In this document: positions 1-64,000 of the stretch, in pieces | Numbering within the stretch: the first letter of the stretch is position 1 | Layout of the letters: each line of letters opens with the position of its first letter | Assembly: GCF_963678975.1 (NCBI RefSeq) | Contig: NC_089280.1 | Coordinates: 14,211,280 to 14,275,279, forward strand | Source: Dysidea avara | Taxonomy: Eukaryota > Porifera > Demospongiae > Dictyoceratida > Dysideidae | Reading direction: 5' to 3' | Length of the DNA stretch: 64,000 nt | Position numbers and translations under genes: made by a program | The notes under the pieces: generated by a model | Told to the model about the DNA's origin: nothing | What the model saw: the letters and a program-made list of their open reading frames with translations, nothing else | Database searches by the model: none

Positions 1-1020
1 GGATCTAATACTTTTAAGCATTAGTCATTGATTAAAGTATGCACATAATTGGTGTCAGTTGGTTCATTGCTTTACTCTCCAAATGTGACCAGATTTTACA
101 GAACCGAACCAAATCGCACATCAGGCAAAATCAAACTAACACCACCAGTGGATAGCTACACTATCGTACTACAAGTTTTGACCCTCAGCACTACTCAAAC
201 TACACGAGGCTGGTTTTAATAGACGTCTTTTCTGGGTGGTGTGGAGTGCCCAAATGGCGGTTTCAGGCCTTGTGAAGGACCTGGCTTGGCAAGAATCAGT
301 GGTTTACTGGTGGACAGCCTTATAATGTTGGCCAGACGTGTTCTCTGTAGATTTTGCTACATATCGGCCACTAAGGAGCCAGCACAGCCCTGTAATCTCG
401 TGTCTGGACTCCAATCGTGGTCTGCCTCCATTTTGAGGCCTCCATTTTGAGGCCTATTTTTTGCCCTCCCCGCCACCCCCCAGCCTCCACCCCCCAGCCT
501 CCACCCCTTTGTGAGCACTCGTGATACTACTTCGCTCGTCCAACTGCTCAGATTTTCTATCTTATTTGGCGGGAAACTGTACAAGCAGCTACAAGTACTG
601 GAAGTGGTTTGAAAGGTAACAGATTGATGCATCTTTTGTGTAAATTTCATACGCGTGCTTGCTATCCTTGGAGAGTTATGCTGGCTTCAATTCTTTAAAA
701 CCGTTTATCTCGAAACTTCTAATGTGTGATTTGGATCGTTTTTCCAAAATCCAGTCACAAATTATCTTCACACATGCAGGTTCTTTAATTTCACTCATAA
801 TTTTATTTCTATGCCTAACTGGACTTTGCATGTAGCTACACAGTATTTAAAGATAGTCCATTTGGACTGTAAACAAACAATATGCCAGACTGAGGGGTAC
901 TATCAATTCTCTGTCCTTTCTTCTAGATCTATCATTAACTAATATCACACATCTAAAGCTAATATCATACATCAACTAGCTATTGGGCTACTCAATATGT
1001 ATGCAGGGTTGTAAAGTGTA
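1..1020. other. Intergenic or intronic sequence, no gene recognised
   Basis: No open frame here looks like a gene. A pyrimidine-rich stretch at about 425-510 holds short direct repeats (CCATTTTGAGGCCT twice, then a CCCAGCCTCCACC unit two to three times). The sequence at about 85-130 begins TGTGACCAGATTTTAC, which resembles the terminal repeat of the element at 50319-51335, so it may be an old fragment of that family. The end of this stretch could be an intron leading to the PHD exon at 1039. Confidence 0.5.
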
Positions 1021-1038
1021 TCATTTACTTTTCTGTAG

Positions 1039-1415
1039 TGATGTTGAAATGGTTTGTGGAACATGAAATTGCAGAAAGGGCAATAAAACAACAAGTCATG
1101 ATCGAGGAAGATCAAGTGGAAGTGATGCCAAAGGAAGTGCCTGATGCAGTGCTTGATGACAACATTGACATACATTTAATTAGGAAACACTTTACTGCTG
1201 ATGCCTGGCTTCTTGTTAAGAATGTTCTTGACAGAAAAAAAGCAAATGCTGTATACACATGTGGGAGCTGTTACCATGAAATTTCAGAGTCTCCATCGCT
1301 GATTTGTGAGCACTGCTTACAGTGGTACCACATGGAGTGCGTAGGGCTCTCCAAGCAGCCCAGATGCAAATACTGGTACTGTCGTGGGTGCCATGTTTCC
1401 CCTGCAACTGAATAA
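1039..1415 (+). CDS. PHD-type zinc-finger protein, probable terminal exon
   Basis: This open frame ends in a PHD-like zinc finger. A Cys-x2-Cys pair (CGSC) is followed by CEHC, then WYHMEC and a final WYCRGC, giving the Cys4-His-Cys3 spacing of PHD fingers, which usually read histone tails. About 70 residues precede the finger and are acidic to mixed, with no recognised fold. A pyrimidine-rich tract ending in TTCTGTAG abuts the frame at 1038, so I read this as a last exon with splice acceptor at 1037-1038. The first ATG is at 1041. The stop codon overlaps AATAAA, a possible poly(A) signal. No upstream exon could be identified. In sponges such fingers often sit at the end of transposon-derived proteins, so a host origin is not certain. 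Confidence 0.5.
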
Positions 1416-1429
1416 AGAATTAAACTTAG

Positions 1430-2650
1430 TATACAATAGTTATATAGAGTACTGTATCATGCAACCGTTGAAATTAATTAAGTGACTGTAATAACTTTGT
1501 ACGTATGTTTGTAGGAACCGGTGTATGCATGTGTATATGGTTCATTGTGTGCTAAAATCTGAGAATTCACAGCAATATGAAAACATGCATCTATAAAAGT
1601 TGTGAGAGTCACATGCATGAAACATTCTTTGAGTCAATATTCTTAATTTCCAAGTAATACACTTAATTATATACATATATATATATATACACTATATCTG
1701 CTTTCCCTATTCAGGGATTAGGCAATTTGCAAAATCCGGAAGATGAAATTTTTTCGAAATTTTTTTTTTGAAGGCTTAAGAAATGCAGCAATTATTTGTC
1801 TTGCATACAGATTTGCTAACCAGTTGGATCTTTCCGGTTTCATGCATGCAGGCTAAAATGTTAAATCACCTAGCTGCCTATAGTCTATAAACAGGAACCA
1901 TGTTGATTAACTGGTGATAAAACCGGCTTCTCGCTAGTAGCAACTGTTCTCAGAGTAGACTAGTAGTGCATTGCTCATTCCGAGTCAATCGACATAGCTA
2001 CCTTCTAATAAGGTATATAGTAGATAGCTAGTATGCAGCCATACCCTTTGCACGCAGGCACTGGCTTTCGGCTCTTTAAGGAACTTTGATTTATTTTGAG
2101 CGCCGGTACCAGCTCTCTAGTCACTTCCTTAATTTTAATACATCAAACAGTAGTTTGATTTTATTTTTGCTAATATAGAAATTTTAAGAGACTAGTTTTA
2201 ATTATGTTACTTTAATTGCTACATTTACAAAAGTAAAAAAACAAACTACTCAGACTGTTGGTGTATTAAAATTGAATCCCACAATCACAGGTTGTTTGGA
2301 AAATTTAATCCCACAATCACAGCTGGATTGATTCCCTATATAAGAGAAGAGGATAACAGTATAACAGCAAAGAAATCTGATGATTTCTGGATATAGCGTG
2401 CACTCCTATTAGGTGTGCAATGTCTCAAGTTAACGAGATATACGCACTGGTGGCGTATATCTCATTAAGGCAGTGTGTAACGAGATATATGCACTGCCTT
2501 AACAAGATGTATGCACTGGTAGCAATGCGTATAACTCGTTAACATTTTTGAGTCAGTGCGATATGTGATATATATGCACTGGCTTTCCCTTGATCTGAGG
2601 TGTGAAAGTGGTACATATTGTCATGTCACGCATAATCTCATGTATATATA
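1430..2650. other. AT-rich non-coding stretch with small repeats
   Basis: No gene is recognised. A short (AT)n run lies near 1672-1690. At about 2131-2274 a small inverted pair (AATTTTAATACAT / GTATTAAAATT) brackets an AT-rich core and may be a tiny MITE. AATCCCACAATCACAG occurs twice near 2275-2325. From about 2430 to 2580 a motif close to TAACGAGATATACGCACTGG recurs in both orientations. Confidence 0.45.
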
Positions 2651-2978
2651 ATCTAATCCAAAACAACCAAGCTGTAAAAAAAGAGTGCAGCCCTCAAAAA
2701 GGCTATGGTGAAAAAAGATGTGAAATCCAAGGTGGCGGCCAAGAAATGGCTGTGATGGTAGGTTAATGGTAAAAATTTTAATAACAACAATTCAGGTGAA
2801 TTTTGTGCCAAGACCAAGCGGCACCAAATTCACCTGAATTGTTGTTATTAAAATTTTTACCATTAACCTACCATCACAGCCATTTCTTGGCCGCCACCTT
2901 GGATTTCACATCTTTTTTCACCATAGCCTTTTTGAGGGTCACACTCTTTTTTTACAGCTTGGCTGTTTTGGATTAGAT
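2651..2978. repeat. Long palindrome, 5' module of composite repeat A
   Basis: The two arms are near-perfect reverse complements of about 150 bp each: ATCTAATCCAAAAC at the left end matches GTTTTGGATTAGAT at the right. The centre is a short loop (AAGACCAAGC). Single-stranded, it would form a very long hairpin. A nearly identical palindrome occurs at 45744-46069 and a decayed one near 62000-62228. Confidence 0.9.
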
Positions 2979-3113
2979 TTCACTTCTTTTTGTTTTTGTA
3001 TAACCCAAAGCCGGCTATAGGTTGGCTTTGGGGCTTTTTAACCTATCTTTTTTTCTTTATCACAGGAAGAAGAAAAGATGAAGCAATATTTCTGATTTTA
3101 TCAGTAAATGTAC

Positions 3114-3152
<39 letters not shown>

Positions 3153-3153
3153 G

Positions 3154-3313
3154 TTATACTACAGATATCATGGTATTCGAAATATATACCAAAAGATATA
3201 CAAACTTAGAAAAGATGTTATAGTGCGAGGCGAAGCCTCGCACTATGGCACCCTTTCCTAAATATGTATATCTTTTGGTATATATTTCGAATACCATGAT
3301 ATCTGTAGTATAA
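3154..3313. mobile_element. Foldback MITE with 48-bp perfect arms
   Basis: The arms at 3154-3201 and 3266-3313 are perfect inverted repeats starting TTATACTACAG. Between them lies a second small perfect hairpin at 3220-3246 (12-bp GC-rich arms around GAA). It abuts an (AT)n run and carries no coding capacity. Confidence 0.85.
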
Positions 3314-3318
3314 TATGT

Positions 3319-3849
3319 TAATACAACATCTCGTCTCCCACTTGGAAGCAGTAACAGCAATTTCTCAAATTTTTACACCATTATTAGTACTGGTATGTAA
3401 TTTCTTGTGATTAGCATGCTGAAGAAGTATGCACATGTGTTGCAGAATACAATCTACTTGAAAATTGGTCCAACAATCCATAGCAACTGTTGCTAGGCAA
3501 CAAAATTTAAAGCTGACCTAGTTATAGGCCTTTTGGCAGTTGCTTAGCAACCGTTGCTATGGTGTCAAAATCATTTCTACAATCAGTAGTGGTTACCTGG
3601 CAACAGTTGCTAGGCAACGATGTTGTTGCTAGGTAACAGGTATTGGTTACTATGGTACCAGCAGTTGTCAAGTCGGACATGCCTAACTGGTAAAACAAAT
3701 AAACACTATCAAAAAATTTTAGCCAATCAGATGCGTATATCAAATGTACAAGTGATATACTGATTCTATTGGCTAGTTTGCTGTAGTATATCAAAAATAT
3801 ACCACAAGCTGCTATTGGAGTTTTTGTACAGGACACGATATTGATGTTG

Positions 3850-3854
<5 letters not shown>
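3319..3854. mobile_element. Small element with TTAATACAACATC ends
   Basis: Inverted 13-bp ends, TTAATACAACATC on the left and its reverse complement on the right, bracket about 540 bp. An (AT)n run follows directly, and another precedes the neighbouring foldback, as if the block landed in a TA microsatellite. It contains the X-box cluster at 3489-3637 and no coding sequence. Confidence 0.5.
3489..3637. promoter_or_regulatory. Cluster of five RFX X-box-like sites
   Basis: Five 13-bp sites close to GTTGCTAGGCAAC lie at 3489-3501, 3539-3551, 3592-3604, 3606-3618 and 3625-3637, with a sixth weaker one near 3646. Each has the GTTRC...GYAAC half-sites of an X-box, the target of RFX factors, which drive cilia genes in animals. 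No promoter or gene is attached, so function is unproven; the repetition may be a property of the host element. Confidence 0.5.

Positions 3855-3892
<38 letters not shown>
3848..3892. repeat. (AT)n microsatellite
   Basis: An almost pure AT dinucleotide run. A similar run lies at 3118-3146, on the far side of the two small elements at 3154-3854. Confidence 0.95.
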
Positions 3893-3894
<2 letters not shown>

Positions 3895-3959
3895 CATATA
3901 TTTATTACAGAACTCTCTGCTTGTGGTTTCTTTGTATATAACTTAACACTCTTAACACA

Positions 3960-4058
3960 CTTGTAGAGTGTTAAGTTTTTATATTCTTGTGTACTTTTTT
4001 TTTTTTTTTAACTCCTCAAAAAGTACACAAGAATATAAAAACTTAACACTCTACAAGG
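3960..4058. repeat. Inverted repeat with 39-40-bp arms
   Basis: The left arm (3960-3999, starting CTTGTAGAGTG) and the right arm (4019-4058) are near-perfect reverse complements separated by about 20 bases rich in T then A. The right arm runs directly into the minisatellite, so it may have arisen by snap-back copying at the array edge. Confidence 0.8.
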
Positions 4059-5500
4059 TGACTTCTTCTAGCTGATCTCTCTACAGGGTGAATTGTTTGT
4101 AGCTGAACTATCTACAAGGTAACTCTTCTTCTAACTGATCTCTCTACAGGGTGATTTGTTTGTAGCTGAACTATCTACAAGGTAATTTCTTCTAGCTGAT
4201 CTCTCTATACAGGGTGATTTGTTTGTAGCTGAATTCGGTACAGGTGATTTGTTTACAGCTGAGCTCTTTACAGAATGGTTTCTTTGTAGCTGAATTCTCT
4301 ACAAGGCAACTTCTTCTAGCTGATCTTTCTATAGGGCGATTTGTTTGTAGCTGAATTTTCTACAGGGTGATTTGTTGCAGCTGAACTCTCTACATGGTGG
4401 TTTCTTTGTAGCTGAAATCTCTACAAGGTGACTTCTTCTAGCTGATCTTTCTACAGGGTGATTTTTTGTAGCTGAACTCTCTACAATGAAACTACTTCTA
4501 ACTGATCTCTGTACAGGGTGAATTGTTTGTAGCTGAACTATCTACAAGGTAACTTCTTCTAGCTGATCTTTCTACAGGGCGATTTGTCTGTAACTGAATT
4601 TTCTACAAGGTGATTTGTTTGCAGCTGAACTCTCTACATGGTGGTTTCTTTGTAGCTGAACTCTCTACAAGGTGAATTTTTCTAGCTGATCTCTCTACAG
4701 GGTAATTTGTTTGTAACTGAACTTTGTACAAGGTGCTTTTTGTAGCTGATCTCTCTGCAGGTTGATTTGTTTGTAGCTGAACTCCTTACATTGTGTCTAG
4801 TTTCTAGCTGATCTCTCTACAGGGTGATTTATTTGTAGCTAATCTCTCTACAAGGTGATTTATTTGTAGCTGATCTCTCTGCAGGTTGATTTGTTTATAG
4901 CTGAACTCTCTACAGGGTGATTTGTTTCTAGCTGATCTCTCTACAGGGTGATTTTTTGTAACTGACCTCTCTTCAGGGTGATTTGTTTCTAGCTGATCGC
5001 TCTACAGGGTGATTTGCTTGTAGCTGAACTCCTTACATTGTGTCTAGTTTCTAGCTGATCTCTCTACAGAGTGATTTATTTGTAGCTGATTTCTGTACAA
5101 GTTGATTTGTGTGTAGCTGATCTCTCTGCAGGTTGATTTGTTTGTAGCCGATCTATCTACAGGGTAATTTGTTTGTAGCTGAACTCTCTACAAGGTGTTT
5201 TGTTTGTAGCTGATCTCTCTACAGGGTAATTTGTTTGTAGCTGAACTCTCTCCACAGTGACTTGTGTGTAGCTGAATTCTCTACAGAGTGACTTAATTGT
5301 AGCTGAACTTTCTACAGGGTGCATGACTTGTTTATAGCTGAACTCTCTTCAGTGTGACTTGTAAATGTTCTGAATCTCTACAGTGATATATTTGTAGCTT
5401 AACTCTCCACAGGGTGACTTGCTTCTAGTTGAACTGTCTATAAGAGTAACTGTTTGCAGCTGAACTCCCTACAGAATAACTTGCAATGTAATAGAACTTT
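4040..5500 (+). repeat. 31-bp minisatellite array (copy A)
   Basis: About 45 imperfect tandem units built on TAGCTGATCTCTCTACAGGG followed by TGATTTGTTTG. Units vary by substitution and by small indels. The same unit recurs at 46255-48151, 59410-59745 and, reversed, 61545-61890. The repeats are adjacent with no unique spacers, so this is not a CRISPR-like array. Confidence 0.92.
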
Positions 5501-5717
5501 ATAACGGAGTAAGCTGCATGCTCTATTAGGGTGACTGTTCTATTATACTTATAGAGTATCTCGATCTCGCATTTGCTACACGGAGTTGGCTTTCGAATCA
5601 TAACTCAGTGGTTTATATTCTGATTCTTCTGTACTACTGCAAGTACTTTCTAGGATGAGTATTCCAGCTACATACCGATTTTCAGCTCACTGCTCTAAGC
5701 GGTTTGCCTGGTAGACG

Positions 5718-6250
5718 TGCAAATTCGGTTACCATTATTCCACGGAACGGCACGGCATATTCCGTGACATTATTCTCCGGAACAGAGCAGATACACGTTA
5801 CCCCCAGCGCATCAACTAGTATATTATTTGGTGGCCATGGGCGTCCTAGAACGGCTAAATCTAAGGGAAGTTCTATACACTACATTCAGCTTTATAGCTA
5901 TCATGTCTGCAAAGCTATAGTAGCTATGTCTGATTTATTAGCTACTAATAAACTTAAAATTCAGTGTCTCTCAACTTGGACCAGTCCCTAAGTCTCAACT
6001 ATGTACGTAGCTATATAGCATGTCTGATTTAACCTTGCTATATATAGCACAGTAAAAAAATCTTATAGGAAGCAAGAATACAGTTAGCAGCAAAAATTGA
6101 ATAAAATATTTATGTTTATGACACCAACATTATCGAGTAAAATAAGTGACAAAGTAACAGCATATACAGTAAATTAACACAATTAAATTAAAAGCAGTAC
6201 AGCAAATAAATGGTACAGCGATAGACTACACTGCAACAGCTACTAAACAC
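5718..6250. other. Junction of repeats, then AT-rich sequence
   Basis: At 5718-5790 the composite tail changes into a motif (TTACCATTATTCCACGGAAC, then TTCTCCGGAAC) that also occurs reversed at 13783-13845, so it belongs to another small repeat. The rest is AT-rich without a recognisable gene; the open frame crossing it is built from repeat sequence. Confidence 0.5.
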
Positions 6251-6269
6251 TAACTAGTTTCAACCTTTG

Positions 6270-7000
6270 ACAACTCCCGCGTACATTCTTTGCCTAAGGC
6301 GCTTCAATAGAAACTGGAGAAATGCATACATCCCCATGGTACCATTCTGAACACTCCGAACAACATGTCATTGGAGGTTGATGTGGCATGCCAAGCATCC
6401 AGCAAACCTTCGGTATATTTAACATTCAGATTTTTCTTCTTTTTCCTCTGATTGATAACATAGAAAAACATTGCTGTTCAATAAAAGATGAGAGATGACT
6501 ACACATCTTAGGTTGGTCAAATACTAGTGCGCCAGGGTTTTCACCTAAACACAGTAGCAACTGCATATGCAATGCTGAACAAACCACAATCATTAGATCC
6601 AGTCTGTTTATGAACATCTACAAAGTTCAGGTTAAATTCTGATTTGCTGGTGTGCAGTAAACAGGCCACTTGTGTTAGCTGCCATAAGAAAACATACTAT
6701 CAAAAACCAACACAGATTGACTACTAGCAAGGTTATTAATTGTCACCCAGTGATTTCTGTTGCTGTCATGTATAACTTGAGTGAAAGCACTTTCAACAAT
6801 CTAACAACTCATCGTCAACCCATACCCAACATCTTGAAATTATTTTTTGAACTACTTGTTCAATATTATATTGGCTAACATTGATAATTGCAACATTAAT
6901 CCAATCACCTCCCAATACCACAGCCTTGTCCACATCCATCAAGCGTAATTCATCAATCCAGGAATGGGTGCCTTCATCTTTGGGCAATTCTCTGTATGGA
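6270..7000 (-). pseudogene. Ulp1/SENP-like cysteine protease with PHD finger, relic
   Basis: Read on the minus strand, several broken frames line up as a C48 (Ulp1/SENP) peptidase. Near 6900 is GGDWINVAIINVSQ, the start of the substrate-binding half. At 6744-6752 lies HWV, the catalytic His, in NHWVTINN, followed by VFDSM with the Asp near 6700. At 6580-6606 lies QTGSNDCGL, with the oxyanion Gln and nucleophile Cys (6586-6588). CLGENPGALVFDQPKM follows in another frame. Downstream, MTCCSECSEWYH (about 6330-6370) is a PHD-like finger. The pieces are separated by stops and frame changes, so no intact protein is made, although every catalytic motif survives. Ulp1 proteases cleave SUMO-like conjugates; PHD-tailed copies in invertebrates are often transposon-linked, so this may be a transposon gene. 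Confidence 0.72.
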
Positions 7001-7204
7001 TCAGCAGTCTTTTATTTTGCAGGAGGATGCTGCTTCTTTTCACCAAGTCGTATATATTTGCACAATTTTTTGGAAGCTTTATTGACAGGTTGACTCGATG
7101 GAGAGTTGTCCAAAAGGAGTGATCCACCGTGTGATGAGCCTTCCTCACTGCACACTAGATGATCTGCATGTTGGAGCACACATATTAACTGTTAACATAA
7201 TGAT

Positions 7205-7209
7205 ATTAA
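7205..7209 (+). repeat. Target-site duplication ATTAA (left)
   Basis: The same five bases follow the 3' LTR at 11559-11563, so both ends of the retrotransposon are original. Confidence 0.9.
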
Positions 7210-7410
7210 TGTAGTATCTGGACACGTGCAAGCACTATGATGTAATACATTATGCTGTAATGTATGCGTGCATGTACATATGTAGTTGTAGAGCCTCTGT
7301 GTGTGCTTCAGTTGTTATAACCTTAGTTGTTATTGTAGTTGCTAGATTGTAGTTGTGTGTTGTAGTGCTATTATTATTGATTCTAATGATCTAATAATCC
7401 CGACACTACA
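7210..7410 (+). repeat. 5' LTR
   Basis: Begins TGTAGTATCTGG and ends CCCGACACTACA, giving the usual TG...CA ends with a 6-bp inverted TGTAGT/ACTACA. It is 201 bp, 15 bp longer than the 3' copy because of an extra block near 7245. Confidence 0.95.
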
Positions 7411-7422
7411 CTGGCGACGAGA

Positions 7423-8771
7423 ATGGCTACAGCTCCACCGATTAATACTTTTGATTCACGTACGGATGATTGGAATTCGTGGAGCAGACGCTTCGAACAG
7501 TGGCTCACACTTAGTCCCTACGCTACGGGTGAAGGTTCTGAGGCCAAGCAATGTGCAGCCCTCTGCACATATATTGACTCCTCTACTTTCAAACTACTCT
7601 GCAGTTTGTGTGCCCCTAAGAAGCCAGAATAACTCACATTTGCTCAGTTGAAGGCAAGCTCGACGGACAATACGGCACCAAAAAGTTAGTCTTGGCTGAA
7701 CGCCATCGGTTCTACAACTACAAGCAACAAGAAGGGCAGTCGCTGGTAAATTACATTGCTGAACTACGGCGTCTGGCAGCCACTTGTGATTGGACAGAAG
7801 TCCAATTGGCCGACAACATCCACGATAAGTTCGTGATGGGCCTGCGAAATGAATGCTTACTCCAGCAATTGTTGGCTCAACATCACAAGAAACCACTAGA
7901 AGAGTTGTTAGAGCTAGCTCACACCTTCGAAGCGGCCGAGCATGAATCGCTCAAACGTGCCGGCAACGACAAGAAGGAGACGGACGCCGGCACAGTGGCA
8001 GCAACCGGGAAGCAACCACAGTCCGTTAAACCCCAGAACTCTCTTCGTACTAAGAGCCAGCGAACTGCTAATACTAAGGGTCCAAGCTTTCAGCCGCCAA
8101 CCTCCAAGCCATGTGCCAGTTGTGGAGGAGCACACTTAAGAAGCACCTGCCGTTTTCGCAATGTTACATGTAGACACTGTGGTAAGATTGGCCATATTGC
8201 CAAAGTGTGCCGCTCCACAGCAGCAGTACAAGAAATAATACCGGAACAGTCACTGGACTTAGCAGTCATTACCGTTAACAAAACAGCCGATAGTGATGAC
8301 AAACATATTCCCCCAGTGTTTCAAACTGTTTACTTACCAGAACTGGATAAACGTCTTCGTCTAGTAATAGACACTGCTTCTCCACTCACGTTCATTAACA
8401 CAAAAACCTGGGTAGACCTTCATCAACCCAAACTGGAGGCTACATCAAAAATGCTCGGAGCTTTTGAGGGTCAACCTATCCACCCTATTGGATATTTTCA
8501 GACAACAGTTCAACGCAAAGATGACCCTACCATATCCTCACTGCTGAAAATCTATGTCACTCAATGTGGCATTAATCTAATTGGCAGGGATGGACAAGTT
8601 AAACTTAACATCACTATTCACCCTGAGCAATTTGTCACAGCAGTTACCACACCCAGTACCACTTTACAGGAAATTATCACAATGGATGAAGCCCTGTTCA
8701 AACCACAACTTGGATGTTGCACCACATTTAATGCTACTTTAACTCTCCGTGAAGGCACTCAGCCTAAATAG
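7423..8771 (+). pseudogene. Gag-protease region of the Gypsy element, broken
   Basis: The gag start ATG (7423) is 12 bases after the 5' LTR. The frame hits TAA at 7630-7632, and the coding sense then continues in a different frame, entering the long frame from 7692 to the TAG at 8769-8771. Near 8110-8210 are two zinc knuckles: CASC..H..C, one residue short of CCHC, and a regular CRHCGKIGHIAKVC, used for RNA binding in the capsid. The protease core reads VIDTASPLTFIN: the catalytic Asp-Thr is kept but the Gly of the usual D[ST]G triad is Ala. The TAG at 8769 is in frame with the reverse transcriptase frame downstream. Readthrough is possible in some retroelements, but given the other lesions simple decay is likelier. 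Confidence 0.88.
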
Positions 8772-11361
8772 TGCAAAGTGAGAAAACTACCTTTTGCTCT
8801 AAAACCAGTTGTAGGAGCAGAGTTGGACAGACTAGAAAAACAACAAGTGTTAGAGAAAGTCTCTCACTCAGACTGGGCTACCCCCCTTGTGGTTGTCAGG
8901 AAGCCAGGTGGCAAAGTTAGATTATGTGGTGACTTCAAAGTCACCCTAAATCCAGCCCTGAAGAATGATGTCTACCCATTCCCACTTCCAGAGGAACTCT
9001 TTCAAAAACTGAATGGTGGGCACAAGTTTTCTAAATTAGACCTGGCTGAAGCTTATCTGAAAGTACCATTGGAGGAGGCATCATCAGAACTGACAGTTAT
9101 CAATACTCACCAAGGCTTATACAGATACAAACACCTTCCCTTTGGTCTCAGTTGTGCACCTGCCCTGTTCCAGAAACTAATTGAGCAACTTGTGGGTGAC
9201 ATACCAGGTGTGGCTTGCTATTTGGATGACATAGTAGTGACAGGATGCTCTGAACAGGATCATCTGAGCCACCTTAGGCTAGTAATGGAGAAGCTGAACA
9301 CTGCTGGTCTCCGCCTGAAACTAGAGAAGTGTCATTTCTTTCAAGAGAGTGTAACTTACTTGGGCCATGTCTTAGACAAAGCAGGCATTCAACCACACCC
9401 AGATAAGATCAAAGCAATTACTGCCATGCCATGTCCACAGAACCAAGGAGAACTCCGATCCTTTCTAGGCATGGTGAACTACTATGATCGATTCATACCA
9501 GGGTTATCAACCAATTGTGCTTGTCTTAATGATCTATTACAGAAACACAAAAAGTGGCAGTGGTCCAGTGAGCATACCAAGGCAATGGAATCAATTAAGA
9601 AATTGTTGACATCAGCTGATGCACTGGCACATTACGACCCATCACTACCTCTCAGTCTTGCATGTGATGCCAGCCCAGTGGGCATAGGAGCAGTGATTTT
9701 TCATACTTACCCTGATGGTAAAGAGAAACCTGTGGCTTATGTGTCACGTAAACTGACATCGGCTGAACAAAACTATGCACAAATCCAAAAGGAAGCCTTG
9801 GGAATAGTATTTGGAGTCCAGAAGTTCAGACAGTACTTGCTCGGTCGTAAGTTCCAATTGATTACCGATCATAAACCACTTGTCACTATTTTTCATCCTC
9901 AGAAAGGTATCCCAGAGATGACAGCCAGCCGTTTACAGAGATGGGCCATTATCCTCTCAGCCTATGACTACGAAGTTAGGTACCAACCATCTTCCCAGCA
10001 TGGCAATACTGATGGGTTGTCTCACCTGCCATTACAAGAGGTACAACCTCCACAAGCTGACGAAGCAGAAATTGTTTGTGCTCTGGAAGAACAACAGTTT
10101 CAGGCACTTCCAATTCGTGAGACTGACGTTAAGGCAGCCACAGCGAGGGACCCAGTGCTATCACAAGTCTACAGTTTTTGTGCTAGAGGATGGCCAACCA
10201 CTTCACACTCTTTGGACAAGAAGCTAATTCCATTTTTCAACAAACGTTTACAGCTCACAACTCACAATGGTTGTCTACTTTGGGGCCTTCGAGTGGTAAT
10301 TCCTTCACGATATCAGAGGTCAATCCTAGAATTGTTACATGAGGGCCATCCAGGGATGTCTAGAATGAAGTCACTTGCTCGACTACATGTTTGGTGGCCA
10401 TCCTTGGACACTGATATTGAGTCCCATGTCAAGTCTTGTGTGAATTGTGCTGAGACAGCTAAAGATCCCACAAAAGTACCATTACATCAATGGGATTTTC
10501 CAGCCAAACCATGGCAACGTCTACACATTGATTTTGCGGGGCCATATAGAAACAAGATGTGGATGTTACTGATTGACGCTTACAGTAAGTGGCCAGAAGT
10601 ACATGTGATGGAATCCACTACGACAGAAACTGTTACCAAACACTTACAGCAGATCTTTGCCACACATGGAATTCCTCACCAGATTGTGTCAGATAATGGT
10701 CCCCAGTTCACGGCAGACAAATTTAAGCAGTTTTGTTTGTCTGGTGGAATTCACCACACAATGACAGCTCCATATCACCCCCGCTCGAATGGCGAGGCTG
10801 AAAAACTGGTACAGACTTTTAATATGAACAGAGTGTAGATAAGGCAAATCCGCAAACCTCTTCGGAACTGCTGGATTGTGTGACCAACTTCTTAGCTTAC
10901 TACAGAGCCACCCCACAGATCAAACTCCTTCTGAAATGTTAAATAACAGACAGATGCGTACAAGGTTGGATTTGTTACACCCATGCCAGTTGAAGGTTCA
11001 GAAATCTCTAGAACTTCAGAAGCAGTCATATGATGCCCATACTCATCCTAGACACTTCCTGATTGGTGATCCAGTGTGGGTTCGTAATTTTAGACCTGGC
11101 AAACGGTGGCTCCCAGGCACTGTCAAAGATAGGAGGGGGAAAGTAATGTATAAAGTTTTGATTGATGGCCAAACAGCAGTTCACTGCCGTCATGCAAATC
11201 AACTTCGTACACGACTTGTTTCTTTACCTACAAATAACAGTTCCATATCATCTGACATTCCTAATCATACCTCCCCGACACAGAACAGTGATAATCCTCC
11301 TGTGTTGAGACACTCTTCAAGAATTCGAAAGATCAGAAGACCATGGAGTCCTTCGAACTAA
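8772..11361 (+). pseudogene. Pol region (RT, RNase H, integrase) of the Gypsy element, broken
   Basis: The main open frame runs 8772-10838. Counting from 8778, reverse transcriptase occupies about residues 25-200, with catalytic YLDD near residue 148 (DNA about 9219-9230). RNase H follows (CDAS near 298, TDHKP near 365). Integrase shows an HEGH...CVNC zinc site (about 522-558) and a D,D,E core: HIDFAG near 586, VSDNGPQF near 640, GEAEK near 674. The frame then breaks at about 10820 and again near 10900. The C-terminal part resumes at 10876-11361, ending with basic sequence next to the polypurine tract. The catalytic residues look intact; the frameshifts sit at the end of the integrase core and would remove its C-terminal domain. 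Confidence 0.92.
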
Positions 11362-11372
11362 AAGGGAGGAAC

Positions 11373-11558
11373 TGTAGTATCTGGACAAGTGTACGCACTA
11401 TGATGTAATGTATGCGTGCATGTACATATGTAGTTGTAGAGCCTCTGTGTGTGCTTCAGTTGTTATAACCTTAGTTGTTATTGTAGTTGCTAGATTGTAG
11501 TTGTGTGTTGTAGTGCTACTATTATTGATTCTAATGATCTAATAATCCCGACACTACA
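11373..11558 (+). repeat. 3' LTR
   Basis: 186 bp and near-identical to the 5' LTR apart from the 15-bp indel and about four base changes. It is followed by ATTAA at 11559-11563, the right-hand target duplication. Confidence 0.95.
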
Positions 11559-11563
11559 ATTAA

Positions 11564-13112
11564 TTACAAAACAAGTAAGGAAATGTTAATCCTTTTTTTC
11601 CCGCTAAAAAATTTCAATAATCAAAAATGTATGGTTAATTGTTAGTAGCAGAGCCAATATTATAAAATGGGTTCTAAATAGAGTAGAAACCTGGTCAGCA
11701 TGTTCTATATAATTTCATTGGTGTGAATCAAGCAAACAAAGAACAGTATTGAGAGAGAAAGTGACAAAATGGGTGCTAGCATAGATTTACCATTAGATGT
11801 TTGTGTATCACCACCACAATGCGACACTAGTACTGCAGTGCATCACAAAGCTACTATCAATGCTATTTTTGTCCAGAAAGTAAGCAATGACATTTTGTTG
11901 TTGGCCTTGATATTTTGTTGTTGGCCTTGCCATTTTTTTCTATCTAGTAAACAACTACAGGCTACCAACACTTCAGTAATCCCACCACGGGCTTCTATTG
12001 CATTTAGCAATCCCATGCAGATATCAAAGAAAGAGATTTGATAAAATTTTAACTTAACTTTCAGCCACTAAAATAGGTACAAATTATCACCACTAGTGTT
12101 CATTTTGCTCAATTGATGGTAAATCCATTCTAAAGTTGTTGCAGTTAAAAAAAGATTATAAAATTGTAGCATAAATCACCAATTATCAGCAGGTACCAAT
12201 TATCGGCACTTGTAAACTATAGAGGCTACAAGATATATGGAGGCTACCAAGTTCTACAATGGGCTGTTATATCCTCTAAAACATTTTTTAGAATCATTTT
12301 CATTGGGTAATTATTGTTGTTAAAGTGCTATACAAGCTATGCTGGTTAAGCATGGAATTGCATAAAAATAATTCTATATTGGAAACCAGTATGCTTTTAT
12401 GCCTAACCTGAATACCTCTTGAATGGCTGGCCTCACAAAGAACCAACGAGGCATTATGGAGTTACATACAAAATCGCACACTGTGCCAATAATTGGTCAA
12501 TCACGAAAGTACAGTTGTCGATAATAGGTATCCCATGACAATAATTGGCACAATAGGCATTGCAATTTTACTTATAACAAGATGTCCACTCACGTGAGAT
12601 AATTAAAATTTGATGCGCTAAGAGATGAAGGACTGCTCTATTAACTGGTTCAAACTGGAAGTTCGTATGCCATTGAATTAAGGAATTACAACTGCGTGAT
12701 GAAACGGTGCCGATAATTGGCGACTTAGGTTTGGAGCAGTCAGGCTGTTCCACTGAGAGACAACATATGTCAAACAAACATACACTCACCTCTTTTACCG
12801 ACACCCAAAAGATCCTTGTCCACTCACATAAGTTTTCAAATTGTGTGTTAGGGCCACACTTATTGTAACATACAACAGTGCTAAATTTCTCTTTCATAAA
12901 TCCAGCAAGCCAAAAGTTGAATGGCCTTTGTTTGTAAAACTCTGAATCTCTCAGCACACTCATCAAAAATCACGGCGATCTGCTAAAGTACCTAAAACGT
13001 AATTCTCAATCCTTCTTAGCTCTGATATACCACACTGGTTCTGCCATCCAGGTCATTTTCCACTCTGGTTCTGCCGTCGGAATCCTTCCATTCTGGTTCT
13101 TCCTGCTACTGA
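11564..13112. other. Non-coding stretch with a dispersed AATTATCGGC-type motif
   Basis: No gene is recognised with confidence. The phrase CCAATTATCGGCAC or its reverse GTGCCGATAATTGG, with variants, recurs about six times between 12070 and 12720. Near 13025-13100 a roughly 30-bp unit containing CACTCTGGTTCTGCC is repeated three times. On the minus strand, the frame at about 12795-12966 ends in GAG followed by GTGAGT, a good splice donor, with a possible acceptor (CTTTAGCAG) just upstream, so an exon is possible, but I do not recognise its product. Confidence 0.4.
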
Positions 13113-13115
13113 TAA

Positions 13116-13507
13116 GGCCACTCCAAATAAATTCTCTGTTTCCCGTCCTGGATTCAAGCATATTTGCATGCGGGCGGGCGGTCCATTTCCATTATTTCAT
13201 TATAAGATTGGCAGCTTTTCAAACCACTATTTTCCTGGCACAACCATAAAAAGCTGCATAAAGGCATGCTTAAGCTTGTTCCTTCCCTTTTAAGCTGCAA
13301 AAATAACACAAACGTGAAGTTTATGCCGACTTGATAGCACTGCTGACACGTGAGCTGACCCTGTTTCGAGATGGCTTTTACTGAGCCTGTCAGTATGTAA
13401 GAATAACCGGAAAATAATGGAAGAATACGGAATAATGGAATATTTATAGCTGACAGTATCTAGATGCGGGCGGTGGACGGGAAACAGAGAATTTATTTGG
13501 AGTGGCC
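13116..13507. mobile_element. Harbinger-like MITE with TAA target duplication
   Basis: Perfect inverted ends of about 33 bp start GGCCACTCCAAATAAATT on the left and end with the reverse complement on the right. TAA flanks both sides (13113-13115 and 13508-13510). A 3-bp TWA target and GGCC-type ends are features of PIF/Harbinger MITEs. At 392 bp with no coding capacity, it would need a transposase in trans. Confidence 0.8.
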
Positions 13508-13837
13508 TAAGCACCTTCTGTAACTACAGTAATGAGATTGAATTCACCACAAAAGGACTTATTTGCATTCGTCACCAACTCATCTTCTTCATCTTGTGTT
13601 CCTCGTCGTGTTGTCACCTCAGATGACAGATGCATGTCACGTGATAAAATCCCACATTAGCATAATTATAGCCTGAAGACTAGTTATCAGCTACAAGAAA
13701 CAGCCGGCTCGTTTTGTTTGTCACAAAAGTAACATAGTATAGTGTTTGAAAGTGATTTAGAGGATATATCTAGGTACTTTAGGCGTTCCGTTCCGGAGAA
13801 TAATGCCCACGGAATATGCCATTCCGTTCCGTGGAAT

Positions 13838-14199
13838 AATGGTAGCCTGCAAATTCTTGGTATTTTTATTCACGAATCTCGATTGCGCAATTGTTACACA
13901 TCTTCGGTTTCGTGTAATATCTCCGTGATCTTTACTTCGATTCTTTTCAAACTACCAAATGACACTCCTACAATAGTTGATCTATCCACAAACCGATTTT
14001 TAGCTCATTCCATGAAGCGGTTTACCCTGTAGGCGTGACAACAAATCGACCTTGTTTTACGCGAATAATTAGTCATAAATCCTGATCCGTTCATCGGATT
14101 TACACCAAAGTTGATAATAGGATTCGCCTTTGGACTCCCGTTCTGTGTGGCAAATTTCAAGGCAATTGGAGTACGCGCTTGCGTTTTATAGCAATTTTT
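13838..14199 (+). mobile_element. Composite-repeat tail, left half (copy D)
   Basis: Matches the tail of copy B (about 59990-60310): both carry AAGCGGTTTACCCTGT, TCATCGGATT and a GCGTTTTAT-like phrase in the same order. It stops at AATTTTT where the foldback element at 14200 begins and continues at 17053. Just upstream, 13783-13837 contains GCGTTCCGTTCC-rich sequence shared with about 5730-5780. Confidence 0.75.
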
Positions 14200-17052
14200 G
14201 GGTGGGATCTATTCTACGGAACGGAATGATGGACTAAACCACGGAACGGAACGCTTTCTCAAATTGAAGCTTGCAACTTACCATTGCTGAAACTGCCCTT
14301 ACAGGTTATCAGTGGCACCTCCAGTGGGTCATTAAACATAGGATAAAAACAATTAAATGATCGATTGTGGTTTCTTGTTGGTTGTCATTAGTAACGAAGT
14401 ATTAATTGTGGGATGAGCTGTATCAGTGATGTTCATCCATGGTTAATCTACGGATATATCAAGAAGGGCACTTTATGTGGGCTGTTTTGCTTATCTTCAC
14501 TTTAAAAACGAACAGTCTGGGCAAGCTTTTCAAGTCATAAGTCAGTGTACAAATAAAGCAAGCAGGAAGACACTGGTAACAGGAAAGAGTCAGCTGAATT
14601 AAAACTTGAAGGATTTTGTGCAGTGTGTGAGGAGCAAATATTTTGGCAGACCACAAGGAGGCTATATTCTGCAAACATCACTGAAGCGTATGCATGAAGC
14701 AGGGGCGGATCCAGAGTTTCGAAAGAGGGGGGGGCACCTTTCTGAAAAACAGTTGAAGACCAAAAAAACTTGCTAAAAACCAGTTGAAGACCAAAAAAAA
14801 AAAAAAAAAAGGTCACAACAATAATAGCTAGTTATCCTTACCAACTATATCACGTCTGTTATGTAAAATAAAATCCTATTTGTAGCTTCATAGGTAAGCT
14901 ACACTGCCTCATGAACATTGTGACTGCTTTATTAGAGTAATTGACTGCTCTATTAGAGTATCTCGATCTTGAAGGGGGGGGGGGGGCATTTGCCCCAAAT
15001 GCCCCATCCTGGATCCGCCACTGTGGAGTTATTAACAGCCGGTGCAGTGGACTAATGCTGTGTTCAATAGTGAGCTGATCTTTTTTGTTGCACAAATTCA
15101 AGGATGTGTCTGACTGTTAGCCTTGAATCAGGCTAAATGCCAAAACTCCAAGGTCAACCAAATCTCAATTATAAGCCTTCTATGCATGTGAAACCATGTC
15201 CATAGTCACCAGGCAAACATGATTTGGACCAAGATGTGTGTGTAATTTCAATGTATCCTAGTCAGACCTGAAATGGAACACACATTAATTACATACCATC
15301 TAAGAATCCTAGGATTTCTTAAGTGTAGCATTTCACATGCTTCACTTCAAACAAAATAGGCTAAATTTGTTTGTCTAATTTCAAGTGATTCCCAGTCCAG
15401 CTGGTCCATAAAATTACAGTGGGATCACATGTATTTGTTACAGTGCGGGCTGCTCTGTGTTGGATCTACTCTAGAGTTGAGGTAGACTGCCAATGTACCG
15501 ACACTGTTGTAGCATATTTAAGTGGAGGACAAATGAATACAGTAATGCTAGATTATTTATGTATACAAATTTTTCATAATGAAATTGATATCCCATTTTG
15601 ATTTGTACCTCCACTTTGCAACATATTCAAGAACAAGAAGTTACCACCCTTTTAATCTCCAACCACTGTCGTTAATTAACCAAGAACTCACCAATCTTTG
15701 TTCCGTCTACAATTTTGCTTTGGAACAATAATTATCTAAAGGCTCTAATTCATATAGTATTTAAATCTGTAATTCACCTTATTGTAGTGGTACTAATTTT
15801 ATTGATTTGTCTGTATGTTCTTCATTTTCCTTTGAAGTTGTACAGTATAGGTAAACAAAGATAAATCTCTCCCATCTTATTCTAGGATTTCTATTGACTA
15901 AGAAAAACTTACTTGTATACAGGCTCAAATTGAGAAAATATAAAGAAAGTGAATTAATATTATACAGTCAGTTTGCTTTTGGATATTTAATGTCTCCAAC
16001 TGCAACAAAAATTTGATGAATCCATGCATCTCATCGCTGGTCGTCTGAACATTCTGAAAGTGATACCTCACTCAATCAACCATATATTCTGTTTATTAGA
16101 CTGAATAAAGTCATGATCACCTAGCCTTTTCCTGTCACCAGTAACTTTCTAGTTAATTTCTCTGTGGATATTATGCTCTGAAACTGAAGGTCTTCTAAAC
16201 TATCTTGTCAAGATCAGCAGAAACAACTGACATCCAATCGGCTACTATATTACAATAACAAAACTTGCCTTGGTCATGTAATAAATGAATTGAAGAGACC
16301 TGCTTGATATATCAGGTAGTAGAACAATCACTGCATGAGACAACTATTAACATTTTATTGTCATCCTATTCCATTTTCCTGGAGGCTCCACTGATAAAAT
16401 GCAATTTCAGCAATGATAGCGGCTAGCCAAGCTGCAAGTTTTGATGTAGAAAGCATTCCATTCTGTAAAATAGACTCCATCCTGGATTCAACTCCCTACT
16501 CAGGCTGAGATATCTGGCATTTAGTCCACTACTCTGTTAATGAATCATTGATGTTCATGCAACATAACCTCCTTGAGGTATCTGAATGTTTGCTCCTCAC
16601 ACACTGCACAAAATTCCTGTAGATTCTGCTTAGACTGAGTTGGTTCAGCTTGTCACCATACTTGTTTCCTTTGTTCTAGTGTAGCTACATACTGATTTAT
16701 GCCGATTAGAAAGGCTGGGCCCCAGACTGTACATTGTAAAGTCAAAGTAAGCAAAAACAATTCACATACTTGTAAAAACAAGTCATGCATTAAGTTCCCT
16801 ACTTGATACATCCGAAGATGAACACATTTAAACAGCTATTCCCACAACTTGTACTTCGTTACTAATGACAACCAACAAGAACCCACAATCGATCCTTAAA
16901 TTCGTTTTATCTTTCTTGGGGTGCGTTTGATTACCTGCTGGAAGTGCCACCGATAACTTGTACAGCAATGGTAAGCTGTTAGCTTCAATTTGAGAAAGCA
17001 TTCCGTTTCGTAGTTTAGTCCATCATTCCGTTCCGTAGAATAGACCCCACCC
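14200..17052. mobile_element. Foldback element with long inverted arms, 7-bp TSD
   Basis: The ends are inverted (GGGTGGGATCTATTCTACGG on the left, its counterpart on the right) and AATTTTT flanks both sides (14193-14199, 17053-17059). Inverted similarity continues inward for hundreds of bases: 14290-14400 pairs with about 16855-16980, 14612-14640 with about 16588-16620, and 15024-15060 with about 16510-16545. The left arm is interrupted by a hAT-like MITE at 14700-15023. The roughly 1.5-kb centre (15060-16510) holds no recognisable gene. It split a composite-repeat tail, so it is younger than that tail. The superfamily is unclear: a 7- or 8-bp duplication would fit hAT, P or Merlin, but the ends are not diagnostic. 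Confidence 0.82.
14700..15023. mobile_element. hAT-like MITE nested in the foldback arm
   Basis: The ends are CAGGGGCGGATCCAGAG and the complement of CAGTGGCGGATCCAGGA, typical CAGNGG-type hAT termini. It carries poly(A) and poly(G) runs and the phrase GACTGCTCTATTAGAGTATC. No clear 8-bp duplication is visible. Related pieces lie near 32600-32686, 41980-42140 and 55505-55720. Confidence 0.65.
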
Positions 17053-17316
17053 AATTTTTGCAAGCTTGTGAAAAGACGAAGAAGAACAAGAAGAAAAAAA
17101 ACAACGAAACTTTGGCTGCTCGTTTCTCGGAAATGGCTTGAGCGATTTCCTTCAAATTTGAAATGTGGACACCCCTAGGTGGCGGGCAACTCTGCAGGAA
17201 ATTATCACCGAGATACAAAGGTGTGAAAATGACGTTTATCTTTCTTCCTGTCAATACACCCACGGTGTGGCGCGCTGGCTTCTTGGGCCGCACGACACAC
17301 TATCGTGTGTCTTGAT
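17053..17316 (+). mobile_element. Composite-repeat tail, right half with 3' hairpin (copy D)
   Basis: Continues the tail split at 14199. It ends with GGCGCGCTGGCTTCTTGGGC, a perfect 7-bp stem hairpin GACACAC-TATC-GTGTGTC (17294-17311), then TTGAT. Copies at 60582-60604 and, reversed, 23665-23687 end identically and diverge right after, so this is the true 3' terminus of the family. Confidence 0.8.
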
Positions 17317-20300
17317 CTCATTTGCTTGATGGTGTCATTGTGTTCTTGTTGATTGTTGTGTATTGTTATGTATACTATTGGCTTTGTGGAAAATGTTATG
17401 TACTTAGCATTAGGGAAAGTAGGCAATGATGAGCTTGGTGCGGTGGAAGGGTGGATAGCTAGGCAAGTAACTGTGTATATATATGAACACATATGTGTAA
17501 TAGAGTGTTCAATATACTCCCAGGGGTTGGCCACAGCAATCAACATGTTAACCAGGAGTTGCTCAAAAATCTCTTCTCTGGTATGGATGCTTGGGCAACC
17601 TATCACCAAGCCAACAAAGGTACCTCTCCATATAGTAATTATAAAGTCAGCAATTAACCACTGCATATCAAAATGCTTCTAACAAATTATTACTGGTAAT
17701 AGCTACAATGCTGGTATTGAGACACACCCTAAATAATTTGGAACATGCATGATGTACGTAGCTATCTATCAGCAGAGGGCCACACATCAGAGCTAAACCA
17801 TTTTTTGTTTGTTTTTTAGCCACAGAATCTCCGTATACATCTTAAACTCTCCCACCAACAAATCAAACTTTTATGCAATCGAACTACTAGGAGGAACTAA
17901 ATATAAATGTGGATGTCACATGCCTTAAATTTCAACCAAAGATTGAATGTTCAATGGGCAAGCAGAGTTAAACCATTAACTATAGAGCTAGTTCCTATAT
18001 ACACAAGTCATATTAAAGCTTGTCACTCACTATAGTGCAATGCAAGTGCCTTCTCTTAGGTCATATGCCCAAGAAAGGTGTGAAACCACAAACTGGAATA
18101 ACACCAAATGTAGCTAGTTAGCTCTCACTAGTGTTTGTAACTCCGAACAAACACTGCCCAGCTAGTCATCACATGCATGGAGGCACTAAATAACACAGTC
18201 ATGAAAATACTTACTCTCCTTATATACTTGCACACGTAAGCAATAAAAACAAAGCCTTCAACCATGGTAGTACAGTCAAGCCTACCCAGTGAATTAGGAC
18301 TGGGACACCTGACTAATAAAGCACTTCAGCCTTGTGGTGTATCAGACTAGTCACTCAACTTACACCACCCATGTTACAATTTCATAACAACTGCTACACT
18401 ACTGGAATGATTAAATCTCTGTGATGGTATGCAGTTCAGCAGCAATGTCCTACTCATTTCGTTTAATATGCCATTGGAATATATGCCCAAGACTAATTGA
18501 ATAGCCGTGGTAATAATAAGTTAGTAAAATGAGAACAGGAAATGAAACCACAAACAGATATAAAGTATGTAATATGATGAGTATCACTGACAAAGGAAAT
18601 TAGCCTATAGAAAATGAGAGATTAAACATTCACTTATTCAAATATTATGCATTTTTGATGGGTTTGTCAAGTCACACACACAAACTGGATTCAATCAAAC
18701 TATATATAACTACTTTTGTTCCTATTCATAGCTACAGCAGCCCTGCATATCATGTACATCCACATTTGTATCACAAACTGATCAGAAATTTGTGGGCTAT
18801 GTTTGACAGCACAGTGGTGGATTTAGAAATTATAGGCTTCAAGAGAAAACCCCTCTGCATGATAAATTCTAACTTGAAGAAGGCTGCAAAGGTCTGAATG
18901 GAAACAATCAATGCCACATTGCTGACCAGTGATTATTTGCTATCACTAGGTAGCTAAACTGCAGCATGCCTGGATTTTTCATGGATGGCAAGCTGCAATT
19001 GTCTGTGGATCAAGTCTTTGTATTCAACATGCAGGGTCAATATTCTAAATTTCTGTCAACTGTATTTAAACCATAATAAATATACAACCTTACAGGTCAT
19101 TCCTTTAAGTACTGGTTGAATGCAAAGATCCTCGCAAGTTCTATGTGACCAAGTCACCACCTATAGTTCCCCCATTCAGCAGAGTTTCAATAATATTCTG
19201 TATGTAGGCATTTTCAACCTGTATGCTTGCTGAAGATAGCAATTTTGTACATTTAAACTTTAACTCATGACAAATGTGAGACAATAAGAGTCATCAGTAA
19301 TAGTTAGCTACTATATTGCTGACAGTAACAACAACAATTGTATATCATTATGCTACAGGGTGTGTCTACCTTTGGCTTAGCAACTTTTAAACATAGTGTT
19401 ACTTTTGTTACAGTATATATTGTGTATAGATCTTCAATAGTAATACTGTGGTTGATATAGTCTGAACTTTTGCCATCCCAATGAAATTATAACTTGAATG
19501 AGACATATTTTTTGGAATAATTCAGCAGTTAGTGGTTTTTAAAATAATTTTATTACGTATACCTACACAATTACACATGTGCTAGTAATGAACAATCCAA
19601 GATTATTAAATCAGTTTCCGTTAGCAAACCTACACAAGTGTACAATCATCTAAACAATGTTGTAGGTTATTCCTTTATTTCTGTTCTGTTATTGCATCAT
19701 GGAATTCTTGGAAAACACAAATTCAGTTGACCAATAGACACAAACTATGATTGTAAAGCTGATAAACATGGAACTGACAAATCATAGATCATTTGTTTCA
19801 TTTAAATTATGAAAACATCTGTTTAGATTTTAAAACCAAATAATATTTCAGTTCATGGGCTATGCACATACAACAAATGAACACCACGCATGAAACGTGC
19901 AACCTTAACAATCGGTATATTTGGCATGCTATGATCCCACTGAAATCGGTATATATATAGTAGATATAAATACATAATCACCCATAGCATTGGGTGTTAT
20001 GTATGCATGTATTTGTTCTTGTAAATACTTTTTGTGCTCATTTTAATTATGCATTGTTTATTACAGCACTTTTCTACTGCCTATGTAAAAAAAAGTCATA
20101 GGACAATGACTGTATCTTCCTGTTTTAAAACAAACTGTGTTTATAATATACGCTCATGGGTTAGTTAGCAATTATTAACAGCATATTCCAACAGCCAAAG
20201 TCTCCAGTACTGTATAATAATAATTTTATAAAGCTGTTAGTTTGTCAATCACTGTACTCATTACCTGTATGCATCATACCATTAGCTATGTGTGAATATG

Positions 20301-21199
20301 TTTTAAAGCAATAATAACATGGTCTATTAAACATGTGTCAGCAAATGATCAATAGTATTTATAGCAACGTTTATTGCTATGCATCAGAGTCAGTGAATTA
20401 TCTTCAAATATTAGCTCCACTCATTACAAGTTATTAACACTAATCATATTTAACTCACTGATCATTTGAATTTCTCTCATACGTGTGCATTTGTGTGAAA
20501 AATATGTTGTCCAGTTGCATAAGGTATACGTATAGTTGTAGCTATGTAGCACCCTGTGAGATAACATTCACTTGAATTACATAGACCTTGTATCTTTCAT
20601 CACCTACATAATAAATTATAGTCTAGTGAAGAATAATGATCGCTCCTTCAATCCATTATTTAGACCCAATCCATGAGGTGTTTAAAATTTTATTAAGTTT
20701 GTTTAATAACCTTTCTGTAACAGTAAACTGGCTTGCTATAAACACGTACATTTGTTATGCAGACTACGTGCTAAAACAACTCATAGTGAAAGTGAAATAA
20801 CTCAAACTATTGCAATAAAAGCAACTCATTGTCTTGAATACTATTACATAATGTTAAAACATGTTTTGATGAAAATGAGTATTAATATAATTATTATGAA
20901 CAGAATTTTAAGATGCCTTGCATTCCACTGATCTAAAAGTTTTGTACATGCCTACACTGAGACTTGTGTACACCTGTGTGTACTGAAGCCTTTTTTCAAT
21001 CATGTGCATAATATAATCTTGTAGTATAGTATTGACATTTACAGTATGGTTAACATCTGTATATTTATATAATCGTTGTGTATACTTTAGAATCCCTGCA
21101 TAGCTACATTATATGTGACTCCGTAGTGAAGCATTTGTGTTATTATGTAATTTTTTTTCTAAATTAAGATTTACGGTGGATAATAGAACTGTTTGGGCC
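17317..21199. other. No recognisable gene
   Basis: AT-rich sequence with short open frames that show neither domain motifs nor matching splice signals. I see no tandem array or element end that I can support here. Confidence 0.5.
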
Positions 21200-21202
21200 A
21201 AA

Positions 21203-21572
21203 CACTACACCAATGAAAATCCTATGAAAGACCCCCAAGAAAGCATAGCTTTTGTTGGTGGTCATGAAAACATATAGTGAATCACATTTTCACAGGATAT
21301 TGATCATGAAAACTGAATAAAAATGCTACAAAAATAATCAATGAAAAACCTATAAAATGTCAATGAACACATTTAGTTGCTTTTTCATTGGGTTGTCATT
21401 GGTTATTTTCAAAGCATTTTCATTAAATCTTCATCAGTTTTAATGATGAATATCCTGTGAAAATGTGATTTCACTACATTTTCATGATCACCGATGAAAG
21501 CTACTAATGAAAACTTCACTTTTCACAGAGTCTTTCAATCATAAGTTTTTCATTGATTTAGCTCCAGTAGTG
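21203..21572. mobile_element. CACTA-type MITE
   Basis: Begins CACTACACCAATGAAAA and ends with an inverted counterpart closing ...CCAGTAGTG, flanked by AAA on each side (21200-21202, 21573-21575). The arms are loosely palindromic and rich in TTTTCATTG/CAATGAAAA. CACTA ends with a 3-bp duplication are the mark of EnSpm/CACTA elements. It has no coding capacity. Confidence 0.68.
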
Positions 21573-21575
21573 AAA

Positions 21576-22240
21576 GATATTGAGAGAACAGTCAAACAGA
21601 CTATATAATTAATTGACTCTACAGTTACACCAAGGACCACAGTATAGGGAATTATGAAGACTCTCCACAGAGATTGTAGAGCTAGCAACTAAGCACTGTA
21701 TACTAGCTGAGTATATGTATACATACGTATAGCTAATGTTGGGTAGCTGTAGTCAAGTTTCCTTACTGAGAAACTTGTAATTCTGTTGAAAAATATACAT
21801 ACTTAATCAATACAGAATACATTTGAAGAAGTTGCAACTTAAAGAGCTTGCATCACAGTTTCAAGCAGCTGGCTATACTGTTTGGCCTGCACAAATGCAT
21901 TGATACAACTCATCTATTAACAGTACTACATCGTCATCACCAGTGTGGATATAAGAAACCACAATGTCAATTACTTATACAAACAATACACTCTATGACG
22001 CCAAAGCTATGACACATTGATGGCAAGTAAATCAATTCCTAGTACTCCAATTAGCTTAAAGCAATCATGGTTATGAATTTCAAATTTACATCTATAGGTA
22101 CACACTTTTATTGAAATGAAACATATTATATAATAATTAAGTATGTGTAGCTCTATGTATACCGCTGTGTATTTTTGTATTTTATAATGATTCATACGGG
22201 ATTCATATCATCATTGAAACAATGAGAAAATGTACAATGC
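21576..22240. other. No recognisable gene
   Basis: AT-rich sequence between the CACTA-type MITE and the truncated LINE. Nothing supportable is seen. Confidence 0.5.
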
Positions 22241-22256
22241 AATTGTAATCCTCATG

Positions 22257-23529
22257 TTTTACTCATGGACTATTTAGCCGTTGGCTGTATGTAACATGTA
22301 CAGTCCCTGATACATCTTCTAGTTTCCAGTCACTCGAGAAAGCCTTATTGACAAAGTTTATTCCAGCCTTGACTGCCCTTGACCCTCCTGGTGCTCTTCA
22401 ACGTTCACTCTTTGCCCTTCCAACTAGATTTGGTGGTCTAGGCATTGTTGCACCTGATTCTTTATCATCTATTGAGTTTTCTGCTTCAATGTATGTCACA
22501 GCACCCTTACGATCACTCATTTTATCACAGAATTTTGGCTATACTGCCGATACTCGTTGTAGTCTGTACTCCCTTAAGCTTGAAATTAAACAATCCAAGA
22601 CTATCAATTTGTCCACTCTTTCTAAGGAACTGTTCTCTAAGCTTACTCCCACTCTTCAGAGGGCTGTTACTTTAGCACAGGAAAAGGGTGCTTCTAGCTG
22701 GCTTACTGCCCTACCTGTGCAGGAACATGGTTTCTCCCTACACAAGACTGCCTTTCAAGATGCCCTTGCTTTGAGGTATGGCTGGATGCCCTCTCGTACA
22801 CCTTCCCACTGTGCGTGTGGTACCAACTTTTCTGTTGATCATGCCCTATCTTCTCCAAAGGGTGGATTCCCTTCAATACACCACAACGAAGTGAGGGATA
22901 TCACAGCTGAATTATTATCTGAAGTGTGCCATGATGTGGAGGTTGAGCCTCATCTGCAGCCTCTAAGTGATGAAAGATTTCAACAGAAGACAGCCAACAC
23001 TCAGGATGGCGCACGCTTGGACATTGCCATGAATGGATTTTGGGGTGGTCGTTATGAAAAATGTTATACGGACGTCAGAGTTTTTAACCCACTTGCACCA
23101 TCCAACAGTGGAACCACCCTTCAGTCACGTTACAGGAAACACGAAATAACAAAGAAGAAAGCTTATGAGTTGCGAATCCGTGAAGTGGAACACAGTTCTT
23201 TTACCCCTCTAGTGTTCTCTGCTTCCGGGGGAATGGGCCATGAAGCCAGTGTTTTTTACAAGCGATTGGCGAGTTTATTGTCTGACAAATGGAATGACCC
23301 TTATGCCACAGTACTAGGATGGATTAGATGTAGATTGTCATTTTGTTTACTGCGTTCAGCAATCCAATGCATTAGAGGAGCACGATCTTCACTGTGACAA
23401 GGTCGTTACATCAAAAGTGCTCCTGTGGCCTTGGTGCAATCAGAGACTCAGTTTTTGATTTAATTGTTTAACTGTTTATTTGTATGTTCTAATCTTATTT
23501 TCTTTATATCTTCAAAAAAAAAAAAAATA
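22257..23529 (+). mobile_element. 5'-truncated LINE with poly(A) and 13-bp TSD
   Basis: A 13-bp direct repeat TGTAATCCTCATG lies at 22244-22256 and again at 23530-23542. Between them is the C-terminal coding part of a retroelement and, at the 3' end, a run of about 14 A. Truncation at the 5' end, an A tail and a long target duplication are the footprint of target-primed reverse transcription. It is the clearest single retroposition event in the window. Confidence 0.9.
22348..23397 (+). CDS. C-terminal part of a LINE polyprotein (zinc-knuckle region)
   Basis: An open frame of 349 residues without stops; coding sense continues upstream in the same frame to about 22260, where the insertion begins. 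The start is therefore the truncation point, not a real initiation site. It carries a Cys-x-Cys...DHAL zinc-knuckle-like motif (about residues 158-170), where the last expected Cys appears as Ser, then GARLDIAMNGFWGGR and TDVRVFNPLAPS, and near the end VFYKRLASLLSDKW. I know this arrangement from the ends of invertebrate retroelements with a reverse transcriptase upstream; a restriction-like nuclease core is possible but unproven. The reverse transcriptase is missing, so it cannot be active. The intact frame suggests a recent insertion. Confidence 0.75.
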   Translation: MTKFIPALTALDPPGALQRSLFALPTRFGGLGIVAPDSLSSIEFSASMYVTAPLRSLILSQNFGYTADTRCSLYSLKLEIKQSKTINLSTLSKELFSKLTPTLQRAVTLAQEKGASSWLTALPVQEHGFSLHKTAFQDALALRYGWMPSRTPSHCACGTNFSVDHALSSPKGGFPSIHHNEVRDITAELLSEVCHDVEVEPHLQPLSDERFQQKTANTQDGARLDIAMNGFWGGRYEKCYTDVRVFNPLAPSNSGTTLQSRYRKHEITKKKAYELRIREVEHSSFTPLVFSASGGMGHEASVFYKRLASLLSDKWNDPYATVLGWIRCRLSFCLLRSAIQCIRGARSSL

Positions 23530-23664
23530 TGTAATCCTCATGCAGGGCCGATTAGTGCGCCCGGATCAGTGCTACAGTTCAGGAGCTATTTGGATCACAA
23601 ACACTGAAACAGATAACTTTTCAGCTTTATATAGTAGATGCACTGGCTCAGGAATGTTTATGTA

Positions 23665-24190
23665 ATCAAGACACACGGTAGTGTGTCGTGCGGCCCAAGA
23701 AGCCGGCGCGCAACACCCGTGAGTATATTGACAGGAAGAACGAAAACGCAATTTCGCACCTTTGTAGCTCTGTGCTGCCTTGATGAAACAAGATGATTTT
23801 TGCTGTGGATACGCCCGCCAACTTCAGTACTCCACATACCAAATTTGAGCGAAATCGCTTCTTGCGTTCCCGAGATATTCGACTTCAAAAATTGGCTTAG
23901 TTACTTCATTTTTTCCTCTTCATCTTACGTATTTTTCTTCCTCTTTTCGCACACTTACAAAAACTGCTATAAAACGCAAACGCCACATCGGATTGCCTTG
24001 AAAGTTGGCACACAGAAGGGAGGTATAAAGGCACATCTCGGTACCAACGTTGGCTGGAATACGATAAACAGGCAAAGAGTTATTAGCGATTATTCACAAA
24101 AAATAACACCAATATGTTGTCACGCCTACAGGGTAAACCACTTATGGGAAGAAGCTAAAAATCAGTGGGTGGATAGGTTAACTATATGCC
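23665..24190 (-). mobile_element. Composite-repeat tail, reversed (copy E)
   Basis: Starts ATCAAG, followed by the hairpin GACACAC-GGTA-GTGTGTC (23670-23687) and GCCGGCGCGC, the reverse complement of the family 3' end. It continues through the counterparts of the 60200-60540 region to CACGCCTACAGGGTAAACC near 24122-24140. Beyond about 24190 similarity fades. The minisatellite and palindrome are absent, so this copy is partial. Open frames crossing it are not genes. Confidence 0.78.
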
Positions 24191-24366
24191 ATCTAGGAGA
24201 GTTGCAACATAAATCGTCGTCCTTCACTGGCCGCGGTACTCGTAATTCTACTCTTAAACGCTGTTGTACCGTGGCACTTTTAACGGTACCACTAAAGGCG
24301 AGCGTAATTACCATTGTTACAGTCGTTTGTAGCTTTTTTCATAATATAGGTGGGCACTAACTGGAA

Positions 24367-25380
24367 ATGCTGTTCAAGAGACCAAGATCACCCAATAGTA
24401 TGCCAGAGAAATCATCAGATAAGTCAGCTAAAGTAGATATATGTGTCAAATGTAATGAAACGGTGGTTGAAGATTGTATTTCCTGTGATTGGTGCTCTGA
24501 ATGGGAGCATAGATCCTGTGGCTCCATTCAAGAAAGGGACTTTGAGCTATGTAATTATGAAAATGTTGCATTGTTTTGCTATCGTTGCTTGCCAGATGTC
24601 TCAAAAGCCCTCTCACTTTACAACACCTATTCCAAACTTGATTCTGAGTTCGAAAAGAGATTTCAGTCTATGGAAGATAAGTTTCACAAAGGAATCGGTC
24701 ACCATCTTACTAAATGCTTTGAGGCAGCTAATTTAGCAGCCTTGTAGGACACTTGCAAAAAGCTACAAACATCAGTTAAAGACTTATCAACAAAAATTAA
24801 TGACCTGTCCACCTCTAGCAGTAACCTTCAGATGGAAATTAAAAGTACCTCAGTATCTTTAAACCCAACCCAATCTAGTTCTGTAGCTGTGCCACCAGCC
24901 GGCTCTGCTTTAAGTATAATTGATGAGCTTGCTGACCGTGACAGAAGAAAAAAGAACATGATTGTTTATAACCTACCTGAACCTGCTCCAAACAAAAGTG
25001 ATAGTGATTCATTTACTGTTATGTGTTCTTCTGTTTTCAATGGTTTGTATGCTATCACAAAATCAGTACAATTGGGGAAAAAGCTGCCTAACAAACACAG
25101 GCCTCTGTTATTGTGCTTAGAACACGAAGAAGACAAACTTATGTTGTTTTCTCGCTCTTACCTTCTACGCCATAATGATTCCTACAAGAACGTGTTCATA
25201 GCCCCGGACAGAACCAGGTTTGAGAGAGAAAAACATAAGAAACTGCTTTCTGAACTTAAACAAAGACGCTCACAAGGTGACGTTGACCTAATAATCCGTA
25301 ATGGAGCTATAATCACCAAACCTGCTAGAGGTAACACAGCTACTCACAACTCTGTACCTACTACAAATCAACATTCCTGA
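24367..25380 (+). pseudogene. LINE ORF1: PHD finger, coiled coil, RNA-binding-like domain; one stop
   Basis: A single frame from ATG 24367 to TGA 25378-25380, interrupted once by TAG at 24745-24747. Residues 26-78 carry a PHD/RING-like Cys-rich finger (CVKC...CDWC..WEHRSC...CYRC). A stretch around the internal stop is Ser/Lys-rich and heptad-like (coiled coil). After it, RRKKNMIVYNLPEP begins the RRM-like fold seen in ORF1 proteins of CR1/L2-type LINEs, which coat their RNA. ORF2 begins 31 bases after its stop. A PHD finger in ORF1 may direct the particle to chromatin; that is inference. Confidence 0.78.
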
Positions 25381-25411
25381 CAACTTTCAAAATAGCCTGA
25401 TTAACTGTTCC

Positions 25412-28313
25412 ATGTCTCATACATCTGATTTAAGCTATAGCAGCCAATTTGATTCTTCTCCTGGCCCCTGTACTTTTGATAACTCTGATTCCCCTAAAAT
25501 TAGTTTTAAACTACCATGGCTTGCCATTGCTAATTTTTGTAGTGTTAGAAACAAACAAGCTGAATTGGAATTGTTTCTAGATAATCAAGATATTCACTTG
25601 TTAATAGGAACTGAATCGCACTTAAACGATACAATTTTTGATTCAGAAGTTTTCCCCAGAAACTATTCTGTATTCAGGAAGGATAGGAATATTCATGGAG
25701 GAGGAGTATTTATCCTAGTTGAAAAATCCATACCATCATCAATTCTAGAGATAGACTCAACTTGTGAAGTTATCTGGGTCCTTTTACATCTCCAACATTC
25801 TCATGACATCATCCTGGGAGCTTTCTGTGCTCCTCCAAATTCTCCATCATCTGTATGGGATGAGCTCTCTGAAAGCTTAACACAAGTAAGACAAAAATTT
25901 CCAACCACAATTATCATATTGGGAGGTGACTTTAATTGCCCTGGGGTGGATTGGTCATCTGGTTTACTTATGGACTCTTATGTAACATCGACTTTCCGAG
26001 AATCCTTGATAACACTAGCTCATGATTTTATGTTGGGACAAACTGTTAATTTGCCAACCAGAGATAATAACATTTTAGATTTGTGCTTTACCACCCACCC
26101 TGACTATATCCATCAGTGTATAACAGTATCAGGCTTCAGTGACCATGAGACAGTTATTGTAGAACTGGCCAATCTTCAGGTTGGCCACAAGAATGTTCAG
26201 AAGAAAATATACCTTTATAATAGAGCAAACTGAGATATAATTAGGGAAAAGGTCTCTACAGTTTCAAACATGTATTTAACTTTGAATGAAAATAGCTCTA
26301 GAACTGTGGAACAAAATTGGAACTTTATTTATGAAAGTATTTTACAAATCGTTAAAGACCATATTCCAGCTAAGCAAATATCTACATCAAGTTGCTTACC
26401 ATGGATGACCTCTCAACTCAAAAGGCTGATTAAAAGAAAACAATGTTTGTATAAGTGAGCTAAAAGGTTTAAACGCCCTTCTGATTGGAAAGCATATAAA
26501 GACATGCAATCCCAAGTACGATCTGCTTTAAAGCAACAGCACCTTAAATATCTTACTAGTAGTCTAAACTCAGATTGTGACAATAACAGAAGAAAAACAT
26601 TTTGGAGGTTTATAAAGTCTCAAAAGTAGGATACAACTGGAATTAGCACATTACAGACACCTACTGATCAAGTAACTACACCCAAAGAAATTGCAGAAAC
26701 TTTAAATAACCAGTTTAAATCTGTCTTTACAGAAGAGGACTTGGAAAGCATCCCTGAAATGCCAGCGTCCTCATATCCATCTATAAACAACATCAATATA
26801 TCACCAAATGGGGTTTTCAAAATACTATCTGAGTTGAATCCCTATAAATCCCCTGGCCCTGATGCTATCTCTGAACATTTAGTAAAACAAACTGCTGCTG
26901 AAATTACTCCGATGCTGACCCATCTCTTTCAACAATCTTTGTCCTCTGGTGTGGTCCCTAGACAATGGAAACTAGCACATGTCACTCCCATTTTCAAATC
27001 TGGCAAAAGATCTGTCCCACAAAACTACCGACCAGTATCTCTAACATCAATCATTTGCAAAGCAATGGAACATATACTCACAAGTCAAATTATGAAACAC
27101 TTGGAAGCTCATGATATCTTAGTCCCCTGTCAATTCGGCTTTAGATCAAGACATTCCTGTGAATCGCAGCTGTTTACTGTTACTGATGACTTTGCAAAAG
27201 CATTGAATAATAAACTCCAAGTAGATGTTGGTATAGTAGACCTGTCCAAAGCATTTGATAAAGTTCCACATAAAAGACTGCTAAGCAAAATTGAATTCTA
27301 TGGCAGTAGAGGCAAGATTTTACAATGGCTAGAGTCTTTCTTGAGCAATCGCTACCAACAAGTTGTCATAGATGGTTCCTTTTCTAATCATTGTAAAGTC
27401 ACATCGGGAGTACCACAAGGCTCAGTTCTAGGTCCTACCTTGTTCTTACTGTACATAAATGATATAACTGAGGGTATCAGTAGCCAAATGAAACTCTTTG
27501 CAGATGATTGCTTAATATACAAAGTTATTCACAGTTCAACAGAGCATCAAACACTCCAACAAGACTTGACAATACTGTCAAAGTGGGCAGATAAATGGCA
27601 AATGGCTTTTAACATCAGCAAATGTAAGATAATGTAAATTTCTAATCACCATAACAAAAGTTTATTTTCGTATGTAATGAATGGCACCTCACTGGCAGTT
27701 ACAGAACAACATTTGTATCTTGGAGTAAAGTTACATCACAGACTTTCATGGAAACCACATATAGATTACATCCGCAATAAGGCAAACAGAGTTGTTGGTT
27801 TTTTGCTACGAAATCTTCAGCATTGTCCTAGCCATCTACGTGAGCTAGCATATAAACAATTTGTCTTGCCTATTTTAGAGTATTGTTGGGATCCACATCA
27901 CCAAACCAACATAACTCAAGTAGAGATGGTCCAACATAGAGCTGCTCGTTTTGTCACAGGTCAACCATGGAGACGAAATAATAGACAGCATCACTAACAT
28001 CCTTGAAAACTTGCAATGGCCTACGCTACAAGAACGTCACAAATCAGCTAGACTAGTTTTACTATATAAAGTACTACATGATTTATTAATTATACCGAAC
28101 TGTTATCTCCCATTTAAATCTACTGTATTACGGACCCGACACTCACACAACTTTAAACTAGTACCTTACCAACCAAGAATTGATGTATATAAATATTCCT
28201 TCCTCCCAAGAACTGTACCAGGATGGAATAGATTAGATGATGAGATTATTGAGACTGACTGTGTTGAAGAATTTAAGCAAAAATTAGCCCCTTCTATGTA
28301 TATAGTTCAGTAA
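25412..28313 (+). pseudogene. LINE ORF2: AP endonuclease and reverse transcriptase, broken
   Basis: One frame from ATG 25412 to about 27997 carries the whole protein except its end. An apurinic endonuclease comes first (GTESHLND with the catalytic Glu, GGDFN, SDHETV), then reverse transcriptase ([27 protein letters not shown], and catalytic FADD at 27497-27508). In-frame stops lie at 26231 (TGA), 26456 (TGA), 26627 (TAG) and 27635 (TAA). A frame change at about 27950 moves the C-terminus into the frame ending at 28313. Both TGA stops are one C-to-T step from CGA, as expected from decay of methylated CpG. The catalytic residues look intact. Confidence 0.88.
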
Positions 28314-28522
28314 CTTATCGTAATTGTATATATTTTTATAGTTTAGTATTGTAATTGTACATATGTATATAATTAAGTAACTTATCGTAATTGTACATAC
28401 TTATATAGTTAAGTAACTAATTGAAATTGTACACATGTAATTGCACATCAGCATTATACCCCTGGAGGATCCTGCTGATTAACAATAAATAAATAACTAT
28501 TGAACCTCAAACTTTTTGTGGT

Positions 28523-30426
28523 TTGAAAGAAATCGAGCTAAAAACCACGAAGATACAACGAAAAAACCAACAGTGCATAAAAATTATGGAATCGAGATTA
28601 GCTAAGTGCTGTCGGGACGATACTATCAATCATTCAGTTTCTGTGTCTGCGAGTTATCATTCTAACCCTAAGAGATTTTGGCAATGGATTAACTCAGTTA
28701 AGAGGTTTAGAACTCCAATTCCTCCACTGTCTCATGCTGGACATAACGTTGCAGATGATTCTGAGAAGGCTGGTGTTTTTAATCAGTACTTCTGTTCAGT
28801 TTTTACAAAAGAAGATGTATCGAATCTTAATGAGCTTAAACCTAAGATCTCGCCAGTTACTACTATTGATTCAATCACAATTTCACCTGATGATGTTCTT
28901 GGCCAGTTGAGCTCTCTGGATGTTACAAAGTCCTGTGGCCCTGATTGTGTTACACCTTGTATGCTGAAGCTAACAGCTGATCATGTGTGCTATTCACTGA
29001 GTAGAGTGATGAATAAGTCTGTTATTTCAGGATCGTTACCTTTTGACTGGATTTCTGCCAACATTGTTCCCATTCATAAGAAAAACGACCGACATTCTCC
29101 TGACAATTATCGTCCAATGAGTTTGACCTCAATCATTGTGAATGTTTTGGAACGTATAATTCACAAACATTTATATTCAGTATTGAGAAAAAATGACCTT
29201 TTGAGTCAGCACCAGTATGGCTTTCAACCGAATCGTTCTACAACTACACTTCTGCTTCAAGCTTTAGATGACTGGACACTCTCACTGGAGCGCCGTGAGT
29301 CTGTTCACTGCTTGTTTTTGGACTATGCCAAAGCTTTTGACTCGGTTCCACATGAACGGCTACTTCTGAAATTAGAATCCCTTGGGATAAGTGGTAATCT
29401 GTTAGAATGGAAGCGCCCCTTCCTTACTAAGAGATTTCAGAGGGTGGTTGTAAATGGTTCTTACTCAGATTGGGCACCAGTCACTTCTGGAGTGCCACAA
29501 GGGTCTGTTCTGGGCCCTCTGTTGTTTTTACTTTACATAGATGAGCTGTCTTCAATACCTAATGTGTGCAAATTAAAGCTGTTTGCCAATTAAAGCTGTT
29601 TGCCGATGATGTACTCCTTTATTTTTGTGTGAAATCAGTGAAAGATTGCCAGCTATTACAGAATGATCTTTCTGCTATAGTCTCATGGTCTAAACTGTGG
29701 CAGCTTAATTTGAATCCTCTTAAGTGTGAGGCTTTATCTATTACCAACAAAAGGAAGCCTATTACTTTTACTTATTTTATTGGAGATCAACCACTACAAT
29801 GGACTAATATTGTGAAGTATCTGGGGATTCAAATTAATAGCAAATTACAATGGTCTACTCAATGTCAGGCTGTTGCTACTAAGGCTACTAGGGTTTGGAA
29901 TGTTTTAAGACGTACCATGTTTGGGTGTGATTCGGAGGCTAGATGTAGAGCATACAAGGCTATAGTAAGGTCACTGTTGGAGTATGCTTGTGTAGTGTGG
30001 TCACCACATACTGCTAAAGATGTGAATTTGTTGGAGGCTGTCCAGAGACGTGCTGCATGGTGGGCTTGTGGTAGTCGTTGGAACCCAACCACATGTTCTT
30101 GGTCTCTTTCCCATGAAACCTGTTATCAAAAGTTGCATTTACCTCCCTTGTGTTCCAGGCGTGACTATTTATCAGTTTGTACTCTTCAGGACATTCGTCA
30201 CAATGGTTCCATTCCTTTTCTGAAGTACTGTACTTACAACACGTTGGCTACACGTAGTCATTCTCTTTCTCTTGTACCACCCCTGTCAACAATTAATGCT
30301 AGGAGGTATTCTTACTTTGTACGGGTATGTTTTGTCTGGAATCAAGTGCCTATTGATATCTTGGGAATTGCAACCCGTACTGCTTTTCGCCATGCTGCAT
30401 ATAAACACTTCTGTGGCATTTTCTAA
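28523..30426 (+). pseudogene. LINE reverse transcriptase with a 17-bp duplication at the active site
   Basis: The first frame (28523-29593) carries reverse transcriptase motifs: [41 protein letters not shown]. It stops just before the catalytic box because AATTAAAGCTGTTTGCC is exactly duplicated in tandem (29571-29587 and 29588-29604). The sense continues in the next frame with FADD at 29599-29610, the thumb-like region and a C-terminus closing at 30426. Apart from this duplication I see no other stop, so one small lesion appears to have killed an otherwise intact frame. The endonuclease is missing through 5' truncation. Confidence 0.88.
29571..29604 (+). repeat. Perfect 17-bp tandem duplication
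   Basis: Two exact adjacent copies of AATTAAAGCTGTTTGCC; because 17 is not a multiple of 3 it shifts the reverse transcriptase frame at its catalytic motif. Confidence 0.97.
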
Positions 30427-30609
30427 GTAATTTATTGTTAATGTTGTATTGCTTTCGTGTATTGGTATTTTGTTGTGTAATGTTGTCTTTGTTTTGTAAT
30501 GTTGTATTTTGTAGTTATTTTTGTATTCTGGACAGTACCTTGTACAGGCTTACACCTTTTGTACTTGTCCTTCCCGGTCTGTGGTAAATTGATAATAATA
30601 ATAATAATA

Positions 30610-32600
30610 AAGCTAATAAAAAAGCTGTGCCTAGTCACGGCACTGTGACTGGACATTTTGCTGCTAATGTCATGGCGCAGTCACCCAGAATTCACACACT
30701 AGTTGTATGAAGGTAAGTTTTTGTTGAGTTTGAGGTGAGCTAGGGTTGGCACGAATCTAGTATTCCCCGAGTATTCGACTTTAGGGCACGCGCCTAGTAG
30801 CATGCCCCGAGCATTCAACTTTAGAGGATGTGCCGGGATGTGTCTTGTACGTTAGAGTTAGAGTAAGGGTAAGGGTTTAGTTTCTTCTTTGCTGGTGTTA
30901 TTTATATAGGCTTCTTTGTGAATGACATACATAACTAAGGGATGGGAATGGGAAAAAAAGGGTCTTTATGTGTGGGGATGGGAAAAAAGGGTCTGGTACA
31001 CTTATGTTAAGAATTCTATGCAATGTACCAGGGCAATCAGTAGCAATCAACAATACAAGTCACCCTGACTGCCGCAATGCTTTGGACAGATTTCTAAATG
31101 TAAGTGTACTAAACCCTAGCCTTTTTTCCCATCCCTAAAAGAAAAGTGGTCTGGCTACACAAGACTAACAGGATGAGCGTGACCAGCAGAACCAATGAAA
31201 ATTAACATGTCCTCCAATTGATCATGAGTGCATACATTCAAATACAGTATAGTAACAATACCTCACTATGTTAGTTAAGGTCACCATCCCCATTAAATTG
31301 CTGCCACAAGTACAATATCAACACTTAATCGGCACATTCTTTATAGAATCATCATATTCAACACCTATCAATAGTTTAGATTTAGTGGCAAACTTGTACT
31401 TATCGTGTACTTGTGGTAGAGGTCTGACAGGAACATACTATAAAACCATGCTCTTTTTATTGCACTCTTCACCTGGTTCACCATGCTGGAGTTGTGAAGT
31501 GATATGATTATATATACCTTAATCTATTTCTCACAAGTTTCTCTTTCTCTTCAAATTCTGTTGTGGTCTGCCTTTCTTCTTGTGTGCTTTTCTCACTCTC
31601 CACATCGCTCACACAAACTGTACATGTAATTGAAAGTAGAAGGGAGTTTGACCATCCATACACATGATGTTTGTACATGCACTATACACTATGCATTCTC
31701 ATTCCTCATCTGTATAATGTGGACACTTGTACATATGGCTTTTCTACCTAGTGTGGGGCAAGCCTAACAATCAATCTTTGTGTATACCCTTATGCGTATG
31801 TTTGATTCAGCAGTACAGTAATATCTTGTCATTTATTCTTATGTAGATACAGATCATTTCCAGTGTCCCCTATCAAAATTCACATGTCCCAATATAACAG
31901 CATGCCAGCAGCTTCCCAAACATGTATAAGTGAATAACCCTTGTGGCACATGCTATTTATTTATACCACAGGCACTCATGCTTTGCCTGATATAGCCATA
32001 TGCACTCGCCCTTGGGCCTGTGGCTCTTGGGCTTGTGTGTATATATTAGGCAAAGCACTTGTGCCCGTGGATATAATTATTGTAGCACAACTTGAGGCTA
32101 CTGACTAGCTTGAATTATAGTAGCTATGTGATATAATAGACATGACTGATAACTATTAACACTTACATGTGTGATAAGGACTAAAGGATCGATAGGCCAT
32201 GCTTTCGCAGTTTGTATTCATACTGAAAATCAAAATCAAGTTGGCTTTTTACCCTTTTGTTCTAGGTGAGATTTCCGTTCTCATGATTTTTGCATCATCA
32301 ATTTAATGAACTTTGAATATTTCCTTCAGGATTGTCCCAAGTAATTTGGGACAGAACAGTTCACAGTAAATCAGCTTGGGGCGTACCAGGGCATTTGGTA
32401 TATGGAGCAGGAGCTAAAGGTATTTTATACATTTCAGAGCTGAATTTTTTGATGTAGTAAAGTTTTATAAACTTCTAAGTAGCCTACATTGTTGTATGAA
32501 TCAGAGACAGTCATAAGTAGTTCAGTTGTGAGTCTGAAGTCATATAGAATGGACCACATGCATTTCATTTGCAAGAAAAAAAAGATCTAGCAGAATTGCT
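30610..32600. other. Intergenic sequence with one small inverted-repeat element
   Basis: No gene is recognised. At 30975-31136 inverted ends (GGGATGGGAAAAAAGG on the left, CCTTTTTTCCCATCCC on the right) bracket a MITE-like unit; a second left-end copy precedes it at about 30938-30965. Near 30760-30830 the phrase CCCCGAG(T/C)ATTC(G/A)ACTTTAG occurs twice. Confidence 0.5.
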
Positions 32601-32686
32601 CATGGCGCTGTTAAGACTGACTGCTTTACTAGAGTAGAGCAACAGTTGAGGGGTGGGGGCACGTGTCTCCCTTGGATCTGCCACTA
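32600..32686. mobile_element. Fragment of hAT-like MITE, right end
   Basis: Contains GACTGCTTTACTAGAGTAG and a GGGGGCACGTG stretch and ends TTGGATCTGCCACTA, matching the right end of the element at 14700-15023. The left end is not visible. It stops about 55 bases before the promoter of the 32887 gene. Confidence 0.5.
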
Positions 32687-32709
32687 GCTGCTACAAGAAA
32701 GCAGTCTCG

Positions 32710-32800
32710 TGCCGCCCGCTATAATTCTCATTCTGATAATTGGGGCGGGCGGATGCAAGCGCATGCGCATGACGTGACGTCACATTGCAAAATGATCTGT
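32710..32800 (+). promoter_or_regulatory. Compact promoter: GC box, NRF1 site, CRE
   Basis: Within 45 bases lie a GC box (GGGGCGGG, 32742-32749), a perfect palindromic NRF1 site (GCGCATGCGC, 32759-32768) and a full CRE (TGACGTCA, 32775-32782) overlapped upstream by a second half-site (TGACG from 32770). All are common core elements of TATA-less metazoan promoters. The stretch is GC-rich in an AT-rich neighbourhood and lies about 105 bases before the ATG of the 212-aa gene. NRF1, SP/KLF and CREB/ATF factors are the expected binders; binding is inferred from motifs. Confidence 0.75.
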
Positions 32801-32886
32801 TTCCGCTGGGTCGTTTTAAAAGCAACGATCTCAGTCGCTTATGTTAAATTACAAATACCGGAACGATTGAAGCGATTGCAAGCTAA

Positions 32887-33525
32887 ATGGATCATCTATT
32901 TAATGCGATCATGTCCAGGCGGGCCAGTACTGGCACCGACGTCAACAGACAGAGTCCGTCCTATATTTCCAAGAAGAGAGCGTCTTTCGGTAGAAGACGT
33001 TTGCCACCCAGTCCTAGGTCGGATTGTACTAAAAGCATCATGAACAATTCTGAACTGGTAAACGCTGTGGATTCTCAACTGATGCAGATCAAAGAAGAGC
33101 TAGCAGCATTCCGCCAACAGGATACTCAGTTTAGAGAAAGAATGGACTCGCTTAGTGGCTCAGTCAGCGAATTAACTTCATCACGATCCAGTCTAAGTAG
33201 CTTTACTCCATCAGAATGCTCCGACTTGGGCTCGCTGGATGAACTAGCTAGTGAAGACGAAGAGGGCTTTGAACAACAAACTCCGCAGGCTGTTGGACAA
33301 AGAGTGTTAGCCCTCACACGTGACAAGTTGTACAACCGACCACCTGTAAGATGTTTTCACCTAAGACAGTCATCTGATCCCAGTTCACTGCACAGTCACA
33401 TAGAGTTACCCGAAGAAGAAACAAAAGCAATGGAAACACAGAGATGCAGTACATACTCAGCAGACCAAGCTGTCAATCTGTACCCACAGTACAATAACCC
33501 AGAAGAAATCAGCACCCTATTCTAA
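32887..33525 (+). CDS. 212-aa coiled-coil, Ser-rich and acidic protein, intronless host gene
   Basis: The ATG is directly preceded by an in-frame TAA, which fixes the start, and the frame ends in TAA at 33523-33525. Residues about 10-45 are basic with RRAS and KKRAS phosphosite-like motifs. About 52-85 form a likely coiled coil (QLMQIKEELAAFRQQ). About 86-100 are Ser-rich, 105-118 acidic (DELASEDEEGFE), then RVLALTRDKLYNRPP and a polar C-terminus. No signal peptide or membrane segment is seen, so it is probably cytosolic or nuclear. The coiled coil followed by Ser-rich and acidic parts loosely recalls the LURAP1/FAM89 adaptor family, but I would not assign it. The promoter just upstream and the lack of lesions mark it as the most credible host gene here. 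ATTAAA at 33984 may be its poly(A) signal. Confidence 0.7.
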   Translation: MDHLFNAIMSRRASTGTDVNRQSPSYISKKRASFGRRRLPPSPRSDCTKSIMNNSELVNAVDSQLMQIKEELAAFRQQDTQFRERMDSLSGSVSELTSSRSSLSSFTPSECSDLGSLDELASEDEEGFEQQTPQAVGQRVLALTRDKLYNRPPVRCFHLRQSSDPSSLHSHIELPEEETKAMETQRCSTYSADQAVNLYPQYNNPEEISTLF

Positions 33526-35970
<2,445 letters not shown>

Positions 35971-35973
35971 AGC

Positions 35974-36469
<496 letters not shown>

Positions 36470-36479
36470 ATGTACACAC

Positions 36480-39400
36480 TCTAGTTAGCTAACTCCAATG
36501 TTCACATATGAATCTGACCAATACTTTCTGAGTGATAACTCAATAGGTACTAAAAATTTATCATTTAAAAGGCATATAATTATATACTGCAAATTAGCAT
36601 TTTACAACAATTGCACTGATCAGAGATTGCATATATTATTATGCTGGATGTGCAGTTTAAATATAGGTTGAGGAAATATGTTGATATTAATTTTATTGAG
36701 CAGTCTCACATATAAAAACTTATTAGATTGATATATAGATTTCTTCCTTTGGATGTGTTTTTCATTTGTTCATACCCCATCTGGCAATGCTGCTACCCAA
36801 AACTGAACTCAGTATATGCTCAAGGGATACGAGAAGTAATTTGAAAGTATGCCAGTAAAATGGTGTTTAAATGTCAAGAGCTTGACTTTATTCATTAATT
36901 CCCTAGTTTAGAAGAATTTAAAAGTGCATCCCAGTATAGTGCATTGTTAATGTCAAGATGTCAAATTCAAATACTAACAATGTATGTTGCATGTGTACAG
37001 TAAATCCTGCTAGCCAATTTAGCTTAAGTTAGTAAACTTTATAATAGCGAGAGAGCACAAATGACTCCTATGTAACTTGATGGTCAAGAGTATTTGCTTT
37101 CTCATGCATGATGTATGTGTACCTATATTACCAGACAGAGTGTGAGGAATATTAAACAACCAGAAAAATTATCTTACATTTAGTTATCTGTGGCCATTAT
37201 TTTAACCACAAACAATGCATATACGTGCTATCAACAATGCTATTAATTGTACTATAGAATCAGTATAGATGTTTAAGAAAGTACAATACTTATTCATATG
37301 GCTTCAAGTGCTAGCTGTAAAAAATAGAATTCACTTTAGTGCATAATGGCTGTTTTGAAATCTTTCTCATAATCCATACATACTTGCCTTGGGTCAGATT
37401 TGCACGACAAAAACTCAGTGTTTTTAGCATACAACATCCAAATATAAATTATGTATTATTGATTAGTTGTTATTGTTACAGTCAGTTCACATTCACCTAA
37501 GCCTCCACCAAATATAGTTGTTCACTTCCAATAGTTTTGTACTAGAACAAGTATATTGTAAACATATATTTTGTGTGCCTGAATTGTTTATATTAATTGT
37601 ATGGGATACCTCATACATAACTCACTTGTTCTTTTCAGTATCAAAGTATTTTTTTATAAACAGTACCAACATTTAAAGAGCTTCACAGCATTACTAAATG
37701 TTTGGGTAGCTGGCTTATGTAATAAGAGTTATTAACAAGAAATGAGTGAACACAGACTATAGTTAGCTCTACAGACTCTCATTATTTTAATGACAGTCAT
37801 ACAACACATTTCCTAACTCTTTAAGTAGTTATCATTATGGGATTGGTAGATGAAAGAGATGAGGTAACTTTGAAGATGGTGATCAACTGAAAAAGTGAAA
37901 TGTGCTTACATATACAATACAATAAAATATAGTATACGTCATTCAATTTGTAATTCAAGCTGTTTGTAATAACCACTGTAATATAGCAATTAACTACTTG
38001 TGTTTCTTAATCGATGAAGTTGCTTTACTATGTATGATAGTCAACTTATGCATAGATACAACTAGCCAGCTTTATATTGCATTTGCTTGTATTATTAATA
38101 GCCATGAAAGAAAGTTATGTCAAATTGTACTGTGACCCGAGGTGCCAAATAACAAATAAGTTTACTTTAATTTTATACAATTGTAAACAAATTGTGACTG
38201 CCCACTAAATTATGGATGTTGTAAAGCTTGTATTTGTGGGTAGTACTAATGGCTAATAATTTGATGGTCTAATTTACTAAATGTGTAGCTCATTGTACAC
38301 TAAACACATTAGCTGCCTAACCCACAATGGAGTAAAGTATATTGAGTGTTGCAAATGGTAATATTATTCTATTGAAAGAGGAATGGTTGGTGCATGCCAA
38401 AGTAGCTATAGCGTGGTAGTAGGCATAGTACCCATTTCCTAGTTGTTAATGGGTCAGGGGGACAATTTAATATGATAAATATTTTGGTCTTCAATTTTAT
38501 ATATTATATATGTGAGGTATTTGTTTATGGATAAGTGGATTTAATTATATTATTGCCCACTTCTCTCTGCCTCCTAGTACATAGCATGCATGGCCTCTTC
38601 ACACATACCAGTATGTATGTATCAAAGTGTTCAATCATAGTGTTTAAAGACAAAGGAGACTAATGCACTTTGACCATATTGATGTGTTGTTAATCACATA
38701 GCTATAGAGAGTGATCATCCTCAAGTGTTTCAAGGTCAGAGGTGTGTTTCCATTCTCGGTCTCATAGCGGAGGTGTTTGCATGACATTTCTGTGTAACTA
38801 GTAAATCAGGAATCATTACCAAACACAACATATTAGGGTATGTAATTGTGCAATACTTGCAGTAGTTCTGTCTATAGTTTATTTACAATATGTATTTTGG
38901 TATGGACATGAGCAGTTGTACTGTTTTGGATTTGTTTGGTTTTCAGTTAGGTTTGATGTACAATGCATAATTAATGAGTACTGTTGACATTAATTTTGTG
39001 CATTGACTTTAGATTATCTTTCCATACAAATTTGATCACATGTATATGATACAAGGCTTGTAAGTTAGAGTTGTCTAGACATTGGTCACTGTGACATACA
39101 TGTATACATCATATAAACTGTGCAGTGTTACCATAACTATCCCTGACTCATATTGATGTATGTATGACTAATTATAAATTCTTCAGTCATAGAGTGTACA
39201 TACAAGACCATGACCAAACAGTGTACCATTAAAAAGAATGTCTCAGCAAAGAATTTATACTGATCAGGTACATTCATCATAAGTATCAGTCTAGGTTAGG
39301 TAACAGGCTGGAACAATTATACATATCCATATAATGCAAATATTTGATGATGAAAATCTTTGATGAATCAGGTGAATGAGCACTTTGATAAGTAAAATTT

Positions 39401-42400
39401 TAATGAAATGTATAAGAGAATCAATGTAACATTTTGAGAGGGGAAACATCAGTGAATTGCAATACAAATTGTTAAAATTTCCCCCATTAAACTTTTGGAC
39501 TAAACAGCATACAGTGTGGAATGCATTAATATTTTCAAGCATTACATGCACTCTTAATGATGAGCTATCTCAGTTGCTAATTGTTTTCATCATGTATTAT
39601 CATCATCTTTTTTCTCAACTGACAGACATAAGTACACTATGATAAAATATACTACTAACTGCCAGCATATATCAGCAGTGCCATAAGTGTGACCAGTGAT
39701 TTTAGTAGACGTAACACACACCTGGAATATGAAACTTTAATCATGCACAGGAAATTGTGGTGGTTTGATATGTCAATGTCAATGTATGTCAAGGTATACA
39801 GCTAGGCTAGCTATAATACTTTTGTAAAAGTTATGTCAAACTATATACCATGACCCTAGGCACCAAATAACAAACAAGTTTACCCAATTATTAAAGAAGT
39901 TATACAATTAAAATAACTGCTTACAATTCCTGCCACCACACGATGTTTGTAGATGTAGTTAGAGTTTCTTAATATGCGTATTAGGGCTGAAATGATCATG
40001 GATTTTTAGTATTTGAGTAGTCTCTATTAATGATCAACTGCTCATAAGTACTAACTACTTTTAGCCATAGCTATATGATATGTTTTGTAGGCATGCAACG
40101 TATCATATAAATAAAAATTATTAGTGCATTAAATAGTGCACAATGGGCAGCCACAAAATTTATTAATGACTATGACCCACTAGGGACCTGCTTGCAAGGT
40201 GAAAGCCTGTGCACCAGAAAACAAGAAACCTTGCACCAACACTCTTTTGAATGTAGAAAAAAACTCACAAACCAGGCAGTGACTTGATCCACAGACAGAT
40301 TGCAGCCTAAACAGGTTCCTGAGGAGCCACACATCCTGAGATCCAAATTTCCTTATGCTTTAGCAAGTTCTTAGTGGGTTAGTGATTAATAAATGATCAT
40401 GTATTATAGTACTGGTTGAATGCAGAGTGTATGGGCAGTGGTTTTGGATTTTAATTACAGTTGTTATGATCAGCTAGATAATGATATTCTTCCTGTTTCA
40501 TGTATAAAACATTCTCAATAATTCCACTAATTATTAATGCAAAGCAATGACATGTACTGTATCAGGGGTACGGCTTGTAAGTTTAAGTGTCCAGTTGGCT
40601 AGATATACGGATAACATTCATGTTTACATATATATATATACATAAATGCTGTAGCAATCTTTTGCAATGTTACACTATACATTCTAGAATTATACTGTTT
40701 GTGACTTGCAGTAGAACTATGTATGTACATCACAAGAATTTGTGCAATGGTAACAGACTGGTACGGTATAACATGTGTAAAGTAATTAATGCCTAGTCCA
40801 GGTTTTATTTCCTAGTCTTGTATAGACTGCAAACATAATATACTTTTACATTTACTTGTAGTATGATGACAAAATGCTGTATAGTTAGGGATGTTTGTAG
40901 GCTTCTTGTTCAATCACTACTGGGTTCTATATAAACTGCTTAAAAGTGTATTAAAAGCAATGAAATTGTCTTCAAACATATTAAAATGCTGTGAATTCTC
41001 ATTTTACAACTTTTCATATATGGCATTTGGGAATTATGAATTTGTACTGAAATCTCATAAAATTATGAAGTATCATTATTATTCCATTTTCACAAACTAT
41101 ATTGTTGAGTGATAAAGCAATGAAAATGTAACTACACAATCACTGGTAATATTTTACATCATTTTCACATGAAATTGATATACTGAAAATGTAATGATTT
41201 TTTGAGTACACCTTTTCATGACATTTTCATGTCCAATGTTTTGAACTATAACATAATGAAAAGTAAATAAATTTATTTTAATAAATATTTCATGGGATTT
41301 TCATAAAGTGCCTAAACTTACTCACCACAATGAATCAGTGGTGTAGTTAGTACCATCAAGGCAACCAAGGCAGTACGTTGGCCCAGGGTTGAATGAAAAG
41401 AGCTTTACTGCAAACGATTGATATTCTAATAGAGCAGTCAGCTCTGTAACAGTCAGTTTGGCTTGTCTTCTAAAATTTTCTGGCTACGTCTACACTAGTA
41501 ATTATCTAAACATGTTAAAAGCCTACTCAAAAAACTTTTATTAAAGTTCAGCACAGGCCATGCTATGAAAATGATGACTCATAAATCACAGATACAGACC
41601 AATTATGAGTATCTGTAACTACTGTCAAGAAGACATCATGGAATCTTCAAGGCCTCGACAGTGGAGTATCTAAATCAACAAGAAAAGCCAAACGTAATAA
41701 TTTATCAGTTCTGAAATGACAACTATTTTGAATCTGTTGTAAAAATTATTCTACAGTATATTATGCATTATAATGTGTGCACACACTTTTAGTATTGTAC
41801 TGACACATTTGATGTATAAACTGGAAAAAATAAACACGAATTAATAGACATGGCATGCTGTAATATTGTCATAGGACAAGAGTCTTACCAGGACACCAGC
41901 TGACTATGAGGACCTGTGAAAGTTACAGCAATAATGGCTATCCTTTACCAAATATATATTATAATTATCACATAATCACCTAAAATAAAATCCTTATTTA
42001 TAGCTTCATAGGTAAACTACGTATACACTGCCTCATGAACACTGTGACTGCTTTATTAGAGTGATTGACTGCTTTATTAGAGTATCTCAATCTTGTATGC
42101 ATTTTTTTGAAGGGGGGGCACGTACCCCATCCCCTCCCCCTGGATAGGATATACAGGTGATAAATAAACTGTTAGCACTTTTTCTCCACCCATGTAAAAG
42201 AAGGCAGTTCTATTAATCGAACTATTAGTGTACAAATCACCTTTACAATTGCTACGTACATGATGTACATAACTTGAATAGCTCAAATGAAATCTTGCAT
42301 GTCTCCATGTTTCCCCCATTTAACTGTATAGCACAAATGAATATTTTATCATATAATATTATTATGTAGTGGTGCATGCATGATCATTTGTAGGTTAGTG

Positions 42401-45380
42401 GTATACATTATAGATATTAATGTATTCATCCAGTATTTCTGATGGTTTAATTTTTAAGTTTGTGTATAGTATACATTGTAAAGGTTTGTATGGTTACAGT
42501 GCTTTGTATTCACATAAAAGTCTTATGAACAGATTTCCTTCATGATTTTTTAGTTACTAAAGAACAGATCATATTGATCACAGTGTATGAACACGTAGTG
42601 CAATCTCCCAGGGAAACAGTGTCCAGTAATTCCAAATGCCTACCTGTAACACAATAGCTAACAATAATAAGAATTACAGGTTGTTTTCCAGTGATTATTC
42701 ACTGGGTAATTACCAATACCCTTGGAAACAACCGCACTGTGATAGATACTCAAGGTGTCCATTAGATAATGTTAGTTGAAGAGTCCAATAGTCTTGATGC
42801 CAGGATAGTACATAGTGTATGAAATTTAGTACAGTTGCATAATTCAGCAGAGAATTAAACAAAGTATTCACTACATAATGTAGGCTGACTAGTATGTGGT
42901 CTAAAATGTACAGTATGATTTTGCATAATTTCATTCAAATATATAATTATGTTGAAATTCTAACTAAGAAATGTATATTTTTATAGCATTGTTAAACTTG
43001 AGTGTTATAATGAATTGATCCAATATTTTGTAGTGCATTTTGTTATCAATGACAGTGTTTTAAGGAAAGCAGGTTGCATGCATGTAAACAAACACATCAT
43101 ACATACAGTAACATAAGCACTATACAAGCTAGATTGGACCTTAGATCACCACAAAAAGGTATTTAACCACACTAGCATTCGTTGTAGGCCTACTCAGTAA
43201 ATATGCTGTCATGGTCAAACTCAAAATTGGTAATTTTGTACCAAGTCAATGGTCAAGGTCAAAAATTTGAAACCAACAATCAAATGGTTTAAATATTCAT
43301 TGCTACAAGTATGTGACAGGTCACACACTAGAATAGGCTTTTAAGTGCATGTAGGTCGAGATGAAATTTTGGTCAGTCAAAACTTTGACATTGGATCTAC
43401 CCACTACAACATGTCCCTATGTGACACCAACTACTATACAAAGTAAATGGGCATATAATCCAGACCCTGATAACCATGACACTTGAATACTTGTGTTTTT
43501 GAACTTTTTTTGTAATTTGGATGTATGGTGCCATGACAATATTGTATAGAGACCACATGCAGTAGTACTTGTACAATTAAACTACTACAACGTACTTATT
43601 TCACTAGAAATGTATTGATGTTTACTCGTAATGAATATATAATGACTTTAGTGGATTTACGATGATAATTTTATCAAACAGAATTTATATAATACCGTAC
43701 TAAAACATCCTATCTCAGAGCCTAAAATATTTTATCTCAGAGCTTCTAGATCAAGTAACAACATTGTACTGACAATTCAATTTTAAAATGGTACCTTAGA
43801 AGTCAGTGTCACTACTAGATGCCATTACACCTTAGGAAGATGGCCTAATCCCAATTTCCCCCCAGCTACATGCGGGCTTGGTCATAGGTGCAGGGGGCAG
43901 TCACATGACTTACAAGCAGACTTGGTCATCAGTTTTGCTGAGCAGAGACTGATGATTTGCTGAGAAGAGATTTTATTTTTCTATTGTAGGAGCACTTCTT
44001 GATTTAGTGGAGTAATGTAGCAAATTTGGAATGCTATAGAAGAGTGCATTATCTCTCTTGGTTATAAAAACCTAAAGGCCACATCAATTATTGTGTCTAC
44101 ATCCACTATCTCATGGTTTCACAGACATGATACAATGTCAGCTGCATACATACTCTATAATCATATTGTAGGACAATGTACAATGTTCTGTATGTGTGCA
44201 AGAAGAAAATAGAATACTATTACATATAACAAGATGTTTATAATATTTGTCTATATTTTCATTGTTGATTCAGTAATTAGCTATTTAGAGTTTTTAATAT
44301 GTGACTTCTTTATAAATGGTTGACTGCTCTATTAGAGTGTCAAGAGAGAAACCATCATTATTTTGATGAATGAAGTAATATGAGTCCTTGGGCACACACA
44401 ATCACAAAATAAATATCTCACAAGTGGATATGAGAAATGAAAAATTAAACTCAGTTATAACAAAAGAAGTGTACATAATTAAATACAGAAAGTGTATAGT
44501 CAATGATCTTTCATTACATGATTGATGAATAAAATTGAGCAGAAAAATGACTCCTCTAGTGGCTTCACTGCTTTCACTGCCTATTCCAGCAGAAGAAATC
44601 AATCACCATTTATTCAAATAAACTTCTGTTGCAAATTTGAGCTGAATCCACAAAATATTTTTCTTTTCACAACACTTAGAAAAAGTTGCTATAGCTCATG
44701 CATGTTATGATTGATTTACTTCAATGTTAGGGGCTAGCAAGAACGTGGCACAATGTATACGCACTTCAATTTTCAATGAAGAATAAGGGATATATGCTCT
44801 CAGTTTAATATGGATGATTTTTAAAATCATATATGCAATTAATTTTGTTATCACGCCTACACAGTAACAGGTTAAACCAATTGAAGAAACAGCTTTTATT
44901 TGTACATGGAGTATGATTGTAGCACAAGCCTTTTATGGTAATTGGAATAATGACTATGAAGTTGTAACAAAAAACCAACCAAGTGTTACAGTAACAAGTG
45001 CAAAATCTACTTTTGTAAATAAAAACAATTTGATGTCATGCCTACCAGACAAATTAACCACTTAATAGAATGAGCTGAAAATTTTCAGTGGTTTCAAAGA
45101 ATCAGATTAAAACCATTGTCAAAATGCAAAAACCAGCAATGCGTCATCAGTGAACGATCAAGGTACTGTACTCTAATAATGCAGTCATCCTATTAGAGTA
45201 TTCAGTTTATCTGTCAACTCTTAATTTGCTAGATCTTCCTTCTAGCTACAGGCAGACCTAGCATGCGCTCCTCAGTTAAGTTGGCTTAGGAGAAGGGGGA
45301 GCACATATATATTATATTGGCTGTCTTGTTTTCCTCTGAAATCATATAACTCTGTGCTTCATAAAACTACTTTCTGGGAT
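36480..45380. other. Long AT-rich region without a recognisable gene
   Basis: Nearly 9 kb with only short open frames and no domain motif I can support. At about 41980-42140 the phrases TAGCTTCATAGGTAA, GACTGCTTTATTAGAGT and a G-run with GGCACGTACCCC match the right part of the hAT-like MITE at 14880-15023. At about 40160-40400 a loose inverted pair (GACCCACTAGGGAC / GTTCTTAGTGGGTTAG) suggests another old MITE. Poly(T)/TTTTCAT-rich sequence near 40940-41310 resembles the CACTA-type MITE at 21203. Confidence 0.45.
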
Positions 45381-45384
45381 GCAG

Positions 45385-45705
45385 TTACACTTTGTTGCCA
45401 TTGACTACCATCTACCTGCCCTACGTCCTGTCCTTGTCACCATTTTTTGCCATAGAACATGCTCTGTATTGTCCAAAGGGTGAGTTTCCTTTGACATAAT
45501 GAAGGGTTGGGTATAACTTCCAATTTATTTTCTGAGGTCCGTAACAATGTTGCTGTTGAACCCCACCACTAGCCACATTTTCTGGTAATGCAGAACAGCC
45601 AACTGTGATGACCATGCAAGGCTTTACAATGCAGCTAGTAGCTTCTGGGAAGGGAGATTTGATAGGCCATACTTCAATGCTAAAAATGTAACCCTAGTGC
45701 ACCCT
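45385..45705 (+). pseudogene. Decayed LINE C-terminal fragment
   Basis: Across stops and frame changes, pieces match the intact frame at 22348-23397 in the same order: EHALYCPKGEFP (about 45456-45492) against DHALSSPKGGFP, then a VEPHH piece, then GFWEGRFDRP..N (about 45636-45690) against GFWGGRYEKC. The zinc-knuckle Cys that is Ser at 22.8 kb is still Cys here. It ends about 40 bases before the palindrome of composite copy B. Confidence 0.7.
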
Positions 45706-45743
45706 CAAATCATCTTCTCCACTCTGTGTACCAATGCTATAAT

Positions 45744-46069
45744 ATCTAATCAAAAACAGCCAAGCTGTAAAAAAAGGTGCGGCTCCTAAAAAGGCCAAGG
45801 TGAAAAAAGATGTGAAATCCAAGGTGGCGGCCAAGAAATGGCTGTGATGGTAGGTTAATGGTAAAAATTTAAATAACGACAATTCAGGTGAATTTTGTGC
45901 CAAGACCAAGCGGCACCAAATTCACCTGAATTGTTGTTATTAAAATTTTTACCATTAACCTACCATCACAGCCATTTCTTGGCCGCCACCTTGGATTTCA
46001 CATCTTTTTTCACCTTGGCCTTTTTAGGGGCCGCACATTTTTTTACAGCTTGGCTGTTTTTGATTAGAT
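45744..46069. repeat. Long palindrome, 5' module of composite repeat B
   Basis: Near-perfect inverted arms (ATCTAATCAAAAAC / GTTTTTGATTAGAT) and nearly identical to 2651-2978, including the loop. Confidence 0.92.
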
Positions 46070-46254
46070 ATCACTTCTTTTTGTATTTGTATACCCCAAA
46101 GCTGGCCATAGGCTGGCTTTGGGGCTTTTTTAACCTATCCTATTTCTTTACCACAGGAAGAATAAAAAGACAGAGCAGATTTTTAATACTTCAACTGTTT
46201 TTGATTTTATCAGTAATTATATAAATATATTTATTACATGTCTATTATTCCCTA

Positions 46255-48151
46255 CTGGATAACTTGTTCGCAGCTGATCTTTCTACTAAGGGACTTGAAA
46301 TGTAGCTAAACTCTCTACAGGTTGATTTGTTTGTAGCTGCACTCTCTACAGGGTGATTTGTTTGTAGAAGAACTCTCTACAGGATAGTTTCTTTGTCACT
46401 GAACTCTCTACAAGGTGACTTGCTTCTAGCTGGCTCTCTACAAGATGACTTCCTCTAGCTGATTTCTCTACAAGGTGACTTGTATCTAGCTGAACTATCT
46501 ACAGGATGATCTGTTTGTAACTGAAATCTCTACAGGGTGACTTGTTTCTAGCTTATCTCTCTATAGGGTAACTTATTTCTAGCTGAACTCTCTACAAAGT
46601 GGGTTCTTTGTAGCTGAATTCTCTACAAGATCACTTCTTCTAGCTGATCTCTCTATAGGGTGACCTGATCTCTCTGTAGGGTGACTTTTATCTAGCTGAA
46701 CACTCTACAGGGTGATTTGTTTGTAGCTGAACTCTCTACAGGGTAATTTATTTGCAGCTGAACTCTATGCAGGATGATTTGTTTGTAGCTGAACTCTCTA
46801 CAGGATGGTTTCTTTGTAGCTGAACTCTCTACAAGGTGACTTGCTTCTAGCTGATCTCTCTACAGGGTGACTTGTATAGCTGAACTCTCTACAGGGTGAT
46901 GTGTTTGTAACTGAACTCTCTACAGGGTGATTTGTTTGTAGCTGATCTCTCTACAGGGTGATTGTTTGTAGCTGAACTCTCTACAGGGTGATTTGGTTGT
47001 AGCTGATCTCTCTACAGTGGGTGATTTGTTTGTAGCTGAAATCTCTACAGGTTGATTTGTTTGTAACTGAAGTCTCTACACGGTGTTTTGTTTGTAGCTG
47101 ATCTCTCTACAGGATAATTTGTTTGTAACTGAACTCTCTAGAGGGTGATTTGTTTGTAACTGATCTCTCTAGAGGGTGATTTGTTTGTAGCTGATCTCTC
47201 TACAGGGTGATTTGGTTGTAGCTGATCTCTCTACAGTGGGTGATTTGTTTGTAACTGAAATATCTACAGGTTGATTTGTTTGTAGCTGAAGTCTCTACTC
47301 GGTGTTTTGTTTGTAGCTGATCTCTCTACAAGGTAATTTGTTTGTAGCTGAACTCACTGCAAGGTGATTTGTTTGTAGCTGATCTCTTTACAGGGTGATT
47401 TGCTTGTAACTGAATTCCCTATATTGTGTCTAGTTTCTAGCTGATCTCTCTACAGGTTGATTTATTTGTAGCTGAACTCTCTACAGGGTGATTGGTTTGT
47501 AGCTGAACTGTCTACAGGATTGTTTCTTTGTCACTGAACTCTCTACAAGGTGACTTGCTTCTAGCTGATCTCTGTAGACGGTGACTTCTTCTAGCTGATC
47601 TCTCTACAGGGTGACTTGTATAGCTGAACTCTCTACAGGGTGATCTGTTCATAGCTGAACTCTCTACGGGTTGATTTGTTTGTAGCTGAAATCTCTTGTT
47701 TCAAACTGATTTCACTGTAGGGTAACTTGTTTGTAGCTGAACTCTCTACAGGATGGTTTCTTTGTAGCTGAACTCTCTACAGAGTGATGTTTTTTGTAGC
47801 TGAACTCTATATAGGGTGATTTGTTTATAGCTGAACACTCTGCAGAGTGATTTGTTTGTAGTTGATCTCTCTACAGGGTTTCTTTGCAACTGAGATCTCT
47901 ACAGGGCAACTTCTTCTAACTGAGTTCTCTCTTGTTTCTAGCTGTTCTCTCTACAGAGTAACTTGTTTGTATAGCTGAACTCTTTACAGGTGGTTTTTTT
48001 TGGTTGCTGAACTCTCTACACTGTGACTTGTTTGTAGCAAAATTCTCTACAGAGTGACTTGTATGTAGCTAAATTCTCTACAGAGTGACTTACTTGTAGC
48101 TGAACATTGTATAAACTATAAAGTGACTTGTCTGTAGCTGAAATCTCTACA
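46255..48151 (+). repeat. 31-bp minisatellite array (copy B)
   Basis: About 60 imperfect units of the 31-bp repeat seen at 4040-5500. A longer-range pattern is visible: the GATTTG-TTGTAGCTGATC...GTGGGTGATTTG block near 46985-47090 recurs near 47205-47310, so segments of several units have been duplicated together. Confidence 0.93.
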
Positions 48152-48589
48152 CACAGTAAAAACAAAGTAGTGAACGTCACTACTTTATGTAGTGACGTTC
48201 ACTACTTTTAGAATCACTACAACGTAGTGAATTATCAAAGTAGTGAAGGTCACTACCAATGTAGTGACGTTCACTACATTTTAATTCACTACGTTGTAGT
48301 GAAATCATAATGTAGTGACGTTCACTACAAAAAGTAGTGACCTTCACTACATTTTAATTCACTACGTTGTAGTGAAATCATAATGTAGTGACGTTCACTA
48401 CAAAAAGTAGTGACCTTCACTACATTTTAATTCACTACGTTGTAGTGAAATCATAATGTAGTGACGTTCACTACAAAAAGTAGTGACCTTCACTACATTT
48501 TAATTCACTACGTTGTAGTGAAATCATAATGTAGTGACGGTCACTACAAAAAGTAGTGACCTTCACTACATTTATAAATTTTTACTATA
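48152..48589. repeat. Left terminal inverted repeat and subterminal array
   Basis: The 33-bp terminal repeat runs into about a dozen copies of GTAGTGACGTTCACTAC or close variants (arms GTAGTGA/TCACTAC around three bases). From about 48288 they form a regular 73-bp higher-order unit repeated about four times. Each copy contains TGACGT, a CRE half-site. In CACTA elements such repeats bind the element's own protein. Confidence 0.88.
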
Positions 48590-49099
48590 CATCAATATAA
48601 CAGCATGTCAAGAACACTGTTACTGTCAAGAACACTGTTACTGTCAGTAACATTTACATTGGTATATAAAGGACAGTTTCTGAGGTATCATAACAGACTA
48701 TAAACCAAAATTGCAGGTTGATAGACTAATTCTTTAAATAAAATGTTACCTCTGAAAAATGACAACCTCTATATAACAGTATGGTCACAAAGTGTCCACT
48801 AGAAGTATCATCTGCATATTTCACCACAACTATGTAAACTTGCTGTGTATTCACAGTAGTATAGGCTAAATGTAGCAAAACAAAACAAAATATCTGATTG
48901 TACATATGTGAGTGTGGGTGTGTGTGTGCATGTGTGTGTATGTGATAACACTGGAAAACAGCAGTCATGTATTGTAGCCTCAGATTTTCTATTGGTAGGG
49001 ACTATACAGTACATTTGATAAATTTCTAATTTGAAGATTAAGATTCCACCCGAAGCCATTTATTGATGTGAAAAGGATGCTTATAAGATACTATGAGTT

Positions 49100-49370
49100 T
49101 GCACATGAAAGATCACGACAACCTTTAGAAATTTGCAGGGGATATGGTATGGGATGCTGCTGTCAATGCTAAGGGATGCTGCTGTCAATGCTAAGGAGCT
49201 AGGATTTACTTCACAAAGGACTTTCATTCATTGATTAGGTTCAATATGCACTTCTGCAGGAATGTCAATGAAGTCTTTGCAGACATTCTACTAGGCTGTA
49301 GTAAGCCAAGTAAAAAAGTTTTGACTACTTTTCTGGACATGGGGAAACTAGGCAAATCTGATGTCAAACT
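49100..49370 (+). pseudogene. Decayed paralogue of the exon at 53960
   Basis: The stretch reading FNMHFC..NEVFADILLGCSKP and TFLDMGKLG (about 49228-49350) parallels FYMHYT..NFYAALESILLGCNKP and AFLGRLG at 53.96-54.27 kb. The upstream part holds a 22-bp tandem duplication (GGATGCTGCTGTCAATGCTA, 49153-49196) and no open frame. I read it as a dead copy of the same exon. Confidence 0.5.
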
Positions 49371-49539
49371 GTACTCATAAATTTTAGTATGTAAATGCTA
49401 TAAATACCTGCATTTATGAAACCACTAAACTTTCACATTCGTGTAATCAAAATGGTAAATGTAAAATATTGTATAACATCAACTATACGTACTGTTAAGT
49501 TTAACAATGGAATATATGTATACGTATAATGTACATACG

Positions 49540-49610
49540 TAACAAAAACACATCTTTGACCAGCTTCTGCTTTTCTTTTCATCTTTCATCCAGCAGTGGG
49601 CAGAACGAGC
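49540..49610 (-). CDS. Possible terminal exon, minus strand
   Basis: On the minus strand a T-rich tract ending TTTATTTACAG precedes GCTCGTTCTGCCCACTGC, giving ARSAHCWMKDEKKS. This resembles the exon at 54560-54667 (ICNGHCMMKDKKEV) at the same distance and orientation from the neighbouring plus-strand exon relic. No domain is recognised and the true end is uncertain. Confidence 0.3.
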
Positions 49611-50318
49611 CTGTAAATAAAAAACAATATATCATGTACATGTATCTGGAAACATAGACATTTTGTGAAATGTGCCTTGTTCCGTATTTATTAGGGATGA
49701 AAAAATTACTCACTAAGGAAATTCACTCAGACAGTAAAGATGCGTGCTTTCTAGAATCCACTCAAATTAGCTCATTATGTCACACGACCATACAAATCCC
49801 CTTCTAGCCTGAGTATTCCTAGGGTTTGCAGGTCGAGACATGGTCGGGGTTTACATTGTCAGTACTTACCCGGTAGGTGGGCAACTATAATTTTCAGTGA
49901 TGCAAATCCCCACCTTGGCCAGGCAATAAGAATGTAAAGCTTCTCTAATTGCAAGTCCTGATTTTGACTTGAAAGGCAAGCCATGCAAATGGTAACCCAG
50001 AACCTTTGCATTATGCAATGTTTCAGAGTCTAACTGTTATGCTTTAATTTATAATACAACAAATACTGTATTGCCTTGAGTTATGCACCTATCAGTGTAA
50101 TCCCCGACTACCACTGATACAGGGTGAGGTGGGGGCAAACAGGCTGTGTGAAATAGTTCACTTGTGAAGGTGGGTTGATATTTCCCTGGTTGAGAATATG
50201 TAGCTGACACAGATAGATAGTCTGGGCATGTGAAACTATGTTGGGTGGAGGTGCATGTGTGTGGAGTATTTTCTGTCCAGCTTTAGACTATAGAACAAGT
50301 GCCCGCAAACAACATATA

Positions 50319-51335
50319 TGTGACCAGATTTGCGAAAAGGGGTCTTCCACACACATCTAATTTACCAAATTTAATGACTCATAACCAGACCTCTTAACTA
50401 TCACAATTTGGTCATGAGACGCACGATTTCAGCCTTCATATCACGACCACTTGTTGATCTCACGATTTCCAATAAAATTTTCTAAGGCACACTAAATCTC
50501 CTTGATTTAAGCCCCAAAAGGTATCACGTGATCAGTTAATTAGAATAGTGGGGCGCCTCTGTATTTTGAGCTGAAAATTTTGGCGGTTTCCCATACTTTT
50601 GAATATGTCACGATCAAGTCACTTTGCTGCCAAACTCAATGAACTGAGCCCTATTTAAAGGTGAAATCCTTTGAGAAAAGACTCAGCACACTGAAGAATT
50701 AGGTGAAATCCTACCAGTTGTGTTATTACAAATGTTTATTGCTTAATTTCGGTTGTTGTGAGGTGTACTTGTGTGGAAAATCTGTGCTGAACACTAAATC
50801 CACAGCTGGATACTGATTACTCAAGAAATGGATGGTGATTTCAACAATGAATCACTGGTGAACCAGTACATCAGCTGAGTTGAAAGACTGATATCACGTG
50901 ATTCAACGATGGAGCAAAATAGTAGGTTCTTCTCATATAGTAGGCTACACTATAGTACAGAGATATTATAAGCTGCGGTAAACAGCAGTACTGCACTCAC
51001 ATAGCTAGCTAGTTGTGCCTTTTAAAACATTTTTTTTGTTAAAACAAATGTAGCTATGTGCATGAGCCCCAGCACAATGATGGTAGGATTCACAGCTGCA
51101 TGGGGATGGGTGGCTGGCTTTCTCACAACCAGATCTGCTTCCAGGTTGAGAGGTCTGTCATAACTTTAGACTGAAAAGGCTATTGATTACAAAATTGGAC
51201 AGTAGTGAGCACTAACATAGTTTAATGGTTGGACAAATTTTCAAGTTAATACATTCCTTGAGCAGTGAGTTATGGACTTCTGAGTTCATAGAATTGGATG
51301 TGTGTGGAAGACCCCTTTTCATAAATCCAGTCACA
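50319..51335. mobile_element. 1-kb inverted-repeat element, TA target
   Basis: Imperfect inverted ends of about 40 bp (TGTGACCAGATTTGCGAAAA on the left; the right end mirrors TGTGACTGGATTTATGAAAA), both followed inward by GGGGTCTTCCACACAC. TA flanks each side, as for Tc1/mariner-like elements. The interior has no transposase and no long open frame. Confidence 0.7.
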
Positions 51336-53959
51336 TACCGAGTAACCATTAATTATCTATGAAGGAACACACCTAACACTCACACTTAAGTTTCATGATG
51401 ATTCTGTATAAGGCCACCCCATGTAGTTTCCCATCATCCGTCCAGCATCGTGTCTGGGCTCCACATATGTCCCAAAGTCAGCAATTGCGCCCTGAACTAT
51501 TAGAATAGTAAAGTTGTACGAAAGTATTAGAATACTCATACAGGATCCATCTATCAACAGATTAATGAATCTCTAGACGTAGACTCGTATGAACCGAGAA
51601 GTTTATTACCATCACTAAACTGGCAAACGTGAGTTACGTGTGCAGTTTGCTCAGTAACTTACATAGCACGGTAAATGTAACTGTATCATCCCAGGACTGG
51701 GCAGAGTTTGCCTCTCTGCCCACTGTTTAAGTGTTTATTTATATTATTATCATTGTCAAAACTGTATCGTTGCCATTTCTAAGCTTTATAGTTAACACAT
51801 TGATTCGAGACAATATAAAGTCAACTCATAAACTGTTGCATGGTATGACTGATCATTTTTTTCTCGGGCTAAATGGACTGTGGCACGTGCGGTGCCAGCA
51901 GCTGATCGAAGAGCGAACTTGTACATGTACCTGAAAGCCCATCCTTGGAGAGACATCATCTGATCAGCAAAATAAATACCTGTGGATGTTTTTCAGTATT
52001 AGCTCCCACTGTTTATCCGCTGAAACTTATAACAGCCCATTGCTTTTCAACTCCTTCTAGACAACAAAATCCATTTAACAGAGCCCGGTTGGGGGTAATG
52101 CATTACGTTATATTACTTTCTGCAGTAATTATGTATGTGCTGCATGACAAAGCAATGAGTAATGTAATTTATAATGGACATTACATCCGGAAATTGTAAT
52201 TCATTACTTCTAATGTACGTTGTATCCAGCACATGATTGATTACATTTGGGCCTGACAACACTGATATAGTGTATGGGGAGTGTCCTTCTATAACAAAGA
52301 AGTTTTTATGGCTGAACTATACCAGAGAAAGTGTGGCTCATTGGTGTCACTTGTAGTTATAGGTGTCAGAAGGTTGCACTTAGTTTAAAGCTTATAGTGA
52401 ACAAGTGTATAATGTGTAATAATAGTTACTGAGTGGACCCGTTTACAAATTACAACTACTATAGTATGTTCACGTTGAGCTGAACCCTCAAAAACATTTA
52501 ATAACTCATGGATGCAATTACACACGATCTTGAAATTTGGCTCATTTGTAGTACTGCTTGACCCGCTAAAAATATTTCAAAATCTTGTTGTTCAAATGTT
52601 AGACATAATATTTACAGTCAATCAAAATTTTCACAATACATTTCCTATGGGGAAGCCATATAAGTACAGTGTCCAATACAGCCCTTTCCCGAACTTGTAA
52701 TGGAGCCAAACCGTACGTGTCTGTTGTTGACACCTTTGCTGTTACCAATAATCATCTAGTTGGCTGAAATGTTAACTCTGTTGAGAAAAAATCCACTTTT
52801 AATTTTTAGGCGTTTTTCAGGATTCAGCTCAACGTGAACATACTATAGTTGTAGCCCTCAGAGTAATGACTTTTTCTGAGAGTAAACTTTACTATAATGT
52901 GTTCTATTGTTGTTGTCATAGTTGTTGTATATACGTATAATATTTTGAATATGTGTGTTCACAACTAGTCAAATACATGATATTTCAAGCAGATCATTGT
53001 TTTGCGTTGCATTCCATAGGGCTTTGATACTGCCAACGAATGATAAGTGCTGAGTGTTTGTTGTCGCCGAACTGTTATTTCAGATGTACCAAGGACTTCA
53101 TAGCCATGAAAATGATGATGATACATGACTGTATGCAAAGCTGATGTAACAAATAATACTTCTTCACATGTTACGATGATCTCCATTATCTTCCCAAAGG
53201 ACGGTAAGTTATTATCAAATTCAAGTATAACAGCCATATCTTTGTGATATATCTTACTCCATCAGTTGTAATTTTGGTATTTCTGTAAAAACATGTACGT
53301 ACATGTCTAGTGAGTTTGTGAAACAGTATTAATCAGTTTTGCCTTTCCTTTACTATGTACAGTATGCCTTAGCAATACAGTCTCACATAGCCAGGTCACT
53401 GTACTTTTCTTTTGTGTGTGGATAGGAAAAATGGGACTAAACCTATAGCGGACTAATTGTATATTATAGTTGTATATTGGGATGGGGTGCATTATATAGA
53501 CATACTAGAATATCTATAGACTTGAAATGTTGTACAACAAAACTAAATGGTTGTCTTTGGTTTTCCAGAATTTAGTTAGGCTTATTGTTGATCCAGAGTG
53601 CTAATAAGGAACTATGAGTTGCAACCCACAGCTGAACAAATAGCTGGCCCTTTACAAGCAGCTAAGCCTTCAAAGCTGCTTTTAATATAGAAATGTAATA
53701 AAACAAGATTGTTAATTTTTTTCTTTTATATGACCATGGCAAATTATTTGATTGGTGGCATACTAGTTGATGTAAGTCAAATTATATACACAAGCAATAA
53801 TACTGCATGTGATGACATACAATCAAGATTTTTGGAGTTTTAATTAATACTTAGAGCACATGTCTTACAACAAATACATTAGAATGCATTCCCTCAGTAT
53901 TTTGTGTGTGCATAAGTACGCTAGACCAACTTATTGACATTTTTTGTTGCATTTGAAAG

Positions 53960-54268
53960 GATGGAAGCACAGAAGATGTAGTAAAACAGTTGCCCATGGC
54001 ACAACCATGTATTGTTGTAAAGAGGGATGAGGAGAACAAACTACAGCCCGCTCTTGTGGCTGAGAGATCAATTCTTTGTGTGGTGCCACCAGAGCTGACT
54101 GCCATCCATCTATTGGGTGCATTTTACATATTTTATATGCACTACACAGAGGGCTGCAGCAACTTCTACGCAGCCCTTGAATCCATTCTCCTTGGCTGCA
54201 ATAAACCAGGTAGAAAGACTCGTTTGGCTGCTTTTCTGGGGAGACTAGGGTACTCCAATGAAGAATGA
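53960..54268 (+). CDS. Probable terminal exon, SAMD3-like C-terminal region
   Basis: An open stretch of about 102 residues begins just after AG (53958-53959) behind a T-rich tract, and ends in TGA at 54266-54268. It contains VAERSILCVVPP, AIHLLGAFYIFYMHYTEGC and ESILLGCNKPGRKTRLAAFL. The pattern of an aromatic-rich helix (FYIFYMHY), then a leucine-rich helix and a Lys/Arg stretch, resembles the C-terminus of SAMD3-like proteins common in sponges and cnidarians. That is family resemblance from memory, not a search. Upstream exons were not found. It lies inside the 11-kb element, with a decayed paralogue at 49100-49370, so it may be cargo of that element. The frame is intact. Confidence 0.5.
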   Translation, partial: DGSTEDVVKQLPMAQPCIVVKRDEENKLQPALVAERSILCVVPPELTAIHLLGAFYIFYMHYTEGCSNFYAALESILLGCNKPGRKTRLAAFLGRLGYSNEE

Positions 54269-54559
54269 TACTAAACTCTATAAACAAACATGCAGTACTG
54301 TGTACTCATGGCAATGCTCATATTGTGTGTATGTACTCATAGCATACTTATATGCACTCTCATAGCGTATTCATTTACATGTACTTTCATAGTGTATTCA
54401 TATTAGTAATAATGTACAGTACTCATGTAAACTTCATACTAACGTATTCTAAGGAATATACAGTATTTTATGCTACATAGTATATACTACGTAAATAAAC
54501 CACATACAGTCTAGAATTATAGTACCTTAACATCTAAGATAATAATACCGAGTATCTAG

Positions 54560-54667
54560 TTATGTTTTTAAATGCAACGTAGCCAAGCTGAAGACACATC
54601 CTTTGCCAGCTTCTTTCCAAGTTACAACTTCTTTTTTATCTTTCATCATGCAGTGGCCATTACAGAT
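54560..54667 (-). CDS. Possible terminal exon, minus strand (paralogue of 49540-49610)
   Basis: On the minus strand TTTTCTATTGCAG is a good acceptor, followed by 35 codons and a TAA (54560-54562). The peptide starts ICNGHCMMKDKKEVVTWKEA and contains GKGCVFSL. No domain is recognised. It lies 290 bases beyond the plus-strand exon at 53960-54268, the same layout as the decayed pair at 49.1-49.6 kb, so the two genes were duplicated together. Confidence 0.4.
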   Translation of the reverse strand: MCNGHCMMKDKKEVVTWKEAGKGCVFSLATLHLKT

Positions 54668-55504
54668 CTGCAATAGAAAACAATACTTAAAACTGAAAAG
54701 ATATAATGAAATAATAACAAATATTTTGTGACTGCATATGTGATTGGCTGAGCAAAGACCGGTTATTTTCGCCCATTCCTTGGATTCTATTTTATTGCTT
54801 CTCCGTTATCTATAGTAACAAAAGGAGTGGACAAAGAAGAAGACCATTCCAACAATGAAGTGACCATGGTAAACTTAATTTTTACCGCATCACCCATAAC
54901 TCACATGGCTTCTGATGTATATACATGAAATAAAGATTGTCTTACTCCCCATGAAAAGGCAAATATGATGGTTTATATAGGTTTTATTGATTCGTACTTT
55001 GTTTCAGTACATAAAAACTAAAACATGCATAATTTTTTACGTAGCATGCATATTTTTATACTCAGTACCTTTAAACCATACAAAAACAGCTGGTTTTCGC
55101 TCACTATTATAACTGTGGATAATTGACTCTGCTATATCTGATTACTACAGTTCCATTAGCTACAGTATTAAGTAACTCTTGGTACCTCCGAGTTTACCCT
55201 TAAAGCTTCTGAGAAAGCTGGTACATGTCTCAGTGACACTATCATTTGGCAGTGTTTCATGTAGGGCTGGTGGTGAGAGTATTCACGGCAGCAGGCAATC
55301 ATATGCATGATTCAATTTGTGAATGGTTATCGCTATCATACAGAAGCGATCATGGAATTGAATTGAATAAAAGCCGATAACATATAACAGGTTTAGCATC
55401 ATCCTGTTTCTTGCAGTATTGAAATGTTAAATATTTGCTCAGCACTTGCATTTACTGGAAGTGATACAATACAGACTGGAAATACGGCTGGTCAAATATA
55501 AACA

Positions 55505-55720
55505 CAGGGGCAGATCCAGGGAGTTCAAAGGGTTCCATGGAACCTCATTCTGGAAATTCCCCATGCTAAATCTGCCATTGCCTTGGTTCCATTCCAAGAT
55601 GCCAAAATGCTCCAAATGGCTCTCTATAAATTCTCTCTTGAAAAGCACCCTAGTGATATGACTATGGTTGACAGTCTCACAGTAAACAATGAAGGTACAA
55701 GATACTCTAATAGAGCATAC
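55505..55720. mobile_element. hAT-like MITE fragment
   Basis: Begins CAGGGGCAGATCCAGGG, matching the ends of the element at 14700-15023, and closes near GATACTCTAATAGAGCAT, the reverse of the TATTAGAGTATC phrase in that family. The right end is not clear. Confidence 0.45.
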
Positions 55721-55739
55721 CAATACTACAAGAACAATG

Positions 55740-57035
55740 GCTGGTCTCCGTAGTCAAGCGATGAATAGATGTTTGGTTCCCCTTTTGCATTGGTCCCATC
55801 AGCAGCATATGGATAATATAGTAATTGTTTAAACAGAACGACTTCTGAATTTATTTCTTGAGGCCGCACAATGTAAAAATGTAAGGATTCCACCCACACC
55901 CTACTAGAAAGAGTACTACCCTGACAGCACCCACTCCTTCACAAAAAGAGGAAGGGTCTGGTCACTCTCACTATAGCATTACAGAGTTGTAACTATGGAA
56001 TATAATTAAACAATGAGATCACAATGGCAGCAAGAATGGCATGTTTAACAACCATACAAAGTATAAGTATATATAGGTTAAACAAACTTAACCAAAAAGC
56101 ACAACCAAAAAAATATTTTCATATTGATTAGGCATCACGAGTACATCAGCTCCAACTACATGGCCCTCTACCTCCATCTTTTGTTCTTTTAAAGAACACC
56201 CTATTGTTGACTACAAGCAGCCATTACATCTTCACAAAACATATTACATAATTCCAAGAGCTATTATTAACTCTTGATAATTCTATAGTATCAATGCATG
56301 GTAACTTAAAAAAAAATTGTGAATACCAACAACATAATCTGATTGGCACAGCCTGCTTTCTGTAACATGCTACTGATTTGAATGCTAGAGTAACCGGACC
56401 AGGATGGGCACTGGCACATTATACAGTAACTGAATTAAAATAACTTGACCAGAAATGAAAATCTTCCAAAGTCGAGGCTTCATATTCTGGGAATGGCATT
56501 ACAAGACCAGTGAGCTCTTTAGGATGTCTTCGGAGTGAGCTCCATAAAAGGTTATCACAAAATGATCTCAGTAGTATTTCTGACCCTTTAAAGAACTCTT
56601 AGATAACAAGGGAAGAACAAAAATTTTGGTCTCAACAGTTATGGTTAATACATTTTTTTACCTCTGAAAGAGGAAAACCTGCAAAAAATGGATAAAAATT
56701 CTGGGTCCCAAAATAGCACATGAATAAATAGTACATGAAATCAGTCAATAGTGAGGACAAACCTATCCATAAATATTGAGGTCTGGCTGACATTGACCAC
56801 AGTTGCAGGTCGCACAGTGGACTGGCAGCTAGTATCCTAATTAATGCCTGCACATCCACAAACTTTGGCACAGTCGCAATGTGTCATTGGGTTCAGAAAA
56901 GAAAAGAATGCCATAAATTCATTTTCCAGGTCAGTAGTCTGGCCATGCAAGTATATATATAGATATATATATATAATAATAATAATAATAGTGAGAGACT
57001 ATTGACCCCGGGCCATCAATAAATAATGTCAGTAG
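55740..57035. other. No recognisable gene inside the 11-kb element
   Basis: AT-rich sequence with short open frames only. A run of ATATATATAT followed by six TAA units lies at about 56950-56990. Confidence 0.45.
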
Positions 57036-57039
57036 CATA

Positions 57040-57295
57040 TAGACCCTTTGCAGGTGAGCTGCTGCCATAGCAACATTCACCATTTTGGAGTACAACCTGA
57101 TTTGCAACCCTGATAGCATAGGGGAGAGCGTACGTTTAACCTACATGGTCAACCTTTGCAGTGGAATGCAGGAGAAGCAGCCCTAGGTATTGTTTTACTC
57201 TTATGAAAAGCAATGCTATCAGGTTTGCAAAACTGGTTGTACTCCAAGATGGCGGATGCTGCTATAGCAGCAGCAGCTCACCTGCGAAGGGTCTA
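57040..57295. mobile_element. Palindromic MITE, TA target
   Basis: The arms starting TAGACCCTTTGCAGGTGAGC and ending with the mirror of TAGACCCTTCGCAGGTGAGC are about 60 bp and nearly perfect, including ATTTTGGAGTACAAC / GTTGTACTCCAAGAT. TA flanks both sides. No coding capacity. Confidence 0.78.
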
Positions 57296-57680
57296 TAGCC
57301 ATACCAGGGATGGCGATGACCAGGGTTAGAGCCCTGATAATCAGTCAAAGTACCGGTAATTTGTCAGTTTAAAGTGCTATTAGCCCTGGTAATAACATCT
57401 TAAAACCTTCGTAATTATGAAAGGCTGGCCATAGACAGTATATTGTACGTAGAATATACTATCTATGGGCTGGCTAACGCCGATTAATTCAAATGTGTGT
57501 TTACAGTTACAGCTTGTTTACTTACGATTTTAACCAGACTAATCAGGAACGGTTGATTACAGACGATAAACACTATAGATCTTCAGATATAGAGTGCATA
57601 GCACTAAGCAGTAGCACCAGAGGTAGCACCTCGAGTAGCATCATGTCAAGGAAACTCTAAATAATGCCACATATAATTGA

Positions 57681-57688
57681 TGACGTCA
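57681..57688. promoter_or_regulatory. Perfect CRE (TGACGTCA)
   Basis: Lies in the 12-bp palindrome GATGACGTCATC, upstream of a moderately GC-rich stretch (57780-58060) with a strong splice donor at 57935. It is plausibly part of a promoter for the transcript described next. Confidence 0.5.
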
Positions 57689-57719
57689 TCTACTTGGTAA
57701 CATCGTTGCTCACTTAGTT

Positions 57720-58591
57720 ACGTGCTGTAGAAGTCGTGTAAGTGGAAGACTAATAATTGTTCTTTTACTTCTGTTTTCTATTGACTAGAGACTGTTTCGT
57801 AACTGTGACGTGCGGTCAGGTGGCCGCAGAGTGGTCTCCCGAGTCAACTGAGTAGGCTAGGCAGCTTAGCACTGCGTACCTCTCGGCGTACCTAGTAGCT
57901 GTTGCATTTAGCAAGTGGTTAACAATTCAGAAAAGTAAGTCTTAAATTGTAATTATTTGTTTTACACTTTTGCACACGTAGACTACCCCAGCCAGCAAAG
58001 TTGGCTGCCCGCCAATTTCCCGGCGCCGGCACTGTAGTACCAGAGCCGAGAGGTGATGAAGTTTGGGGCTTTCATTTTAATATACCATAAGGTATAGCAC
58101 ATAGTAACTGAATTGAGTGATGGAGTACTGACACTTATGGTGTGACTGGCGGTTGCTTACAAACTGGATTGTGTACGCTGACGTATTTTAGCTTTCTGAC
58201 ATATCTGAGCTTCACATTTTTACCACTACTAGCTAATCACTTTTTTTTGTTTTCTGTATGTATGCATGTTTGTCAGTTTTGTTCTTGTATTTACCTTGCC
58301 GTGCCCACGCAGATCTTTTACTACGATCTGATTGTGGTTGCACGAGACTGAGCTAGGTCGCACATACTGTAAGTTAACTCTACTTATTGTGTTTTCTCAT
58401 TTATAATAATGATGGTTCTCTCTCCATGCAGTAGCCGATTGATATTCATTGCAGTGGTGTATACCTGTGGGGTACTGCTGTGTGTCTGCAAGTGTTTAAG
58501 GTTTGTAGCTTTAAACAACCATTCTGCAGTTAAAATGTTGGTTGGCAGTTTAGGTAATAATGACTTTCCATTGGTAGCAGTATTAAACAGG
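57720..58591 (+). other. Candidate spliced transcript, coding status unclear
   Basis: After the CRE, a GC-rich stretch ends at AATTCAGAAAAGTAAGT, an excellent donor near 57935. A pyrimidine-rich acceptor (CTCTCTCCATGCAG) lies at about 58433, and the open stretch from ATG 58409 to a donor (AACAG|GTAAATG, near 58591) encodes up to 61 residues with one hydrophobic segment (RLIFIAVVYTCGVLLCVC). If the acceptor at 58433 is used, that ATG is in the intron. So this could be a short membrane protein, a 5' leader, or a non-coding RNA. No protein family is recognised. Confidence 0.3.
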
Positions 58592-59120
58592 TAAATGCTT
58601 TAGCTTATTACATTGGAGATTGTTTACGATCTTTGTTTCTTGATATAGCGAATACTGCAAGACTAGCAAATGAAACAATTTGCTACCACTATACTGTGGT
58701 TACTAATAGGAACTGATCTAACATATCAGATGGTTATACCATGCACCCATCCCTTACGCACAGTTGTGCAATAGTTGGTAAGTGCATATATGTTTATCTC
58801 ATATTACATATCAACAATTATTTTATCACAGCATAAATCATGTACATCTGCTCTATTGTAGCTATGCTGGTAAGATTTATTTAGCTACCATAGTTTGTAT
58901 TATATTGTTATATCTTGCAGTTCAATGAGAAAACTTGCAATATACACTGCACAGTATCTGATGCATCTTTGCTGCTGCAGAATCTTCTCACAAGAAATTT
59001 CTGGACTAACATGTATGCACCTATACAAAAAAACTGACATTTTGTATACATGTATTTTTACTTGTATGCAGTATTATTTTTAATGGAATTCTATGGTGCA
59101 TGAATGCATAAACTGGATGC
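58592..59120. other. AT-rich sequence with possible splice sites
   Basis: Possible acceptors (TTGATATAG near 58650, ATATCTTGCAG near 58920) exist but no convincing exon follows. Nothing else is seen before the right subterminal array. Confidence 0.4.
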
Positions 59121-59121
59121 A

Positions 59122-59409
59122 AATGCGATGTAGTGAAATCACCGCAAATAAGTAGTGACGTTCACTGTAAAACAGTAGTGAAGTTCACTACTAATGGCAC
59201 TGCAAGTAGTGACGTTCACTACAGTTATTAGTGACGTTCACTACAGTTGGTAGTGACGTTCACTACAATTAGTAGTGACGTTCACTACTTTTTTGTAGTG
59301 ACGTTCACTACAAAAAAGTAGTGAACGTCACTACACAAAAATAGTGAGTATTGTGGCAGAGGTTTCACTACTAATTAGTAGTGACGTTCACTACTTTGTT
59401 TTTACTGTG
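59122..59409. repeat. Right subterminal array and terminal inverted repeat
   Basis: About nine copies of GTAGTGACGTTCACTAC or variants, less regularly spaced than on the left, end in the 33-bp terminal repeat (59377-59409). Two neighbouring copies near 59287-59336 form a larger palindrome across ACTACAAAAAAGTAGT. Confidence 0.88.
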
Positions 59410-60604
59410 CAGGGTTACTTGTTTGCAGCTGGTCTCTATAGGTTAACTTGTTTGTATAGATGAACTCTCTACAGGGTAGTTTCTTTGTAGCTGAACTCTC
59501 TCCACAGTGACTTGTTTGTAGCTGAATTCTCTAGAGAGTGTAGCCAAACTCTCCACAGGGTGCATGACTTGTTTATAGCTGAACTCTCTTCAGTGTGACT
59601 TGTAATGTTCTGATTCTTCTGAATCACTACAGTGATATATCTGCATGTAGCTGAACTCTCTATAGGGTGACTTACTTCTTGCTGAACTGTCTATAAGATT
59701 AACTGTTTGCAGCTGAACTCCCTACAAAATAACTTGCAATGTACTAGAATTCTATAATGGATTAAATGAATTAGCTGAATGCTCTATTAGGGTGACTGTT
59801 CTATTAGAGTATCTCGATCTCGCATATGTTACACGTAGTTGGCTTTGGAATCATAACTCAGTGGTTTGTAATCCGATTCTTCTGTACTACTGCAAGGACT
59901 TTCTATGATGCCCATTCCAGCTACACACCGATTTTCAGCTCACTGCTCTAAGCGGTTTGCCTAGTAGGCGCGAAAACTAATAGTTTTTTTATTGATAAAA
60001 ATCGATCGCGTAATTGTGACACAGGTTGGGTTTTGTGTCATATCTCGATGGCCTTTAACTGGATTCCTTTCAAACCACAAAAAGGCACTCCTACGATAGT
60101 TACTCCATCTACATAGCAATTTTCAGCTCATTCCTTCAAGCGGTTTACCCTGTGAGCGTGACAGACCTTCAACCTTATTTTACGCAAATAATCGGTCATA
60201 ACTCGGTGAATGTTCATCGGATTCCTACCACACGTGGTACTGAGATTCGCCTTAATGAGCCCTTTAAGTGTGCCAAATTTCAGCCCTATTGGAGCACGAA
60301 TTCGTGTTTTATGGCGGATTTTGCAAACTGTGCGAAAAGAAGAAATAGAAGAAGAAAAACGAAGAAAAAAAACTCTAACTTTGGTCGATCGTATCTCGGA
60401 AATGGATGGAGCGATGTTCTTCAAATTTGGAATGTGGACTCCCCTACCTAGCTGGCACTTCTGTAGCACCTTTGGTTTCAATCGGATAAGGAATCACCGA
60501 GATACAAAGGTGTGAAAATCGCGTTTACTTTCTTCCTGTAAATATACTCACGGTGTGGCGCGCCGGCTTCTTGGGCCGCACGACACACTACCGTGTGTCT
60601 TGAT
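59410..60604 (+). mobile_element. Composite repeat copy B, right part with 3' hairpin end
   Basis: Resumes the 31-bp minisatellite (59410-59745), then carries the complete tail: CTCTATTAGGGTGACTG, TATCTCGATCTCGC, two GCGGTTT(G/A)CC boxes, GGCGCGCCGGCTTCTTGGGC, the hairpin GACACAC-TACC-GTGTGTC (60582-60599) and TTGAT. The phrases GAGATACAAAGGTGTGAAAAT and TTGGGCCGCACGAC recur in copies D and E. Open frames in this stretch are shared among repeat copies and are not genes. Confidence 0.83.
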
Positions 60605-61440
60605 ATGTGAATACCAACAATGATCCAGAATTTATGAAGCAGAGAATGCCTCATTTACTTTTCTAACTTTCACCACCACTGAAGGGCAGCTCCGGGAATT
60701 TTGGTGACAAGTTTCCAATTTTTTTGCTCCATGCACACTTAATCTAGGGGCATGCTCCCTCAGGAATTTTATGTATTCTGAGATTAGCTAAATCTTGTAA
60801 CAATTTTCCAAAAAAAATGTTTTAAGTTGACATTTTAGGAATGGGTCTGTCTATGTGTATCATGTCCTTATATTACATCATTATGATGTAATACTTAGGA
60901 ATTGATTGATTAGACTGTTTCTGCTAGTATAGTATCAGGAGCAGGCTAAGGCCAGACAAACTTGATTAATTGTTTCTTATCCCCACTCGCATTCCCTTTT
61001 ACCCCACCACCTCTAATTTCATTACATTGCTGTTATCAATCACGTGCACATGTATTTTGATGCTAAGAAGGCTTGCTATCATTTTATAGCACAGCAAACA
61101 TCACTTGGACCTCAGAAATGGTGGTACATAAAACGTATTACCTGTACTAGTTCTTAAAGGCTTTATCTAACCTTTATAGTAACAAACAGCTTGATTGAGA
61201 TTATTTTCTTTAACAAAGAATAGTGAAAATGACCTCCCACCTTCATGGAAATCTGACTTTTTATGGATGAGAAGCAAGTAATCAAGTTTGCCTGGCCTAA
61301 ATTAAGAGTTAAGTGGTGGAGTTATGTGAAGTTTGCCATTCTGGGGGTCTGGGGCATATCGCTATGAAAATTTTCAGGTCTGAGATACAATTTTAAACCA
61401 TTTTACTGGTACAAGTACGCCAAGTAATTTTAAAAGTACA
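60605..61440. other. No recognisable gene
   Basis: AT-rich sequence between composite copies B and C. Nothing supportable is seen. Confidence 0.5.
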
Positions 61441-62228
61441 AAGTGTGACTGTTCTATTAGAGTAGTTGACTGCTCACAAAATTAACTATTGATTGTCTGA
61501 TGTGAAAAAATTGAGTCTCTCTATTAGAGCATTCAGCTATGTAAGAAGTCATCCTGTAGAAAGCTCAGCTACAGTTATACCCTGTAGAGACTTCATCTAC
61601 AAACAAGTCACCCTGTAGAGTAGTTATGTCACAAATCAACCTGTAGAGTGCTTACAAATCAACCTGTAGAGTGCTTACAAATCACCCTGTATGGAGTACT
61701 AGTTCATTAGAATTATAAGTCACCCTATACAGAGTACCTGTAAAATGTTCAACTATAAACTCCAGTCACCCTGTACAAAGTTCAGCTATGCAACAAGTTA
61801 CCCTGTAGAAGGTTCAGCTGCCCTGTAGAGAGTTCAGCTCCAATTACAAGTCACCCTGCAGAAAGTTCAGCTACAAATAAGTCACCCACTTGCAATAAGA
61901 AAGTCTTTCTCTATTCCTGTATTGAAGAGATACACAAGTTAAAAGGAAGCCCAAAAGTAGGCTGACTTTGGGACTTGAAATTACAATAAGAAGCAGTAAC
62001 TTTGCCAAAACAGCCAAGCTGTAAAAATGAGGCAAGTTGTGAAAAAATTACAGCCTTCCAAAAAAGCCAGAAGTTGTAAAATCTAAGGTGGTGGCCAAGA
62101 AATTGCTCCAATAATTTTAATTATGGTGTGCCAATGTTAAAATTCACGGACATTGACATCATTGTAGCCCACCACCTTTGATTCACAACTTTGGCTGCAC
62201 CCTTTTAGCTGTTTGGCATAGATATAAT
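61440..62228 (-). mobile_element. Composite repeat copy C, reversed and decayed
   Basis: Read on the minus strand, the modules keep the family order. The palindrome (about 61995-62228, with GTTTTGGC..AGCTTGGC and a reduced loop) comes first, then the GGCTTTGGG-like hairpin (about 61945-61975), then about ten 31-bp units (61545-61890), then the CTCTATTAGAG/GACTGTTCTATTAGAG phrases. The tail beyond is lost. Its divergence from A and B suggests an older insertion. Confidence 0.72.
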
Positions 62229-62229
62229 A

Positions 62230-64000
62230 ATACTACTATAGTGAACACATTTATTAATGGTTTCTATATTAAGGCACACACCAATTATGCAACTTCATTT
62301 AATTAAAATGGCTACTACACCACCACTCCATTACGCATTAACATACATATTAATTATGCTATATAATATTATACAGCTAGATTCTTCCTCCTTTGTACAC
62401 AGCTATTACATAAAGTTCCACCTTGCTCCTACAAAATGCACTAATCTCTAAAGTATGTATTGTGTATGTTAAAAATGTTCTAACTTTTGTCATTGTACTA
62501 TTTTAAAAGCTTTAATGGCAATAATTAACTGCAAAACATTGCTGATGAATGATTGTTTGCTGCTAATTGTCATGCCTCCCTGAAACCTCCATTTTTACAA
62601 ATCTCAAACTGATACTGCTTAGGCATTTACCTAGATGTCAATATACCTGTATGGCCTGTGAGTATTATGCAGGGTTTCAATGTCTGGCTTCCTGCTAGCC
62701 ATGTAGTAACTTTCAGCCCTCTTCCTGGGGCAGTAATAACCCTTGCGATGTACAAATCATGCTATAGGTCCAGTGGAATTCAGAGGGAATTTGTAGTCCT
62801 GTCTTCATATTGGCACTTGCCTAGTTTACTATACGTAGTTACCTGGACACTTTTATATTTGCATTTAGCAGAATGTCAATTGATTTTGACTCCCTATGTT
62901 GTATAGGCTTTCAGTCTTCTTACAGGGAATAGTAATAACTTTGTGGACTTCAGTATGACCACTATGAAGGGTCGACATCATCAGCATGTTTTGTTACAGC
63001 TACACATAAAATCATTTTAAAGTTAAGTAAATTCTTGTACTTTTCCATTCTACTTTTGTATCTTCTATGTAATCCGATGTTTGCAAGAAAACATCATGTC
63101 ATCAAAACTAGATGATTAATTAAACCCTCCAAAATTATCACAATATAAGAGAAGAAACTTGATGATGCCAAATTAGTACAGTACAATGAAAGTGTGCCAG
63201 TTAATTGAAATCAAATCCATCTCACATTACTTAGTGCTGTGCAATTTCCTGTAGACTAGTTATTGTTGTTCACTAACCTTACTACAGCACGGCCTCAGTT
63301 TAACGCCCCAAGCTCCTTTTCCTCTTTGGTTATTACTGTTGTCGGCCTCACGCATTTAGTTGATACACTGACACATGCACTGTGTTCCCAATTAGAGCCT
63401 AGCCATACCTTTTTGGTTCCCAACATAGCTAGGATGCTATAGTCTGTACTTCCCTACTCACAATTCTCTGGCAGTTAGCTCCAACATTAATATGTTTAAA
63501 TGATCATTTAACCCCATTAATGGTTGCATGTATACTATATGTAGTGAATATGTTTAAACTCTTGTGTAAGGTATATCTGCAAGCTGTTTGGTTGTATTAT
63601 TACCTGACATGTGACTGGATATTGTCAACATGTAGGACAGTAATATAGACCACATGTTTGCTCGTGTATGATTTTGTTGGCTTTTAATTAGTGCGACTTT
63701 TGTTGTGGTTAAACTTTAGTCTTCCAGCTTACATTCTTGGTAATTCTATTGAACCCATGAAATGGTGTGGCAGTACTAACACTGTACATATAATTTCTCC
63801 AAACAGGTAATGTAATTCAATTCAGTTAGGCTAATTAATTAGCCATTGCTTCTTGTATAACTAAAAATGTATAAACCTTTGCTAATAGCTATGCCTCTGC
63901 TGCATGCCTAAACAAAGCATATCTGTCAGAGCAGTCATCTAACTGTGGTCTAAGCTAGTGACTAATTTACTATGAACGTGTTCATAACCATAGCTGAAGC
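62230..64000. other. No recognisable gene
   Basis: AT-rich sequence to the end of the window with only short, featureless open frames. Confidence 0.5.

Follow-up and report, generated by a model that had tools for sequence, protein, structure and literature searches.

How did an 11,258-bp segment carrying exon-like sequence come to lie inside a minisatellite of the sponge Dysidea avara, and what would have moved it? A preliminary description of the window (the whole 64-kb stretch of DNA that was analysed) had proposed a single CACTA-like insertion with exact ends, perhaps mobilised in trans and carrying cargo of an undescribed type. Our analysis leads us to conclude, with a probability of roughly nine in ten, that a CACTA/EnSpm (tnp2-type) DNA transposon family gave rise to the segment as a non-autonomous derivative. 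What appeared as a puzzling "cargo element" can thus be seen as one of a recent family of CACTA elements, with a likely source copy, siblings and the logic of an empty site, in an animal lineage that branched off early.

Ends, empty site and interior of the insertion

The inserted unit is one element (Table 1). Its ends form a perfect inverted repeat, and the junctions with the flanks read ...CTCTACA/CACAG on the left and ACTGTG/CAGGG on the right, so that the exact ends and the CA duplication given in the preliminary description both hold. The termini, CACAG...CTGTG, have the CAC...GTG form of CACTA/EnSpm elements, while the literal CACTA core is absent from the element terminus and CACAG stands there instead. 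With the element removed, its two flanks join to give CTCTACAGGGTTACTTG, in keeping with the 31-bp minisatellite unit; as had been claimed, the interrupted unit is restored. The joined flanks also align through the junction with a second, uninterrupted host copy at window positions 4623-5723 (1,130 columns, 77%).

Like CACTA/EnSpm elements, this one has subterminal repeat arrays. The palindrome TAGTGA-N1-5-TCACTA occurs 20 times in the 64-kb window, 12 times with starts within 48168-48554 and eight times within 59176-59379, and not once in the window outside the two element ends. These palindromes are probable protein binding sites. No transposase had been recognised in the interior, and none was found here among the 10 ORFs submitted to Pfam out of 158 of at least 35 aa, which gave no match above cut-off. 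Rfam at the gathering threshold and a tRNA scan of the window likewise returned no matches.

Table 1. Features of the insertion and its surroundings (positions in the window)
Feature	Position	Strand	Basis
Host minisatellite array left of insertion	46249..48151	+	Repeat analysis, restored unit
Target site duplication CA, left copy	48150..48151	.	Read at flank
Whole element, probable non-autonomous CACTA-type copy	48152..59409	+	Ends, duplication, family copies
Left terminal inverted repeat, 33 bp	48152..48184	+	Perfect match to right end; 32-bp end census
Left subterminal palindrome array, GTAGTGACGTTCACTAC type, 73-bp period	48164..48574	.	Repeat and palindrome counts
Left arm, whole or part in 24 copies (window copy counted), including the 19.1-kb C12:10003353-10022477	48620..51449	+	Genome search
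Degenerate fragment resembling C-terminal exon of second gene	49240..49362	+	Weak: 44%, 45 columns, E 4.7e-5
Stretch with 15 scattered matches at 81-91%	50386..51157	+	Genome search
Middle segment, present in C3:48272782 and C6:11253533 copies	51450..53765	+	Copy comparison
Last coding exon of second gene, 103-aa frame	53957..54265	+	97% to D. avara protein P0001 residues 68-169
Internal inverted repeat	57038..57297	.	Inverted-repeat search
Right subterminal palindrome array, 22-bp period in part	59152..59400	.	Repeat and palindrome counts
Right terminal inverted repeat, 33 bp	59377..59409	-	Perfect match to left end; 32-bp end census
Target site duplication CA, right copy	59410..59411	.	Read at flank
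Remaining host array and tail right of insertion	59410..59976	+	84% to 5160-5723

A family with 2-bp target duplications

The 551-Mb genome was searched with the 32-bp element end. There are 53 exact occurrences, which yield 22 convergent pairs (one of them using a one-mismatch partner), and 210 matches when at most one mismatch is allowed, versus none for a control read backwards. The search with inverted end pairs that the preliminary description had proposed therefore does recover other copies of varying length. A 2-bp target duplication was found in all 15 end pairs whose flanks were read, 10 by script and five by eye, and every one is a pyrimidine-purine step; a plant-type duplication of 3 bp was seen in none of the 15. 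Transib elements duplicate 5 bp at the target site, whereas the duplications read here are of 2 bp only. The 2-bp pyrimidine-purine rule is a clean and checkable trait of the family. The ten-base end CACAGTAAAA was rejected as a family marker; among the loci read, it belongs mostly to another palindromic repeat.

Window-type siblings of 11,261, 11,258 and 11,091 bp are present elsewhere with different flanks, and K2P divergence from the window copy is 0.0033-0.034 (16 copies; alignments of at least 500 bp). The occurrence of four window-type copies in different flanks suggests mobilisation in trans. Siblings of near-equal length and interior also bear on the possibility that the two ends are separate short inverted-repeat elements (MITEs) facing each other by chance, which the preliminary description had named as the case that would undo it. 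Another palindromic repeat, whose CACAGTAAAA core is similar, is indeed common in the genome (12,172 ten-base matches versus 3,586 for the control), and one end pair of the family is only 69 bp across. However, such a chance arrangement would explain neither the siblings nor the host minisatellite unit that is restored without the element; taken together, these two observations exclude it for the window locus, and its probability is practically nil.

A longer copy with transposase exons and a second gene

Among the convergent pairs, one of 19,125 bp at C12:10003353-10022477 matches the left arm of the window copy and, on the right, a further 2.0 kb, the right-part comparison extending to window position 55727. 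It contains transposase exons (C12:10011924-10015977) related to CACTA tnp2 proteins, and is likely the source copy that the preliminary description had suggested looking for. Of this copy, two stretches of 3.3 kb and 2.5 kb and both 18-bp ends were read directly, and the remainder is known from search matches. A second, nested C12 copy matches window positions 53766-59409 in order, through to the right end. Since the longer copy combines matching arms with transposase exons and a second gene, the window copy is best read as non-autonomous.

The stitched transposase exon stretch of the 19.1-kb copy gave no Pfam match itself; the match comes from its relatives. In an alignment of 21 rows (the query and 20 relatives), 10 rows match Pfam Transposase_21 (PF02992) at E<=0.01, the best at 3.2e-6, and hhalign of the transposase profile against tnp2 transposase gave a probability of 98.4 and an E-value of 4.8e-15. 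The consensus that represents the aligned relatives, as distinct from the family's own exons, can be read as containing the motifs CRxC and KxHxxxH. A C2H2-like finger, below the Pfam cut-off, lies at the start of the tnp2-type transposase, and some matches in the transposase-exon search contain stop codons. Judged from the sequences of the longer copy's exons and their relatives, the family possesses the tnp2-type DDE transposase of CACTA/EnSpm elements. The end census, 2-bp duplications, sibling copies and these exons together support both the CACTA-like nature and the mobilisation in trans proposed in the preliminary description. We also considered a different transposase, P0004, an open 902-aa Transposase_21 frame within the family copy C12:20784190. 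This frame sits in an element of its own, 6.3 kb long, whose 6,316 bp recur at C3:28806823-28813138 (99.9%) and which has different ends (CACTACTCTAAAA / CACCACCCTAAAA) and 3-bp duplications. P0004 was accordingly rejected as the transposase of the family, being carried by a nested element, and it is very improbable that it moves these copies.

In the longer copy the second gene points away from the transposase gene on the opposite strand, i.e. the two are head-to-head. Its SAM-domain frame was contributed by a related copy, and we presume a likeness of its protein to "SAMD3-like" proteins; the stitched 424-aa protein had no relative at 1e-5 among 4,557 candidates. The exon-like sequence noted earlier in the window is real at 53957-54265, and a weak match exists at 49240-49362, but since both lie on the + strand, the description of pairs on both strands could not be confirmed. 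We infer that the exon is a remnant of the second gene. Capture of exons from an ordinary host gene, in the manner of Pack-CACTA transduplication, would account for an element with one coding exon of the matching gene and none of those upstream of it. However, inside the 19.1-kb family copy a version with upstream exons adjoins the transposase gene; each of the exon's 10 close copies (93-97%, the window's counted) falls in a stretch whose match to the element continues past the exon; and three diverged loci have relatives of both genes in head-to-head order (transposase start 27-29% and exon 32-35% identical). The window exon is part of a gene that a longer family copy carries, and its capture from a host gene is improbable. 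The idea of cargo of an undescribed type is therefore unsupported.

Known elements and a proposed mechanism

Plant CACTA/En-Spm elements (Spm, Tam1) have CAC...GTG ends, subterminal repeats and two genes, and their non-autonomous dSpm-type deletion derivatives are moved in trans. The sponge family shares such ends, subterminal arrays, two genes and non-autonomous derivatives; in contrast, its second gene is head-to-head with the transposase gene and encodes what we take to be a different protein from that of the plant second gene. In the literature covered (Repbase lay outside the scope), a SAM-domain partner gene was not seen in CACTA elements. One plant report states that ORF2 supports transposition and that target duplications are of 3 bp, as opposed to 2 bp in the sponge (PMC4158355). 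The CMC/CMCT group (EnSpm, Mirage, Chapaev, Transib, Plavaka) is characterised by CA..TG termini, 2-5 bp duplications, and C(2)C and H(3-4)H motifs between the second D and the last E (PMC12730594); the sponge family agrees in termini and duplication length. The animal TRC elements SmTRC1 and Spongebob / EnSpm-4N1_HM resemble it in their terminal inverted repeats and 2-bp duplication (15 of 15 read in the sponge), and SmTRC1 in a tnp2-related transposase, but TRC elements begin with CCC rather than CACAG, and the passages available mention no SAM-domain partner gene (PMC1636069, PMC4298943). The nested 6.3-kb CACTA element of the same genome (C12:20790025-20796340) likewise has a tnp2 transposase and CAC ends, but differs in its ends and 3-bp duplication; self-comparison of it revealed no comparable palindrome array.

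In the proposed mechanism, transposase from a copy of the longer kind would act in trans on the short copy by binding its subterminal palindromes, perhaps assisted by the second protein, and would cut at CAC...GTG; insertion would follow at pyrimidine-purine steps, with a stagger of 2 bp. One may speculate further, and we do so tentatively, with the odds somewhat against it, that in a sponge CACTA lineage a SAM-domain gene head-to-head with a tnp2-type transposase encodes a protein that polymerises on the subterminal palindromes and draws the ends together. Such a protein would be an animal analogue of plant TNPA with a separate origin, and insertion would be restricted to pyrimidine-purine steps. 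If the pairing of the two genes is repeated, an accessory function of animal CACTA elements becomes testable.

The window copy itself probably formed by interior loss of about 9.5 kb, with 2.3 kb of other sequence in its place. The middle segment (51450-53765) is absent from the C1:33367675 copy and has only short, low-identity matches at its left edge in the read stretches of both C12 copies that have upstream exons. Within the left arm, 50386-51157 is probably an older nested repeat, and the internal inverted repeat at 57038-57297 is possibly a small nested element.

Insertion, ends and target site

The segment at window positions 48152-59409 is a real, recent, non-autonomous CACTA-type element. 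Its inverted ends are perfect over 33 bp, CA is duplicated on either side, and the interrupted 31-bp unit of the host minisatellite is restored once the segment is taken out, so that the preliminary description, which had claimed all three, is borne out by the ends and flanks. The joined flanks align through the junction with the second, uninterrupted host copy at window 4623-5723 (1,130 columns, 77%). Both ends hold palindrome arrays around GTAGTGACGTTCACTAC; the 64-kb window contains 20 palindromes of this general form, 12 in the left end and eight in the right, and none outside the element ends. Single-stranded folding of the two ends is much stronger than that of shuffled sequences (z -16.4 and -9.6), which is expected because they are palindromes.

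The genome holds at least 22 pairs of such ends, and an identical 2-bp duplication was found in all 15 pairs whose flanks were read, a 3-bp duplication in none of them. All 15 duplications are pyrimidine-purine (TA 6, TG 5, CA 3 and CG 1, plus strand), for which we estimate a chance of about one in a thousand million if dinucleotides were random. This target rule is one of two parts of the analysis that deserve follow-up. The animal, CACTA-related TRC elements also make 2-bp duplications but have CCC ends: SmTRC1 has a 2-bp duplication in 7 of 14 copies (PMC1636069), and the TRC-type Spongebob combines a 2-bp duplication with CCC ends (PMC4298943). Plant CACTA elements make 3-bp duplications, and their ORF2 supports transposition in specific families (PMC4158355). 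In the wider CACTA-related group, ends are mostly CA..TG and duplications measure 2-5 bp (PMC12730594).

The family and its recent movement

We searched 550.8 Mb in 108 contigs (C1, C2 and so on), with the window at C9:14211280-14275279; the published D. avara assembly comprises 575 Mb in 162 scaffolds, and the word stem 'transpos' is absent from the main text of its paper (PMC12909245). The whole-element search scored 11 of 9,413 candidates; matches therefore lie in at least 11 places besides the window, spread over seven further contigs. The 32-bp end pattern occurs at 210 places with at most one mismatch, 53 of them exact; read backwards, as a control, it occurs nowhere in the genome. Searching with the ends as inverted pairs, as the preliminary description had proposed, yields, among the places listed, 21 convergent pairs of exact ends no more than 20 kb apart and a 22nd, on C2, of one exact end and a partner with one mismatch. 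Their lengths vary (69 bp; 2,832 bp; then 7,033 to 19,125 bp), and ten exact ends besides the one on C2 have no partner among the 100 of 210 places listed. The 69-bp span, C7:22509684-22509752, consists of two exact ends in convergent order and is perhaps a minimal or end-to-end remnant. Among the 157 matches with one mismatch, 43 of the 47 listed have C at position 16 where the pattern has G; this points to a further end family, related to the first and larger.

In alignments of at least 500 bp, 16 copies diverge from the window copy by 0.0033 to 0.034 substitutions per site. Over 8.4 kb the copy at C3:48272782 shares 99.5% identity with the window copy; no right end was found for it. Three pairs are close to the window copy in length: two on C4 (11,261 and 11,258 bp) and one on C6 (C6:29807069-29818159; 11,091 bp, 99.7% identical across the 3.3 kb read). 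They share its left arm (window 48620-51449, 97-100%) and middle segment (51450-53765), and have duplications of TG, TA and CA. Their flanks are all different; they are therefore separate insertions of one shortened type, the outcome that mobilisation in trans would give.

A longer copy with putative transposase exons

The likely parent copy is C12:10003353-10022477, a pair of exact ends 19,125 bp long, with a TA duplication. Between its arms lie exons whose strand is the reverse of that of the second gene (the gene beside the transposase gene). Its left arm matches window 48624-51449 (92-95%). Its right part was compared with the window copy up to window 55727: of 3.3 kb read in the second-gene region, 2.0 kb corresponds to window 53766-55727 (94%), and the whole 3.3 kb matches a broken copy at C12:20784190 (97%). 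The broken copy, interrupted by other elements, follows window 53766-59409 in order, apart from an insertion of 11.9 kb close to element position 9524, and terminates in a right end identical to the family's; no left end was found up to C12:20810000.

Within the 19.1-kb copy, C12:10011924-10012864 matches a 200-aa stitched transposase start (93-97%), followed by matches to P0005, a transposase relative, at C12:10013580-10015977 (52-67%). The 2.5 kb read contains three exon-like frames, one of which carries FYDELEVCNPLGSKAKKHKLG. A 357-aa stitched query has 20 relatives at 1e-5 and no Pfam match of its own; over the 21 aligned rows, Transposase_21 appears in ten, DUF4218 in two and Plavaka in one (Pfam, E 0.01 or better). 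This alignment matches the tnp2 transposase P0004 with probability 98.4 (E 4.8e-15, 406 columns, 8% identity). The transposase start resembles a C2H2 finger and stays under Pfam cut-offs. To judge from these matches, the exons would encode a tnp2-related transposase; some of the matches to P0005 contain stop codons, which in the exon at 10013580 lie at its edges.

The 902-aa tnp2 frame of P0004 lies inside the broken copy; we rejected it as the family's transposase, since it sits in a separate 6.3-kb CACTA element. This element, found at C12:20790025-20796340 and C3:28806823-28813138 (99.9% identical, frame open at both), has 3-bp duplications, TAC and AAA, and ends unlike the window family's; it moved recently.

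Compared with the 19.1-kb copy, the window copy is without roughly C12:10009505-10018961, and so has lost the transposase together with the greater part of the second gene. In its place the window copy carries 51450-53765, a segment that may share parts with stretches of the C12 copies beyond those read. In the copies at C1:17740548, C1:44175643, C2:23502641 and C7:2824135, element position 6198-6228 follows directly on about position 3298, a bigger loss that begins at the same left edge.

The second gene and other repeats

The window exon 53957-54265 corresponds to residues 68-169 of P0001, the D. avara second-gene protein (97%). The upstream exons of P0001 occur at three loci: the 19.1-kb copy, the broken C12 copy and C1:33367675-33377167. 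Further upstream in the broken copy, on the same strand and beyond an intervening hAT element, lies a SAM-domain frame (SAM_2 24.1 bits, cut-off 20.5; SAM_1 22, cut-off 23), and from this order and strand we infer that it may be the first exon of the same gene. Among the papers listed by our literature searches, none showed a SAM-domain partner gene in CACTA elements; this gene is the other part deserving follow-up.

At three of 12 more distant exon loci, an oppositely pointing transposase start is found at a distance of 2.1 to 2.4 kb from the C-terminal exon (identity of the two 27-35%, weakest E 3e-5), followed each time by more transposase exons. The other nine have no transposase neighbour within 5 kb among the matches listed.

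Diverged loci with a C-terminal second-gene exon beside a transposase start
C-terminal exon	Transposase start	Arrangement
C4:9554622	9557311	divergent pair
C1:51498509	51495776	divergent pair
C15:12294479	12291947	divergent pair

Since the exon belongs with upstream exons in family copies and is paired with transposase starts, the likeliest reading is that it remains from a second gene belonging to the element itself, carried in longer copies, and is not cargo. Of the earlier idea of a cargo-carrying, perhaps trans-mobilised element, the trans part is favoured by the shortened siblings in different flanks, but the cargo part is not supported.

Elsewhere, a palindromic repeat with CACAGTAAAACAATAAG as its inner part is present at L001, L003, L006 and L008, and across the genome CACAGTAAAA has 3.4 times as many ten-base matches as the control. 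Adjoining frames at window 7620-11361, in which a zinc knuckle, a reverse transcriptase and an integrase can be made out by eye, resemble a gag-pol retroelement. At 25313-30426 several frames resemble, by eye, the endonuclease and reverse transcriptase of non-LTR retrotransposons and seem to come from more than one element. Window 35972-36469 is GCT in 166 copies (99% matches), and 2645-3076 and 45738-46167 form a 430-bp repeat pair (92%), each member holding 330 bp of 94% palindromic sequence.
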